Assembly: GCA_902728285.1 (NCBI GenBank)
Contig: CACVBU010000182.1
Location: forward strand, 77,748 to 141,747
DNA from: Clytia hemisphaerica
Lineage: Eukaryota > Cnidaria > Hydrozoa > Leptothecata > Clytiidae
Direction of reading: 5' to 3'
Length of the DNA stretch: 64,000 nt
Under the pieces are notes generated by a model. The model saw only the letters and a program-made list of their open reading frames with translations, made no database searches and was not told the DNA's origin. The position numbers were made by a program, and so were the translations under genes. This document shows, piece after piece, positions 1-64,000 of this stretch (the stretch's first letter is position 1; each line of letters opens with the position of its first letter).

Positions 1-156
1 TTGAAGGACCCATCGACTACAGAGCAAACTTGTAAAAAAGTTTTATTGAAATAAAAGATATTTCCACGTTTTAAATCTTATTATTTGATTTCTGTTTCCC
101 CTTTACCTGCACAATTGCGCTCGTGTTATTTTCTTTTTAGCTAATGACTGCCTCGG

Positions 157-482
157 TTATAAAAAGAATAACAAAAATGCCTTAACAACTGTGCACAGGG
201 CTCTCAATGCGATCTCTCTTGAGTCTCTGCTTTTGCAGCGAGGCTTGACGTGCGTGAGATCCATGGGTACGCCCCACATATAAAATTTTTTCAGTAGCTC
301 ATCCTCCACCGCCTGTGATTTCGAAGTAACAAAAAAGGCAACACCTCTTCTAATGTTTTTCTTTGCCGAAACACCCTTTTTCTTCGAATTTGACATCACC
401 AACTCAACCCCCGGTATTTGAGCCACTTTTGATTGTAAAAATTGCTTTTCGCTAACACAGCTCTGCCTGATGGCCCTGCAGG
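157..482 (-). CDS. Possible coding exon, unknown protein
   Basis: Minus-strand open frame of about 110 residues ending in TAA. It is lysine- and arginine-rich in the middle (NSKKKGVSAKKNIRRG), with a later segment FYMWGVPMDLTHVKP. Upstream, TTTGCCTGCAG precedes the frame and could be a splice acceptor, so this may be a terminal exon rather than a whole gene. I do not recognise the family. There is no ATG in good context beyond the one just upstream of the acceptor. It could equally be a chance open frame or a decayed mobile-element exon. Confidence 0.25.
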
Positions 483-699
483 CAAACATATGACTGTCAC
501 GTGGAACCTAAAATGTAAAGAAAAATCTATAACGTATACGGCTATGCTTTATTAAACATATACAAAAAATTACAAAAAGGCTTCCTGTTCATCGAAGTAT
601 AACTTTAGAATAGTAAAGTAATGAACTAAACAAAAATGAAAATAATTCTAAAACTCACTTGCAAAATGATGAACCGGTGTAAGGTCTCTTCACAAGTTT

Positions 700-725
700 G
701 ACCTAGGTCCATTCGGACCTAGGTC
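700..725. repeat. Short perfect hairpin
   Basis: GACCTAGGTCC and GGACCTAGGTC flank a 4-base loop (ATTC), giving an 11-bp perfect stem. AAGGTCTCTTC also occurs on both sides (about 681 and 740). Function unknown. Confidence 0.5.
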
Positions 726-740
726 GAAGGATGATGATGA

Positions 741-957
741 AGGTCTCTTCGATGTCATCGCTAGTCAATCCTTTGGCAGGACACTTTGTGCTTTCTGCTG
801 TCTCTGCATTTGCGATCTTCTCTCTTCTTACCTCTCACTCTCACACATTCAAAAGTGAACTGGTGAATTGTTCATTTTTTCCTTCGAATTTATAATCAGT
901 TCACTAAAGTAACGCGCATACTGCTATTCGCGAAGGGAATTGAAATCAATCAAATGG
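741..957. other. No recognisable feature
   Basis: Mixed AT-rich sequence. I see no coding or repeat structure beyond the hairpin just before it. Confidence 0.4.
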
Positions 958-1324
958 TTTAGGCGTACAAACTTTCGTGAGGACGAAAAATCGCGAAATT
1001 CACCACATTTACTTTCGCAAATTTAACACATAAGACATAAAATTGAGAATTTTCACATGAAAAAATGGCTAGGAGGGACAAATACTTCATGGATTGGTTT
1101 GAACCATCTATCCTGTGACTTACTGCTGGTCTTTTAGCAGGCTAAAAAGTGCCATAAAAGTTACATTTTATTCAAAGTTTGAAGTTTTACAAAGTTTCTA
1201 TCTTGTCAAGAATTTTTTGCCAGCATAAACTTTCACGAATGGCCCTTCCTAGAATTTTTAAAGACGTTTACTTTCGCGAAAAGGGCCAAAGTTCGCGAAA
1301 ATCGCGAAAGTTTGTATGCCTAAA
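958..1324. mobile_element. Small inverted-repeat element (MITE-like)
   Basis: The ends are inverted copies: TTTAGGCGTACAAACTTTCG at the left and its complement CGAAAGTTTGTATGCCTAAA (one mismatch) at the right. The interior is rich in TTTCGCGAAA-type palindromes near both ends. It is 367 bp with no coding capacity, which fits a non-autonomous DNA transposon. No clear target duplication was found. Confidence 0.55.
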
Positions 1325-2150
1325 GTAGAATTTTTCGAAATATTTCACGAGAAAAATTCGGGATTGGTTGGATTTGGTTCGATTTTATCCCAGATATTCA
1401 CTTATTTTAGTCAAATTTAAGTACAATGATTGTATCAAATTCAAGCATAGGGGCCATTCATATAGCTTGTCGTCCGGGGTCAACATATCCCATAGTTTTA
1501 CCTACACAGCAAACATCAGGGTGAACCGTTTGAATCTAGATATTCTTCATGTATTGTTTGACAAAAATTATGTCAAAAGAAATATAAAGTCTTTTGTTCC
1601 AGATCAATCTGAGGTTAACTTTTGTGTGGATGTAATTAATAACTGGCCTTCTTATTGTTTTACCAACCAGGTCTCCTTAATATGTTTATAAAAAAACATG
1701 TTGCTGCCAGGGAAGATGGGAAAGTTTCTAAAAAAAAAATAACTTAGTAACTTCTTTTTTCAAGGGGATGGGAAATGTAGCTTGTAAACTAAAAGGCTAA
1801 TTCGTGAAATCTGGTTTATTCATACAACAGTGTTTTCAGTCAGATCACGATGAACAAGGTAACTCCTGAAGTAGATTTAGAAAATAAAACTTTGATGAAA
1901 TACGATGCCAGATAGTGACCACTTTCATCGTACAAATTTGCCACTATAATTGAAACCTAAAATGAAAGAAAATTCCATAAGAAATTAGCAAAATTAGAAC
2001 GAATGGAACAGATTGCCGCGGCCATCCGCCATTTTGTAAAAAAAAAGAAAATAAATGACGTCACGCAATGTAGTTTACAAGGAAAACCCCAAAAATGTGC
2101 ATGGTCAGACATGTCACGCAATAATTTATCTTAGTACACTTGACCAGCTT
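1325..2150. other. Unassigned AT-rich spacer
   Basis: A 107-codon plus-strand frame at 1368-1691 has no recognisable motifs and no flanking splice signals I trust. Nothing else can be supported. Confidence 0.35.
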
Positions 2151-2156
2151 TTGTTT

Positions 2157-2699
2157 TTATTTTTGCACAGAGCAGCTCTGTACAAAGCAAAATATGGTAA
2201 CTTCGGAATGACGCTTGAAACACTTGTGTTGGCTAGTTGAAGCAGCAGCATCAGATGTCATATGCGTAATATATTTATTAGACAGCTCCATCATTGATAA
2301 AAAACTGGCTCTTTTGTTGTTCATTAAGTTGACGCTGACTGCAATCCGTCGAAATTTCTCTAGAAACACATCAATATTGCTCGGTTTGAATTTGAGAATC
2401 ATTTCCTTCAACAGCTCAAAAAGTTCCTTTGACTTTTCCTCTGACATGTCAAAGCTTATAAAGACATCTCGAAAAGATGATGGAAAGCACGTATCTTCAG
2501 CAAGGTGAGATGCTGATTCTTTGATGAGTTTTTTAAGATCACATGGGCCTAGCCTATCTTTTGCCGTTTTATCGAGCTTTTCTTGAATTTTCTGCTTTTC
2601 AGTCAACACAACATCAGGGTGTTTTGATGCCCTGTGACGTTTGATTCCACCTTTGGTCTTGCAGATTTTATTACATCCGTCAACATCACAAGTGAAAGA
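2157..2699 (-). CDS. Zinc-finger protein exon (partial)
   Basis: Read on the minus strand, the frame opens after TTTCCTAG (possible acceptor) near 2707 and contains one C2H2 zinc finger with spacing C-x4-C-x12-H-x4-H (FTCDVDGCNK...KRHRASKH). A roughly 110-residue charged helical stretch follows (KTAKDRLGPCDLKKLIKES, then SSFRDVFISFDMSEEKSKEL). It ends at a TAA just followed by AATAAA, a candidate poly(A) signal. The layout of one N-terminal finger followed by a helical domain resembles the plus-strand gene inside the 48.9-59.2 kb transposon, so this may be a remnant of a related mobile-element gene. That link is inference. The in-frame TAG upstream of the finger means the protein must be spliced or broken here. 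Confidence 0.5.
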   Translation of the reverse strand, partial: SFTCDVDGCNKICKTKGGIKRHRASKHPDVVLTEKQKIQEKLDKTAKDRLGPCDLKKLIKESASHLAEDTCFPSSFRDVFISFDMSEEKSKELFELLKEMILKFKPSNIDVFLEKFRRIAVSVNLMNNKRASFLSMMELSNKYITHMTSDAAASTSQHKCFKRHSEVTIFCFVQSCSVQK

Positions 2700-2887
2700 C
2701 GATTGCTAGGAACTTTCCGCGAGCTGAAGAAGAAAACAAAGGGAAATTAAAATATAAAAACACAAGCAAAAATAAAGATTCTGTATAAAAGTGTGGTAAC
2801 CAGAGAATGTGTAATGACAACCATGTTACGAGAGTGTACCTGATTGCTGATTGGATCAAATCCAACTTACATCTCTAATAGTATATA
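2700..2887. other. Possible intron of the zinc-finger exon
   Basis: On the minus strand this holds a pyrimidine-rich tract ending TTCTTCAG, which could be an alternative acceptor for the zinc-finger exon. Confidence 0.25.
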
Positions 2888-3668
2888 TACCGGGTGCACC
2901 AAAAAAAAGTATACAACTTTGTCGAGATATTGTAAGCTTCAAGATTTAATTTTTTTTCTTTATTGTATAGAGGATGCTCTAACTTGACTTTTGAGCTATC
3001 ATACATTAAGTTTGAAAAAGTAGCTCGAAAGTTATTTCCAAAAAACTGTCGAAATTTCAAAAAATCATTAAAAACAGCGAGCAAACTTTTCTCTTGATCT
3101 TACCTTCTTTACACATAAAAATACCAAAAAAATGCAACTGTGTTCATCAAAACTCGTTGCGGAATTTAAGAATATGGTAAAACAAGCTATTCCCATGTGG
3201 GATAATATTTTTGGAAAGGCTGAAAATCTTTTCTGGAATTCTCCAAGAGAGGTTTTGTTGTTTTGTGTGTGCTATGTGAGAAAATTTTTGAAAAAATAGA
3301 TCACCATTCCCCGACTAGTTGCCCAAAGAACTTGGGTCTGCATTGAGTTTGCTGGTGTTGGAAATGTTCATGACATGCAAATAAGATGGAAAACTGTTGG
3401 CAAAGTATAAGATAAGAGAAAAAGAAATTAAAAAAAAAAAACGAAATTGTGTTTTTGTCATTTTGTCTTATTTATAGCGTGATTGCTGTTTTTAATGATT
3501 TTTTGAAATTTCGACATGGAAAAAAATACAGCTTTTTTAAAATAACTTTCAAATTACTTTTTCAAACTTAATGTATGATAGCTCAAAATTCAAGTTAGAG
3601 CATCCTCTATACAATGAAAAAAAGAATGAACAAAAAATTTAAATCCTGAAGCTCACAATATCTCGACA
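2888..3668. mobile_element. Foldback element, CCGGGTG family
   Basis: The left arm starts CCGGGTGCACCAAAAAAAAG and runs to about 3082. A long inverted copy lies at 3484-3668; for example, GTCGAGATATTGT pairs with ACAATATCTCGAC. The last 20 or so bases of the right arm are diverged, so the right CACCCGG end is missing or mutated. The left flank is TATATA, consistent with TA target use. There are no coding sequences. Two further ends of the same type lie at 4038-4652 and 6284. Confidence 0.55.
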
Positions 3669-4037
3669 AACCTGTATAACCCACTTTTGTCTCAAATGTG
3701 ACCAAAAAATCTTAATCTTTAATCAACCATTCTAACATTCCTGTCGCTTGTGATTCTCAAAACCTTATTTACCTCCTCTCCTGTTTGAATTGCAATGTCC
3801 AATATGTGGGCGAAACAACCATAAAGCTAAGTAGTAGAATGAATATCCATAGAACAGCAAAAACTGGATGCGAACACGTGATAAAACATTTCAAAGAAGC
3901 ATGTCCTGGTGCTTCTTTTTCTATTCAAGTTATTGAATTGTTTGATGGAGACGGATATGTCGGTAAAAAAGTTTGTCCTATTGCAAGAAAAGCGCGAGTA
4001 GATAGAGAAGATTTTTGGATGAAAGAATTGCGAACTA

Positions 4038-4652
4038 CCGGGTGACCCACGAAAAAGTTCAGACGTTTCCCTACATCTTGAGGCCGAACAAATGTCCCAA
4101 AGTGCTTGGAGTTTTGATATTTAAAAAGTAGATATCCTAACTTAAAATTTGAGCTATCACTTTTTAAATTTGACCAACTTGTTCTCTACTTATGAGCTTT
4201 TAAAGTCAAAATTCACTTTTCGGAAAGTGTAAAAAATTTATGCAATTAATTAGAAAATCACTTACAAATTGACTTATTTAACGAGTTTTATGACATTAAT
4301 AATTAATAAAAACACCTTTAAAAGTAATTTTTGTTTAAAACAAGACTACGTTTTTATAAAATTTGGCGCTTTTGTAGATTTTTCAGATTTTTTTCAAATA
4401 CTGTATATCAAAAACGTCTAAAAATACCAAATTTGATACCCCTTTTTTACGTGTTTTTTACACTTTCCGAAAAGTGAATTTTGACTTTAAAAGCTCATAA
4501 GTAGAGAACAAGTTGGTCAAATTTAAAAAGTGATAGCTCAAATTTTAAATTAGGATATCTACTTTCTAAATATCTAAACTCCAAGCACTTAGGTACATTT
4601 GTTCGGCCTCAAGACGTCGAGAAACGTCTGAACTTTTTCGTGGGTCACCCGG
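4038..4652. mobile_element. 615-bp foldback MITE inserted in the Penelope-like ORF
   Basis: The ends are CCGGGTGACCCACGAAAAAG and its exact complement, and the arms pair for roughly 190 bp on each side around a short unpaired centre. TA at 4036-4037 and TA at 4653-4654 form the target duplication. Removing the element with one TA restores an uninterrupted GIY-YIG reading frame (…RT/IYPYGLN…), which proves both the boundaries and the TA target. No coding capacity. The TA target suggests mobilisation by a Tc1/mariner-like transposase, which is inference. Confidence 0.88.
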
Positions 4653-5120
4653 TATTTATCCCTATGGTCTAAATGAAAGGGCCAGAGGACATGACAAAGA
4701 CCTTCCAGTTGGTAAATTATTTTCAAAAATAGCTAGAACTGTTCCACGTACTTTTCATAGCCGGAATAACAGAAATAATCATGACATCGTTACTTCACAT
4801 GAAAATTTCTTTCATTCCTTTGACAACATCATTTCGAATGACAAGAGCAATGCTTTCTATCAATTGCGTGTCACTTTAAATAGATTGAAAAAGTCAACTT
4901 TGAAGAAGATTGCCTTTAGCAAACTTTCGCATAGTCCTTTGGTTATACTCAATTCTCCGTCTGAACAATACTACCTTTATGTTCTTGACATTATCGAAAC
5001 TCTTCTCTATATTCCTGTTGAAAGTAAGAAAAAGCGTGCGCCTAAACATATCTATAGCGTTTTTTTCCATATTAAAGCAATTGAAATTATACATCTTCCT
5101 TCTATTCTAAAGCACCCTGC

Positions 5121-5461
5121 TATCGTAGTAGGGGGAAGTTTGTAAAATCGCTCGATTTTTTTAGTCAAAACACTTGTTATACATTTTTGGAAAGCTAAGG
5201 GGTAGGGAAATCAAAATAACTTGGGTGCCATTTTTTTTCGGACAAATGCGACGGTCTCAGGCAAAAATCATAGGGTGAAAAATTAATGAAATTTTAGCTT
5301 GAGAAAACGGAGACCTGTTGTATATTTTTGGAAAGCTCTCAAAAAATTAAGATTAGTGATATATTGCGAGTATAGGCGATTTCAGTACCTAACTCGAGAT
5401 ATTAATCCCTAAAAACAGTGTTTTTCAGTGTTTTTCAGCCAGAAACAGCTGTTTTCTCCAG
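5121..5461. other. Non-coding insert or decayed linker within the Penelope-like copy
   Basis: About 340 bp separates the linker from the reverse transcriptase start. It contains the related phrases TTATACATTTTTGGAAAGCT (5178) and GTATATTTTTGGAAAGCTC (5319). I found no clear terminal repeats, so it is unclear whether this is an insertion or decayed coding sequence. Confidence 0.3.
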
Positions 5462-6099
5462 TTGTTACGCTTTCGGAAGCTCAATGAAGCAAAATTTGGT
5501 ATTGAAAAGTCAACCTTGAATGAGTGGAAAGAAGCAATTATGTCAAAAGTAAGAGATGCAATCAACATTTGGAAACCTAAAACTAAAGTTTTCAAAACTA
5601 GTTCTGTCCTTAAAGATCAAAATGTACAGCAATATCTTGAATCCTTCCATCGTAAATACGTCATAGTGACGATAGATAAAGCTTCCAAAAACTTTGCCTT
5701 TATTTGTAAGAAGTTCTATGTCGCCAAACTCATTGCTGAGGTTTCAGGCAATAATACATACTTGCCTAGTGACATAGACTTCAATACCATCATCAATACG
5801 AATGAGGAAATGTGTAAGCGCTTTGTTTAGGATTGATAGCTAAAAAAATGAAAACTCTTCCCATCATGTATTGGATGCCAAAACGTGGAATAAAACTTAA
5901 ATTTTTGAATTTTCCGTGGTCGAAAGGAATAATCTCACGGTGAAAAATAAATGAGAGGGATAGGCCTAACAAAAGGTCATTTAGACAGCTGTTTATAATT
6001 TTTTAATGACTGAAACAAAAATACTTCATACATCATGTAATTATGCTTCTGAATAATTTGATAGGTCGATTTTTTTTAACGTTTTCGAGCACTTTCTGA

Positions 6100-6284
6100 A
6101 AGTAACATTTTTATTCAATTGGACATAACTTTTGATCTAATGAATCGAATTTAATAAATGACCCATCAAAATTTAAGTCTATCTTTCTTCTTGCCAATGA
6201 AATAGGAATGGTTCTTTTAAAATATTTAGATTTCGAGAAAATTAGTTTCAAAGAGAGAAACTTTTTTGTGGCGCACCCGGTATA
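6100..6284. mobile_element. Right end of a CCGGGTG-family element
   Basis: The sequence ends TGGCGCACCCGG followed by TATATA, the complement of the left end at 2888 (TATATACCGGGTGCACC). The matching left end of this copy was not found. It may be a truncated copy, or the outer partner of the 2888 end bracketing the Penelope-like fragment. Confidence 0.4.
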
Positions 6285-7310
6285 TAACAACAACGATTAC
6301 GCACCTTATAAGGTCAAATTATAAATGTTATAGAAGACAAAATATGAAGTATTCAGGCTTAGGCATATCATGAATAGAATGCCTTTGGATGTTACAGTGT
6401 TATGTGATCGAAAATTATTGATATTATTGACGTCTTTTTATCTCTAGCTAAAAGATCGCAACTACTAGCGTAAAATATTATCCAACAAAAACTTTTTGCC
6501 TAATGAACTACATGTACATGGACAAAAGAAAGAGCACATACTGTTTAACTGCGTTGTCTCGAACAATTAAAATTGCGGTGTCATTTTAACGAAGTTCCAG
6601 CTAGATTATCAGATTCCGATGGCGTATTGGTAGACTGTAAGACAGTCGTTTTACCGTATTCAGTAACAACCGGGATAAAAGCCGGATAGGAAAGAAACCA
6701 TAATATGATAGGCCGCGGAAGTTGTTTGGATATGCGAACATAGTGAGTGTAATGCGCGCGAAGTGAGCAGCTAGCAATGTCGACTATTTAATAGTCTACG
6801 TATTGGCGACCACCCATGCTAAAAGTCTAAAAAACCGGGCAAATAAACCATCGGAGAGGAAACATAGTCGTCCTTTGATGTGCCGAGACAGCCGAATCCG
6901 GTTCGCTGATTGGTTAGCACACGATTCGTGTGCTGGAATACATACTTTCCACTCATACTGTCTCACTCATCATTCTTTGGACGGCGCACTTCATGTTCTT
7001 TTCATTTAAGCTTCTAAAGTAATAAAAAAGGTGATTAAACGTTATTATGAAATTTTATGCACTTTGTCGTATCGTATCTTGTCGCCCCGCAAACTGGGAA
7101 TTAATACCCTGAGAATCAGAGGTCGAGTTTACAAAGAAAATATCAACCTCTGAGGACCAACTGTAGAAATTATATCACACATGTGTCAATCTAATAGCTG
7201 TAGAAAGAATCAAAGATGAAGAGCAAATTTTACCATATTAATGTCTAGTAGACTGTAAGTATCAGTATACATGTTTACTATTGATGAATTCCCTAGAAAC
7301 CTCCAAGTGT
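6285..7310. other. Unassigned sequence
   Basis: Nothing recognised. The open frame at 6803-7009 lacks motifs. Local GC rises around 6700-6960 without identifiable content. Confidence 0.3.
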
Positions 7311-7457
7311 AATAGACGATATCGGCTTTCCGAATTCTCCCCGAATGATTACCCATGATGCATTGGTATCGTCATTAATATCGTCCGTGATCTTTTTTGC
7401 ACAATGCATCATGGGTAATCATTCGGGGAGAATTCGGTAAAGCCGATATCGTCTATT
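7311..7457. repeat. Near-perfect 55-bp inverted repeat hairpin
   Basis: The arms 7311-7365 and 7402-7457 are complementary over their whole length with one single-base indel, and the loop is about 36 bases. The outer ends read AATAGACGATATCGGC. This is either a very young foldback element or a sequence selected for hairpin formation. No coding potential. Confidence 0.8.
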
Positions 7458-9509
7458 GAAATGAGTTTCGTTGAAAGGAAATCTTTATGATTCTTAAGTG
7501 TATAATGGCAATTATAAACTGTCAATTATAGTAATGTTACGTCATGGAGGGTTACGTCAATGGAATCGAAATAATAGAAAAACCTTCATGTTTTGATTCT
7601 CTATCACTGACTCTTTTATGGAAGCATTTTAGATTTACAGTATTTTTTTATGTTTGCAGCGACGGGAATATACAATGTCAACTTTGCACTTAATCTTTTA
7701 ATCCAAGATCTTGGATTGTCGTCATGGTTACTTATTGTTTTCGTTGATGCGCGATTAATAAAATCGCGATTTGTCATCACCAGCGTTACATGATTGCAAG
7801 CTGTATGATTTTTCACGGTAGGAATTTAACGCTGTTAGACTTCTTGTTTCTTTTGGAATCAAGGTTGTATAACTCGAAAGCAGCCAGCATCAAGGAACTA
7901 TTTTTAAACATCTGTTCTCGAACGCCGAAGGCACAATCGATCTGAGAATTTCGACCTCTTCCCCAAAAGTTGAAAAGTTCTCCTTTTTGAAAAAAAACGA
8001 CTTGTTCCCCACTAACAACCAAAACCTTCTTATAAATTATGCCCTTCCTGGATATTTCATCTGTTCCCTGGAACAAATTTTTCTGAAAAAATCTGAAAAT
8101 TTTTATAATTTGAAAAAAATATTTCTGTCGGAAAGTTGTTTGCTGCAAACAAAAAATTCTCCAAATGTTTTTTCAATATAAAAAAGACGTTAATTCTAAG
8201 GGCAAAACATTAATGGCTCTTACTTAGAATGAGGTTTTTATATTTGATAGTTTGCGCAGACTCTTCAAACATTTTTTAACAATGTGACGTCTTCTCTTAT
8301 AACGTCAGTTTTGGTTTAGAATGGAAAACGTCAATAGAACGACTTCATTTTTTTGAAGAAATTACACAATAGACAGATCCAGGCTTTTAGGCCTTACTCA
8401 GAGAAGGAGCTTTACGCTCGAAATGAGGAAGATATGACGTAGCCTAAGAAATTATGAACTTGCTCAAACATTGTTTCAAACATTTTTGGAAATTTTTTTG
8501 TTGAAATGATACGAATTTTGACCCCGTGAACCGTCCAACATCGATTTCAAACATGAAACGTCACGATGTTTGAAGAACAATGTTTGACAGTTTACTCCCA
8601 GCTTAAGTGAAAAATGTGTCACAAAAGTAATGATTATTTAGCTTTTTTTCGTAAAATTGGTCCGAAAAGCAACCAAAAGATAGGTGGTCTCTATGTCAAA
8701 ATGTCCCAAAATATTTTACTACCTGGGTAAGAAAATACCTTTTCCAAGAATCAAAAGCAAAAATCCTTAAAAATCCTTTAACTACTCATATATGTCTGAG
8801 GATTTTACTACCGAACCCCCCCCCCTGAGGGGAAGTGTCTGTATCGCATCTATTGTTTTATTTTCAAAACTAATTCGAAAGGCATGCGTAGATTTTTATT
8901 ATAGACTATTAGTAGTTACTGCAAAATAATAAAAATAATGAAAAGGGTGGTATAGTAACTTTCGGTCGGGATTGTGGATGGTGTAATTTGTCGTTCTTTT
9001 TGAAATTTGTCGTTTATTTTTGTTGTTGCAAAGTAGACACCCCCCCCCGGAAATTATAATTTATTGCACGCACCCCGCCTAAGTTGCCAGCTGGAAAGGG
9101 GGAACAGATAGTTATATATAAGGAAATGAATGGTCCTTTACAGAAAAACGATCACTTCCTGGAAAGGAGAAACAGATATTTTGGGTAAATGGCTCGTTGG
9201 CTACATATGTATATTCCGTTTAATTGGAATCATATGTAGAGATTTAGGCTCGGAATTGTCGAGAAAAGTTCGAGTTAGGAATTTTCGAGTCAGCAATCTA
9301 AATTATGACGTCATGAAAGTACAATCTATGAACGTCACTCAAATCTCTACAGTTTCTAACTTGATTTTTTATTTTCTTAAAAAGATATTCCAGTTCAGTT
9401 AAGTTAACCATGAAAATAATTTTCGAGTTAGTTAACTCGGATTTTTTTGGCAAAAAAAGTTTTTGAGCTAGCTCAATAACTCCGATTTTGAGTTGGTTGA
9501 CTCGATAAG
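7458..9509. other. Unassigned AT-rich region
   Basis: Several short frames at 7616-8181 and 9130-9530 show no motifs. The phrase AATTTGTCGTTCTTT with AAATTTGTCGT near 8985 recurs at about 34,747, so part of this is a dispersed repeat. C-rich runs lie near 8815 and 9042. Confidence 0.35.
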
Positions 9510-9690
9510 TTTCTTGTGAAAAAAATACCACGATAGAATAATATGCTTATAGACTTGCACCATATCACAAAATGTTCTACGTAACTCTAGTGTTGGTAAT
9601 TCCAAGCTTCGTAGTCTACCCTCATACATAAGAGAGATTTCTGTAAAGTTTGACAAGCCTTGCTGCACGTCTCTGCACTTCTTCCAATAG
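9510..9690 (-). pseudogene. LINE reverse transcriptase C-terminal fragment
   Basis: The minus strand reads EVQRRAARLVKLYRNLSY and then, after a frameshift, YEGRLRSLELPTLELRR and TFCDMVQVYK. This is the characteristic tail that follows the polymerase in CR1/Jockey-type LINEs (VQRRA..., YxxRLxxLxLxTLExRRxxxDM). Only this fragment is present. It lies directly beside the octamer array that begins near 9793. The same tail type continues in the remnants at 22.4 and 23.1 kb. Confidence 0.7.
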
Positions 9691-9792
9691 GTAAAATTGT
9701 TTCCTGAGCTTCGGTGACCAAACTGATTTATTCTGTATCAGAGTGTACCTCACATTAATCGTTTCGTAGTACAGGTTGGTATTCCAGAAGAA

Positions 9793-10009
9793 TGATGGTA
9801 TGATAGAATGGTAATATGATAGAATGATGGCATGATAGAACTATGGTATCATAGAATGATGGTATGATAGAATGATGGTATAATAGTAGGATAGAATGGT
9901 AATATGATAAATGATAGAATGATAGTATGAAAGAATGATAGTTTAATTAAATGATAGAATGATAGAATGATAGAGTGATAGAATGATGGTATGATGGTAT
10001 GATCGATGG
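9793..10009. repeat. 8-bp tandem array, A-rich form, first block
   Basis: Units TGATAGAA and TGATGGTA in mixed order, with some shortened units. This is the left edge of the large minisatellite; the preceding sequence is unique. Confidence 0.9.
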
Positions 10010-10803
10010 TATGGAAGTATGCTCGCCTGCTCTAGCCTGCTGGCCTAGCCTGCTGGTCTGCTGCTCGCCTGCTCGCCTGCGAACTTTTGGTATGCTTATG
10101 CTAGAATGCTCGCCTGCTCGTGCTCCCTCTCGCCTGCTTCCTGCTCGAGCCTGCTCGCCTGCTCGCCTGCTCGCCTGCTCGCCTGCTGGCTGCTCGCCTG
10201 CTCTCCTGCTCGCGCTGCTCGCCTGATAGCCTGCTACGACTGCTGCTGCTCGACTGCTCGGCCTGCTCGCTGCTCGCTCGCTGCTCGCCTGCTGGCTCTG
10301 CTCGTCTCGCCTGCTCGCCTGCTCGCCTGCTCGCCTGCTCGCCTGCTCGCCTGCTGGCTATGCTCGCCTGCTCGCCTGCTCGCCTGCTCGCCTGCTCGCC
10401 TGCTCGCCTGCTGGTCTGCTCGCCTGCTGCTCGCCTGCTCGCCTGCTCGCCTGCTGCTGCCTGCTCGCCTGCTGGTCTGCTCGCCTGCTGCTCCTGCTCG
10501 CCTGCTGGTCTGCTCGCCTGCTCGCCTGCTCGCCCTGCTGTATGACTGCTGCCTGAGTCTGCTGCCTGATCGCTGATGGTCTGCTTCTGCTCGCCTCTCT
10601 GCTTCGCCTGCTGCCTGCTAGCCTGCCCGCCTGCTCGCCTGCTCGCCTGCTCGCCTGCTGGTCTGCTGGTCTGCTCGCCTGCTCGCTGCTGCTGTCTGCT
10701 CGCCTGCTGCTCTGCTCGCTGACTGCTCGCCTGCTCGCCTGCTGGTCTGCTCGCCTGCTCGCCTGCTCGCCTGCTCCCTGCTCGCCTGCTATGCTCGCCT
10801 GCT
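10010..10803. repeat. GC-rich octamer block, A-to-C version of the array
   Basis: About 800 bp built from TGCTCGCC and TGCTGGTC. These are exactly the flanking units TGATAGAA and TGATGGTA with every A replaced by C. Mixed forms such as TGATAGCC and TGATGGTC occur inside, and irregular lengths are frequent. The flanks return abruptly to the A-rich form. The likeliest cause is systematic base-calling error in a low-complexity repeat; a real variant block cannot be excluded. Confidence 0.85.
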
Positions 10804-13800
10804 AAAATTGATAGAATGATGATAGTACTGATATGATATGATATGATAGAATGATGGTATGATGGTATGATAGAATGATAGAATGATAGAATGATAGTAT
10901 GATAGAATGATGATATGATAGAATGATAGAATGATAGAATGATGGTATGATAGAATGATAGAATGATAGAATGATAAAATGATAGAATGATAGTATGATA
11001 GAATGATGGTATGATAGAATGATAGAATGATGGAATGATGGTATGATAGAATGATAGAATGATGGTATGATAGAATGATAGAATGATAGAATGATAGAAT
11101 GATAGAATGATAGAATGATAGAATGATGGTATGATGGTATGATAGAATGATAGAATGATAGAATGATAGAATGATAGAATGATAGAATGATAGAATGATG
11201 GTATGATAGAATGATAGAATGATAGAATGATGGTATGATAGAATGATGGTATGATAGAATGATAGAAAGATAGAATGATAGAATAATAGAATGATGGTAT
11301 GATAGAATGATAGAATGATAGAATGTTGGTATGATGGTATGATAGAATGATAGTATGATAGAATGATAGAATGATAAAATGATAGATTGATAGAATGATG
11401 GTATGATAGAATGATGGTATGATAGAATGATGGTATGATAGAATGATAGAATGATAGAATGATGGTATGATAAAATGATAGAATGAAGGTATGATAGAAT
11501 GATAGAATGATAGAATGTTGGTATGATGGTATGATGGTATGATAGAATGTTGGTATGATAGAATGATAGAATGACAGATTGATAGAATGATAGAATGATA
11601 GAATGATGGTATGATGGTATGATAGAATGATAGAATGATAGAATGATAGTATGATAGAATGATGATATGATAGAATGATAGAATGATGGTATGATAGAAT
11701 GATAGAATGATAGAATGATAAATGATAGAATGATAGTATGATAGAATGATGGTATGATAGAATGATAGAATGATAGAATGATGGTATGATAGAATGATAG
11801 AATGATAGAATGATAGAATGATAGTATGATAGAATGATGGTATGATAGAATGATAGAATGATGGTATGATAGAATGATAGAATGATAGAATGATGGTATG
11901 ATAGAATGATAGAATGATAGAATGATAGAATGATAGTATGATAGAATGATGGTATGATAGAATGATAGAATGATGGTATGATAGAATGATAGAATGATAG
12001 AATGATAGAATGAAGGTATGATAGAATTATAGAATGATTTAATGACGGTATGATGGTATGATAGAATGATAGAATGATAGAATGATAGAATGATAGAATG
12101 ATAGAATGATGGTATGATAGAATGATAGAAAGATAGAATGATAGAATGATAGAATGATGGTATGATAGAATGATAGAATGATAGTATGATAGAATGATAG
12201 AATGATGGTATGATAGAAAGATAGAATGATAGAATGATAGAATGATGGTATGATAGAATGATAGAATGATAGAATGATGGTATGATAGAATGATGGTATG
12301 ATAGAATGATAGAATGATAGAATGATGGAATGGTGGTATGATAGAATGATAGAATGATAGAATGATGGTATGATGGTATGATAGAATGATAGAATGATAG
12401 AATGATGGTATGATAGAATGATGGTATGATAGAATGATAGAATGATGGTATGATAGAATAATAGAATGATGGTATGATAGAATGATAGAATGATAGAATG
12501 ATAGAATGATAGAATGATGGTATGATAGAATGATGGTATGATAGAATGATAGAATGATAGAACGATGGTATGATAGAATGATGGTATGATAGAATGATAG
12601 AATGATAGAATGATAGAAAGATAGAACGATGGTATGATAGAATGATGGTATAATGATAGAATGATAGAATGATAGAATGATAGATTGATAGAAAGATAGA
12701 ATTATAGAATGATAGAATGATAGAATGATAGAATAATAGAATGATAGAAAGATAGAATGATAGAATGATGGTATGATAGAATGATAGAAAGATAGAATGA
12801 TAGAATAATAGAATGATGGTATGATAGAATGATAGAATGATAGAATGTTGGTATGATGGTATGATAGAATGATAGTATGATAGAATGATAGAATGATAAA
12901 ATGATAGATTGATAGAATGATGGTATGATAGAATGATGGTATGATAGAATGATGGTATGATAGAATGATAGAATGATAGAATGATGGTATGATAAAATGA
13001 TAGAATGAAGGTATGATAGAATGATAGAATGATAGAATGTTGGTATGATGGTATGATGGTATGATAGAATGATAGAATGATGGAATGATAGAATGATAGA
13101 AAGATAGAACGATAGAATGATAGAATGATGGTATGATAGAATGATAGAATGATAGAATGATGGTATGATAGAATGATAGAATGATAGAATGATGGTATGA
13201 TAGAATGATAGAATGATGGTATGATGGTATGATAGAATGATAGAATGATAGAATGATGGTATGATAAAATGATAGAATGATAGAATGATGGTATGATAGA
13301 ATGATAGAATGATAGAATGATAAATGATAGAATGATAGTATGATAGAATGATGGTATGATAGAATGATAGAATGATAGAATGATGGTATGATAGAATGAT
13401 AGAATGATAGAATGATAGAATGATAGTATGATAGAATGATGGTATGATAGAATGATAGAATGATGGTATGATAGAATGATAGAATGATAGAATGATAGAA
13501 TGATAGAATGATAGAATGATGGTATGATAGAATGATAGAAAGATAGAATGATAGAATGATGGTATGATAGAATGATGGAATGATAGAATGATAGATTGAT
13601 AGAATGATGGTATGATAGAATGATAGAATGATAGAATGATAGAATGATAGAATGATAGAATGATGGTATGATGGTATGATAGAATGATAGAATGATAGAA
13701 TGATAGAATGATGGTATGATAGAATGATAGAATGATAGAATGATAGATTGATAGAAAGATAGAATGATAGAATGATAGAATGATAGAATGATAGAATGAT

Positions 13801-15510
13801 AGAATAATAGAATGATAGAATGATAGAATGATAGAATGATAGAATGATTTAATGATGGTATGATGGTATGATAGAATGATAGAATGATAGAATGATGGTA
13901 TGATAAAATGATAGAATGATGGTATGATAGAATGATAGAATGATAGAATGATGGCATGATGGTATGATAGAATGATAGAATGATAGAATGATAGAATGAT
14001 AGAATGATGGTATGATAGAATGATAGAATGATAGAATGATAGAATGATGGTATGATAGAATGATAGAATGATAGAATGATAGATTGATAGAATGATGGTA
14101 TGATGGTATGATAGAATGATAGAATGATAGAATGATAGAATGATAGAATGATTTAATGATGGTATGATGGTATGATAGAATGATAGAATGATAGAATGAT
14201 GGTATGATAGAATGATAGAATGATAGAATGATAGATTGATAGAATGATGGTATGATGGTATGATAGAATGATAGAATGATAGAATGATTGTATGATAGAA
14301 TGATAGAATGATAGAATGATGGTATGATAGAATGATAGAATGATAGAATGATGGTATGATGGTATGATAGAATGATAGAATGATTTAATGATGGTATGAT
14401 GGTATGATAGAATGATAGAATGATAGAATGATGGTATGATAAAATGATAGAATGATAGAATGATGGTATGATAGAATGATAGAATGATAGAATGATAGAA
14501 TGATAGAATGATGGTATGATAGAATGATAGAATGATAGAATGATAGAATGATAGAATGATAGAATGATGGTATGATGGTATGATAGAATGATAGAATGAT
14601 AGAATGATGGTATGATAGAATGTTGGTATGATAGAATGATAGAATGATAGAATGATGGAATGATGGTATGATAGAATGATAGAATGATAGAATGATGGTA
14701 TGATGGTATGATAGAATGATAGAATGATTTAATGATGGTATGATGGTATGATAGAATGATAGAATGATAGAATGATGGTATGATAAAATGATAGAATGAT
14801 AGAATGATGGTATGATGGTATGATAGAATGATAGAATGATTTAATGATGGTATGATGGTATGATAGAATGATAGAATGATAGAATGATGGTATGATAAAA
14901 TGATAGAATGATAGAATGATGGTATGATAGAATGATAGAATGATAGAATGATAGAATGATAGAATGATGGTATGATAAAATGATAGAATGATAGAATGAT
15001 AGAATGATAGAATGATAGAATGATGGTATGATGGTATGATAGAATGATAGAATGATAGAATGATAGAATGATGGAATGATGGTATGATAGAATGATAGAA
15101 TGATAGAATGATGGTATGATGGTATGATAGAATGATAGAATGATAGAATGATAGAATGATGGTATGATAAAATGATAGAATGATAGAATGATAGAATGAT
15201 AGAATGATAGAATGATGGTATGATGGTATGATAGAATGATAGAATGATAGAATGATAGAATGATGGAATGATGGTATGATAGAATGATAGAATGATAGAA
15301 TGATGGTATGATGGTATGATAGAATGATAGAATGATAGAATGATAGAATGATGGTATGATAGAATGATAGAATGATAGATTGATAGAATGATGGTATGAT
15401 AGAATGATAGAATGATAGATTGATAGAATGATGGTATGATGGTATGATAGAATGATAGAATGATAGAATGATAGATTGATAGAATGATGGTATGATAGAA
15501 TGATAAAATG
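10804..15510. repeat. Main 8-bp minisatellite array
   Basis: About 4.7 kb of TGATAGAA with interspersed TGATGGTA roughly every three to six units. Minor variants (TGATAAAA, TGATAGAT, TGATTTAA, TGTTGGTA) form larger recurring patterns; for example, the stretch near 11,267-11,530 recurs near 12,785-13,045. All six reading frames lack stops or stop regularly only because eight is not a multiple of three. Confidence 0.95.
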
Positions 15511-15549
15511 CTGTTATACACATAATATGCGTTTATACATGAAGTCCTN
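15511..15549. other. Array flank ending in a single-N join
   Basis: CTGTTATACACATAATATG and following bases end at GTCCT, then one N at 15,549, then the array resumes. The same flank appears at 21,375 where it continues into unique DNA. The single N looks like a contig join. Confidence 0.8.
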
Positions 15550-17743
15550 AAATGATAGAATGATAGAATGATAGAATGATAGAATGATAGAATGATGGTA
15601 TGATAGAATGATAGAATGATGGTATGATAGAATGATAAAATGATAGAATGATAGAATGAGAGAATGATAGTAAGATTGAATGATAGAATGATAGAATGAT
15701 AAAATGATAGAATGATAGAATGTTAAATGATAGTAAGATAGAATGATAGAATGATAGAATGATGGTATGATGGAATGAGAGAATGATAGTAAGATTGAAT
15801 GATAGAATGATAGAATGATAAAATGATAGAATGATAGAATGATAGAATGTTAAATGATAGTAAGATAGAATGATAGAATGATAGAATGATAGAATGATGG
15901 TATGATAGAATGATAGAATGACGGTATGATAGAATGATGGTATGATAGAATGATAGTAAGATAGAATGATAGAATGATAGAATGATAGAATACTAAAATG
16001 ATGGTATGATAGAATGATAGAATGATGGTATTATAGAATGATAGAATGATAGAATGATGGTATGATGGTATGATAGAATGATAAAATGATAGAATGATAG
16101 AATGATGGTATGATAGATAGAATGATAGAATGAAAAAATGATAGAACGATAGAATGATAGAATGATAGAATGATAGGAAGATAGAATGATAGTAAGATAG
16201 AATGATAGAATGATAGAATAATAAAATGATGGTATGATAGAATGATAGAATGATGGTATTATAGAATGATAGAATGATAGAATGATGGTATGATGGTATG
16301 ATGGAATGATAGAATGATAAAATGATAGAATGATAGAATGATGGTATGATAGAATGATAGAATGAAAAAATGATAGAACGATAGAATGATAGAATGATAG
16401 AATGATAGGAAGATAGAATGATAGTAAGATAGAATGATAGACTGATGGCATGATAAAATGATAGAATGATAGAATGATAGAATGATAGAATGATAGAATG
16501 ATAGAATGATGGTATTATAGAATGATAGAATGATAGAATGATGGTATGGTAGAATGATAAAATGATAGAACGATAGAATGATAGAATGATAGAATGATAG
16601 TAAGATTGAATGATAAAATGATAGAGTGATAGAATGATAGAATGATAGAATGATAGAATGTTAAATGATAGAATGATAATATGATAGAATGATAGAATGA
16701 TGGTATGATAGAATGATGGTAAGATAGAATGATAGAATGATAGAATAATACAATGATGGTATGATAGAATGATAGAATGATGGTATTATAGAATGATAGA
16801 ATGAGAGAATGATAGAATGATAGAATGATAGAATGATAGGAAGATAGAATGATAGTAAGATAGAATGATAGAATGATAGAATAATAAAATGATGGTATGA
16901 TAGAATGATAGAATGATGGTATGATAGAATGATAGAATGAAAAAATGATAGAACGATAGAATGATAGAATGATAGAATGATAGTAAGATAGAATGATAGT
17001 AAGATAGAATGATAGAATGATGGTATGATAAAATGATAGAATGATAAAATGATAGAATGATGGTATGGTAGAATGATAAAATGATAGAATGATAGAATGA
17101 TAGAATGATAGTAAGATTGAATGATAAAATGATAGAGTGATAGAATGATAGAATGATAGAATGATAGAATGTTAAATGATAGAATGATAATATGATAGAA
17201 TGATAGAATGATGGTATGATAGAATGATGGTAAGATAGAATGATAGAATGATAGAATAATACAATGATAGAGTGATAGTATGATAGAATCATAGAATGAT
17301 AGAATGATAGAATGATAAAATGATAGATTGATAGAATGATGGTATGATGGTATGATAGTAAGATAGAATGATAGAATAATGGTATGATAGAATGATAGTA
17401 GTAGAATGATAGAATGATAGAATGATAGAATGATAGAATGATAAAATGATAGATTGATAGAATGATAGTATGATAGTAAGATAGAATGATAGAATAATGG
17501 TATGATAGAATGATAGTAAGATAGAATGATAGAATAATGGTATGATAGAATGATAGTAAGATAGAATGATAGAATGATAGAATGATAGAATGATGGTATG
17601 ATAGAATGATAGAATGATAGAATGATGGTATGATAAAATGATAGAATGATGGTATGATAGAATGATAGAATGATAAAATGATAGAATGATAGAATGATAG
17701 AATGATAAAATGATAGAATGATAGAATGATGGTATGATAAAAT
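15550..17743. repeat. 8-bp minisatellite array, second block
   Basis: TGATAGAA/TGATGGTA units with a different variant set from the main block: TGATAGTAAGATAGAA, TGTTAAATGATAG and TGAAAAAATGATAG are common here and rare elsewhere. This suggests a separate array or allele. Confidence 0.93.
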
Positions 17744-17846
17744 GAGTACTAATACACATAATATGTTTTTATAAAGATAGAATTATATAATGATAAGAGT
17801 ACTATAAGTACTAATACACATAATATGTTTTTATACATGAAGTCCT
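17744..17846. repeat. Two degenerate copies of the array flank
   Basis: AATACACATAATATGTTTTT occurs at about 17,751 and 17,813, the second followed by ATACATGAAGTCCTTGCC. The flank matches that at 15,511 and 21,375, but the downstream sequence after TTGCC is different from that at 21,413. Confidence 0.75.
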
Positions 17847-18480
17847 TGCCTTTTGCCGGCAATCATAAATCATAACATTCGAAAATAATCTAAGTTTTTT
17901 TTCCGGGGGTTTGCAACAGTACTTCCAATGATGTGGATATTATATTTACAGTATTTAACAATAAACTGTGTATGTAATACACTTAGAACTATTTCATTTT
18001 ACAAGAAATTTATATATTTTAGTATCTTCTTGTGTTTTAAACGTCAAAAATTATGCTTCAAATAGTCTTTTTGATCCCCAGTAATCATCAGTGCGGACTT
18101 TGGTTCGTAAACGTTTTGGCGCGTCCTTCTTTCAGCAACATGGAAAAACCAAGAGAAGTTCATCTTTCGAGAAGTTGAAAGACGTCGAAATACGAGCGGC
18201 GAAATTTTTGCTTTTTTTATAAGAAGAACCAGAAAATTTTGGCTCAAGGCGCTCACAGGCATGGGCTGTCTGGACTATTCTTAATTTTTCGAGGTTTTAG
18301 GCTTAATGTTCTTCACGATTAGTTTTTTCCTTAAGAAATTAAATGGCTTAAAATCTATTAAAACCCATTAAAACCAGCAAACGCAGCAAACTCGTGTGTC
18401 TTTTAAAATGTTCCTATAAAAAGCGTGTTAAAAAATTATTAATTAAACATTAAACATTAAACGTAAAAGTGTAAAAGTTC
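17847..18480. other. Unique spacer between arrays
   Basis: AT-rich sequence with no recognised gene. A 72-codon minus-strand frame at 18,044-18,262 has no known motif. Around 18,160 the phrase AGAGAAGTTCATCTTTCGA already resembles the satellite that follows. Confidence 0.4.
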
Positions 18481-19195
18481 GCCTTTCGAAAAGTTGGAAG
18501 ACGCGATATACGAGTTTTAGACATCTTTTTGAAAATTGAAAGTTTCTATTTCAAAACATTTGAAATACAGAGAAGTTCATCTTTCGAAAAGTTGAAAGAC
18601 GTCGATAAACGACTTTTCGACATCTTTTTGAAAATTAAAAGTTCATATTTCAAAACTTTTGAAATACAGAGAAGTTCATCTTTCGAAAAGTTGAAGACGT
18701 CGATAACGACTTTTCGACATCTTTTTGAAAAAATTAAAAAGTTCATATTTCAAAAACTTTTGAAATACAGAGAAGTTCATCTTTCGAAAAGTTGAAAGAC
18801 GTCGATAAACGACTTTTCGACATCTTTTTGAAAAATTGAAAGTTCATATTTCAAAACTTTTGAAATACAGAGAAGTTCATCTTTCGAAAAGTTGAAAGAC
18901 GTCGATAAACGACTTTTCGACATCTTTTTGAAAAATTCAGAGAAGTTCGTCTTTCGAAAAATAGAAAGTTGTTGGAAGATGAATTTTCAACAAAATTCAA
19001 CAAACTTGTAAGTTCGTCTTTCCAAATCTTGGAAAAATAGAGAAGTTCATCTTCCTAAAAGTCGAAAGACATCGAAAGATGAGCTTCCAATATCTTTCAA
19101 CAAATTTGAAACTTCATCTTTCGAAAATTTTGGAAATTTGTCGAAAGTTGATCTTCTCAACATCTTTCGAAAATGGAAAGACAAGATTTCGCCCA
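18481..19195. repeat. ~100-bp tandem satellite
   Basis: Four good copies begin AGAAGTTCATCTTTCGAAAA at 18,571, 18,670, 18,771 and 18,871, giving a period near 100 bp. A shortened copy at 18,941 and diverged units extend to about 19,190. Each unit contains the inverted pair TCGAAAAGT ... ACTTTTCGA, so each can form a small hairpin. Non-coding. Confidence 0.85.
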
Positions 19196-19208
19196 GTGAT
19201 GCTAATTA

Positions 19209-19209
19209 N
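19209..19209. other. Single-N assembly join
   Basis: One N interrupts GCTAATTA-N-AGACTG. It is followed directly by very degenerate octamer array, the same pattern as the join at 15,549. Confidence 0.8.
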
Positions 19210-20840
19210 AGACTGTAGAATGATGGTCTGATGGTATGATTAGACTGATAGAATGATAGAATTATAGAAATGCTGGTATGATAGAATGATAGAATGATAG
19301 ATGACTGATAGATGAGATGATAGAAATGATAGAATGATCGATAGCTGATATAGAATGATAGAATGATAGAATGAATGATAGATGATAGAATGATAGAATG
19401 ATAGAATGATAGAATGATAGATAGATGATAGATGATGGATATGATAAATGATAGAATGATGGATAGAATGATGATGGTATGATAGAATGATAGACTGATA
19501 GAATGATAGATGATAGAAGATGGTATGATATGATAAAATGATAGAATAGAATGATGGTAGAATGATAGAATGATAGAATGATAGAATGATGGATATGATA
19601 GAATGATAGAATGATATGAGATGATAGAATGATAGAATGATAGAATGATATGAATGATAGATAGTATGACATGATAGATGATGACTGATAGAATGATAGA
19701 ATGATGAATGTAGAATGATGGAATGATAGAATGATATGAAATGATAGAAATGATATGATAGAATGATATAGAATGATGATGAATGATAGAATGATAGAAT
19801 GATAGAATGATAGAATGATATGAATGATAGAATAGATGATTATGTATGATGATGATGATGATGATGAATGATGAGAATGATAGAATGATAGATGATGCTA
19901 GATTATAGAATAGAATGATAGAATGATAGAATGATAGAATGATATGAATGATGATAGAATGATGAATGATATGATGGTATGATAGAATGATAGATGATAG
20001 AATGATATGATCTGATAGAATGATAGAATGATAGAATGATGGATGATGATGATAGAATGATAGAATGATAGAATGATGGTATGATGGATGATGATGATAG
20101 CATGATAGATGATGATGATAGATGATAGATGTGGAATGATGGATAGAATGATAGAATGATAGAATGATGATAGAATGATATGAATGATAGATAGAATGAT
20201 AGAATGAGAATGATAGAATGATAGAATGATGGTATGATATGAAGACATGATGAATGAATGATAGAATGATAGAATGATATTGGAATGATGGGTATGATAG
20301 AATGATAGAATGATAGAATGATAGAATGATAGAATGATAGAATGATGGTATGATGGTATGATAGAATGATAGAATGATAGATCTGGTATGCTAGAATGAT
20401 AGAATGATAGAATGATAGAATGATAGATGATGATAGAATGATGGTATGATATGATAGAATGATAGAATGATAGAATGATGGTATGCGAATGATGGTATGA
20501 TAGAATGATAGAATGATTGATAGAATGGATGGGATGATGATAGAATGATGATAGAATGATAGAATGATAGATGATGATGGTATGATATGATAGAAATGAT
20601 ATGAATGATAGAATGATGAAGATGATGATGGTATGATAGAATGATAGAATGATTGATATGATGGATATGATGGTATGATAGATGATAGAATGATTGATAG
20701 AATGCTGGGTATGATAAATGATAGAATGATAGAATGATGAATGATAGATGATGATGAATGATATGAAATGATAGAATGATAGAATGATGGTAGAATGATA
20801 AAATGATAGAATGATAGAATGATAGATGGTCATGATAGAA
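19210..20840. repeat. Degenerate octamer array
   Basis: The same TGATAGAA/TGATGGTA theme but with many irregular unit lengths (GATGATGATG runs, TAGATGATG, isolated C insertions such as TGATGGTCTG). The disorder begins exactly at the N and fades near 20,840, which suggests low-accuracy read sequence used to patch a gap. Confidence 0.85.
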
Positions 20841-21374
20841 TGATGACTAGAATGATAGAATGATGGTATGATGGTATGATAGAATGATAGAATGATAGAA
20901 TGATAGAATGATGGAATGATGGTATGATAGAATGATAGAATGATAGAATGATGGTATGATGGTATGATAGAATGATAGAATGATAGAATGATAGAATGAT
21001 AGAATGATGGTATGATAGAATGATAGAATGATAGAATGATAGAATGATAGAATGATAGAATGATGGTATGATGGTATGATAGAATGATAGAATGATAGAA
21101 TGATAGAATGATAGAATGATATGGATGATGATAGAATGATAGAATGATAGAATGATGGATATGATGGTATGATGATGATAGATATGAGATGATAGAATGA
21201 TAGAATGATGGTATGATAGAATGATAGATGGTATGATAGATTGATAGAAATGTATGGTAGAATGATAGAATGATAGAATGATAGAATGATAGAATGATGG
21301 TATGATGGTATGATAGAATGATAGAATGATAGAATGATAGATTGATAGAATGATGGTATGATAGAATGATAAAA
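20841..21374. repeat. 8-bp minisatellite array, final block
   Basis: Regular units again, with an order very like 14,980-15,510. It ends with the same AAAATGCTGTTATACACA transition as the main block, so the two segments may be duplicate assemblies of one array edge. Confidence 0.9.
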
Positions 21375-21945
21375 TGCTGTTATACACATAATATGCGTTT
21401 ATACATGAAGTCCTTGCCTGTGAATGCCATGTTTGATGTGTAGTTGGTCCTTTCCTATCCTATCCTGGTCGTGTATGTCATTAAATCGTATGTCCACATC
21501 ATATCATGTGGTCGACCACATCTCATGTTCATGGCCAGTGAGTCCGCTTCGCCGCGCTCGCTCGCAACTGCTGATTTCGCAGGCTATTGAAGAACACTCG
21601 TGAACCAAGAAATTTGACACTGGGGAGATAAAAAAATCTCAGCCGGCTATTCCGGTATCATTTAGGATTTTCCGTAATAGTGACTACCCGGTTGGTTTTA
21701 TCGTTCGGTAAATTATCATTTGTGTACGAAATAAACAATAAATTTACTAGTCGTGTCAGCAAAAGTTGTGCAGAGCAGCTTCGTGAGCAAAGCCTCAAGT
21801 CAAGGTCATCACATCGTGCAATTTTCCACGTGTTTCTACATTTCCAGATTCTTACTTCAACTCTTCACCCCAGGTAATATAGCTATCACTTTGTTTCACA
21901 GTCAGCAATATGAAAGGTTTGTCTCTATCAGCAAGATGTAGCTAG
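21375..21945. other. Right flank of the array and unassigned sequence
   Basis: TTATACACATAATATGCG and ATACATGAAGTCCTTGCC lead into non-repetitive DNA. A GC-richer stretch near 21,540-21,570 (CGCTTCGCCGCGCTCGCTCG) has no identified role. Confidence 0.4.
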
Positions 21946-22329
21946 AATACACCTTTCCCGTAATTCAAAGTTCTCAGAAATGGCCCGGGAAAATGTGCGC
22001 TCCACCGTTGTGTATAAAATTGTTTGGGAGGTAAAAAAACGCGTTTTTGCCTGCGAGGGGTTAGGGAAAGTGGGATTTGAGCCTCTAACTTTTGACAGCG
22101 ACCTTCTTTTGGCAAAATATTTTCAGGGTGGTATAATATCATGAATAGATTGAACATACTAAAATTTGAGGGGATTTTGTTCGACAGAACTTAAGAAAAG
22201 CTCAAAAAACCAACTTTCCCTAAGGGAACGCAGGCAAAAACGGGTTTGTTTACCTCCAGAGACCAAACGGTGGAGAGCATCAAAATAATGCGCGCGCATT
22301 AGTTTTACGAATTACGGGAAAGGTGTATT
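21946..22329. mobile_element. Foldback MITE with AATACACCTTTCCCG ends
   Basis: AATACACCTTTCCCGTAATT at the left is matched by its complement at 22,309-22,329. The interior is also palindromic in parts: CTCCACCGTT pairs with AACGGTGGAG, and GTTTTTGCCTGCG with CGCAGGCAAAAAC. 384 bp, non-coding. Confidence 0.75.
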
Positions 22330-22439
22330 ATTTTAAAGCCGCCTTTTCATTCAGGCGATTACTTACTTACTTCGTGATACTTCCTTATTGATTATGTACT
22401 TTATGGTACTCATCCAATTCGTTGAATCCGATGATTGAC

Positions 22440-22665
22440 CATTACTGTTGTACTGTTAGAGTCAGCTCTCCTGAAGTTGAAATAATTAGGAAGCAGCGGT
22501 TCGTCTGGCAGTGTACTGAGGAATTGGTCAAGATGCTGTTTAAAAGTTTGTTTGGTACAGTTTGTGAGGTTTCTAAGGGATTTTGGCAGAGCATTGAAGA
22601 GCCTTGGTCCTTCTTGTGAGAGACAACCTCTCCAGATATTTTTATGTTTGACATTTATAGCTTAA
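22440..22665 (-). pseudogene. LINE 3' tail remnant, copy 1
   Basis: The minus strand reads FNALPKSLRNLTNC, then FKQHLDQFLSTLPDEPLLP and NYFNFRRADSNS. This is the short domain that ends many CR1/Jockey-type LINE ORF2 proteins (W/FNxLP, FKxxLD). It is almost collinear with copy 2 at 23.1 kb. Confidence 0.65.
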
Positions 22666-23119
22666 TTAAAATTTGAAGTTTCCAAAAGTTGGTAGCTATA
22701 CAATATATCTCTCTCTTTATACTAGAAGAATTTCATATTTTGTGTCTAGGTCACGCAAATGATAGACCAGCTGTGATTGCGAATGGTTTGTCAGGGGGTT
22801 GCTTTGCGTATTAAAGAAGAAGAGTTTTGTGCAGTTTTAAGAGAAATATCTCATTTTTTTTTAAAAATCAGTGCATTTATAAGTCGTGATTAATTATTTG
22901 TTCAAAATTTTATCAATCATCCATGATTGAGCAGGAAAATTATCACTACTTTCTGATGAAACCCATGTCCAATCAAAATTCAAAAATCATGTGACGTCAA
23001 ATTTTTGAATTTAAGAAGGCGTGGCACTTTCTACAAAAATAGTACCAAAACAAGTTTTTAAGGTCACTGCATATAACAGGTTAAAAGTAGAGGTCTTCCG
23101 CATGAAAACTGGATATAAG
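22666..23119. other. Spacer between LINE tails
   Basis: AT-rich, no features seen. Confidence 0.3.
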
Positions 23120-23370
23120 TACCTACCTCTTTGTACCTCTTTTTGGCTTCTGCTTGAACAGCTCGTCCAACTCGTTGAGTCTCCGATGCTTCGACATTTC
23201 CTTGAGGCTGTTGGAGTCAGCTTGCCTAAGGTTGAAATAATGGGAAAGCAGAGGTTCGTCCGGAACAGTTGTGAGGAAGGTGTCTAAGTGTTTTTTGAAT
23301 ACTTCTTTGGGGCAGTTTATCAAATCTCTTATTGGTCTGGGAAGGGTGTTGAATAATCAATATTGACAGC
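23120..23370 (-). pseudogene. LINE 3' tail remnant, copy 2
   Basis: The minus strand reads NTLPRPIRDLINC, then FKKHLDTFLTTVPDEPLLS and YFNLRQADSNSLKEMSKH. It is the same domain as copy 1 with clear divergence, so it represents an independent insertion or an older duplication of the same LINE family. Confidence 0.68.
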
Positions 23371-24207
23371 TTTTAGATTACAAATTCTCCCCAATCTCTA
23401 ATTTATATGGTAGGAAATGCTTCCTTTACTTTTGTCATAATCAAACTCGGGGCGTAGCCTTCAATGACCTTCTTGACTCACTTGACTGAACAACATAGGT
23501 CTATCAACCCTTTGCGACTCTTCTGACAAACTCTGCCCATCAGCTTGGTAACATCTGTGTGTTTTCATATGCAAACGAAAGTACTTACACATAGTTGTGA
23601 CGTCGAAAAAGTCAAAACGGTAGAGAACATCGTAAATTCCTTGTCAATTAAGTAGTATGAAAAAGAATCAATCGTAACCGGCATAGCAGGTTTTGTTTTC
23701 CCAGAGGAGAACTAAAAACAACACATCACATTTAATGCGTGAGTGACTTTTTAAGCTAAATATTTCACATTTCTTTACATAATGGGCATAATTCTGTAAC
23801 TTTTTTGTTACACTATTTTAATTGATTTTCAGTTCATTTACTCCCAAGATAATTACTTGGCACTTTCAACGACTTTCAAATCAACAATCACTGTTTGTTA
23901 CAATTCATTGCACATCGTGTCTTTTAGGCGATTCCAATTTCAGATAACTTGAGCTCCACCGCAGATGATTGAAAAAGTCAATTCTTCAGGTTACCTACCT
24001 TGAGTTACCTTGAGCTTGTTTCGTAATATCTTTACGCATCCATCCTGTGAGGACCGATGTAAATTTTCATATTGATGATACTGTTTGTTTCAGCTCGTCT
24101 CATCATAGTGTAGCCAGTCACGAGTGGCTCGTCGGGAACTGTGAAAAGATATTTATCCAGCTCAGTTTTGAATTTCAATTTCTTGCACCCAGTGAGGTGC
24201 TTCAACT
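23371..24207. other. Unassigned sequence
   Basis: No coding or repeat structure recognised. Confidence 0.3.
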
Positions 24208-25485
24208 TCACAATGTCACTGTAATTAGATGATCAATACCACCAATTGAATTGATCCACTCTTGCAATTTCTGGAAACCAAGGGCGAGAAGTGTTGTGTC
24301 ATCTGCATATTTATTGATGAGAGCGAGATCATTGTCTTCCATAGCAAAACGTTGGGGTACACATCTTATTTCATTGATGACGAACTCCAAAAATACGTTG
24401 AACAAAGTTGGTGAAGGAACACAACCTTGTCGAAGTCCAATCAAAACACTAAACCAATTTGTTAGTTTTCCATCAATAATTATTGCACATTTAGTATTTT
24501 TCATAAATTTTCTTTATAATGTTTACAATCTTTTTACTGATACTGATGCTGGATAGCATCTTCCATAGGGCTTCTCTCCATATGGTATCAAATGCTGATT
24601 TGAAGTCTACAAAATTAAAGTTAACATAAACGTTGTGCTCCTTGGCTTTTTCAATGATTTGGCGTGTTATAAAGATGGTGTCTATTGTTCCTCGGTTTGG
24701 TCGGAATCCAAATTGGTTGTCCTTAATGAAGTCTTCACTTTGGGCTTTGATTCTCTGGAGAAGGGACGTGTGTAAAGACTTTACCAGGGATGGATATGAG
24801 GGATATTGCACGGTAATTTGACGGGTCAAGCTTATTTCCTTTCTTATGGATAGGGGTAACGACTATTTTCGACCAGTCTAAGGGTGGTTTCTCTTCATTC
24901 CACACTTTGTTAAACAACATTGTGCAGAAACTGAATCATTTCATCTCCTGCTTTTATGACTTCTGCAGTGATCGAATCAACTCCTGGGGCCTTTCTATTT
25001 TTCATACTGTTGATGCTTTTTCTAATTTCCTCAATGCTGATTGGTTCAGGATTATTTTCGTTTTCGTAATTTGGGTTCAGTTCGTTTATTGCATTATCAT
25101 CAAAAGGAATTTTTTTGTTGAAATGTTCTTCCCAGCATTTTAAAACATTGTTTATGTTCGTTTGTTTGTTACCTTTCTATCGCTAATCGTGTTGATGGGT
25201 TTCCCTTCAAGTTCTTTTAGAGATTTGAAAAGGTTGTGGCTGTTATTATTTTGAAAGTCTTTTTCCATTTGGTTTATTTTCACTCTTAATTTTAGGGATT
25301 TAAATTTTCTTATTTCTCCCTTCACAGAGTTATTTAGAGTCCTGTATCTTTCTTTAATGTCGGGGTCTCTGGGATGCTTGATGAAATTAATTCTTGCTTG
25401 TCTACGTTGGTGACAAAGTGATGCTACGTTTTCTCCAAGTCCTTCAGTTCGTTTATTTCTAAGTCATCCAACGGTTTCCTTCAGT
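24208..25485 (-). pseudogene. Non-LTR retrotransposon (LINE) RT, degenerate
   Basis: Successive minus-strand frames read KSINSMKNRKAPGVDSITAE, then LDWSKIVVTPIHKKGNKLDP with NYRAISL, then NQFGFRPNRGTIDTIF and NFVDFKSAFDTIWREALW, then GLRQGCVPSPTLFNVFLEF and the catalytic YADDT. These are the ordered blocks of a LINE reverse transcriptase from the linker through the palm. Several frameshifts and stops break it, and no endonuclease domain is seen here. It runs in the same direction as the second LINE immediately upstream. Confidence 0.8.
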
Positions 25486-25489
25486 AGCT

Positions 25490-26434
25490 TTGTTCGTAGT
25501 GGTTTTGAAATGACCCTCAAGGTATTATATAATTATTTGCTACCGCTCTCTCCGTCTTTCAAGGCTATACAGTTTTACTGATTTGAGTTTTTCCCAATAA
25601 TTAAGATGTCTGAGGGATGGAATTCCATGTAAAAATGATTTCTGAACTTCTTTCAGTTGCTGGATAAGACCGCGCTTCTAGGGAGACCAGAGTTGAGAAC
25701 AGTAGTCCAAATGAAGGATAGCTAGTGCTTTCCATAAAGTTAACATGGTTTCAATTTTCCTTGATTTGAATGTGCGGTATATCCATCTGAGTGTCTAGGG
25801 TGACTCCGAGGTCTTTAACTTTGTCTTTATTTTCGATCAACGTTGCTGTGTCAGAAAATAGCGAGAACTTTGCTTCAGAGTGTCGTTTTTCCCGTAGGCA
25901 AGTGCTCAAATTTAAGACCATTCAGCTGCATGTTGTTGTCTTCTTTCCACTTATAGACAGTGTCTAGATAATTTTGCAGATGATAAACATCCTCCATTTT
26001 GGATATGTTTGGTCGTCAGCAAACGATGCCAATATAGAATGAAGGATGTTGTTATCGATATCTTGAATCATGATTAGGAACAATAGCGGTCCCAGCACAG
26101 ATCCTTGTGGCACACCTGAAAATAACATCCTGTTTTGAGGACAAGGTTGAGTTTACTGAAACTCTCTATGTTCGATGAGTCAAAAAGGATCTGATCCATT
26201 CAAGGAGTATACCGTATATGCCATTTTTCTGAAGCTTGTGTAACAAAATGGTGTGGTCTACTCTATCAAAAGCTTTACTGAAGTCTAAATAGATAACGTC
26301 AATGTTGTTTCCATTCTCTAGGTAATGGATCAGTCTTTCGGTGTGTTGAAGCAATTTATTTAAGTTGTCATATCCTGTAAGCTGCATAATTTCGATGGTT
26401 GTTAAGAAATCTAAGTAATTATTATTTGTTCCTT
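25490..26434 (-). pseudogene. CR1/Jockey-like LINE RT, degenerate, runs into gap
   Basis: The minus strand reads DVIYLDFSKAFDRVDHTILL, HKLQKNGIYGILLEWIRSFL, then VPQGSVLGPLLFL and the catalytic block ASFADD, then the post-palm region with DYCSQLWSP and LKSVKLYSLERR. This is a different LINE lineage from the RT at 24.2-25.5 kb. Frameshifts are present. The 5' part would lie in the assembly gap, so completeness cannot be judged. Confidence 0.8.
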
Positions 26435-27208
26435 NNNNNNNNNNNNNNNNNNNNNNNNNNNNNNNNNNNNNNNNNNNNNNNNNNNNNNNNNNNNNNNNNN
26501 NNNNNNNNNNNNNNNNNNNNNNNNNNNNNNNNNNNNNNNNNNNNNNNNNNNNNNNNNNNNNNNNNNNNNNNNNNNNNNNNNNNNNNNNNNNNNNNNNNNN
26601 NNNNNNNNNNNNNNNNNNNNNNNNNNNNNNNNNNNNNNNNNNNNNNNNNNNNNNNNNNNNNNNNNNNNNNNNNNNNNNNNNNNNNNNNNNNNNNNNNNNN
26701 NNNNNNNNNNNNNNNNNNNNNNNNNNNNNNNNNNNNNNNNNNNNNNNNNNNNNNNNNNNNNNNNNNNNNNNNNNNNNNNNNNNNNNNNNNNNNNNNNNNN
26801 NNNNNNNNNNNNNNNNNNNNNNNNNNNNNNNNNNNNNNNNNNNNNNNNNNNNNNNNNNNNNNNNNNNNNNNNNNNNNNNNNNNNNNNNNNNNNNNNNNNN
26901 NNNNNNNNNNNNNNNNNNNNNNNNNNNNNNNNNNNNNNNNNNNNNNNNNNNNNNNNNNNNNNNNNNNNNNNNNNNNNNNNNNNNNNNNNNNNNNNNNNNN
27001 NNNNNNNNNNNNNNNNNNNNNNNNNNNNNNNNNNNNNNNNNNNNNNNNNNNNNNNNNNNNNNNNNNNNNNNNNNNNNNNNNNNNNNNNNNNNNNNNNNNN
27101 NNNNNNNNNNNNNNNNNNNNNNNNNNNNNNNNNNNNNNNNNNNNNNNNNNNNNNNNNNNNNNNNNNNNNNNNNNNNNNNNNNNNNNNNNNNNNNNNNNNN
27201 NNNNNNNN
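26435..27208. other. Assembly gap (774 N)
   Basis: A run of N. Nothing can be said of its content, though a LINE enters it from the left. Confidence 1.
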
Positions 27209-28345
27209 GCCCGCCCAGAAACCTTGCAAAATGAAAATCCGCTTTTTTACGCCACAGCTACTAAGAACCAATCACATACCTTAATCGATCAAAACATTAG
27301 CTCATCAATGGAAAATGTGTATAAGTTTCTGTTCATGCATTTCTGACCCTCCTCTAAAAAGTTGAAAAAATGGCTCTTGATGCCAATGGTGTAATGAAAA
27401 GATTGATAAGCCAGGCACAGGCTGAAAGAAATGGGAAGAAGGAAGCATACAGATGATAGATGGTTTATTTAAAAAGGTAAATGCTTTTTTCTAAAGGGAT
27501 CCATTCATACTTTAAGTCAACACTTTTCATTTTCCATGTATGATATCGAAGGTGGTGAAACCAGAACTTTTATATATAAAAAAAGTGTTGGAGACTTAAT
27601 TTGTTCCTCTAAAAACTTGGAGATTTCGTGTGAAAGCCATGTGACTTTTATTTTTGAGGAAATTGTTAAAAACTTCTTAAAAACTTGTAGAAAATGGTCT
27701 GTTTAATACCTCCCCCCCCCATAAAATTCTGAACTTTCTTGTAACTATGACAAAGGCTATCATAGTGATATCTATGAAAGGTAAAATTTTGGGTACAGTA
27801 TTCCCAGTACTTATCACTGTACAGGGAGGTTAGTCTTTATACAAAAATTTTCACTTTAACATTGTTGTGATTTTAAGGTGGCAGAAAAACTCTGAGAGCT
27901 GGAGATTTGGTTCAAATCTGTGAGCCTCATAAGAAGTTTAGATTTAATTAGATAAAAAAATGAACAAGAGATTACTCGTAAAGATTTTGTGAGCTGATTC
28001 CTGATTTTTTACGTTTTTAAATGTTTCACTTTTATCTCAATTCAAATTGTTTTGACTTAGGAATATGGAAGATTTTTATTGTCAAAAACTGATAGTTTGA
28101 TATCTCTGATAACACAGTAATCCATTCTTGGTTTTTTTTGCGACTATGTTGCTTGACCAAATCTACGTGTATTTCTTCTGAAGTCAAGAAAAAGTACCAG
28201 AGTTTGTTTGGCAATGTTTGTTTCAATTTATCTGAAAATTATCAAGACAAGGTGAAGCGTGATGCTACAGATCAAATCTGTGTTTAGACTGGACTCACCA
28301 ACCTTTATGATAGACGCTAGGTGATCAGGATGGTTAATTGAATAA
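27209..28345. other. Unassigned AT-rich sequence
   Basis: No motif-bearing frame or repeat boundary seen. Confidence 0.35.
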
Positions 28346-28560
28346 AACGTAGTGGTCTAAAGAAACGACTATTCTTTTTTAGAATCAACCTTACAATCTA
28401 GTTTTTATATTTATAAAAACTAGATTGCTGACGTGTGAAAAGGAATGTCGGCGTGAATGATCCTTTTGTTTCGATAATAACATCAAAGCGGGAACTAATT
28501 TTCTTCTCTTTTTATCTCTTTTTCTTTCTAATAAGTTCAAATCTCCCTCGGACTGTTCAA

Positions 28561-28633
28561 GTGTGGTTAGCTCAAGTGGTTAGAGCATCCGTCTCATAAG
28601 CATGGGTTTCCGAGTTCGATTCCTCTGGGTGTC
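28561..28633 (+). pseudogene. tRNA-like sequence (Met-like anticodon CAT)
   Basis: GGTTAGCTCAAGTGGTTAGA gives a good D arm, CTCATAA a plausible anticodon loop, and GAGTTCGATTCC a T-loop box. The acceptor and anticodon stems pair poorly, so this is a tRNA-derived sequence, not a working gene. It keeps recognisable RNA polymerase III A- and B-box-like sequences. Confidence 0.5.
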
Positions 28634-29221
28634 AAATTTTTCAACTCTTCAAATTTCTTATTTTAATTCTCTTTCTATTAAAATGAAGGTCAATCAAACA
28701 AGTAACTAGCATATATTACCTCCGCTCTCTGTGTAAGGTTTAGATAAGCTATGATAGCATCACTTAATAAGAACTTTTTTAAGTTTTTTTTTCTTCAATC
28801 TTTTTTTTACCACAAGCGATTATTCAAGGCTGAGATATAGAAGAACGGGTATAGGCGTTTGGTGACTGACAGTTTCAGTTTCAGTTTCACTACTTTTACT
28901 TTCACTTTCACTTTCAGCCAGCGAGTGAGCGAGCATGATAATTGATTTCCGGGTCAAAATGTTTGACACTTGATCCAATCGTTTGCTTATCTTTCTTGCG
29001 TGGTCGTCATTTGAATTCAGCTTCAGTGCTTATAAAATACGGTTGTTATAAGGGTATCAAACTCCTCACTAAGAGAGGAACAGATCCTAGATTCGAATTG
29101 AACGCGTAATTACTAATAGCAATTAACATTACATAACGCGTCGATATCTCTTCACTCCCATGAAATGTGATTCAAAATTAAAGTGATGAGCACGAAAACA
29201 AAATCAAGAATTGGAAAATTT

Positions 29222-29297
29222 GACACCCAGAGGGATCGAACTCGAAGGAAAACCATGCTTCTGAGACAAACGCTCTAACCATTTGAGCTAACCACGC
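29222..29297 (-). pseudogene. tRNA-like sequence, inverted second copy
   Basis: Inverted counterpart of 28,561-28,633, in the right arm. The D arm and T box are kept; the anticodon loop is changed to CTCAGAA and there is a small insertion before the T arm. It is degenerate. Confidence 0.5.
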
Positions 29298-29522
29298 TTG
29301 GGAGAGACTGAGGGAAAGCTTGAAGTTATGAGAAAGAAAAAGGAAAGAAAGAAACGAGAAGAAAATTAGTTCCCGCTTTGATGTTATTATCGAAACAAAA
29401 GGATCATTCACGCCGACATTCCTTTTCACACGTCAGCAATCTAGTTTTTATAAATATAAAAACTAGATTGTAAGGTTGATTCTAAAAAAGAATAGTCGTT
29501 TCTTTAGACCACTACGTTATAA

Positions 29523-30599
29523 CTAATCACTAAGCATAAATTACAGCTGTTGCCTTAAGATGAAATAATCTTGTTTTGACTGAGGACAACTTGTGTATAT
29601 TATGCTGAAGTAATTTCCCTAATTCAATAGAACATTACGTTAGCCTAGTCTATCATTAGGGTACAGTCTGTCCCAAAAGACGCATCAACGTGTAAGTGTA
29701 TTTTGCAAAGAGGCTTACAAATTTGTGTCTTGACACTTTATTGTGTTGTTAACAGGCGTAGCCAGGATTTTTAAGGGGTGTCGCAAATTTCAATTTTTGA
29801 ATGGGCGGTTAAAGAGCAGGCAATGATTTCATGAGGGCGGAACGTTAAAATTCTAGTGACAGAAAGAAATAATTTTCAAAATATTCTTGATACAAGGTTA
29901 ATCTTTTTCACTTTTCATCCTATATCATATTACAAAAGGATATGATGTTGGTAATTGGGCGTATAAATTCTTTCTGGTGCTATAAATGGCTTTTTGGAAA
30001 AAAATCAGGCAGGTTATTTTGGAATACTTTTGAGTCAAATTATTTCTACAGTAGGAGAGAACTTAGCAATTCAAGCACATGCATTATGTCAACAAGCTCT
30101 TTTCTGATCTTTGAAATATCTAAAGATTTTCACTGTTTTCATTCAGAAAAACTCTCTACTTCTCCAATTCTCAGAATTCCAGGAAATTATAACACACTAT
30201 AAAGTAAAAGAGCCCATATATTATGGATGAATAAATCACTCTGATCAAGAACAAGTTTTAATAGCAATATTTTTTGCAGGAACTAATTTTTGCGGAAATA
30301 ATTTTTGCATTTTTGGGTGTCTACTCTTGAGTTTAATTGTAGGAGTGGGTGGAATAAGTAGGGGAGTTGGTACTTTTGGAGAAAATCCATAAAATGGGGA
30401 GGTCAATATTAAGATTGATTTCGGGGTGATTCTCCAAAAATCCCCTAGGAGAATAAAGGTTTTGGCTTGGGACTTTTTCAGGAAAATTTCATAAAATTGG
30501 GGGGTCGTTATAAAATGATTTTTTTGGGGGGGGGGATTTTGACCCCCTTTACAATTAACGGCAAAAGGGTACTGCGAAATTTAGTTCCACGGAATGCAA
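29523..30599. other. Unassigned sequence
   Basis: The phrase GGCGTAGCCAGGATTTTTAA near 29,756 looks like the edge of a dispersed repeat, but no second copy lies in this window. G-rich runs near 30,525. No gene supported. Confidence 0.3.
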
Positions 30600-30840
30600 T
30601 CTTTAAATTAAAAATCCTCAAAAGCCTCTAGGAATATGAAAGAGTTTGAGCAAAAAGTGGGTGGCAACCGTGAAAATCATTTTCACAAAATGTACCAAGT
30701 AAAACCGCAAAGTATTTTTGTGTAACAATTTTTTCGAAATTGAGGTATAATTTTTTTAAATGGGCTATTACAGAGGACAATAGAAGGATGCCACATGCTA
30801 AATTACAAACAATCTGGATTATCCCTTTAGTAGTGTACAC
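30600..30840. repeat. Relic of the TTAA-type MITE found in the transposon intron
   Basis: CAAAGTATTTTTGTGTAACA and the end CTGGATTATCCCTTTA match the element at 49,589-49,867 in order and orientation. The left end is eroded. Confidence 0.55.
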
Positions 30841-31517
30841 TTATTATAAAAAAGACTCTTCCAAATAGACTAGAATTTTGTCTGAAAAGTAGTTATTTTT
30901 GCTGACAAAGAGCTATTGCTGGTTTCAATTTTCATGCAATGCTTTAAAATAAGCTGACTTAAAAAAACAATATTTGCAAGCAGATTTTTTCAAAATGCAC
31001 ACACTCATTACCCTTTTATGAAAGAATTATTGCAATACAGACTGTATCTTTATAAAGTTAATCATAAAGACTGGTGCGTCCAGCCAAACACAGATTCGAT
31101 CTGTAGCTCTCACTGCACCATATTAAAATCCACCACTTGTTAGCTTTTTGAATAATATATTATTAGTGAAACAGGGACTCTGTCAGAAGGCTGTTTATGC
31201 AAACATATTATTATTATTATTATGGTATGGACCCCAGGGTTATTTCACCCCCTATATACCCATCCCCCTTTCTATAATGGAATTTTATCTCCCCCCCTTT
31301 CTTACGTAATTTTTTGTCATTACTGTCGGGTAGGTAATCATGTATGTTGATTTCTGATCGGGACTTTGGAGGGTTAGCAGGGAGATTATATGTGGATGGA
31401 CTCTGTTTCTAGCGGCAATCATGTTGAACATGTGTAAATCTTTTTTGAGACATCTAATTTCTTGTTTTATAATATATTCTTGTTTTCTATTATTCTTAGA
31501 ACTGACGTATATAGTAT
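30841..31517. other. Unassigned sequence with (TTA)n
   Basis: A short TTATTATTATTATTAT run at about 31,208. No gene supported. Confidence 0.3.
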
Positions 31518-31675
31518 TTATTCCGTCAGCCTCCATTTATTCCTGTCATGTTTTTTTCAATGATACAAAAATAAACAACAAACCTTTCGATAGTACGATC
31601 TCGGAAACATTTAATTACTGTTTTTTACTGCTTACTAAACAACATGACAGAAATAAATGGAGGCTGACAGAATAA
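31518..31675. repeat. Inverted repeat with 35-bp arms
   Basis: The arms 31,518-31,552 and 31,641-31,675 are complementary (TTATTCCGTCAGCCTCCATT against AATGGAGGCTGACAGAATAA) with one mismatch and one indel. The spacer is about 90 bp. Probably a small foldback element. Confidence 0.65.
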
Positions 31676-31949
31676 AGACCCACGATTGTTAATTTTTCGA
31701 TTTTTTCTCCAACCCGGACCTTATTAGGACCCCCAGACCCCCCCCCTCGTTTATTAATTTTTGAAAAAATTCCCAGCTACCAAAAGAAAACTTCCTTGTT
31801 TTACCCTAAAAAAGCCTAAATTTACTCTATTTTGACCCTTTTTGGGGTTTTTGGAGGTCCATTTTCCAACCCCCTCGGTAATTAGACGTCCCCCCCGTTC
31901 ATCAATTAAAAATAAGTATCCATTGTATTGATAATCCCGTAGAGACATG

Positions 31950-31998
31950 ACAGTTTGTAGGGAAAATAGCAACAGTTGCTATTTTGCCTACAAACTGT
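31950..31998. repeat. Compact 24-bp-stem hairpin
   Basis: ACAGTTTGTAGGGAAAATAG runs straight into its complement CTATTTTGCCTACAAACTGT, with one mismatch and almost no loop. It is too tight for a typical miRNA precursor; function unknown. Confidence 0.6.
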
Positions 31999-33035
31999 AT
32001 TTCCCCAAGCATTTTTATCCAAAAATCATAATTTTCTTTGCTAGAGTTTTGTGTCTGCTTGGACCCCATACCATACTTCAACCTCTATATACAAACTAAA
32101 GTAAAAGTACAGTATATAATATTTTCTAGCAAACAGCTGTGTAAAACATAAAACAAGCCATGAAGAAAAAACAACTTTTGAACTTGAACTGAACTGCAAA
32201 AACACATTTCCACGAAAAAAAGAATCCAATATGGTGGTTTGTTGTGATGAGTCAGCATTTTTCGTAACCAATCGCAAGAATAAAACCCCCGTCTTATTTG
32301 AAGCAAAAAAAAAAAACTAAAAAAGTTTTTCTCAACAAGACGCTTCTAGTCGTTGAAATTTGAGAATATCGTTCTAGATACGGTTTCCCGATTTTACCAC
32401 TCTAGAAAAATTTTCCGGTGTGATGTTTTTCATTCAACGACTATACTAGTCTATTGTTTTATCATCATCAAAAAGACTTTTCCGTAATTATTTTGATCTG
32501 ATTACTCATTTTGAAATGTCAGTTTGTCTTTTTCTTATCCCTGGAGAGTTAAATGAATCTAAGGAAATTCCCTTTTCTGGGAAATTCCCTTTTTATACCA
32601 CAAGTAGTTATTAAGCGCTCTTCATAGATTAAAAATATTACTTTACTCAAAATATTCGAACAGTTATGTTGCTAAACGTGTACATTAGTAAAATAACATA
32701 TGAAGAGCAGTATCTTCAGATGTATACGCTTTTTATAGGAAAAACCAGTAAGTCATATGATTCTGGCTGGGCTGCTCTTAAATTTATATGAGTTTTTTCA
32801 GCCTTAAATGTCAATATTAATTAAAATGGAAAGATGTACTTCTCAGTAATTTCTGAAATCTGGGGACAAGCTGGAGTTTTTACAAGCTCTCGTTTGATTT
32901 GGTTGGTCGTTAACCTGTAATAAAATAATTTTGTTACTTTTTCTAAAGAACGCGTCATCTCTATTACTTCAAATAACCAATTAGTGAAGTCTCTTGTAAA
33001 AACTCCAGCCCAACCCGAAATCTGAGGTTCAGATT
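31999..33035. other. Unassigned sequence
   Basis: No coding or repeat structure that I can support. Confidence 0.3.
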
Positions 33036-33113
33036 CTTCTTAATTTGTTCTTAAGTTTTGGCCAAATTTCAGCCTCGTATTCTTATGAAATTGTTCTTAT
33101 AAAAAACGTGTGT
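33036..33113. repeat. Relic of the ACACGTTTTT MITE family
   Basis: Ends GTTCTTATAAAAAACGTGTG, preceded by degraded TTCTTAAGTTTTGGCC. Only the right end survives. Confidence 0.45.
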
Positions 33114-33823
33114 AAGACAAGGCACGAATGTCACTCTAAGTAGACTGTAAATCACTCCATTGACACATTTGTTAGCATTTGAAAGAATTTTGTCTCAGAT
33201 GAGAGGTCACTCTTAACAAAAATTACTGTAGGGCTAAGATCATTCCTTTTGAACGCAAATTCAACTCTATGTGTTCGTTTTGCTGCGGTGGCACCTTAAT
33301 GAAAGTTATGGCTAGTAATAATAATATTCCTTAGATTTTCAGCTCTGGAGATTGATGATCTTTTCCATTTCAGTTCTTTAGTTATTTTTCGATACTGTAA
33401 AAAAAATACAAAGAAATAATTTTACCTTGACTTTATTAAGATGAGGTTTTTTTCAAGGTTTTTGCGATATAGATTGCTGACTTAGAAGCTACTGTATTCT
33501 CGGCAACCAACGTATCATTTAATTGAACAACTTTATCGGCCCTTTTTACGCCGGCCTTTTTATTGACGTTATTTTTTTGTCACTGGCGTAATAAGGTCCA
33601 ACATAAAAGGAACTGGCGTTAAATTATGTTCGGCGTAAAAAGGTTCGATAAGGTAACTCTGGCAGAAGTTAAATTGGCAAATTGTTGTCATAAATGTCTT
33701 GAAGATTTAAAATTTAATTTTACCGTGAATCATTGTCTATTGTTTTAAAAAAACTGCAAACTTGTCAATGAGAAAAACGTGGTCGTAAAAAAAAGTATGG
33801 ATGAATGGAGCAGAAGAATATAG
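33114..33823. other. Unassigned sequence
   Basis: Around 33,540-33,660 the phrases TACGCCGGCC, CTGGCGTAA and GGCGTAAAAAGG repeat in both orientations. This suggests a small decayed inverted-repeat element, but the boundaries are unclear. Confidence 0.3.
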
Positions 33824-34087
33824 TACACGTTTTTTTTTATATAAGGAACACGTTTATAAGGAACTCGAGGCTGAAAATGGTCCAAAAAATAAGGAATTGT
33901 TTAGGAACTGCTCAGGCTGAGAATAAGAAAACAAGTTTTAAGGAACAGTAAGAGGTGGTTTTCCAAACTTAGCAGCTATGTAAATAAGGAACTCGATAAG
34001 GAACTTTGAGGCTGAAATCCTCTGTAAAAATAAGGAACTCCAGGCTCAGAGCAAAGTTAAGGTTCCTTATAAATAAAAAAACGTGTA
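33824..34087. mobile_element. ACACGTTTTT MITE, variant subfamily
   Basis: Flanked by TA; ends ACACGTTTTTTTTTATATAA and AAAAAAACGTGT. The interior carries repeated AAGGAACTCGAGGCTGA-like phrases instead of the AAGAACAT phrases of the main subfamily. Confidence 0.7.
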
Positions 34088-34886
34088 AAGTGAGTGCTAA
34101 GACCTTAAACGGGTATCTACTGTATGTGTCATACTCGGAGAAAATAAACGAGAAAAAAAACGTGAGAAAATGATGAGGCAACGTAATGAACGATGACTAA
34201 ACTCAACACCTGAAAAGATAACTCATCACCGAAAGCTACAATCTTGGTGAAAATATATTGAGTATTTTGATTAATTCCTCGTTTTTACCGATTTAAAGTT
34301 CGGACGAGAAAGTCGCTTTTGGGCTATTTCTTAAAATTTAATCGAGTATTTCCATTCGGGAGGGGTTTATAGACTTCAAAGCTTTATTCTAGGTCTTACT
34401 GCACGGTTTCTGAACTTTTGGATCCCCAGACCCAAAGATCTTCTCAAGTCTTGAGTCTAATGTTAAAACTCGGAGTTAAACCTCTACCCTTCCAGCCTAA
34501 GTTAGAGCGAATCGTTTTTGGCTGTAAGATTTCGTGGGAATTTCCCTTTTTTCTCAAATATTATGACCTTCATTGTAGATCGTTACTTAAACTGGAACAA
34601 CTTTAATGTTTTAAAAGTTAAAGGCTAATATAAAAAGTCATAAAAACATGGAAATACCAAGTGTAGTTAATCTTTGTAATAGATAGAGTGGGAATAATTT
34701 GCAGAGGTGGGCAAACTAACCAGGTCGGGGTTGTGGACGGCGGAATTTGTCGTTCTTTATGAAATTTGTCGTCCTTTTTGTCTATTTTTAGTAAATGTAG
34801 GATTCCCTAGACTAACCCCTTCAAGCGTCGGTGAAACAAATGTACAAAAAAAGATTTCGTTCTTAAAGATTACGTCAAATTATTAA
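34088..34886. other. Unassigned sequence
   Basis: Contains the dispersed phrase GGAATTTGTCGTTCTTTATG (34,741), shared with about 8,979. No gene supported. Confidence 0.3.
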
Positions 34887-35723
34887 GGGCTCTGACCATA
34901 GTCCAAAAATTGATTTTGGTATTTGAACATAAAAGTTATATTTCAGGTTCCTAAACACTTTTGACAAATAATTGCCTTTATAAATTGCTTTTTAATCGAA
35001 TCCCTTAAGAGTAATTAAGAATTTGATTGCAAAAATGACGTTATGAACTTTAAAAAGATGTTAATACAGGGTGTACCTTTTGTAATAAGCCTGTGTGATG
35101 GAGAACGTTCTTATATTTTAGTGATAACACACAGAAACTTTTCTACTCAATCGCATGTTCAAACTCGATACTTTAATTAGGGACACCCTGTAATATGTTG
35201 CATCACCCTCTTTTACAAAAGGTGCTTAGTTTTAATGGGTAATTAACTTTTTTCTTTCAAAATTTCTTTACCCTGTCCGCAAAGAATTGAACTATTTTAA
35301 ATTTTGCGGAAAATTTTTCTAAAAAGATATGTCAAAAGTTATGACTGTTTTTTAAGCAAAATCCAGATGAAAAATTGATAAAAAACGACTATTTTGAAGA
35401 TTTGGAGACAAAGAAGCATTTACAAAAATTTTCCGCAAAAGTTTTTATTGTTCGGTAAAAGATGCACCATTTACTGCGAAAAAATTTTCAAAATATTTTT
35501 TCTTCACCGAAACTAAGCTCTTCAAAGTTGAAATATTCTTCCTCGCAAAAGTCTTCATTTTCTTCTTCATCAAATTTTTCAATGCAACTTTTGAATTTTC
35601 AGATTCAGGAATAGTTTGTCTAACAGAAAATGTATAGTCATGCCATAGTTTTGTTGGTTACATCAGTCAGAAAACACATTTTAAACACGGCAATTATGAA
35701 ATATTCACTATGGTCCAGAGCCC
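34887..35723. mobile_element. TTAA-flanked element with GGGCTCTG ends
   Basis: TTAA at 34,883-34,886 and 35,724-35,727 flank ends GGGCTCTGACCATAGT and ACTATGGTCCAGAGCCC, which are complementary except for one indel. TTAA targets are typical of piggyBac and Kolobok transposases; the GGG start favours Kolobok-type mobilisation (inference). 837 bp, non-coding, and interrupted by the CAGGGTGT element at 35,067. Confidence 0.75.
35067..35190. mobile_element. 124-bp MITE with CAGGGTGT ends, nested
   Basis: TA at 35,065-35,066 and 35,191-35,192. The ends are CAGGGTGTACC and GGGACACCCTG. It sits inside the TTAA element and is therefore the younger insertion. TA target and ends fit Tc1/mariner mobilisation. 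Confidence 0.65.
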
Positions 35724-35970
35724 TTAACTCGCCGCGTAAGGGAATCCTCGCAAGGGAATCTCATTGAAACTTTTTATCGGTAAATCCCTTTTTCTTTCAT
35801 AAAAACGTGTGCTTTGAGGTTTGAAACATAAAAAGATGACTAAATAAATGAAGTGTTTGGAATGTTGCGATTGAGGGAAGAATGGGCGATCTTCTTTTAC
35901 TCACGAAGATTAAGTTTCACGTGGAGCAAGACAAGGCATAATGTTTAACTCACTAGAGAAGCCCCATAAA
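35724..35970. other. Spacer
   Basis: No feature seen. Confidence 0.3.
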
Positions 35971-36170
35971 TGGGCCATTCCATTTTATATCCATACAGGG
36001 GGTAGACGAATATTTTTAGGGGGTAATCAGAGAGAAACTTTCAAGGGGTACAGGGTTGATTTTAGTTTGTCCAGCCTCGCTTTTGTTTTTAAGGTATGAA
36101 GAGGGTTTTTCCAAAAAGTTCTTTTGCAAATTTTGCCATTTTCCAGGGGGTATTCCACACATCTCTAACA
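35971..36170. repeat. Partial copy of the TGGGCCAYTCCATT element
   Basis: TGGGCCATTCCATTTTATAT followed by CCATACAGGGGGTAGACGAA matches the left end of the element at 48,325-48,793. The right end is not found, although CAGGGGGTATTCCA near 36,145 may be a remnant. Confidence 0.55.
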
Positions 36171-36518
36171 ATCTTTTTTGGTCCAGCGCGCAGCAGAATG
36201 GAACTGATTAAAGGGCAACTGATCGAAAAGATTTTGTCTTTGTCGGGGCCTGTGCGCGCAATAAATTAACAAGTCCAGGATAAACCCACCGCCGATCTAG
36301 AATTTTTGCCCCGCCTACCCGCGCGATGTTTGACTTATGTTTTGGATTGAATTGGTAGTAGAGTCAAATTTCCCGTTTAGATTAAAGGGTTGTTTCAGGT
36401 AGGGTTAGGGCTAGGGTTGGGGATGGGAGTTAACCCCTGGTTAGGGTTTTAGCCCCCGGGTAGAGTTTGGAGTAAATACCATGTTTATAAGCAACTTTGA
36501 ACTCCATAATGCAGTTGT
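36171..36518. other. Unassigned, G-rich near 36,400-36,470
   Basis: AGGGTTAGGGCTAGGG-type phrases suggest a short degenerate (TTAGGG)-like patch, too short and irregular to call a telomeric repeat. Confidence 0.3.
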
Positions 36519-36600
36519 GACTCGATGGCCGAGTGGTTAAGGCGCTGGCGTTCTAATCATAGGTGCTTTGTATATAGTGGGTTCGAATCGCATCAGACTT
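36519..36600 (+). pseudogene. tRNA-like sequence (Ser/Leu type)
   Basis: GATGGCCGAGTGGTTAAGGC is a near-perfect A-box region of class II tRNAs, a variable-arm-length segment follows, and GGGTTCGAATCGCATC matches the B box. The anticodon region TTCTAAT and the acceptor ends pair badly. It is probably a tRNA-derived SINE head or a tRNA pseudogene. Confidence 0.5.
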
Positions 36601-37339
36601 TCAAAGCTTAGCAATAAAAGAAAGTGTCAAAGAATAGAAGCTCAGAGTGGAGGATGGGAAGGAAATTTTTTGCGTCACTTAAGGAACCCGGTACGAACGA
36701 CATTCGGTTATTGCCACGTCAGCTGGACCTTCACGCCGCTCCGGCTTCTTGTTTGTCTTTTGTCCACCCATCCTGTAGTATGGAAATTTAATGGAACAGC
36801 CCATTCTTACGCTGGGATTTAGGCTATCTTCTCAGGGAACTTGGAATACTTTGTCGGGAGGAAAGGAAGAAGTAAGATCGTTAGAAACTCTGAAGTTTTT
36901 CGATTATTACTAGAACACTTAAATAAAGAAAAATCATGTAATGACCAAATAACCATAATTAATGAAAAATAAAATTAATATTGAACTATTTTTCCCCATT
37001 TTTCCTGAATTTTCTGAAATGGAATTTCAATCCCAAGCCATAGAAACATAGGAATACCAATCCACACCGAGGTTCAGTTGTTATTATTACTCCCACTGGC
37101 TGAAAAGATCCTACCGGGTTTGTAAGAAGGGGGTATCTTTATTGAGACTTCCACAAGCTCAAGCTGACAAACAAACAACAACTCGTCTTTTGGACAATAC
37201 AGCAGACGAAGACGAGATTGAACACTGAGAAGGATGGAGCATGAAAACTATTCAAACAAGAAAGCCGATGTGATAAGAAATGTAAGGAAGAACTTACAGA
37301 AGACTCATACAAAATTGAAAATCTTCCTTTTAGGTAGTA
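36601..37339. other. Unassigned sequence
   Basis: The first 200 bp may be the body of a tRNA-derived SINE starting at 36,519, but no poly(A) or target duplication could be identified. The rest is featureless. Confidence 0.3.
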
Positions 37340-37507
37340 CCTTATCGGGGAAAACTTGGTCGGGGAAAATTTTCGTCGGGGAAAAATTCGTCACTTGCTT
37401 GTAGTTGGTAAACGCATTAACACCGGGGAAACTTTTCGTCGGGGAAAATATTCGTCACTTGTCCAAAATTTCATCACTTTTCCCCGACGAAGTTTTCCCC
37501 AATAAGG
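37340..37507. mobile_element. CCTTATCGGGGAAAAC foldback MITE, copy 1
   Basis: CCTTATCGGGGAAAACTTGG at the left is answered by AAGTTTTCCCCAATAAGG at the right. The interior repeats the motif TCGTCGGGGAAAA in both orientations and TTCGTCACTTG. A second copy lies at 63,049-63,215. Confidence 0.75.
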
Positions 37508-37604
37508 CACGTACGACAAAGATTTTTACCTTGAGTGTACCTTCTATGGTACACCGGTCGCTCAGGTCAAGTAGTAGCAGTTAATAAGAAACGACTGGGT
37601 ACTA

Positions 37605-38617
37605 AAGTCTGTCCAGATATAATTGGCAGTGGAAACAAGAATGCCTGTAACTTTTGATAGTCAAATATAATTATGGAAATTTTTTTGCTTGTTTTAGAGA
37701 GTCAAAGGTGCTGTATTTGAATGTATTTTTGGTTGAAAAATTCACGATTTTTAGCGATTAAATTTGCGATTGCAAAAATTGAGCTTTTTTTCTACTTATG
37801 CTATAACGTTCATTTTTACACCAGTGGTAGCTCAACCTTAGGTTAAGAAGTTTGTAAAATTTCAAGGCAAACAGAAAAGTCCTTCAGAAGATATGGGACC
37901 CGAAATACCCCTTGGTAGCACTTTTCTGTGAAATATCAAATCTCCAACTTATTATTAAAAACGGGGGTTATGTTATCTTTTTTGAACAGTGCAATTAAAA
38001 GTTGGAAAATGTTAAGTGTTGGTGCATTGGTATCATTGCTATTGGTATCACTTATTATTTCGAAAAGAAGTGAAATCACAGTATAATTGTTTTTATTGAA
38101 AAGATAAGCATGAACTTATATTGCCTTTGTTATTTTTAAGTCTAAAGAACTTTGCTAATTCCCAAAACCCTAAACACAGTTTGTCTATGAGGTCATTAAA
38201 GAGATCGTAAAATGTGTTATGATCGAAAAATTGTTTTATCAATCATATCACTACCCCCGTTTTTAGTAATAAGTTGGAGATTTGATATTTCACAGAAAAG
38301 TGCTACCAAGGGGTATTTCGGGTCCCATATCTTCTGAAGGACTTTTCTGTTTGCCTTGAAATTTTACAAACTTCTTAACCTAAGGTTGAGCTACCACTGG
38401 TGTAAAAATGAACGTTATAGCATAAGTAGAAAAAAAGCTCAATTTTTGCAATCGCAAATTTAACCGCTTAAAATCGCGAATTTTTCAACCGAAAATACAT
38501 TCAAATATAGCGCTTTTGATTCTCTAAAACAAGCAAAAAAAATTTCCATAATTATATTTGACTATCAAAAGTTACAGGCATTCTTGTTTCCACTGCCAAT
38601 TATATCTGGACAGACTT
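37605..38617. mobile_element. 1.0-kb near-palindromic TA element
   Basis: TA at 37,603-37,604 and 38,618-38,619 bounds ends AAGTCTGTCCAGATATAATT and its complement. The arms match for about 350 bp on each side with only a few differences; for example, ACTTATTATTAAAAACGGGG pairs with CCCCGTTTTTAGTAATAAGT. The centre of about 300 bp is unique and non-coding. The TA target and AAGTCTG start fit a Tc1/mariner-mobilised foldback. Confidence 0.85.
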
Positions 38618-39247
38618 TAAAATTGTTTTTTATTGGCTGTATTATTTGCAGAAGCTACCACCATTAAAATCATCAGAAAGCAAAGTTCAATCAGAAGTAG
38701 ACTCTATTCTAAAGTCACTGCCGTTGTTGGACGCTTTGAATACACCTTTTCGACCGTAGCCGCCAATTGCCACGCAGGAATATTTTTGTACGTTTTACCA
38801 CCCTAAAACCGTCCCAGTCTTTTTTCGCGCCTAAAGACAATAGAAAAAAGGGTTAAAATAGGATTGGATCGAGTTTAGGGTGGTAAAAAAGTGGCACGCA
38901 CCTGACCGCGCGGCTACGGTCGAAAAGGTGTATTTTTGAGATTCGAGAAAAAACATTGGATACAAAGGTAAATATAGTCCAAGCAACGAAACGTAATGAC
39001 TAATACTGTTGACGCCGGGTGTTTCAAAGATCAATATCCAAGTGATATCGTTTAAATCATTATAGGATTGAAAGATGCTATTTATAAAATTATTTTTTTA
39101 CTTTCACTGTGTGTGAGTTTCACATGTCGCAAGCATAATGTTAACCTGCCCACGGTATCAACTTTCTTTAAAAAAGAAGCTCCATTTTATAAATTTGATC
39201 AAAGAATGCTGTTTCAACGGAAAAAAGAAGACAGGTATGGCAATCAT
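38618..39247. other. Unassigned sequence with an inverted phrase
   Basis: TACACCTTTTCGACCGTAGC at 38,741 is inverted at 38,923 (GCTACGGTCGAAAAGGTGTA), and TTACCACCCTAAA near 38,795 pairs with TTTAGGGTGGTAA near 38,875. This indicates another foldback element of about 200 bp (38,741-38,942). No gene supported. Confidence 0.5.
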
Positions 39248-39463
39248 TATGAGGCTTCGATGGCCAAAGTGTTAAGAACAAATTTAAGAACTTTTTAAGG
39301 CTTTGTGGTCTCAAAGACACCCTTTTTCTTAGAAAGATGGCCAAAAGTACTCACAAAATGGTCAAAATAAGAACATGCTAAAACATTTTTAGGCTTAAAG
39401 AATTAAGAACATCTTCAAATCATCATCTTCAAAAATTTTGGATGCTCTTATAAAAAACGTGTA
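39248..39463. mobile_element. ACACGTTTTT MITE copy, left end eroded
   Basis: GAGGCTTCGATGGCCAAAGT, TTAAGAACAA and the end CTTATAAAAAACGTGT match the family. Confidence 0.6.
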
Positions 39464-39580
39464 AATTCTTGGATCCCACGTTCTCACTCTACCAAAAAGA
39501 TAAGTCATTTCTCCTTCCTACGAGGTTTTTCCAATGCGATGAGATCTTTCTCTGAGGACAATGTCGCTTCTTACCAAAAA

Positions 39581-39770
39581 TACGTTTTTTATAAGAACAA
39601 ACTATAAAAGAAGGCCACAACATTAAGAACAATCTTTTAGAACATTTTAAGGTTTCGCAGGGTCTAAATCACCCAATTACTTAGGAAATCACAGAGAAAT
39701 ACTCAAAAAATGGTGAAAATGAGAATATTTCAAAAACATTGGATGTTCTTATGAAAAAGATATAAGCAAG
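39581..39770. mobile_element. ACACGTTTTT MITE copy, shortened
   Basis: Starts TACGTTTTTTATAAGAACAA and ends GGATGTTCTTATGAAAAAGA. The interior matches the main subfamily. Confidence 0.6.
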
Positions 39771-40254
39771 ATAATGGACAACAATATTTGAATAAAACAC
39801 GTCATCATTGTCAACAAGGAATTGATTCGGAGGCATATTGGATCACCACGTGGTCACATGATGAAGCATGGAAAGCATATTTCAAATACGACGCCTCGGT
39901 GTAAATATAGCATTACATAATCGGTACTCGATGAAAATCATGTGTTTTTTTTATAGTTTTCGGTATTCTCACCGATTCATACGCAGCCCACCCTTTTTTT
40001 GGAAATGAAGTCGCATTTTCAAATCAAGCCAAAAATGAAAAACATGGAAATCTGCAAATTAGACAATCCTAATTATCTCGTAAAAATACTTTCGGTAAGG
40101 ATTTGTTATTTTCCTTTCTTGAAGTCTGAAAATAACTTTTAGTAAACCTAATTTATCACAGATTTTTGACAGGACGGAATTTGAAATTAGAACAGTTCAA
40201 AGAAACACCGAAAGTAGTAATATATTTTTGCAGCAAATTATCTTACAAATTGGA
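39771..40254. other. Unassigned sequence
   Basis: No feature seen. Confidence 0.3.
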
Positions 40255-40511
40255 TACAGGTTTGTTTTTATAAGAGCATCCAAAATTTTTAAAGCTTTCG
40301 GATGTTCTTAACTTTCTGAGTTTTAAGCCTAAAAGTATTCTTAACATGTTCGTATTTTGACCATTTTTTGAGAATATTTTTGACCATTTTCCTAAAAAAA
40401 TCGGGTGCTTTAGACTCCACAAAGCATTAAAATGTTCTTAACTTGTTCTTAATATTTTGACCATCGAAACCTTATGTTCTTATATAGTCTGTTCTTATAA
40501 AAAAACGTGTA
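40255..40511. mobile_element. ACACGTTTTT MITE copy
   Basis: TA-flanked; starts CAGGTTTGTTTTTATAAGAG (mutated end) and ends GTTCTTATAAAAAAACGTGT. Confidence 0.7.
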
Positions 40512-40548
40512 CTTTCTTTCAATTCATAAGGAATCAGTCTTATTGTCA

Positions 40549-40806
40549 TACACGTTTTTTTTTTTATAAGAACGTCAAAAATTTTCGAAGCCTTCGGATG
40601 TTCTTAGTTTTTTGGATTTGAAGCCTAAAAATGTTCTTAAAATGTTCTTATTTTCAGCATTTTTTGAGCATTTTGATGTAATTTCTTAAGAAAATGCATG
40701 TTTTTAAGTCTCCAAAGCCTTAGAATGTTCTTCGAATGTTCTTAAGTTTTTGGGCCTCGAAGCCTTATGTTCTTATATAGTTTGTTCTTATAAAAAAAAA
40801 CGTGTA
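40549..40806. mobile_element. ACACGTTTTT MITE copy, well preserved
   Basis: TA-flanked, starts ACACGTTTTTTTTTTATAAG and ends with the complement. It is nearly identical over its length to 61,175-61,431, so one of the two moved recently. Confidence 0.8.
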
Positions 40807-42038
40807 GCCGGCTTTAAAGCTTTTAATTGGAGATATGAAGACTAGCAACCAAGAAAGTATTGATAAACTTCCTAATCTAATTAGTTCTGATTTTCGAATA
40901 TACAACTCAAAAATTTATAAATACAGAAAATATAGAAACCCACGCAGAATAGATTGATCTGTGATTTAATTACTTTCACAAAGGACACAGTCATATACTT
41001 AATTGAGGATGGCTTAATTTATTTGTTTTCCATTAAATGGCATTTAACGAGAAACTCGTGTTATATAAGGTGTAGTTCCTGAAACGGAAAATAAAGTAGA
41101 TTTTTTGGTTGATAAGGAAGAACAAAGGTTAAAATGTTTATCAAGTTTAATACGCCCACTTTTTGATATGGTGACTTCTTCAAGAATAAAAAATACAGCT
41201 TGAAGTCTATAACAGTGTGGCAAAAAGGCAACTCCCAGTTGATGCTGTAAATTTGGTAAATACTCTGCTTTCCGAGGGACTTGCAGAATTAATTAAAGGA
41301 CGAGAATCGAATCGAATGTAAAGTACTCTGAGGTGGCTAATAAACGGCCCACTTTGTTTGTTCATTTTTCGATTTTTTAGGCCCGGAATTCATTTGGATG
41401 GAAGGACGGAATTTAATAGGAACCCACCCTTTGTTTAATAGTTGTTGAAAATATTATCAGCTGTCAAAAGCCGAGTCCTTTCTTTGCTCTAAATAGCTAT
41501 CTATAAGTATAAAAGTATAAAAAAGAGAAATACTGGCAGCCTAACTTAGAGAAACTTTTGAGAATTCCAAGTAGATATTGATAAGAAAATTGTTTCCTTA
41601 CAGAATATTTCGAAATCACTTAAATGTAACTTCATGTGAAAAAAAAAATACAGAAAACTGGATTCATTTAACAAAGTCAGTGAAAAAGGGAAAATTTCAA
41701 AAGGCGGGGCAGGCTCTTCAGTCAAGACAAGCACTTCAAAATATTACCTGTGACGAGTATTTAATTGGCTACTTTCTATTTCATTATTTCAATTATCAGT
41801 TTATGGTGTGACGAGATTTTACTAATATTGAAATTTCGTCAGGTCAATTAAGATTTTGGTAATTGAATATTTTTAATAGATTGTGTTTGACAATTTGGAA
41901 TATTGGGCTTTTCAAAACAGATATAGAAATTCTATTGAAAATCTCAGTAATTACTTGTTAAGTCTGTATTGGTCTAATAATACACTTCCGAACGTTTCCA
42001 TTACAAAGTCAGTACGTCAGTAAATATAAAAATCGAGT
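40807..42038. other. Unassigned AT-rich sequence
   Basis: Short frames at 41,546-41,811 have no motifs. No repeat boundaries seen. Confidence 0.3.
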
Positions 42039-42282
42039 TACACGTTTTTTTGAATAAGAACAAACTATATAAGAACATAAGACTTCGATGGTCAAAATAT
42101 TAAGAACAAGTTAAGAAAATTTTTAGGCTTTGCAGACTCAAAAACACTCGATTTTTAAGGAAAATGGACAAAAATACTCACAAAATGGTGAAAACTCAAA
42201 AACGTTTTTAGACTGGAAACTCAAACATTTAAGAACATCCGAAGGCTTAAATTTTGGATGTTTTCATAAAAAAAAACGTGTA
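42039..42282. mobile_element. ACACGTTTTT MITE copy
   Basis: TA-flanked, ends ACACGTTTTTTTGAATAAGA and AAAAAAAACGTGT. It lies in the opposite orientation to 40,549. Confidence 0.75.
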
Positions 42283-42743
42283 GGACCTGACCTTACATAC
42301 TGTAGAAAACACACAACGAGACCTGTCGGGTTTCCCTACTTACTAATCTTATAGGCTATTTTTAACCGGGACACCCACCCTACCCTAGGAGAATTGGGTA
42401 ATTTCAATGCCCTTAGAACCCTGTCTTGGGACTGGGACAGTAACATAGAGGGCAACATTAAAATCAGATGCTGAGTAGAACCTAAGTAACCTAAGTGGTA
42501 TCCTTTGTTTTATGTAGTGCGATCTGCACGGTCTTGATTTGTACTTTAAGGTAGTTTTGGGCTTGTTATATCAGTCAAAAGCTTGGAAAAAGTCTTTAGT
42601 AACTTAGGGTTACAAAATGACGTCACGAGTAGAGGATAATTGAATTATGGTTGACTTTTTTCTTGTACATACAAAGATAATGTTAGCATTACGTCATGTA
42701 TTAGTAAGACAACGTCAGATAAAGGTTATCAATGATACGCAAA
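42283..42743. other. Unassigned sequence
   Basis: No feature seen. Confidence 0.3.
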
Positions 42744-43111
42744 TACACGTTTTTTCTTTTATTAGAACCCAGTTTATAAGATCATTGACGCTGAAATTCG
42801 TCGAAAAATTAACAACATCGTAAGAACATGCCCAGCCTCAGTTTGGAAAAAAATGACAAGAAACTACAATTTTTTCCTCTTTTCAAGCAGTTTTAAACAA
42901 GCTTAGGAATGGATTTTCTAAATCAAGAGTCAAATATTGTCCAAATTTTACCAATTTTAAGTTCTCTTTATTTTGCATGATATTGTCGATTTAGAGTAGT
43001 CTGAAAATTTAAGAACGCATCTAAGAACATTTCAGGCTGAAAATTGCTAAAAAAATAAGCACATCAAGGCTCAGCCAAATTTTAGGTGTTCTAATAAAAA
43101 AAAAACGTGTA
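42744..43111. mobile_element. ACACGTTTTT MITE, long variant
   Basis: TA-flanked, ends ACACGTTTTTTCTTTTATTA and AAAAAAAACGTGT. The interior is of the GAACCC/AGAACATTTCAGGCTGA type, close to the 33,824 copy. Confidence 0.65.
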
Positions 43112-43339
43112 AGTTAATAAGAAAGATCCATGACCGACATTTTGATCAATATAAGGAATGACTAAGACCCTGAAAGATATGCACTTCTATGTTAAGTCTA
43201 ATGCTAGACGAGGCTTGTCTAGACTCTGAAATTTCACAATAAAGTATAGATAAATACTATGGCAACTTCAATACTTTTATCGCAACGTAAGGGTTTCTTT
43301 AGAATGTTAGACCACTCCGCTATGAAAAAATAAGGGTTA
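43112..43339. other. Spacer
   Basis: No feature seen. Confidence 0.3.
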
Positions 43340-43575
43340 TACACGTTTTTTTTATAAGAACATCTAGAATTTTTGAAGCTCTTGACATTTTAAGCCTAAA
43401 AGTGTTCTTAATATGTTCTTATTTTCAAAATTTTGTCTGAGTATTCTTATCAATTTTCCTAAGAAATTTGGTGTTTTAGAGTTCAAGAAGCCTTAAAATG
43501 TTATTAACTTCTTCTTAATATTTTTGCCATCGGAGCCTTATGTTCTTATATAGTTTGTTCTTATAAAAACGTGTA
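43340..43575. mobile_element. ACACGTTTTT MITE copy
   Basis: TA-flanked, ends ACACGTTTTTTTTATAAGAA and CTTATAAAAACGTGT; same orientation as 40,549. Confidence 0.75.
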
Positions 43576-43875
43576 ATTTGGTAGACTTACTTATCAGAGG
43601 TTTTTTCTTTGAAATTTGGCGGTATTTGAGTCACTGTCGAACGAAAAGGAAATTGTCAGCAAATATGTAGTTTCATGTTTTTTCGCGTTCTGAATTTAAT
43701 GCGTTTTTTACGAGTTGTCTGCAAGCCGCCCGTGACGCCTCATTAAGATCATGATCTCTTCCATAATGTGATTTTGATTTCTTTTTAAGAGAGAATTTCC
43801 ATTCTCTTGGATGGAAGAAAACTATTTTAAAGGATTTTTTTTTCCTTCTAAATCGGTTCCGTATTTTTATTTTTA
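43576..43875. other. Spacer
   Basis: No feature seen. Confidence 0.3.
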
Positions 43876-43973
43876 CCCAGCCGGCACACGACGTTTTTTC
43901 AACGTTTATTTAACGTTCACAACGTCCATATAACGTTAGATGAACATTGATACAACGTTGTGTGCCAGCTGGG
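43876..43973. repeat. 98-bp palindromic AACGTT element, copy 1
   Basis: CCCAGCCGGCACACGACGTT at the left and GTTGTGTGCCAGCTGGG at the right, with AACGTT repeated at about 10-12-bp steps inside. A second copy at 62,417-62,508 shares the internal ACAACGTCCATATAACGTT exactly. Confidence 0.8.
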
Positions 43974-44398
43974 TAGAGCCACTTACTTACTAATAGTTAG
44001 CCTGGATATCCAGTCCTTGAACGATTTCTCCTTTGATGTTTTGCAGTTGATTACTTTCATATAACAAACCTGATATTTACGGCGTTCTTGGGGTTCGATA
44101 ATTGCGCGTAACAAACTTTGGGTGACTTAGGGTGTAGTCGAAATAATAAATTTACCAAATTGAATCTCAGGGAATAAGAAGCTTTTCTACATTCTAGTAT
44201 CCTTGGAATTCTTTTACAACGTAGAAGACAAAATGCATTATGGCACTCGCTCCAGTATCAAATGATAAGGTTGGCATATAAGAGGCCCCCCAGTAGACCC
44301 AAAATTCACGCCATCACGCCACGAAAAACTCTCCATCACGCCATCACGCCAACCGCTGGGGGGGGGCTCATATAAGAATTTATTCTCAGTGTAAAGAA
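43974..44398. other. Unassigned, short CACGCCATCACGCCA repeats
   Basis: Near 44,315-44,350 the phrase CATCACGCCA recurs three times. No gene supported. Confidence 0.35.
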
Positions 44399-44648
44399 TA
44401 CACTTTTTTAAAAGAACAAACTATATAAGAACATACGGCTTCGGTGGTCAAAGTCTTAAGAACAAGTTAAGAAAATTTTAAGGCTTCGTGGGCTCTAAAA
44501 CACCTGTTTTCTCAGGAAAATGGACAAAAATACTCAAAAAAAGCTGAAAATAAGAACATGTTAAGAACATTTTTAGGTTTGAAACCCGAAAAGTTAAGAA
44601 CATCTGAGGCTTCAAAAATTCTGGATGTTCTTATAAAAAAAACGTGTA
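44399..44648. mobile_element. ACACGTTTTT MITE copy
   Basis: TA-flanked; left end mutated to ACACTTTTTTAAAAGAACAA, right end AAAAAAAACGTGT. Opposite orientation to 40,549. Confidence 0.7.
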
Positions 44649-44975
44649 CCCAAAGATTTCAAAATTATAGGAAAAAACACTCAACGCTTTTAATTTATAT
44701 CAACAAAAAAAGTCTGGTCGAATCACTGAAACAGTAATGATTCAAATTAAAAATCAGAATTTCTTCAATTTAATTGGGAATCCCCTTAAAGATAATACCT
44801 CAAGGAATCCCATTTCATTGTCTACATGGATGCAGTTTAAGTAAGGGGCGATTCCCCTTTATTGGTCAGCCTAAGCTGAGCATTCAAATCCGTAAAATTC
44901 ATTTCTTCCATCATCATCATAAGACGGCAAAAAAAAAATCCGATTTCCCGATCTCACTTTGATTTTTAAACTTTC
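44649..44975. other. Unassigned sequence
   Basis: No motif-bearing frame. Confidence 0.3.
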
Positions 44976-45205
44976 TTCCGATCGGGTTAACTTTTTGGGT
45001 ACTTTTAGCGTGCGTTGTTTTTACAGATCATAATGTGGTGTTTCAAGATGGCGGCTCAAGCGATAAGTCAGATGTGATAAGTCAGTGTTGTTCCGATCGG
45101 GTTAACTTTTTGGGTACTTTTAGCGTGCGTTGTTTTTACAGATCATAATGTGGTGTTTCAAGATGGCGGCTCAAGCGATAAGTCAGATGTGATAAGTCAG
45201 TGTTG
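44976..45205. repeat. Exact 115-bp tandem duplication
   Basis: 44,976-45,090 is repeated as 45,091-45,205 without a visible difference, beginning TTCCGATCGGGTTAAC. Either a recent tandem duplication or an assembly overlap not removed. Confidence 0.9.
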
Positions 45206-45588
45206 TACCAAAGTATTTTCAGTGTAAATCTGTTGCAAGCTTCAATTTCTGTCATTTATTTTTTTAACTCGGCAAATCAAACACATGATTTTCATCAAGG
45301 GGATTCTTTTTCTACACCTTTTGAAGGTTTAAAGCCGTTTGCTCAAGTTTTTGTTTATGTTGAATTTTCTGATACTTTTTATTGCTGCTTTTTATTAGTT
45401 TTTGCAATAAAAACATATTTTTCTTGTTTGCCTCTAGGTGGGATTGATGGTGTTATAATGTTATTGGAATTTGATAAAGTTTACAAAAGTACAGCTACTG
45501 TCTAAATTTGATAGAGACTGGATGCAATCGTGCTTTTTTGGACTTGGTTTGCTTGGACGTGTTTGATAAGGCGAATCGCAAAAAATTG
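45206..45588. other. Unassigned sequence with one open frame
   Basis: A 101-codon plus-strand frame (45,200-45,505) lacks known motifs. It contains hydrophobic stretches but no clear start context or splice sites. Confidence 0.3.
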
Positions 45589-45913
45589 TTTGGTTCCCGT
45601 CATTTCTACTTTAAAAAGTGGGGGTCAGTTTGTCGAAAATATTTTTCTTTCAAGAAGCAGCTATATACATGAAAGAGAATCTGTACCCGTGTGTGGACTG
45701 ATCTGAATTAAGAAATTGAGAAACCGTGGATAAACTGGTTTTCGGTTTACTCTCCATTAGCATGCGGCTCGCTACTTCGATTTGAAAACTTGTAAACACA
45801 GAGCGTGCAGAGGTCGACAGTGGAAATCCAGCAAAGCAGCGGAAAAGCTTTCCGACTCTCCAACTCTACCTGCTGACCGTAAATCAGGGGCGGTCAGATG
45901 ACGGGAACCAAAT
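45589..45913. mobile_element. MITE with TTTGGTTCCCGTCAT ends
   Basis: TTTGGTTCCCGTCAT at 45,589 and its exact complement ATGACGGGAACCAAA at 45,899-45,913 enclose 325 bp with no coding capacity. Confidence 0.6.
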
Positions 45914-46395
45914 GATGACATCACATCTCCTATTATTGGACTTGCAAAATTATGACAAATGGTCTTTGGAATTTGATCAATTATATTAATATTAATATAT
46001 ACAGTTCTTGTTGAAATTGATCAAACTATTTTTCACGCAGTTCCGGACGCAGATAGTGTTTTTCTAACCTTTTCTAACCTTGGCGCACGTTTTGACTGAA
46101 TGATGGAATGGAATGAATGGCGATAACAGTTTATACATATCTCTTATCAGACTTGCAGAAAGCGGACTGCAGAAAGTTATGAAAAATGGTTTCTAGAATT
46201 TAATGAATTATACCGTCAAGTTACACAACATGCACACTCTCGTCACAACTTGCACAGTCATAACAAACAGATCCATCTGGTCTTCATTTAACATTGTTTT
46301 AAAGTTTAAAAAACACTACCAGTGCTTGGCACAGAAGAGAGGAATCCCAGTTGAAATTAATTGCTACTCCGTTGCCCTGTTGAATTTATTTATTA
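45914..46395. other. Unassigned sequence
   Basis: No feature seen. Confidence 0.3.
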
Positions 46396-46580
46396 CCTTA
46401 AAGGAAGAAATTTTGGCGGGAATTTAATTTGGCGGACGGCCAAAAAAGTTTTTTCAGAGGAAATTTAATTTGGCGGATGGCGGAAAAAAGAAATTTTGGC
46501 AGGAACTTAATTTGGCGGATTTCAGTCAAATCCGCCAAATCCGCCAAATTTTCTTTCCGCCAAAATTTCTTCCTTTAAGG
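46396..46580. mobile_element. Foldback MITE with CCTTAAAGGAAGAAATTTTG ends
   Basis: TA on both sides (46,394 and 46,581). The ends are exact complements for about 25 bp, and the interior repeats GGCGGA/TCCGCC in both orientations (AATTTGGCGGAT against ATCCGCCAAATT). Confidence 0.8.
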
Positions 46581-48324
46581 TATGGTCGTGTGTTTATTCC
46601 GCCAAGGCGGTAAAGCGATCGCCCAAATTCATAGACCATTCAAAAGGGAGTTTAAGGCAAAATAGGTGGAAAATGAGCTTCCCTGCATAGTTATGAATTT
46701 TAAGTTTTGCTTTCGATTATCATTTGCGACCAGCAAAGTCTTCAAGATGGTTGTGTGCATGTTGTGTAACTTGAAGGTACTAAACTACAAAGTTTATTTA
46801 CGAAGACTGGATGTAAATTATGTTTTTCTGACCTTGCCAAATTTTGGCTTTCACTGAATAGCAGTCAGTTTTTACGTACCTCATTGGCCTTGCAGACAAC
46901 TGACAAATGGTTTCTGTAATTTGACCAAGTCTACCAAAATACAGTTCCTGTTGAAATGTTATAAAAATGAACTACGTTTGCAAAGATTTTGATGCAAATT
47001 GTGTTTTTCTGGAGTTTGCGCTTTGTGACTTAAAGTTTGTAGCTTGTTAGTTTAAAGTGTTATTGGAGTTTTATCAAGTAAAACAAAAAGTACAGTTTCT
47101 ATGTATATTTGATGGATATCTTTATTTTGGTTCTGACGTTTTGGCAATTTTCTTATTTATTTCTACTAGATAACACTTTGTATATCTGACATATGGATAT
47201 TGTCTCCATACTTTGATCTTCTCGTGGGGGGGGGGGGCTTGGAGGAGCTCTCAGGCTTGTTTTGAATAATTTTAAATCAAGTTATCAAATGTTTCACATT
47301 TTGTACATTATTCAACATTTTTAGTCTAATCTGTTTCAGTATATCTCTTACATCTGTTAACCCACTTATTAAAGCTATCTAGCTAAGCTCTATTGGCTGA
47401 CCTTCCAGCCTCGGCTGGTTTATTGTTAAACTGTAATGAGGGGGTCGCATTTTGTAAAGTAGTAACAGAAAGATGAATCATCAATTATCTCAATATGATA
47501 ATGAGTGAATGAACAGCGATATGGAAGTAGGTGGGCATATCATATAAACACGTGTAAACAAAACTGTTTGCGGTAGCCATGTTGGATTTTTTTTTCAACA
47601 TGAAAAATGGCCAAGTGTTTTATAAGCATAGCGATGAGAAGAATGGTTTCTCAAAAACAATAGCTCTTTTGTTTGAGAGAAATGGAATCTTAAGCATACC
47701 CATGTCCATTTTTGATCCCCCTCCCTTGTTTACACCTATTTCTTTATGTTTATTGATTTTTTTAACAAACTTACTACTGGTAATTAGATTGATATAGATT
47801 ACTCGTCTGCTTTCAGGGGTTTTGATCTCCAGTCATCAAAAATCCCTGAAAGTCCTGAAAGTATTATAACGTATAGTAATCTGAATCTGATTGAGCAGTA
47901 ATACTTGCTTTATACATGTTATCTATATAGGGCTTACATTAATCTCTCGTACCCGAAAACTTCCTGGCACCGCATTTTACTGATGAGCGTATTAAAACCT
48001 TCCATGAGTATTGCCAGAATCGTAAAAGAACGAATTTGGGCTTGAATATACACGATTCACTTATTCGATTATTTCAAATATTTTCTTACCAAATGTCTAG
48101 ATTGGTGTTACAAACAATACGTCGGTATAAAATTTCTGTGTGGTTTAGTCTCTACTGTGTGATTGAATGAAACCAATTAAGCGTTAATTTTTTTCCTGTT
48201 ACAGGAATTCTGCTTAGAACAAGCTGAGAAGCATATCCTATGATCAAAAGGTCCTCGACATTAGACATCAACTACAGTATTTAGCCTAGAATACATGCAG
48301 TGATGATTTGAATGAACTAAATCA
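46581..48324. other. Unassigned AT-rich region
   Basis: G-run near 47,228. Several short frames without motifs. No repeat boundary seen. Confidence 0.3.
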
Positions 48325-48793
48325 TGGGCCACTCCATTAAGTATCCATACAGGGGGTAGTCGAACCTTTTCAAGTCAAAAGATTCTTAGAAACGTTTGAA
48401 CACCTTCTTGAAAATGGTAAAATTTGCAAAAAGAAGGTTGGAAATTTTCGTACCTTAAAATGACTAAAACCAGCCGTTTACTCCCTAGAAATGTTATAAT
48501 ATTTTTTTACCCCAATGGAAAAAGGGAAACTGTCGATATGGCAATCGCGTGCCAGGACAAAGTTTTTGCAAGCGAGGGAAGATATGAGGATTTAATATCA
48601 TCGAACTAATCGAACTTTTTACTGACCGAACTAATCGAATTGCTATTGCTTCAAAAAATTTGAGTGTTCGATTAGGTTCGATTAATTTTTTTAATCAAAC
48701 TTTAATCGTTCGATGGACTTCGATTAGTTCGATTGTTCGATTGGTTCGACAAGTTCGATTGATCGGGTCTGGGATATAATATGGAATGGCCCA
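48325..48793. mobile_element. MITE with TGGGCCAYTCCAT ends
   Basis: TGGGCCACTCCATT at the left and ATGGAATGGCCCA at the right are complementary with one mismatch. The right half (48,600-48,770) is filled by GTTCGATTAG/CTAATCGAAC phrases in both orientations. It lies only about 100 bp left of the large transposon. Confidence 0.65.
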
Positions 48794-48887
48794 ATTTAGT
48801 AAAGGCGTACGAAACTTAGTGTTAAGTTACCTCTGATCACGATATCGCGCAATTTTTTTATCTTCGATCACCTTCTCATCTCAGTTA

Positions 48888-48894
48888 TTCTTTT
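48888..48894. repeat. Target-site duplication, left (TTCTTTT)
   Basis: Seven bases identical to 59,183-59,189, immediately outside the two inverted repeats of the large transposon. Confidence 0.85.
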
Positions 48895-48923
48895 CAGGGT
48901 TTGAGAAAAGAGGACGGAAAATG
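48895..48923. repeat. Left terminal inverted repeat
   Basis: 29 bp, begins CAGGG, exact reverse complement of 59,154-59,182. Pairing stops abruptly at base 30. Confidence 0.97.
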
Positions 48924-48981
48924 GTCTATTCATGTATTGAAACTAGGTTTGATGATTATTGTTCTCGGGTTTTCCTTCGTT

Positions 48982-49012
48982 TGACGTCATAGCCTATTGT
49001 TCATCAACCAAT
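48982..49012 (+). promoter_or_regulatory. Candidate promoter: CRE-like site and CCAAT box
   Basis: TGACGTCA (48,982-48,989, a perfect palindromic CREB/ATF-type site) and CAACCAATCAG (CCAAT at 49,008-49,012, NF-Y-type context) lie 75-105 bp upstream of the ATG at 49,088. This spacing fits a promoter carried by the element. Assignment is by motif only. Confidence 0.5.
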
Positions 49013-49087
49013 CAGCGCCCGGGGACATTTGTTTATGTTTTTAGCGATACGTACACAAGAGTTCAAGTTCAAACTCAAAAAAGCAAA

Positions 49088-51068
49088 ATGGCGTCCGCAA
49101 GTGATGAATTAATGAGCGATTTTGATTTAAATTTTGATGCTGAGCTGCCAGAGGAACTTGTGTCGATTGAAAATTTGATATTAGATGAAGATGTAGAAAT
49201 TGATGAAGATGAGGAAATACATTTTGATGTGGAGCCAATAATAGTTGGTGAAGATATTATCCAGGAGGCAGATGAACTTGAAATGGACATTGAGTCAGAA
49301 TCTGCCAACTCTGAAATTTGTATAGTTTTTACAAGCGACACAGATGTGGCAATCGTCAAACCCTATACTGAAATAGTTGAACACAAACAAGAAACAAAGA
49401 AAAACCTAATTTATATTGTAAACATTGTGGCAAGCAGTATGTTATTAAGAAGTACTTGATAGATCACGAAGAATCATGTGGTGAGTAGCTTTACCTATGT
49501 ATAACAAAAGGTTTTAGTTTTTTCTGGTTTGTTTTACTTTGATTGCCTGCTCAGGACTGTAGAAATTTTTTGATACTTGTGTATTTAAAGGGATAATCAG
49601 ATGTCTTGAGATATTTAGATTAGAGAAACCTTTTGTGTAAAACCTCAAAGTATTTTTTGTGTAACAATTTTCCAGCTTCCAGATATCAAAATTTGAAATT
49701 TTTGAAAATGGGTTACTGTACACGGTTTTTATGTTGAAATTCAATTTTTTTCAACCAAAAACTTGTAACTTAAATATCTCGACTTTGGAAAATATTTTGA
49801 GATTTGCTCGATCAAGACAATAGAAGAATCCCACATGCCAAACATTACAAACCATCTGATTATCCCTTTAAAGACAAATCACTTAAATCCTACCTCTTGA
49901 GAAGGGAAAGGAACTGAATGGGGGATGTCGACACTTGGCCAACTCACAGGGATACTGTTCATATTGACTATCGTATATATTGTAATTGTAATCAAATAAC
50001 TTGCATCCTATAATGACATGTTGACTGTAATCATGATTTATTTCTATTTCAGGATCCAAATCAACCAAGAACCTTTCAGAATGGAGGAGCAATATACAAG
50101 AACACACATTAAGCTTTTTCAAAAATGCTGTAAGAGAGGCCGCAAAAGACAGAATATTTATTCTCAAAAAGGAATCTGTCATCCATCAACTTATAAAATA
50201 TTTGACATCTAAACTGGAAGAAAATGACAACGCTATTTTAATTTATTTCAAACAATTCACCATCTTCATGCTCCAGTGTGTACCAGACCACCCCTCAAAA
50301 ATTGAAAGCTGTACGTTCAAACTGGAAGAGGTTTTCAGTAGTAAAACGATATGGAAATTTTGGAGACAAATATTCAAGGACTTTCCAGAGAGCAAAGAAC
50401 TTCGAATTTTACTCCATTACATCCTGCACAAGCTTCACAAACAGATCTGGAATTATCGGAATAATCTTGTTGAAAACAGGCCTGAAACAAAAGCACTCAG
50501 TTTGAAACTTACACTCCAGGAGGAGAATATATTGCGATACGTTGCAGGCTACATCCCATATGTACTTTTGAAAAAGCTTGAAGATAGGAAGGAATCAGAT
50601 TCTAAAACTGCATTGTTGCTAGTGCTCCATAGCTGGAGTCAAGAACAAGGAGGGAAAGTTATCCCTTTCCTAGAATACACTCGTTCGTGGACTGAAAAGA
50701 TCAACCGTGGAGGAGCATATGTCATCAATGATGAGTTTTACATTTTCATTCGCCGTTTGGAAAATGTTATTCGTACTGTTCTAAACAGAAATTTGATGGT
50801 GCATTATGCTGGAGAGGATTTAAGGCCTTTAATTTTTGAGAAAATGGACAAGAGTAGTCTTGTGAGAATGTCATGGGACTCTTTGACAAAAGATTTAAGT
50901 GACTCTCTCTCCAACTATTTGAAGAGTGCTGTTTTCAAGATATGGACCAATGTTCGAGCTAATGCTTTCATTAAGGCTTGGGTTACGATCATTAAACTTA
51001 AGAAGAACAATAAAACAAATATTGATGATAAGGGAAAACCAGCACTGAGAAAACAGCTTTCAGGGTAG
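49088..51068 (+). CDS. Two-exon zinc-finger protein of the transposon, unknown role
   Basis: Exon 1 starts AAAATGGCG (ATG at 49,088), the best context available, and encodes an acidic N-terminus rich in D and E. It ends in one C2HC zinc finger (YCKHCGKQYVIKKYLIDHEE, then SC; C-x2-C-x12-H-x3-C). The finger lies one frame away from the ATG frame; a single missing A in the run at about 49,401 would reconcile them. Donor TGTG/GTGAGT (exon end 49,480) and acceptor TTTCTATTTCAG (exon 2 at 50,053) join in phase 1. Exon 2 is open for 337 codons and contains the strongly patterned stretch LQEENILRYVAGYIPYVLL and a later NRGGAYVINDEFY. AATAAA follows at 51,182. The product is about 470 residues. I recognise the YVAGYxP pattern from invertebrate hypothetical proteins but know no function. 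Placement suggests an accessory, DNA-binding or regulatory factor for the neighbouring transposase. Confidence 0.75.
49481..50052 (+). other. Intron of the zinc-finger gene
   Basis: GTGAGT donor, TTTCTATTTCAG acceptor, 572 bp, of which 279 bp is a later MITE insertion. Confidence 0.8.
49589..49867. mobile_element. TTAA-type MITE nested in the intron
   Basis: TTAA at 49,585-49,588 and 49,868-49,871. The ends AGGGATAATCAGATG and CATCTGATTATCCCT are exact complements. It sits inside the intron, leaving splice sites intact. An eroded copy lies at 30,600-30,840. TTAA use fits piggyBac or Kolobok machinery. Confidence 0.85.
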
Positions 51069-52720
51069 AATAAGGTTTATTGTTAGTGGTTTAAAAATGG
51101 TACAAATTCTGTGTAAAATCCTCATGGTTTTGGTTTCTCTGAAACTGAAACTTTTATAGTTGAAAAATTATTTTAATATTCAATAAATGTCCTAATTTTG
51201 AAAAATAGATCAAAATAATTTGTTTTAAAAGTGGCAAAAATCGTGAGGAATTTTATGCATAAATTTTGTTATCATTTTCTGAACGCTAAAAGACTTGATG
51301 CTTGTGTTTAAATGCTTTTAAGGTTTGTTTCAAATAAATTGACAGTCAGGACAATCCTTTTGCAGGAACATTTTTTGAATACATTGTCAATTATGTCATG
51401 GCTTTTTAGTCAATTTACAGTGAAATCTTGCAATCCTTTCAATATGTATGGTTTAAAGCTGATTTCCAGTATTTCAGTGCAAAAAATAAAATCGAAAATA
51501 ATAAATAGAAAAGATTTTGAAAAATAATTTGAGCAGATGAAGGCTTTGTAATATTAATTAACACTCAGAACTATTATTCCAGCAAGGTATTTTTTCAATC
51601 ATCTTTTTCACTCAAGGGCAATGTACCAAAATGTGTGGACTAACAATTTATTTGAAGCAAACTTTGATAAAGTCGATTTTCTTTTGTTTGCACCAAAACC
51701 TATCTACTACTGTATGCTGTTTTCTTTTGTTGTTTTTCCAAATTTGATTGTTTGGTATTTTAACCTTTTTCCCTAATTCTTAATGGAGTGAAATATTTGT
51801 CTATTTTTGATATTGACTGGTTTTCTTGTACCAAGTAACTAATTTTTTTGTTGACCTTTTGAAATTCTGGAAGAATTTGTTATAAATGAACAATTACAAA
51901 AATGGTCTTTTAAATTCTTTTTACCAAAGCAATGACGCACTATTCAGTACTTTCCCCAAAACTATTACGCTTTTAAGAATAAGATATTTTGATGTCATAC
52001 TTATGGACTGCATTTTTTTCGTATTATGTCATATTTCACTTTTTTTCTTGTAATACGTATTTACATATATGTTTGTTTAAATCATTTATTAACAGATTTA
52101 CATATCTTGGAAGATAAAAAATGTGAAAATATAAGATAATAACAGTACAGATTAAAATAAAAATGTTTTTTTTTTCCTACTTGCCAAATCACAATTAAAG
52201 ACTCTGATGCCCTTGAAAGAAATTTGTGACTTTTTAACTTTTCGAACACTTTTAATGAAAATCTTTTTATTTAAAATTTCGAAAAATATACATTTATTAA
52301 ACAGTTTATTTAAAATTTCAAAAATAGAAAAAATATAAAAGTTTACAGTCAGATAAAAAAAAGAAGGAGCCGAAAATTTATAGGTTGTTAAAATCAGAAT
52401 TCCAGGAAACGTGTCGGCTGTATTAAAATCTTAAAAAAATGTTCTCCAAAAATAGACAAAAAAACAGGATGTGAGTATGAAACTCATGTCCTGTATTCGT
52501 GTTCTATTTTCAGGTAATCTTAATTCCTTATGAAAATTTATGGTCAAACACAATTTAAATAAATAAAATGATTATTTAGAGTCAATAGAGTCAAGGATTA
52601 TTGAATGCTGCGTATGTGAAAATACCTAAAAAAATTATCTAGATGTACACGATTTATATTTTTTCTATAAAAAATCCCCTAAACGGTTGATATTTATATA
52701 CTATTCTTGAAATTAATAAG
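51069..52720. other. Intergenic spacer between convergent transposon genes
   Basis: Very AT-rich. AATAAA at 51,182 fits polyadenylation of the plus-strand gene. TTTATT at about 52,266-52,312 would be AATAAA for the minus-strand gene. No other frame or structure seen. Confidence 0.5.
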
Positions 52721-55700
52721 TCATTTCTCTAAATTTCCAAAAAGACCATCATCATCAGCGTCTTTTTTCTTCTTTTTCTCGATTTTCGGACGTTTTGGCA
52801 AAGGTGTCATGTCATGGATATTAATCCGGGGTTTTTGTTTTGGTTTGTTGGTACCAGAGGTGTTACCACGCATAACCAGAATAGCTTGGTCCTTTGCAGC
52901 AATCAATTTCCCCTCACTTGATCCATACTGCCCTAGACTAGGATTGTCACAGCCACCAAGTCTAGCTCTTTGCTTACCTATAGATATAAAGCAATCAAGA
53001 TGAAGAGAAGCCAGTAATAAATTTCAAGTCGAATCTTTACTTGCAGTAATTTTACAACTGACTTTGCATTTGATCAGTACTCTCACGTTTACGTTTACCC
53101 TCATAATAAAAATTTTGTAAGGCTCAAAGTGTCAAAATTAAGAACGATATAGTACAGCTCTGACTACGGGATTACTTAGTAGTAACATTGGGTGAAAATC
53201 GAGTTAGCTTTTTTCTGTACATAAAAAGTAAGTAAGAGCAATTTGAGGTGTTGAAAAAATATGAGCAGTTGAGTCTCCACGAAAGTTAACTGTTTGTTAT
53301 AAAATGTGTTTACTAACCAAAATGTTCTTCGATTGGATCTTGGTTAAATCGATCGGTCAAAACGAATTCTATTCCCGGTTCTTTGAGAAGTATCGGAATC
53401 AATTTGATGGTAGAGTGAACTAAAAAGGCAGAAAAACAGTTTATTTCGAGAAAAAGCTGGGAAAGGAAGCTGCTTCGATTGACGAACGTTTGAGAATATA
53501 CACGTTTGAGAATATTTTGCATAAAATGGCGTTAAACACTATTTGTTTAATGATTACAGAAAATATAAATACCAGTAATTCTTAATCCATTTAGAGTTTG
53601 AGGAGAAAGGCACATTCTCAATTTTCTCTTATCATCAACATCAGGTATTGCTTTGATTTCTGCTTGCCAATCGTTTAAGAATTTGAGAAAATTTGACTCC
53701 AACCACTGCAAAATAAAGAAAAAATATCAAAGATGTGAAAAAGTTCTAAATTAATATCTTTCGATCTAATAACCCCTTAGAAAAAGCATCTCTTTGATAT
53801 GATAAAAGCTTATATTCTTACATCCAAACGTCCATCTGGTTTTAAAGGATTAGGCTTTTTGAACGGCTTCAAGTTTTCTTTGTTCGTGTGAATTCCTTCA
53901 ACTGTAGATTTGACGTTCATGATATCGAAAAATTCGTCCATTTTAAGGAATAATTTTCTGGTCGAGACAGTAACATCAGGATTGTGCTGTTCCATGGCAT
54001 CTGCGACTGACTTGCTTAGAGCCTAAAACGAGGAACACATTCAGTTATTGCAGTAGGTCATATAGTAGGCTGCTTAAAGATTTGCCGTTAAAACATTATA
54101 GAATGTTTTTAAACTAGAAATCAATAGTAGAGACAACATAATTACAACTGAAGTTTTGTGCAAAGTTCTGTCCAAAAGCCTAAAAACAAATTATGGTTAT
54201 GGTTCATAATACTAGAATTCTTACTTGAGCTGCTAAAGCAACATTCATTCTTGCTCGTGGTGTCAAACGCACATGTTCAACAGTCAGTTTCGTTTGATGA
54301 AATCCAGGTGCATCTCGATCTATACCAACGTCGTATTCTAATAGTCCAATGACATGCTGCCAGCTGATCTCTTTCCCATCAAGCTAAAACAGAACAAAGT
54401 AAAGAGTCACATCCAAAAAATATTATTAGATTTCTAATACTATTTCTTCAATTTTTCTAAAGTTTGGATACTGTGATAGCAATGTGCTATAAATATAGAC
54501 AACAAAACGCCTTTTTAAAAAGAAACCGGAAAGAAATCCGATAAGAACAAGCTAAATTATATTCTTACAAAGAGTTCTCTGGTGTTCTGATGAGCATGTG
54601 AATTTGCTACACAATTCCTTGTAGTTTTGATTAAATGAGGAACATCACAAATAAAGTAAATTCGACGACTTGGGTCGAACTTGTTGATTGTTGAATAAAC
54701 AACGCCATCGATAATGTTTTCACTTCTTTTGTGGTAGTTGTAAAACTTCCTGTTTGGTGAAGCCCCGTCGCTGACAACAAACCACACCTACAAACATGAA
54801 AAAATCTTAAAATTTACAGAACAACTTCCCTAAAAGGACATAGAAAGGGCTTTATCATATGACAATGGATTTATAGTATAAAGGTATCAAGCAGTTAAGC
54901 TAAAATAAAAAATTAATTTACTTGAAAGAATATAAAAAAGTATACCTTGAAGTCGAGGAATTCCAAAATTCGGATAGCTTCCCAAATGATATGATACAGC
55001 TCATACCCCTTGACACCAGCCCCTGCAAAATAGGCAACAGGATAATTAAGATGAAAGTTAATGGCTCGCACCATTAAAGTGAGTACGTGAGTTGCAATAG
55101 GGGGATGCTCGTCTTGGTTAGTTACACGGCGATCAAAACAGGTTATCTCATTATTGATGTCTCCCAGATCGCAAAATCCAACTATCTTGCCAGAATTCTT
55201 ACTGTACACAATGCCAGATTTAATTTTCATTTCATCGTGTACAAGACCAACATGCAAATGTTGTTGGTTCTCCGTTAGTCGAAGTAGATTCTCCAATACA
55301 TCAGGATTGAATCCAGTGTTATGTGTGGTAAAATTGACATATTTATCCAAAGTTTTTTTGGAGGGCAGGACCAAAAAGCCAGAATTTCGTAGATGCTCAT
55401 ATGCCCCAGAGGATTTAAGGTATATGGATATACACCATCGAAGCATCACAGGGTGCCATCTCATAGTTCGTTTGTTTTCCAATGATACCTGCTTTTTCTG
55501 CTGTTCCCAAAGCAAGTGGATTGGACTGTCCTTATCAAAAGGTGAATCATTTGTTGAAACTACATTATTGCATACTTCTGTATAAAGAGATAAAGCAGAG
55601 AAAGAATTATTGCATGCAATGAGATGTTGATCATTATAATGAGTCTTTTGTGCAACATCTTGTTCTTGTTGTCACATTGAAAACAAAAATAACTCACCCT

Positions 55701-56949
55701 TTTGGGGGAGTGAATTATTGTGTAGAAGAAGTTTTTCTTGAGAGAGTGAATTGTTGCATAGAATAAGTTTTCCTTGAGATCATCAGTACAGAGTTTTGGT
55801 AGGTGAAAGAGAAAAAAGGAAAAATTATGACCAAACCTTTAAAAAACATCAAAAAATCAAAAATTCTTTTTCAACAAACCTTTCAACAAATTGTTCTCCA
55901 CAGCACATCCTTCATCTTCAACCAATTGACTTACAAAGGTTCTCATGGACTCAAGGCTACGCTTCAACGATTTGATCTGTTTTTGCTGATCAGTTGCCTT
56001 TTTCATCAAATTATCTTTTGAGAGATATTTGTTAGCTGTGAATTTAGATGGCAGTTCTGGGCTGACCGAACGACGATAAACAATATTGTGCAAATAGTGA
56101 CGGTATTTGATACATGGTTCGCATCTACTAACATCATTTCTCACCAACAACTCACAATCTTTAACACGGATAGTTTTGAGGTCTTCCACACCTGATAATG
56201 ATGCATTTTCGATGGTAGCTTTTATATTGTTTTCTTTATCCTTGAATGAACATTCTTTAGAATTTATTTTCTCATCAATAAGGTTTTTAAAGTCCTCATT
56301 TCCAGGACAAAGTTTGGATGCACTTATTGTTTCAAAAATATACAAAGCATTTTCCACATTGATTACATCAGGTAGAAATTGCAAAACTTTATTATTTCTT
56401 TCAATCAAGTTTTTCCCATGGTACAATCTCCACTTGCCATCAATCTCAATTTCAAATCTGAACCCCATCACAAAACCTTTATCAATAAATGCAAATGTGT
56501 AAGTTGGATCTCCAAACTTGCTCAGATCCATTAAATTACATTGATTGGCAGCTTCAGTTAATGAAAATGGAGATCTTGAATTTTGATTCCTTTGATCAGG
56601 AGAACTTTCACTAGTCGTTTTCGATTCTTTTATAATTCTAAATCCTTTATTTCTCACTTTTGGTAAATTACAAATATTGCAACTAGTGTCAGAGTGAGGT
56701 TGAAAAACTGGTAGAACATCTGAAGTGGTATGCGTTGCCTTATTGGCATCATCTAATTTCTTACGACAGGTGTCACATAATTTGGGTGGATGGATACCTG
56801 TGACATCATCTTTTAAGGTATAACCGAAAAGTTCTTGAATCGTCCTTTCATATGTTGATGCCAATTTTGGATTATAGGACTTAAAACGCTTGATTACAAT
56901 CTTGTTACCACAGGTTCGACATATTTCATTCAACTTGGAAAGATGTTTC
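52721..56949 (-). CDS. P-superfamily transposase with RAG1 N-terminal-like zinc module
   Basis: Eight exons join in frame on the minus strand: 56,949-55,880, 55,577-54,946, 54,787-54,569, 54,383-54,225, 54,022-53,822, 53,705-53,573, 53,419-53,318 and 52,977-52,721 (TGA). All introns are GT-AG and phases match at every joint. With a tentative first exon at 59,086 the product is about 934 residues. The N-terminus has CRTC, then GIHPPKLCDTC, then FQPHSDTSCNIC, the cysteine/histidine spacing of the RAG1 N-terminal zinc region. A CEPC motif and a coiled coil (about residues 320-355) follow. Next comes the P/THAP9-type core: RWHPVMLRWCISIYLKSSGA, LPSKKTLDKY, HDEMKIKSG, VVSDGASPN, DVPHLIKTTRN, LSPQTLNGLR and FNQDPIEEHFG. 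The D of HDEM, the D of SDG and an E of NQDPIEE are the likely catalytic triad (inference from RNase H-fold order). The C-terminus is a lysine-rich, possibly nuclear-localising tail. No stop or frameshift was seen. Confidence 0.88.
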
Positions 56950-59054
56950 CTGAATGAAACAAAATTTTATTGATTTTAATATATTTTAAGAAAAATATAG
57001 AACAAACTTGGATTTCAAGTCTTTACAAATTAAAAGAGCTAACCCTGACAAAGTCATTTGTCCATAATAACATATTTTCCATTATGGGTTAGGTTAGGTT
57101 AAGTTAAGTCATTTGCATTATTTAACCTAGATTGATTAGTTAACAAAATCTTTAAGAGTAAAACTTTCTCAGAACATGTATATGCCCATATATACGTGTG
57201 AATGTGAAACAATTTCAAATTTTGCCAACAGAAATGTTAAAATCACGAAAATGTATTAAATGAAACTGAAGTTCATACTTACTCAGATGTCTCCATTTAG
57301 ACAGTTATAAAAATGTTGTTTGTCTGTATATATATGCCAATTATGTTTTTATTTTATCTTAAAAATTTCTAGGATAAAAAAGAGTCAATGGTATACACTC
57401 CAAATACATATTGATCTTATCATTTAGGACTAACAAAATTTTATGCATATATACCTGTATTTAATCTCATTATATCAACAGCTTATATTGCCCTCAAGTT
57501 TAACAAAATTTAAAAAATTAAAAATCTTAAACATTCTATCATTCTGTTTTTCGCTATATATGGCTGTTGACTGTATTCTAATAAACTGAAGCTCTCAATG
57601 TTATTTTAGTCCCTGTAATGGATAATGAATAATGTGTGTAGCACATATCCAGTTTGCAGAGTACAGTACGACAGTATTGCAGAAATCACTGTGATCCATC
57701 TGGGGGGGACAGTTACATCAATATGCCTTCTTACCTGTCTTTAAAAATATAAATAAAAGTAATCAAGGAAAAGGACGCGAAAAAAAAAGACATAAGTGTG
57801 AGAACAGAGTAATCAAACTCGTTAGAAAAAGTACCATTAGAAGTCATAAAAAATCAACCTGAATAAATGCAATCGAAATCCCAGAGAACTTCATAATTCC
57901 CCAAACAACATTACATTACTATGTCAAACTCCCATTACATAAATTTTACAATTACGTCAGAGTAGACTACGCTCGCCACCGAAGAGGTTTATTTGGAAAG
58001 GGTAATTACATTTTATTGTTCGCTTCTTTTTTAAAGATTGGCCGGGTTGGAAAAGTATGAATTTCTTTGTACATATTTTACCTACCCCAAATATTTAGGA
58101 GGCTGAGTTTTAAACAAATGGTCAAGTTGAAACGAACGATAAATGTATCAAGGTCTGTTTTATTTACCCCCTGGTGACTTAACAAAAGAGACTTAACTCG
58201 ATGTTACAATCCAATTATTGGAAGTTTTTCTCGGCCTTTTTATAATGAGCGAGACATACGTTCTCTGATTACGCAATTTTCATATTGACATTTTCGAGGC
58301 ATTTTGATGTAACTGGGGGGAGGGGCATTTAGGCAAATATTTCCTCACTCATTGCAAAACTAGTGGAAATAAAATCATTTTCTGGCTTTTAAACAGTTTT
58401 TCTGAATAAATGTATACTTTAAGGGCAAGGACTTCAATGCTAAAAATGTTTTGAGGGAGGGGGCAAACCCAATTAAGCTCTGAAAACTGCCAGGCGGTCA
58501 CATAATCTCACACAGCCTTATTGCCATTCTTACGCTTTGAACAAATTTCCAATACAATTGAGGATATTAAAAATAGAACATAGTGTGATGGTGCTCTTAA
58601 TTTGAGCAAAATAATTTCGATATCAACTTTTCTGCATTACATTTGAGGGTAAAAAGAGCCAATTCGTTGTTTGAAAAGACAGTAAAAAGTACAAGTTCTA
58701 GGAACTGTCCGAGTTGAAAATGGCCTCCCCGAGTGTATAAATATATATTTCCAGATAGCCTCATGTTAAAGGATTCCAAAAATCTTTGGTTTGAGCACTG
58801 TATACTTATCTTTCTTGTGAAATGGACATCTTTCCAAACACCACTTTTGAACCAACCAGTCTGCACTGCCTATTTACAGTCTTGAATAACTTTTGAACAA
58901 CACAGGGTTTTCCCCAGATTTCTTTTGCAAAGGAAAGCCAAATGTTTGAACAAACCAATCAAACAAGAGATATGTCTAAAATTGTGAGGAAAACCCTCAA
59001 AAAAGAAGAGAAAGTTGACTGAACATGAACAGCACTGCACATAATCGCCATCAC
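56950..59054 (-). other. Probable large first intron of the transposase gene
   Basis: The acceptor TTTTGTTTCATTCAG borders exon 56,949. The stretch is AT-rich. Frames at 58,597-58,866 and 58,870-59,076 show no motifs. A GGTTAGGTTAGGTTAAGTTA run near 57,086 is a short TTAGG-like patch. Confidence 0.45.
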
Positions 59055-59086
59055 CATTTTTTTCCCCATCTCTCAAAGGCCGCCAT
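59055..59086 (-). CDS. Tentative first coding exon of the transposase gene
   Basis: AAAATGGCGG lies 97 bp inside the right end. It would encode MAAFERWGKK plus two bases, then a weak donor TG/GTGATG. Its phase is exactly what the acceptor at 56,950 (TTCATTCAG/G) needs, giving a junction tryptophan. The context mirrors the AAAATGGCG start of the plus-strand gene. Only transcript data can confirm it; other small exons in the 2.1-kb intron are possible. Confidence 0.4.
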
Positions 59087-59153
59087 TTTATTCACATCGC
59101 CCGGAACATTCAAAGGGCGCCGATTTGAATAGAAAAACAATAAAACCCGAAAT

Positions 59154-59182
59154 CATTTTCCGTCCTCTTTTCTCAAACCCTG
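59154..59182. repeat. Right terminal inverted repeat
   Basis: 29 bp, exact complement of the left repeat, ends CCCTG followed by the TTCTTTT duplication. Confidence 0.97.
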
Positions 59183-59189
59183 TTCTTTT
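59183..59189. repeat. Target-site duplication, right (TTCTTTT)
   Basis: Matches 48,888-48,894. The next base on each side differs, so the duplication is 7 bp rather than the 8 bp known for the Drosophila P element. Confidence 0.85.
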
Positions 59190-60679
59190 CCTACAAAAAG
59201 ATCAAAACATCAAACAATATTCAGAATCTAACACGTCAAAAATAAATCAGTAAGGATCGGCAATCAACAAAACCTACACTTGAGGAAGGATACATTCTAG
59301 AACAAGAAATGTATATTTTTCACTTCCAACCATTTTGAACAAAAATAAAGCTTTTGACTGTGATACTCTTTCCTGTAACTAATTAACATGTTTTTGCTTT
59401 AAACTGAAAGGTATTTATATCGCTAATTACTTCCCATCTTCCGCGAATTTAATTAAGGAAGTATCAACAGTGACACAGTAAAAGCCGATCACCCATATGG
59501 TCAAAGCTGCCATTATGATTTTTTTTAAACCGATGTAATGTACCATCCGCATGGTTCTATAGAGTATTAGTTGGTGTCTGTGACGACAAAATGGGTGTAA
59601 AAGGTCATATACAGTAGAGTCTCTTTAACTCGAACCTCTATAGCCCAAATGCTTCCTTAACTCGAACAAGTTTCCTCTCCCCTTCATCTAACAATGCCTT
59701 ACTCCATAACTCGAAATTTCCTTAAATCGAACAAATTTGTGTTCCCTGTGTGCGTGTGTTCGAGTTATGGATTATGGTTTACAAGACAAATGAGTTTCAG
59801 GTGATAACAGCTTGATAGACTCTAAATTTTACTCCTTCACCAGTTACTTAAAATGAAGGAAATCAGAGTGAGTGCGAATATTTTGAAACAGGAAAAAAAT
59901 TCTCAAGCATCATCTCCCTCGAGAGGGGATTAAGATTTTTCTGCGTGACAGGTCGATGAAGGGCCCAGAAGAAGTGGACTTAGCACAGAGACTTTCATTT
60001 TTTCTCACCAGTCACAAATATATCGAATATGAATGAATGAACCTATACCTGAATCGATTTCAATTTAACATAAAAGAAATAACTTAAGCAATCACCCACC
60101 ATTGAATTGATTTGTCATCGTTTATCAGAACACAAATATTACCTTGGAGTGAGTCCTCATGAGTTGCTAGAAGCTTTTCAAGCTTTACAATATACAACCA
60201 TACCTCCTTGCATCAAGAACAGATTTCTTTCTGGATAACCCGATGAATGAAAAATGAGTTTGCTTACTTGGGAGAAAACGTAGTCAAGATTAAGAAAATT
60301 CAAATTTGTCAGTGCCCCTTATTTTTTTAGTGACTTTATAGGACAAACAGACAAACATTCATAACGAAACGTGTTACAGAAAGCGTAGGTGGACTGTATA
60401 CAAAAAAATTTTCTTCGCGTGCCTAATTTTCTGTTTCTTTCTTTCTATAGATCAAGTTTTTTACCTTTAAGGTCAATTGCAAAATCGTTTTTTACCAACA
60501 CACAACTCCTCCTTGATGAGCCCATTATCGATCGAGAAAAAGATTTGTTGTGAATATGTGACCTTCATAACACCACACGTAGTGGATAAGCGATTATGTA
60601 GACCAAAAGACGTTTCAATGATGTCTTTAGCCTAACCTATAGGGAGGATCCATTCTCATATTTTGCGATCAACAAGCAG
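59190..60679. other. Unassigned; possible pogo-like repeat end at 59,613
   Basis: CAGTAGAGTCTCTTTAACTC, followed by repeated ACTCGAA phrases and TTCGAGTTATGG near 59,760, resembles the ends of pogo/Tigger-type elements. Only about 160 bp is recognisable. The rest is featureless. Confidence 0.4.
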
Positions 60680-61025
60680 TACACGCTTTTTTTTTTATAA
60701 GAATGGTGTAAATCCATTTCATGATGGATATTCTTAACTTTTTTGGGAAAATCATCCTAAAATATTCTTACAGCATATTCTTAGGTTAGGGTCCTAATTC
60801 AGGTTAGATTTAACATTTAGTACATACGTCTCAAGCATAAGATGGCATTTTTGTGAAAGGAGTGAGCCTTACTTGGGGGTATTTGACAATTTATAATTAA
60901 AAATGCTCTAAAAATGGCATTCTTCGCTTGAGTAGCAAAATTCCATGATGGTGATATTCTTAGCATATTCTTAATTTTTTGGCCATTTTCATCATGGACA
61001 TTCTTTCATTCAAAAAAAGCGTGTG
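60680..61025. mobile_element. ACACGTTTTT MITE, diverged variant
   Basis: Ends ACACGCTTTTTTTTTTATAA and CAAAAAAAGCGTGT. The interior repeats AAATGGCATTC and ATGATGGA-type phrases unlike the main subfamily. Confidence 0.6.
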
Positions 61026-61174
61026 ACAACCTTTTTCATCAAAATTTCAATCAATTATCTTGTCAAACTAAGATGTAGAAACGAAAACGTGGTAGACTAA
61101 CTTTCTTTATTTTAGTAATTAAATTGGAAAGGTTTAACTTCGTAACTTCAAGAAAAGTGTAACAGAAGAAGTGA

Positions 61175-61431
61175 TACACGTTTTTTTTTTATAAGAACGT
61201 CAAAAGTTTTCGAAGCCTTCGGATGTTCTTAGTTTTTTGGATTTGAAGCCTAAAAATGTTCTTAAAATGTTCTTATTTTCAGCATTTTTTGAGCATTTTG
61301 ATGTAATTTCTTAAGAAAATGCATGTTTTTAAGTCTCCAAAGCCTTAGAATGTTCTTAGAATGTTCTTAAATTTTTGGGCCTCGAAGCCTTATGTTCTTA
61401 TATAGTTTGTTCTTATAAAAAAAAAAGTGTA
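61175..61431. mobile_element. ACACGTTTTT MITE copy, twin of 40,549
   Basis: TA-flanked; begins ACACGTTTTTTTTTTATAAG and ends AAAAAAAAAAGTGT. The body is nearly identical to 40,549-40,806. Confidence 0.8.
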
Positions 61432-62416
61432 TGTTTGAGTCGAAATAACGTAAGGTATAAACGTCATAACCATAAGAATGAAAGAGGCAGATTTCAAAAT
61501 TTTAATAAATCCTTGCCATTAAAACCGTTAGAAAATCACGTATGAAAACTTAAAAATACTCGTATGTCGATATAAGGTAAAAAATAAGGCGCTAAGAAGC
61601 TTGTTTTTGGATGAAGGGGAGTTTATTTGCCAACAGAATAGACATTGTTTATACCGCTTATCAACTTTACAAGTAACCATTGGTTGACAAAATATGTCAA
61701 TAGACAATCCTGTATAGACACGTTCCTTAGATTGTGAGATATGCTTCAATAATATTTGCGTTACGATTTTGGCACAAATTCTTGAATTCATGGCCCGAAG
61801 AAGGGATAAATTCTTGCAAGAAGAAACCTGAATTATGGAAAGGCATAAGCCAAAGAGGGTACAGTAGAACTTGTTGACCTCCTCTGAATCTTTTTGGATT
61901 TGTTCCCTAAGTCACCACTGGACAGTACAAACTTCAAAGCAACTAAAAATGATACATTAACCCTTAGATTGCGAGGGACGCGTATATGCGTCCAAAACAA
62001 GCCAAAATACCGAGTCTCAGACTTGAGGCCATAGCTCCTGACCACTTGATTTAAAGGGGCATAAACCAAATGTTTTTAGAAAGAGTATAAAAATAACTTT
62101 CTAATGGTACCAAAACCATCTTCTAAATCATAAGCTACAAGCTTTTATGGCAAAAAAAAATTAGAAAAATTTCAACTTTTTCAAAAAAACAGCGCGCACA
62201 AAGGGTTATGGCAAATCGTTGGCAGAAAAATGAGAGCGAAGATGACAGAACATAACCTGAGTGCCATCTTTAAAATGTCAAAACGCTCTTCACACTGGGT
62301 ACGGTGTGTTAAGAACAAGAAGAAGTTTTCATATTTTAGAAAATTAAATTACATTACATTAAATTACATTACGTGATCAAAACATATCACAAAGTGTTTC
62401 AAATGAATCTCACATG
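61432..62416. other. Unassigned sequence
   Basis: Short minus-strand frames at 61,528-62,069 lack motifs. TTACATTACATTAAATTACA near 62,349 is a local simple repeat. Confidence 0.3.
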
Positions 62417-62508
62417 CCAGCTGGCACACAACGTTTTTTAGACGTTCATCTAACGTTTACAACGTCCATATAACGTTGGAAAAACGTTGAAACAACGTTT
62501 TGTGCCAG
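62417..62508. repeat. Palindromic AACGTT element, copy 2
   Basis: CCAGCTGGCACACAACGTTT at the left, AACGTTTTGTGCCAG at the right. The internal AACGTT series matches copy 1 at 43,876. Confidence 0.8.
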
Positions 62509-63048
62509 TTTTTCCGTAAACTAAAAATCAAGCTTGGATAATACGTGGCATACGCAGCCTTTTAGTTACCCTTTCTTTTGATTTATACAAAAAGAAAAAA
62601 AGGATTAAGAAGAATAAGAATGACAAGAAACATGTTTCATCTGAAATAACAGGACAATAGGTAATGACTTATTGCGGTCATCTTAACAAAGAAATTTCCC
62701 TTTTCATCGTTGATTACCCTTTTTCAATAAAAAGAGGGAAATGAAACTTATTTTCATTAAGATATTAGATTCAACGTCCAAATGTTTCATTTAGTGGTTG
62801 ATTGTAATTATTGTTTCGCCCCGGTTAGGTTCGATAATGAACCGGAACGTCCCTTTATTTTCAAATTACAACAGTGAGGTCATAATGGAAGCAGCCTTTC
62901 CAACATCCTGCAATTAGAAAAGGCATAAACCGGTCGGTGGGATCACTTTTGGCCATCAGAGTGATATTTTCAGATAGAAATTATTGATTGGCTGGAGCTG
63001 TATTCACTTAAAACGTTGGTTAGGATGTATCTTCGAATCTTAGACGTA
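62509..63048. other. Unassigned sequence
   Basis: No feature seen. Confidence 0.3.
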
Positions 63049-63215
63049 TCTTATCGGGGAAAACTTCGTCGGGGGAAAATGACGAAATTTTGGCCAAGTG
63101 ACGAATATTTTCCCCGACAAAAGTTTTCCCGGGCCTTAATGCGTTTACCAACTACCAGTGACGAATATTTCACCCCCCACGAAAATTTTCCCCGACGAAG
63201 TTTTCCCCGATAAGG
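63049..63215. mobile_element. CTTATCGGGGAAAAC foldback MITE, copy 2
   Basis: CTTATCGGGGAAAACTTCGT at the left and its complement at the right. It shares AATGCGTTTACCAACTA (inverted TAGTTGGTAAACGCATT) with copy 1 at 37,340, in opposite orientation. Confidence 0.78.
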
Positions 63216-64000
63216 TAGATGATTTAGATTAACGTTAAAGAAAACGACACAAACGACGATTTCTCGACTCTCCCAATAATTGATCGCATCTCAAAATCAC
63301 ATTCAAGGATGAACGGCTGAATGCTAGCGTCGAAGAAATAACTTTTAGCTTTTATGATTTATTATTACTGAGTCAAGGTAGTAAGTGGGTACAGGTGTCA
63401 ATAAGAATGACAGCTTTCTTCAACTTTAGAAAATCATTTTGATCATCGACTCAATGATCTGTATAGTTGTTATCTTCAAGACTTCCCCTCACAAAAAGAA
63501 AAACGACTAGGCAGCAAAATCTTGGGGAAGATAAGAATCAAAAAATGATTATCGTTTTATAATAAAGGATTTTTAAGAACAAGGAATTTCAGAAATCGGC
63601 CTGGTACAATCATGTGTAAAAACCAGTGAATCAGAAGTGAACTTCATTGTTGGGAAATGAGAAAGTCACTTTCTGTGTCAAAACACCATCCTAACAGAAG
63701 AAATTTACAAAAAGTGATTCTTTTCAAGATTTTATTCAAAAGGTTTGATGGAAGGGTCAGCAACGATTGATGTTTGAAAAAACATGTGAAACTTGTGAAA
63801 ACTTTCATGCTAAGGACTGCCTCTTCTAAGCAAAAAATTTCAAGACAATAAATATATCAGATTTCTTGCCAAAGTAATCAATTTTGAGGGAAAAATGAGA
63901 CAGACTAGGTGAGTAACTTGATGGGTAGTATAGTGAAAAATGCGCAGGTTTGGTCAGTGGGTAAAATATAATCAACAATTCTCTGAATGTACAATTTTAC
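63216..64000. other. Unassigned sequence to window end
   Basis: AT-rich, no coding or repeat structure recognised. Confidence 0.3.

What the first reader, a model, noticed from the sequence alone, without database searches (positions are those of the whole stretch)
48895..59182. Complete 10.3-kb two-gene transposon bounded by perfect 29-bp inverted repeats
Seen: exact 29-bp TIRs starting CAGGG, 7-bp TTCTTTT duplication, two convergent spliced genes filling the interior. The minus-strand gene is open through eight exons with matching phases. Such completeness is rare in this otherwise decayed landscape and suggests a recently active family. A P-type element that also carries a separate zinc-finger gene is not a layout I know.
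Basis: partly seen in the sequence, partly recalled or inferred. Interest (0 to 1): 0.92.

Follow-up and report, generated by a model that had tools for sequence, protein, structure and literature searches.

The report
Two-gene P transposon with RAG1-like domain
This is a nearly intact, recently mobile piece of jumping DNA whose cut-and-paste enzyme is of the P-element type but starts with a zinc-binding part like that of the antibody-gene recombinase RAG1, and which carries a second, conserved gene of its own.

Summary
The element at 48,895-59,182 is real: exact 29-bp inverted repeats and a 7-bp duplication. The four copies whose both ends I read have four different 7-bp duplications; 6 of 12 other end-bearing loci fetched hold pieces of both genes. 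The minus-strand gene has nine exons (934 aa). It has a P-element catalytic core (Pfam 2e-27; P transposase in PDB 6e-9), but in place of THAP its N-terminus is a three-part zinc module matching RAG1's N-terminus (isolated module above Pfam cut-off; PDB profile 5e-8). A relative about 33% identical has module and catalytic domain in one uninterrupted frame. The plus-strand gene (469 aa) has lost one base in the window copy; the C659 copy has both frames open. Both genes show purifying selection between subfamilies (Ka/Ks about 0.1). The second protein is a large family: 49 of 105 loci have a convergent P-type transposase within 12 kb, 4 same-strand, 0 divergent, 52 none; about 0.9 expected by chance. 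So this is a clade, not a chance host gene. A 2015 paper stated that such a domain occurs in no transposons outside the Transib/Chapaev group. The second protein's role is inferred.

The parts
48888..48894 (.). left copy of 7-bp target-site duplication TTCTTTT
48895..48923 (+). left 29-bp terminal inverted repeat
48965..48973 (+). candidate subterminal motif TCGGGTTTT (71st base from the left end; 33rd base from the right end)
   Evidence: weak: in 4 of 4 right ends but only 4 of 9 left ends printed, and other shared 8-mers occur
49088..49480 (+). second gene, exon 1: acidic N-terminus and CxxC-H-C zinc finger; frame broken by a one-base shortfall near 49400 in this copy
50053..51068 (+). second gene, exon 2: conserved domain, 119 matches in the genome
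52721..52977 (-). transposase exon 9 (C-terminus)
53318..53419 (-). transposase exon 8, catalytic glutamate E846 (DRFNQDPIEEHFG)
53573..53705 (-). transposase exon 7
53822..54022 (-). transposase exon 6, GTP-binding insertion domain
54225..54383 (-). transposase exon 5, GTP-binding insertion domain
54569..54787 (-). transposase exon 4, presumed catalytic D585 (VSDGAS) and CDVPHLIK motif
54946..55577 (-). transposase exon 3, catalytic D482 (HDEMK), RNase H N-terminal domain
55880..56949 (-). transposase exon 2, begins with the RAG1-type zinc module (CRTC, LCDTC, CNIC)
57710..58315 (.). nested short insertion in intron 1 (begins CAGTTACATCAA), absent in the C82 and C659 copies
59055..59086 (-). 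transposase exon 1 (MAAFERWGKK)
59154..59182 (-). right 29-bp terminal inverted repeat
59183..59189 (.). right copy of 7-bp target-site duplication

Best explanation
A recently mobile DNA transposon of the P/THAP9 type, belonging to a large, old clade with two features of its own. (1) The transposase carries a RAG1-type three-part zinc module (C1-C2-C3) where classical P transposases carry THAP, followed by the P-type RNase H core with a GTP-binding insertion. (2) A second, convergent gene encodes an acidic, single-finger, probably mostly helical protein kept under purifying selection. Shown: anatomy, copies, 7-bp duplications, domain matches, selection, recurrence of the layout. Inferred: it moves by P-type, GTP-dependent cut and paste. 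The RAG1-type module most likely assembles or places the transposase (protein contacts, dimerisation), and the second protein is a transposition cofactor that supplies part of the end recognition or regulation that THAP gives elsewhere (about 0.4 for that specific division of labour).
For: Copies and duplications. Both frames open in the C659 copy. Ka/Ks of C659 against C935 and C604 is 0.119 and 0.116 (transposase) and 0.085 and 0.082 (second gene). P core: TNP-like_RNaseH_N 2.4e-27, GBD 2.9e-12; PDB P transposase 5.8e-9. D230 and E531 of the P transposase correspond to D482 and E846 (read by eye off); D303 to D585 by motif only. RAG1 module alone, Pfam RAG1_imp_bd, cut-off 23.3 bits: window 31.7 and C604 26.9, C394 44.8, C435 39.0 and C254 36.1. 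PDB profile: RAG1 5e-8. In C394 the module and the catalytic domain share one 642-aa frame. Layout: of 105 second-protein loci, 49 convergent with a P-type core within 12 kb, 4 same strand, 0 divergent, 52 none; 0.9 expected. A P transposase with no second gene found within 12 kb (C432) has THAP (1 of 1 looked at).
Against: 52 of 105 second-protein loci show no P core within 12 kb; at least two of them (C341, C41) do have one by tblastn, but how many are solo is unknown. 101 of 150 P-core matches have no convergent second gene found. Six of the 49 are this family's own copies and some others are near-duplicates, so 49 is not 49 lineages. The RAG1 match falls below cut-off in long sequence (21.3 bits for the 934-aa window protein, 21.4 for the long C604 exon; the window exon ORF gives 24.6). 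The PF12560 map of the genome, which would test the module's association with the layout, did not complete. No transcript, activity or binding data. The second protein has only a sub-threshold zf-BED match (0.026). Structure models were unusable (mean pLDDT 40.5 and 37.8).
Confidence: 0.85

Rival explanations
1. The N-terminal module is an ordinary ZAD (zf-AD) zinc domain, and the RAG1 resemblance is the general CxxC...CxxC pattern.
For: zf-AD also matches, always under its cut-off of 28 bits: 22.4 and 20.8, 27.6. ZAD and RAG1-N may themselves be related (my inference).
Against: RAG1_imp_bd scores higher in each protein scanned and above cut-off for the five isolated modules. The match runs on through the third pair (PH...CxIC). 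In the PDB profile search RAG1 has 5e-8 and the next other protein, a fly chain that I recall to be a ZAD protein, 0.11.
Confidence: 0.12
2. The second gene is a regulator or repressor, or a transcription activator of the element (acidic N-terminus plus finger), not part of the transposition machine.
For: 35 of the first 105 residues are D or E and 4 are K or R; one finger; no enzymatic domain found above cut-off.
Against: The long second-exon domain is strongly conserved (29 invariant columns in 12 members). Nothing tested separates the two roles.
Confidence: 0.35
3. The second gene is a captured host gene that hitch-hikes in a few copies.
For: 52 of 105 second-protein loci have no P core found within 12 kb.
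Against: Ka/Ks 0.08-0.10 for the second gene against C935, C604 and C303; convergent linkage in 49 loci, 0 divergent, 4 same strand; loci that keep the layout go down to 27% identity.
Confidence: 0.03
4. The second protein's helical part is a Ku80 C-terminal-like domain that recruits double-strand-break repair to the excision site.
For: Top PDB profile hits are Ku80 C-terminal chains, E 0.07-0.13.
Against: Not improved by restricting the profile (0.061, with a de novo designed protein at 0.089); no Pfam support beyond 1 of 12 members for Ku_C at 0.32.
Confidence: 0.04

Closest known systems
P elements / THAP9 (Drosophila P, zebrafish Pdre2)
   Same: RNase H core with GTP-binding insertion, catalytic D-D-E, terminal inverted repeats, short target duplication (PMC7776569 and PMC10983969 passages)
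   Different: No THAP domain found; RAG1-type zinc module instead; second convergent gene; 7-bp not 8-bp duplication; about 9.65 kb
Galileo (P superfamily, Drosophila)
   Same: P-superfamily transposase; 7-bp flanking sequences (PMC3573991 passages)
   Different: Long internally repetitive inverted repeats; I did not check it for a second gene or a RAG1-type module
RAG-like transposons (RAG1L/RAG2L, ProtoRAG)
   Same: RAG1-type C1-C2-C3 zinc motifs in the N-terminus; two convergently oriented genes inside one transposon (PMC7204232 listing and passages)
   Different: Catalytic core is Transib/RAG1, not P; 5-bp duplications (PMC8355894 passage); second gene is Kelch-PHD RAG2L
Chapaev / Chapaev3 / TransibSU with 'Chapa' domain
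   Same: RAG1-N-type zinc domain at the transposase N-terminus (PMC4411706 passages)
   Different: Different catalytic superfamily; that paper states the Chapa domain is encoded in no other known transposable elements
N-RAG-TP of Aplysia
   Same: A transposon made of RAG1 N-terminal-like sequence (seen only as described in PMC8355894)
   Different: The original paper is not held; whether it carries a P core is unknown to me. It could be a member of this clade

Membership tests
P superfamily | RNase H core with P-type N-terminal part | tested here: met
   PF21787 2.4e-27; PDB 6p5a 5.8e-9
P superfamily | GTP-binding insertion domain | tested here: met
   PF21788 2.9e-12. By eye, 7 of the 8 GTP residues named in PMC7776569 are kept; the lysine at 400 is N
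P superfamily | catalytic D-D-E | tested here: met
   D482 and E846 aligned with D230 and E531 (by eye; the D230 segment scores only 3.0 bits); D585 equated with D303 by motif only, the printed alignment does not pair them
P superfamily | helix-turn-helix domain | tested here: inconclusive
   PF12017 E 0.062, below cut-off
P superfamily | N-terminal THAP domain | tested here: not met
   no THAP match at E<=1; RAG1_imp_bd instead
P superfamily | 8-bp target duplication | tested here: not met
   7 bp in 4 of 4 copies with both ends read; 7-bp flanks are also described for Galileo
RAG1 / RAG-like | C1-C2-C3 zinc motifs of the N-terminal region | tested here: met
RAG1 / RAG-like | Transib/RAG1 catalytic core and 5-bp duplication | tested here: not met
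   no RAG1-core family at E<=1; duplication is 7 bp
Chapaev 'Chapa' elements | short (2 to 5 bp) target duplication of the CMCT group | tested here: not met
   7 bp; 2 to 5 bp from PMC12730594 passages
Chapaev 'Chapa' elements | sequence similarity to Chapaev N-termini themselves | not tested
   no Chapaev protein was at hand; equivalence rests on PMC4411706's statement that Chapa is part of RAG1's N-terminus

The most novel reading that the evidence does not exclude
This is a clade of two-subunit transposons, a RAG1-headed P transposase plus a dedicated partner protein, organised like RAG1L/RAG2L but built on an unrelated catalytic core. RAG1's N-terminal region is therefore a mobile module exchanged among transposon superfamilies, and this clade (or a relative such as N-RAG-TP) may be a donor or recipient in the history of RAG1.
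Probability: 0.25. Interest if true: 0.9.

Novelty: new variant of a known kind. Interest (0 to 1): 0.75.

Why it matters
Where the N-terminal region of RAG1 came from is debated: it is absent from Transib elements (PMC8355894, PMC7204232 passages), and a 2015 analysis held that the corresponding zinc domain occurs in no other mobile elements than the Transib/Chapaev group (PMC4411706 passages). Finding it fused to a P-type core, in one open frame in a deep relative, breaks that rule and gives a concrete comparison set. It also adds a second superfamily in which a transposase with a RAG1-type N-terminus travels with a conserved convergent partner gene, and near-identical copies with which the need for the partner protein can be tested.

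Tried and rejected
Protein database search: switched off, so occurrence in other animals is untested. Viral contigs: no relatives of the second protein or of exon 3 confirmed. AlphaFold of single window sequences: 117-aa zinc region pLDDT 40.5, 337-aa second-protein exon 37.8; unusable, no fold search made. Ku80 C-terminal similarity: lead only. Pfam on 12 second-protein members: 11 families, each matching 1 of 12 members, best SAM_1 at 0.0006; taken as chance. Similarity between the second protein and transposase exon 3: not significant (E 0.23). NCBIfam: only matches far below cut-off. Kinship of the finger ORF at 2157-2705 with the second protein: not significant (E 0.076). Empty site of the window copy: joined-flank query not answered, so empty sites of the element itself are not shown; the empty site of the nested insertion is. 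Genome-wide map of the RAG1-type module (PF12560): not completed.

Paper searches for prior description: (9 of 10 allowed). From the titles and abstract openings listed (13 of 14 papers, 15 of 31, all in the others), none pointed to a P-type element with a RAG1-type N-terminus or a second gene; I saw passages, not whole texts, of eight papers. The library holds open-licence PMC papers only; Repbase and Repbase Reports are not in it, so these elements may be listed there.
Full report
Observation. The inverted repeats 48895-48923 / 59154-59182 are exact over 29 bp and have no other match in the window with up to 3 mismatches. TTCTTTT flanks both ends. Inside are two convergent genes. The minus-strand gene has nine exons (59055-59086, 55880-56949, 54946-55577, 54569-54787, 54225-54383, 53822-54022, 53573-53705, 53318-53419, 52721-52977), all introns of the model GT-AG, giving an uninterrupted 934-aa protein. 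The plus-strand gene has two exons (49088-49480, 50053-51068). In the window copy one base is missing in an A run near 49400; the seven other copies aligned do not share that gap.

Copies. The left 321 bp hit 18 places in the window's own genome, 417 Mb in 951 contigs (some places are pieces of one copy). I fetched 12 other left-end loci. Coding pieces of both genes lie in 6 of 12 (C82, C659, C134, C935, C604, C303, the last cut by its contig end). C649 shows only the second gene. C500 and C234 keep fragments of the second gene; C250 and two loci on C791 match only at the end in the fetched stretches. C82 and C659 are 98.6-99.7% identical to the window copy over their aligned blocks. Both ends could be read in four copies, and each has its own 7-bp duplication: TTCTTTT (window), GAAATTC (C82), ATGACGC (C659), TTTTATT (C935). 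In C659 both frames are open, with one amino-acid difference from the window transposase; in C82 both genes carry frame breaks. The family has therefore moved recently. No empty site of the element itself was shown, because the joined-flank query did not complete.

Selection. Against the diverged C935 copy, the C659 transposase gives Ks 0.54, Ka/Ks 0.119 (922 codons), and the second gene Ks 1.0, Ka/Ks 0.085 (468 codons). Against C604 the ratios are 0.116 and 0.082, against C303 0.087 (212 codons) and 0.103. Among younger copies the signal is weaker: C134 0.215 and 0.218, C649 0.243 (second gene), and C82 0.526 for the transposase on only 2 synonymous and 4 other changes, with 2 and 0 for its second gene (simple Nei-Gojobori counts, gapped or stop codons left out). 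Within the transposase against C935, exons 3-9 are at 0.00-0.06, the exon with the zinc module at 0.21, and the 10-codon first exon at 0.51.

Transposase. Pfam finds the P-type RNase H N-terminal domain (2.4e-27) and the GTP-binding insertion domain (2.9e-12); the RNase H C-terminal piece (0.003) and the helix-turn-helix (0.06) are below cut-off. The best PDB match is the Drosophila P transposase complex, 5.8e-9. The THAP domain, which PMC7776569 lists as the N-terminal DNA-binding domain of P transposase (passages), is not found. In its place residues 12-105 match RAG1's N-terminal region: CRTC, LCDTC with a preceding IHP, and PH...CNIC correspond to three CxxC pairs of RAG1. Scores for the isolated module against Pfam RAG1_imp_bd (cut-off 23.3): window 31.7, C604 26.9 bits. 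In the spliced 934-aa protein and in the long C604 exon the score is 21.3-21.4, under the cut-off; in the window exon ORF it is 24.6. Against the PDB sequences, RAG1 chains are the best hits: 5.2e-5 for the single sequence and 5e-8 for a three-sequence profile, next other protein 0.11.

Deep relatives. The second protein's exon finds 119 matches in the genome (174 candidates, 119 scored), from 100% down to 24% identity, many in open frames. Twelve members, the window's included, align with 29 invariant columns. In the 1.5-kb flanks of the best 30, three distant members (C394, C341, C41) show a P transposase facing them. C394 was read further. Its transposase is about 33% identical over the main matched stretch, and a single 642-aa open frame holds both the RAG1-type module (44.8 bits when isolated, 32.6 in the long stretch) and the P core (2.2e-21), so the fusion does not depend on predicted splicing. 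Two more two-gene loci, C435 and C254, have the module at 39.0 and 36.1 bits; a P transposase with no second gene found nearby, C432, has THAP (25.3 bits, cut-off 23.9). That is one control only.

Layout. PF21787 gives 150 scored matches of 247 candidates. The 119 second-protein matches merge into 105 loci. Taking the nearest P core within 12 kb, 49 are convergent, 4 on the same strand, 0 divergent, 52 have none; about 0.9 of any orientation are expected for uniform placement. Six of the 49 are copies of this family (C130, C134, C604, C659, C82, C935), and some of the rest look like duplicates of one another (C435/C781, C419/C294, the two on C753), so the number of independent lineages is smaller. 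The 52 include C341 and C41, which do have a transposase, so the linkage is undercounted by an unknown amount. Conversely 101 of 150 P cores have no convergent second gene found.

How it probably works. Cut and paste by a P-type, GTP-assisted transposase follows from the conserved core; this is inference from the family. The RAG1-type module stands where THAP would be, so end binding must be done differently: by the module, by the weak helix-turn-helix region, or by the second protein's finger. A TCGGGTTTT motif lies at different distances from the two ends (71st and 33rd base) in the window, C659, C82 and C935 copies, reminiscent of the unequal spacing of P-element binding sites (PMC7776569). 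But of nine left ends printed the other five (C604, C303, C250 and two on C791) lack the exact motif in the 130 bases shown, and other shared 8-mers occur, so it is weak evidence. I think a cofactor role for the second protein most likely; a regulator is the main rival. No known fold was established for it.

Comparison. RAG-like transposons also hold two convergently oriented genes and RAG1L keeps C1-C3 (PMC7204232, abstract opening and passages), but their core and second protein differ. PMC4411706 (passages) calls this N-terminal zinc part the Chapa domain and says it is in no other known transposable elements. The present family contradicts that for the RAG1-type module, on the assumption that Chapa and RAG1_imp_bd describe the same domain, which I did not test directly. 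PMC8355894 (passages) describes N-RAG-TP, a sea-slug transposon made of RAG1-N-like sequence; it may be a relative, and the original paper could not be read. Seven-base flanks are on record for Galileo of the P superfamily (PMC3573991 passages).

Verdict. A new variant of a known kind: a clade of two-gene P-type transposons with a RAG1-type N-terminus (module seen in 5 of 5 two-gene elements in which I scanned it alone: window, C604, C394, C435, C254). The anatomy is firm, the mechanism of the second gene open. Novelty is limited by what could be searched: nine literature searches, no Repbase, no other animal genomes.

Noticed in passing
window 57703-58321: Nested 606-bp insertion in transposase intron 1 with its own terminal repeats (CAGTTACATCAATATGCCT / AGGCATTTTGATGTAACTG) and a 6- to 7-bp G-rich duplication; the C82 and C659 copies show the empty site. 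Possibly a non-autonomous relative of another P-type family.
   Followed up: partly
G000 C870:32974-47261: Six P-type RNase H domains in a row at about 2.8-kb spacing, each with two TAA stops inside: a tandem array containing P transposase sequence.
   Followed up: no
G000 C753:1344845-1357495: Two two-gene loci in mirror orientation with identical scores: an inverted duplication or a palindromic insertion.
   Followed up: no
L036 (G000 C796:1024640-1026645): Two second-protein matches of different lineages (34% and 80% identity to the query) lie side by side on one strand.
   Followed up: no
L020 and L021 (G000 C500 and C234): Two related end-bearing copies share the same 15 bases of left flank shown, so they may be a segmental duplicate or allelic contigs rather than two insertions.
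   Followed up: no
window 2157-2705 (-): Open frame with a C2H2-like finger (by eye) and a further stretch; no significant similarity to the second protein by BLASTP.
   Followed up: partly
window about 10000-21500: Very long low-complexity array translating as SFYHSII repeats in several frames, a minisatellite; separately, a stretch without readable letters at about 26400-27200.
   Followed up: no
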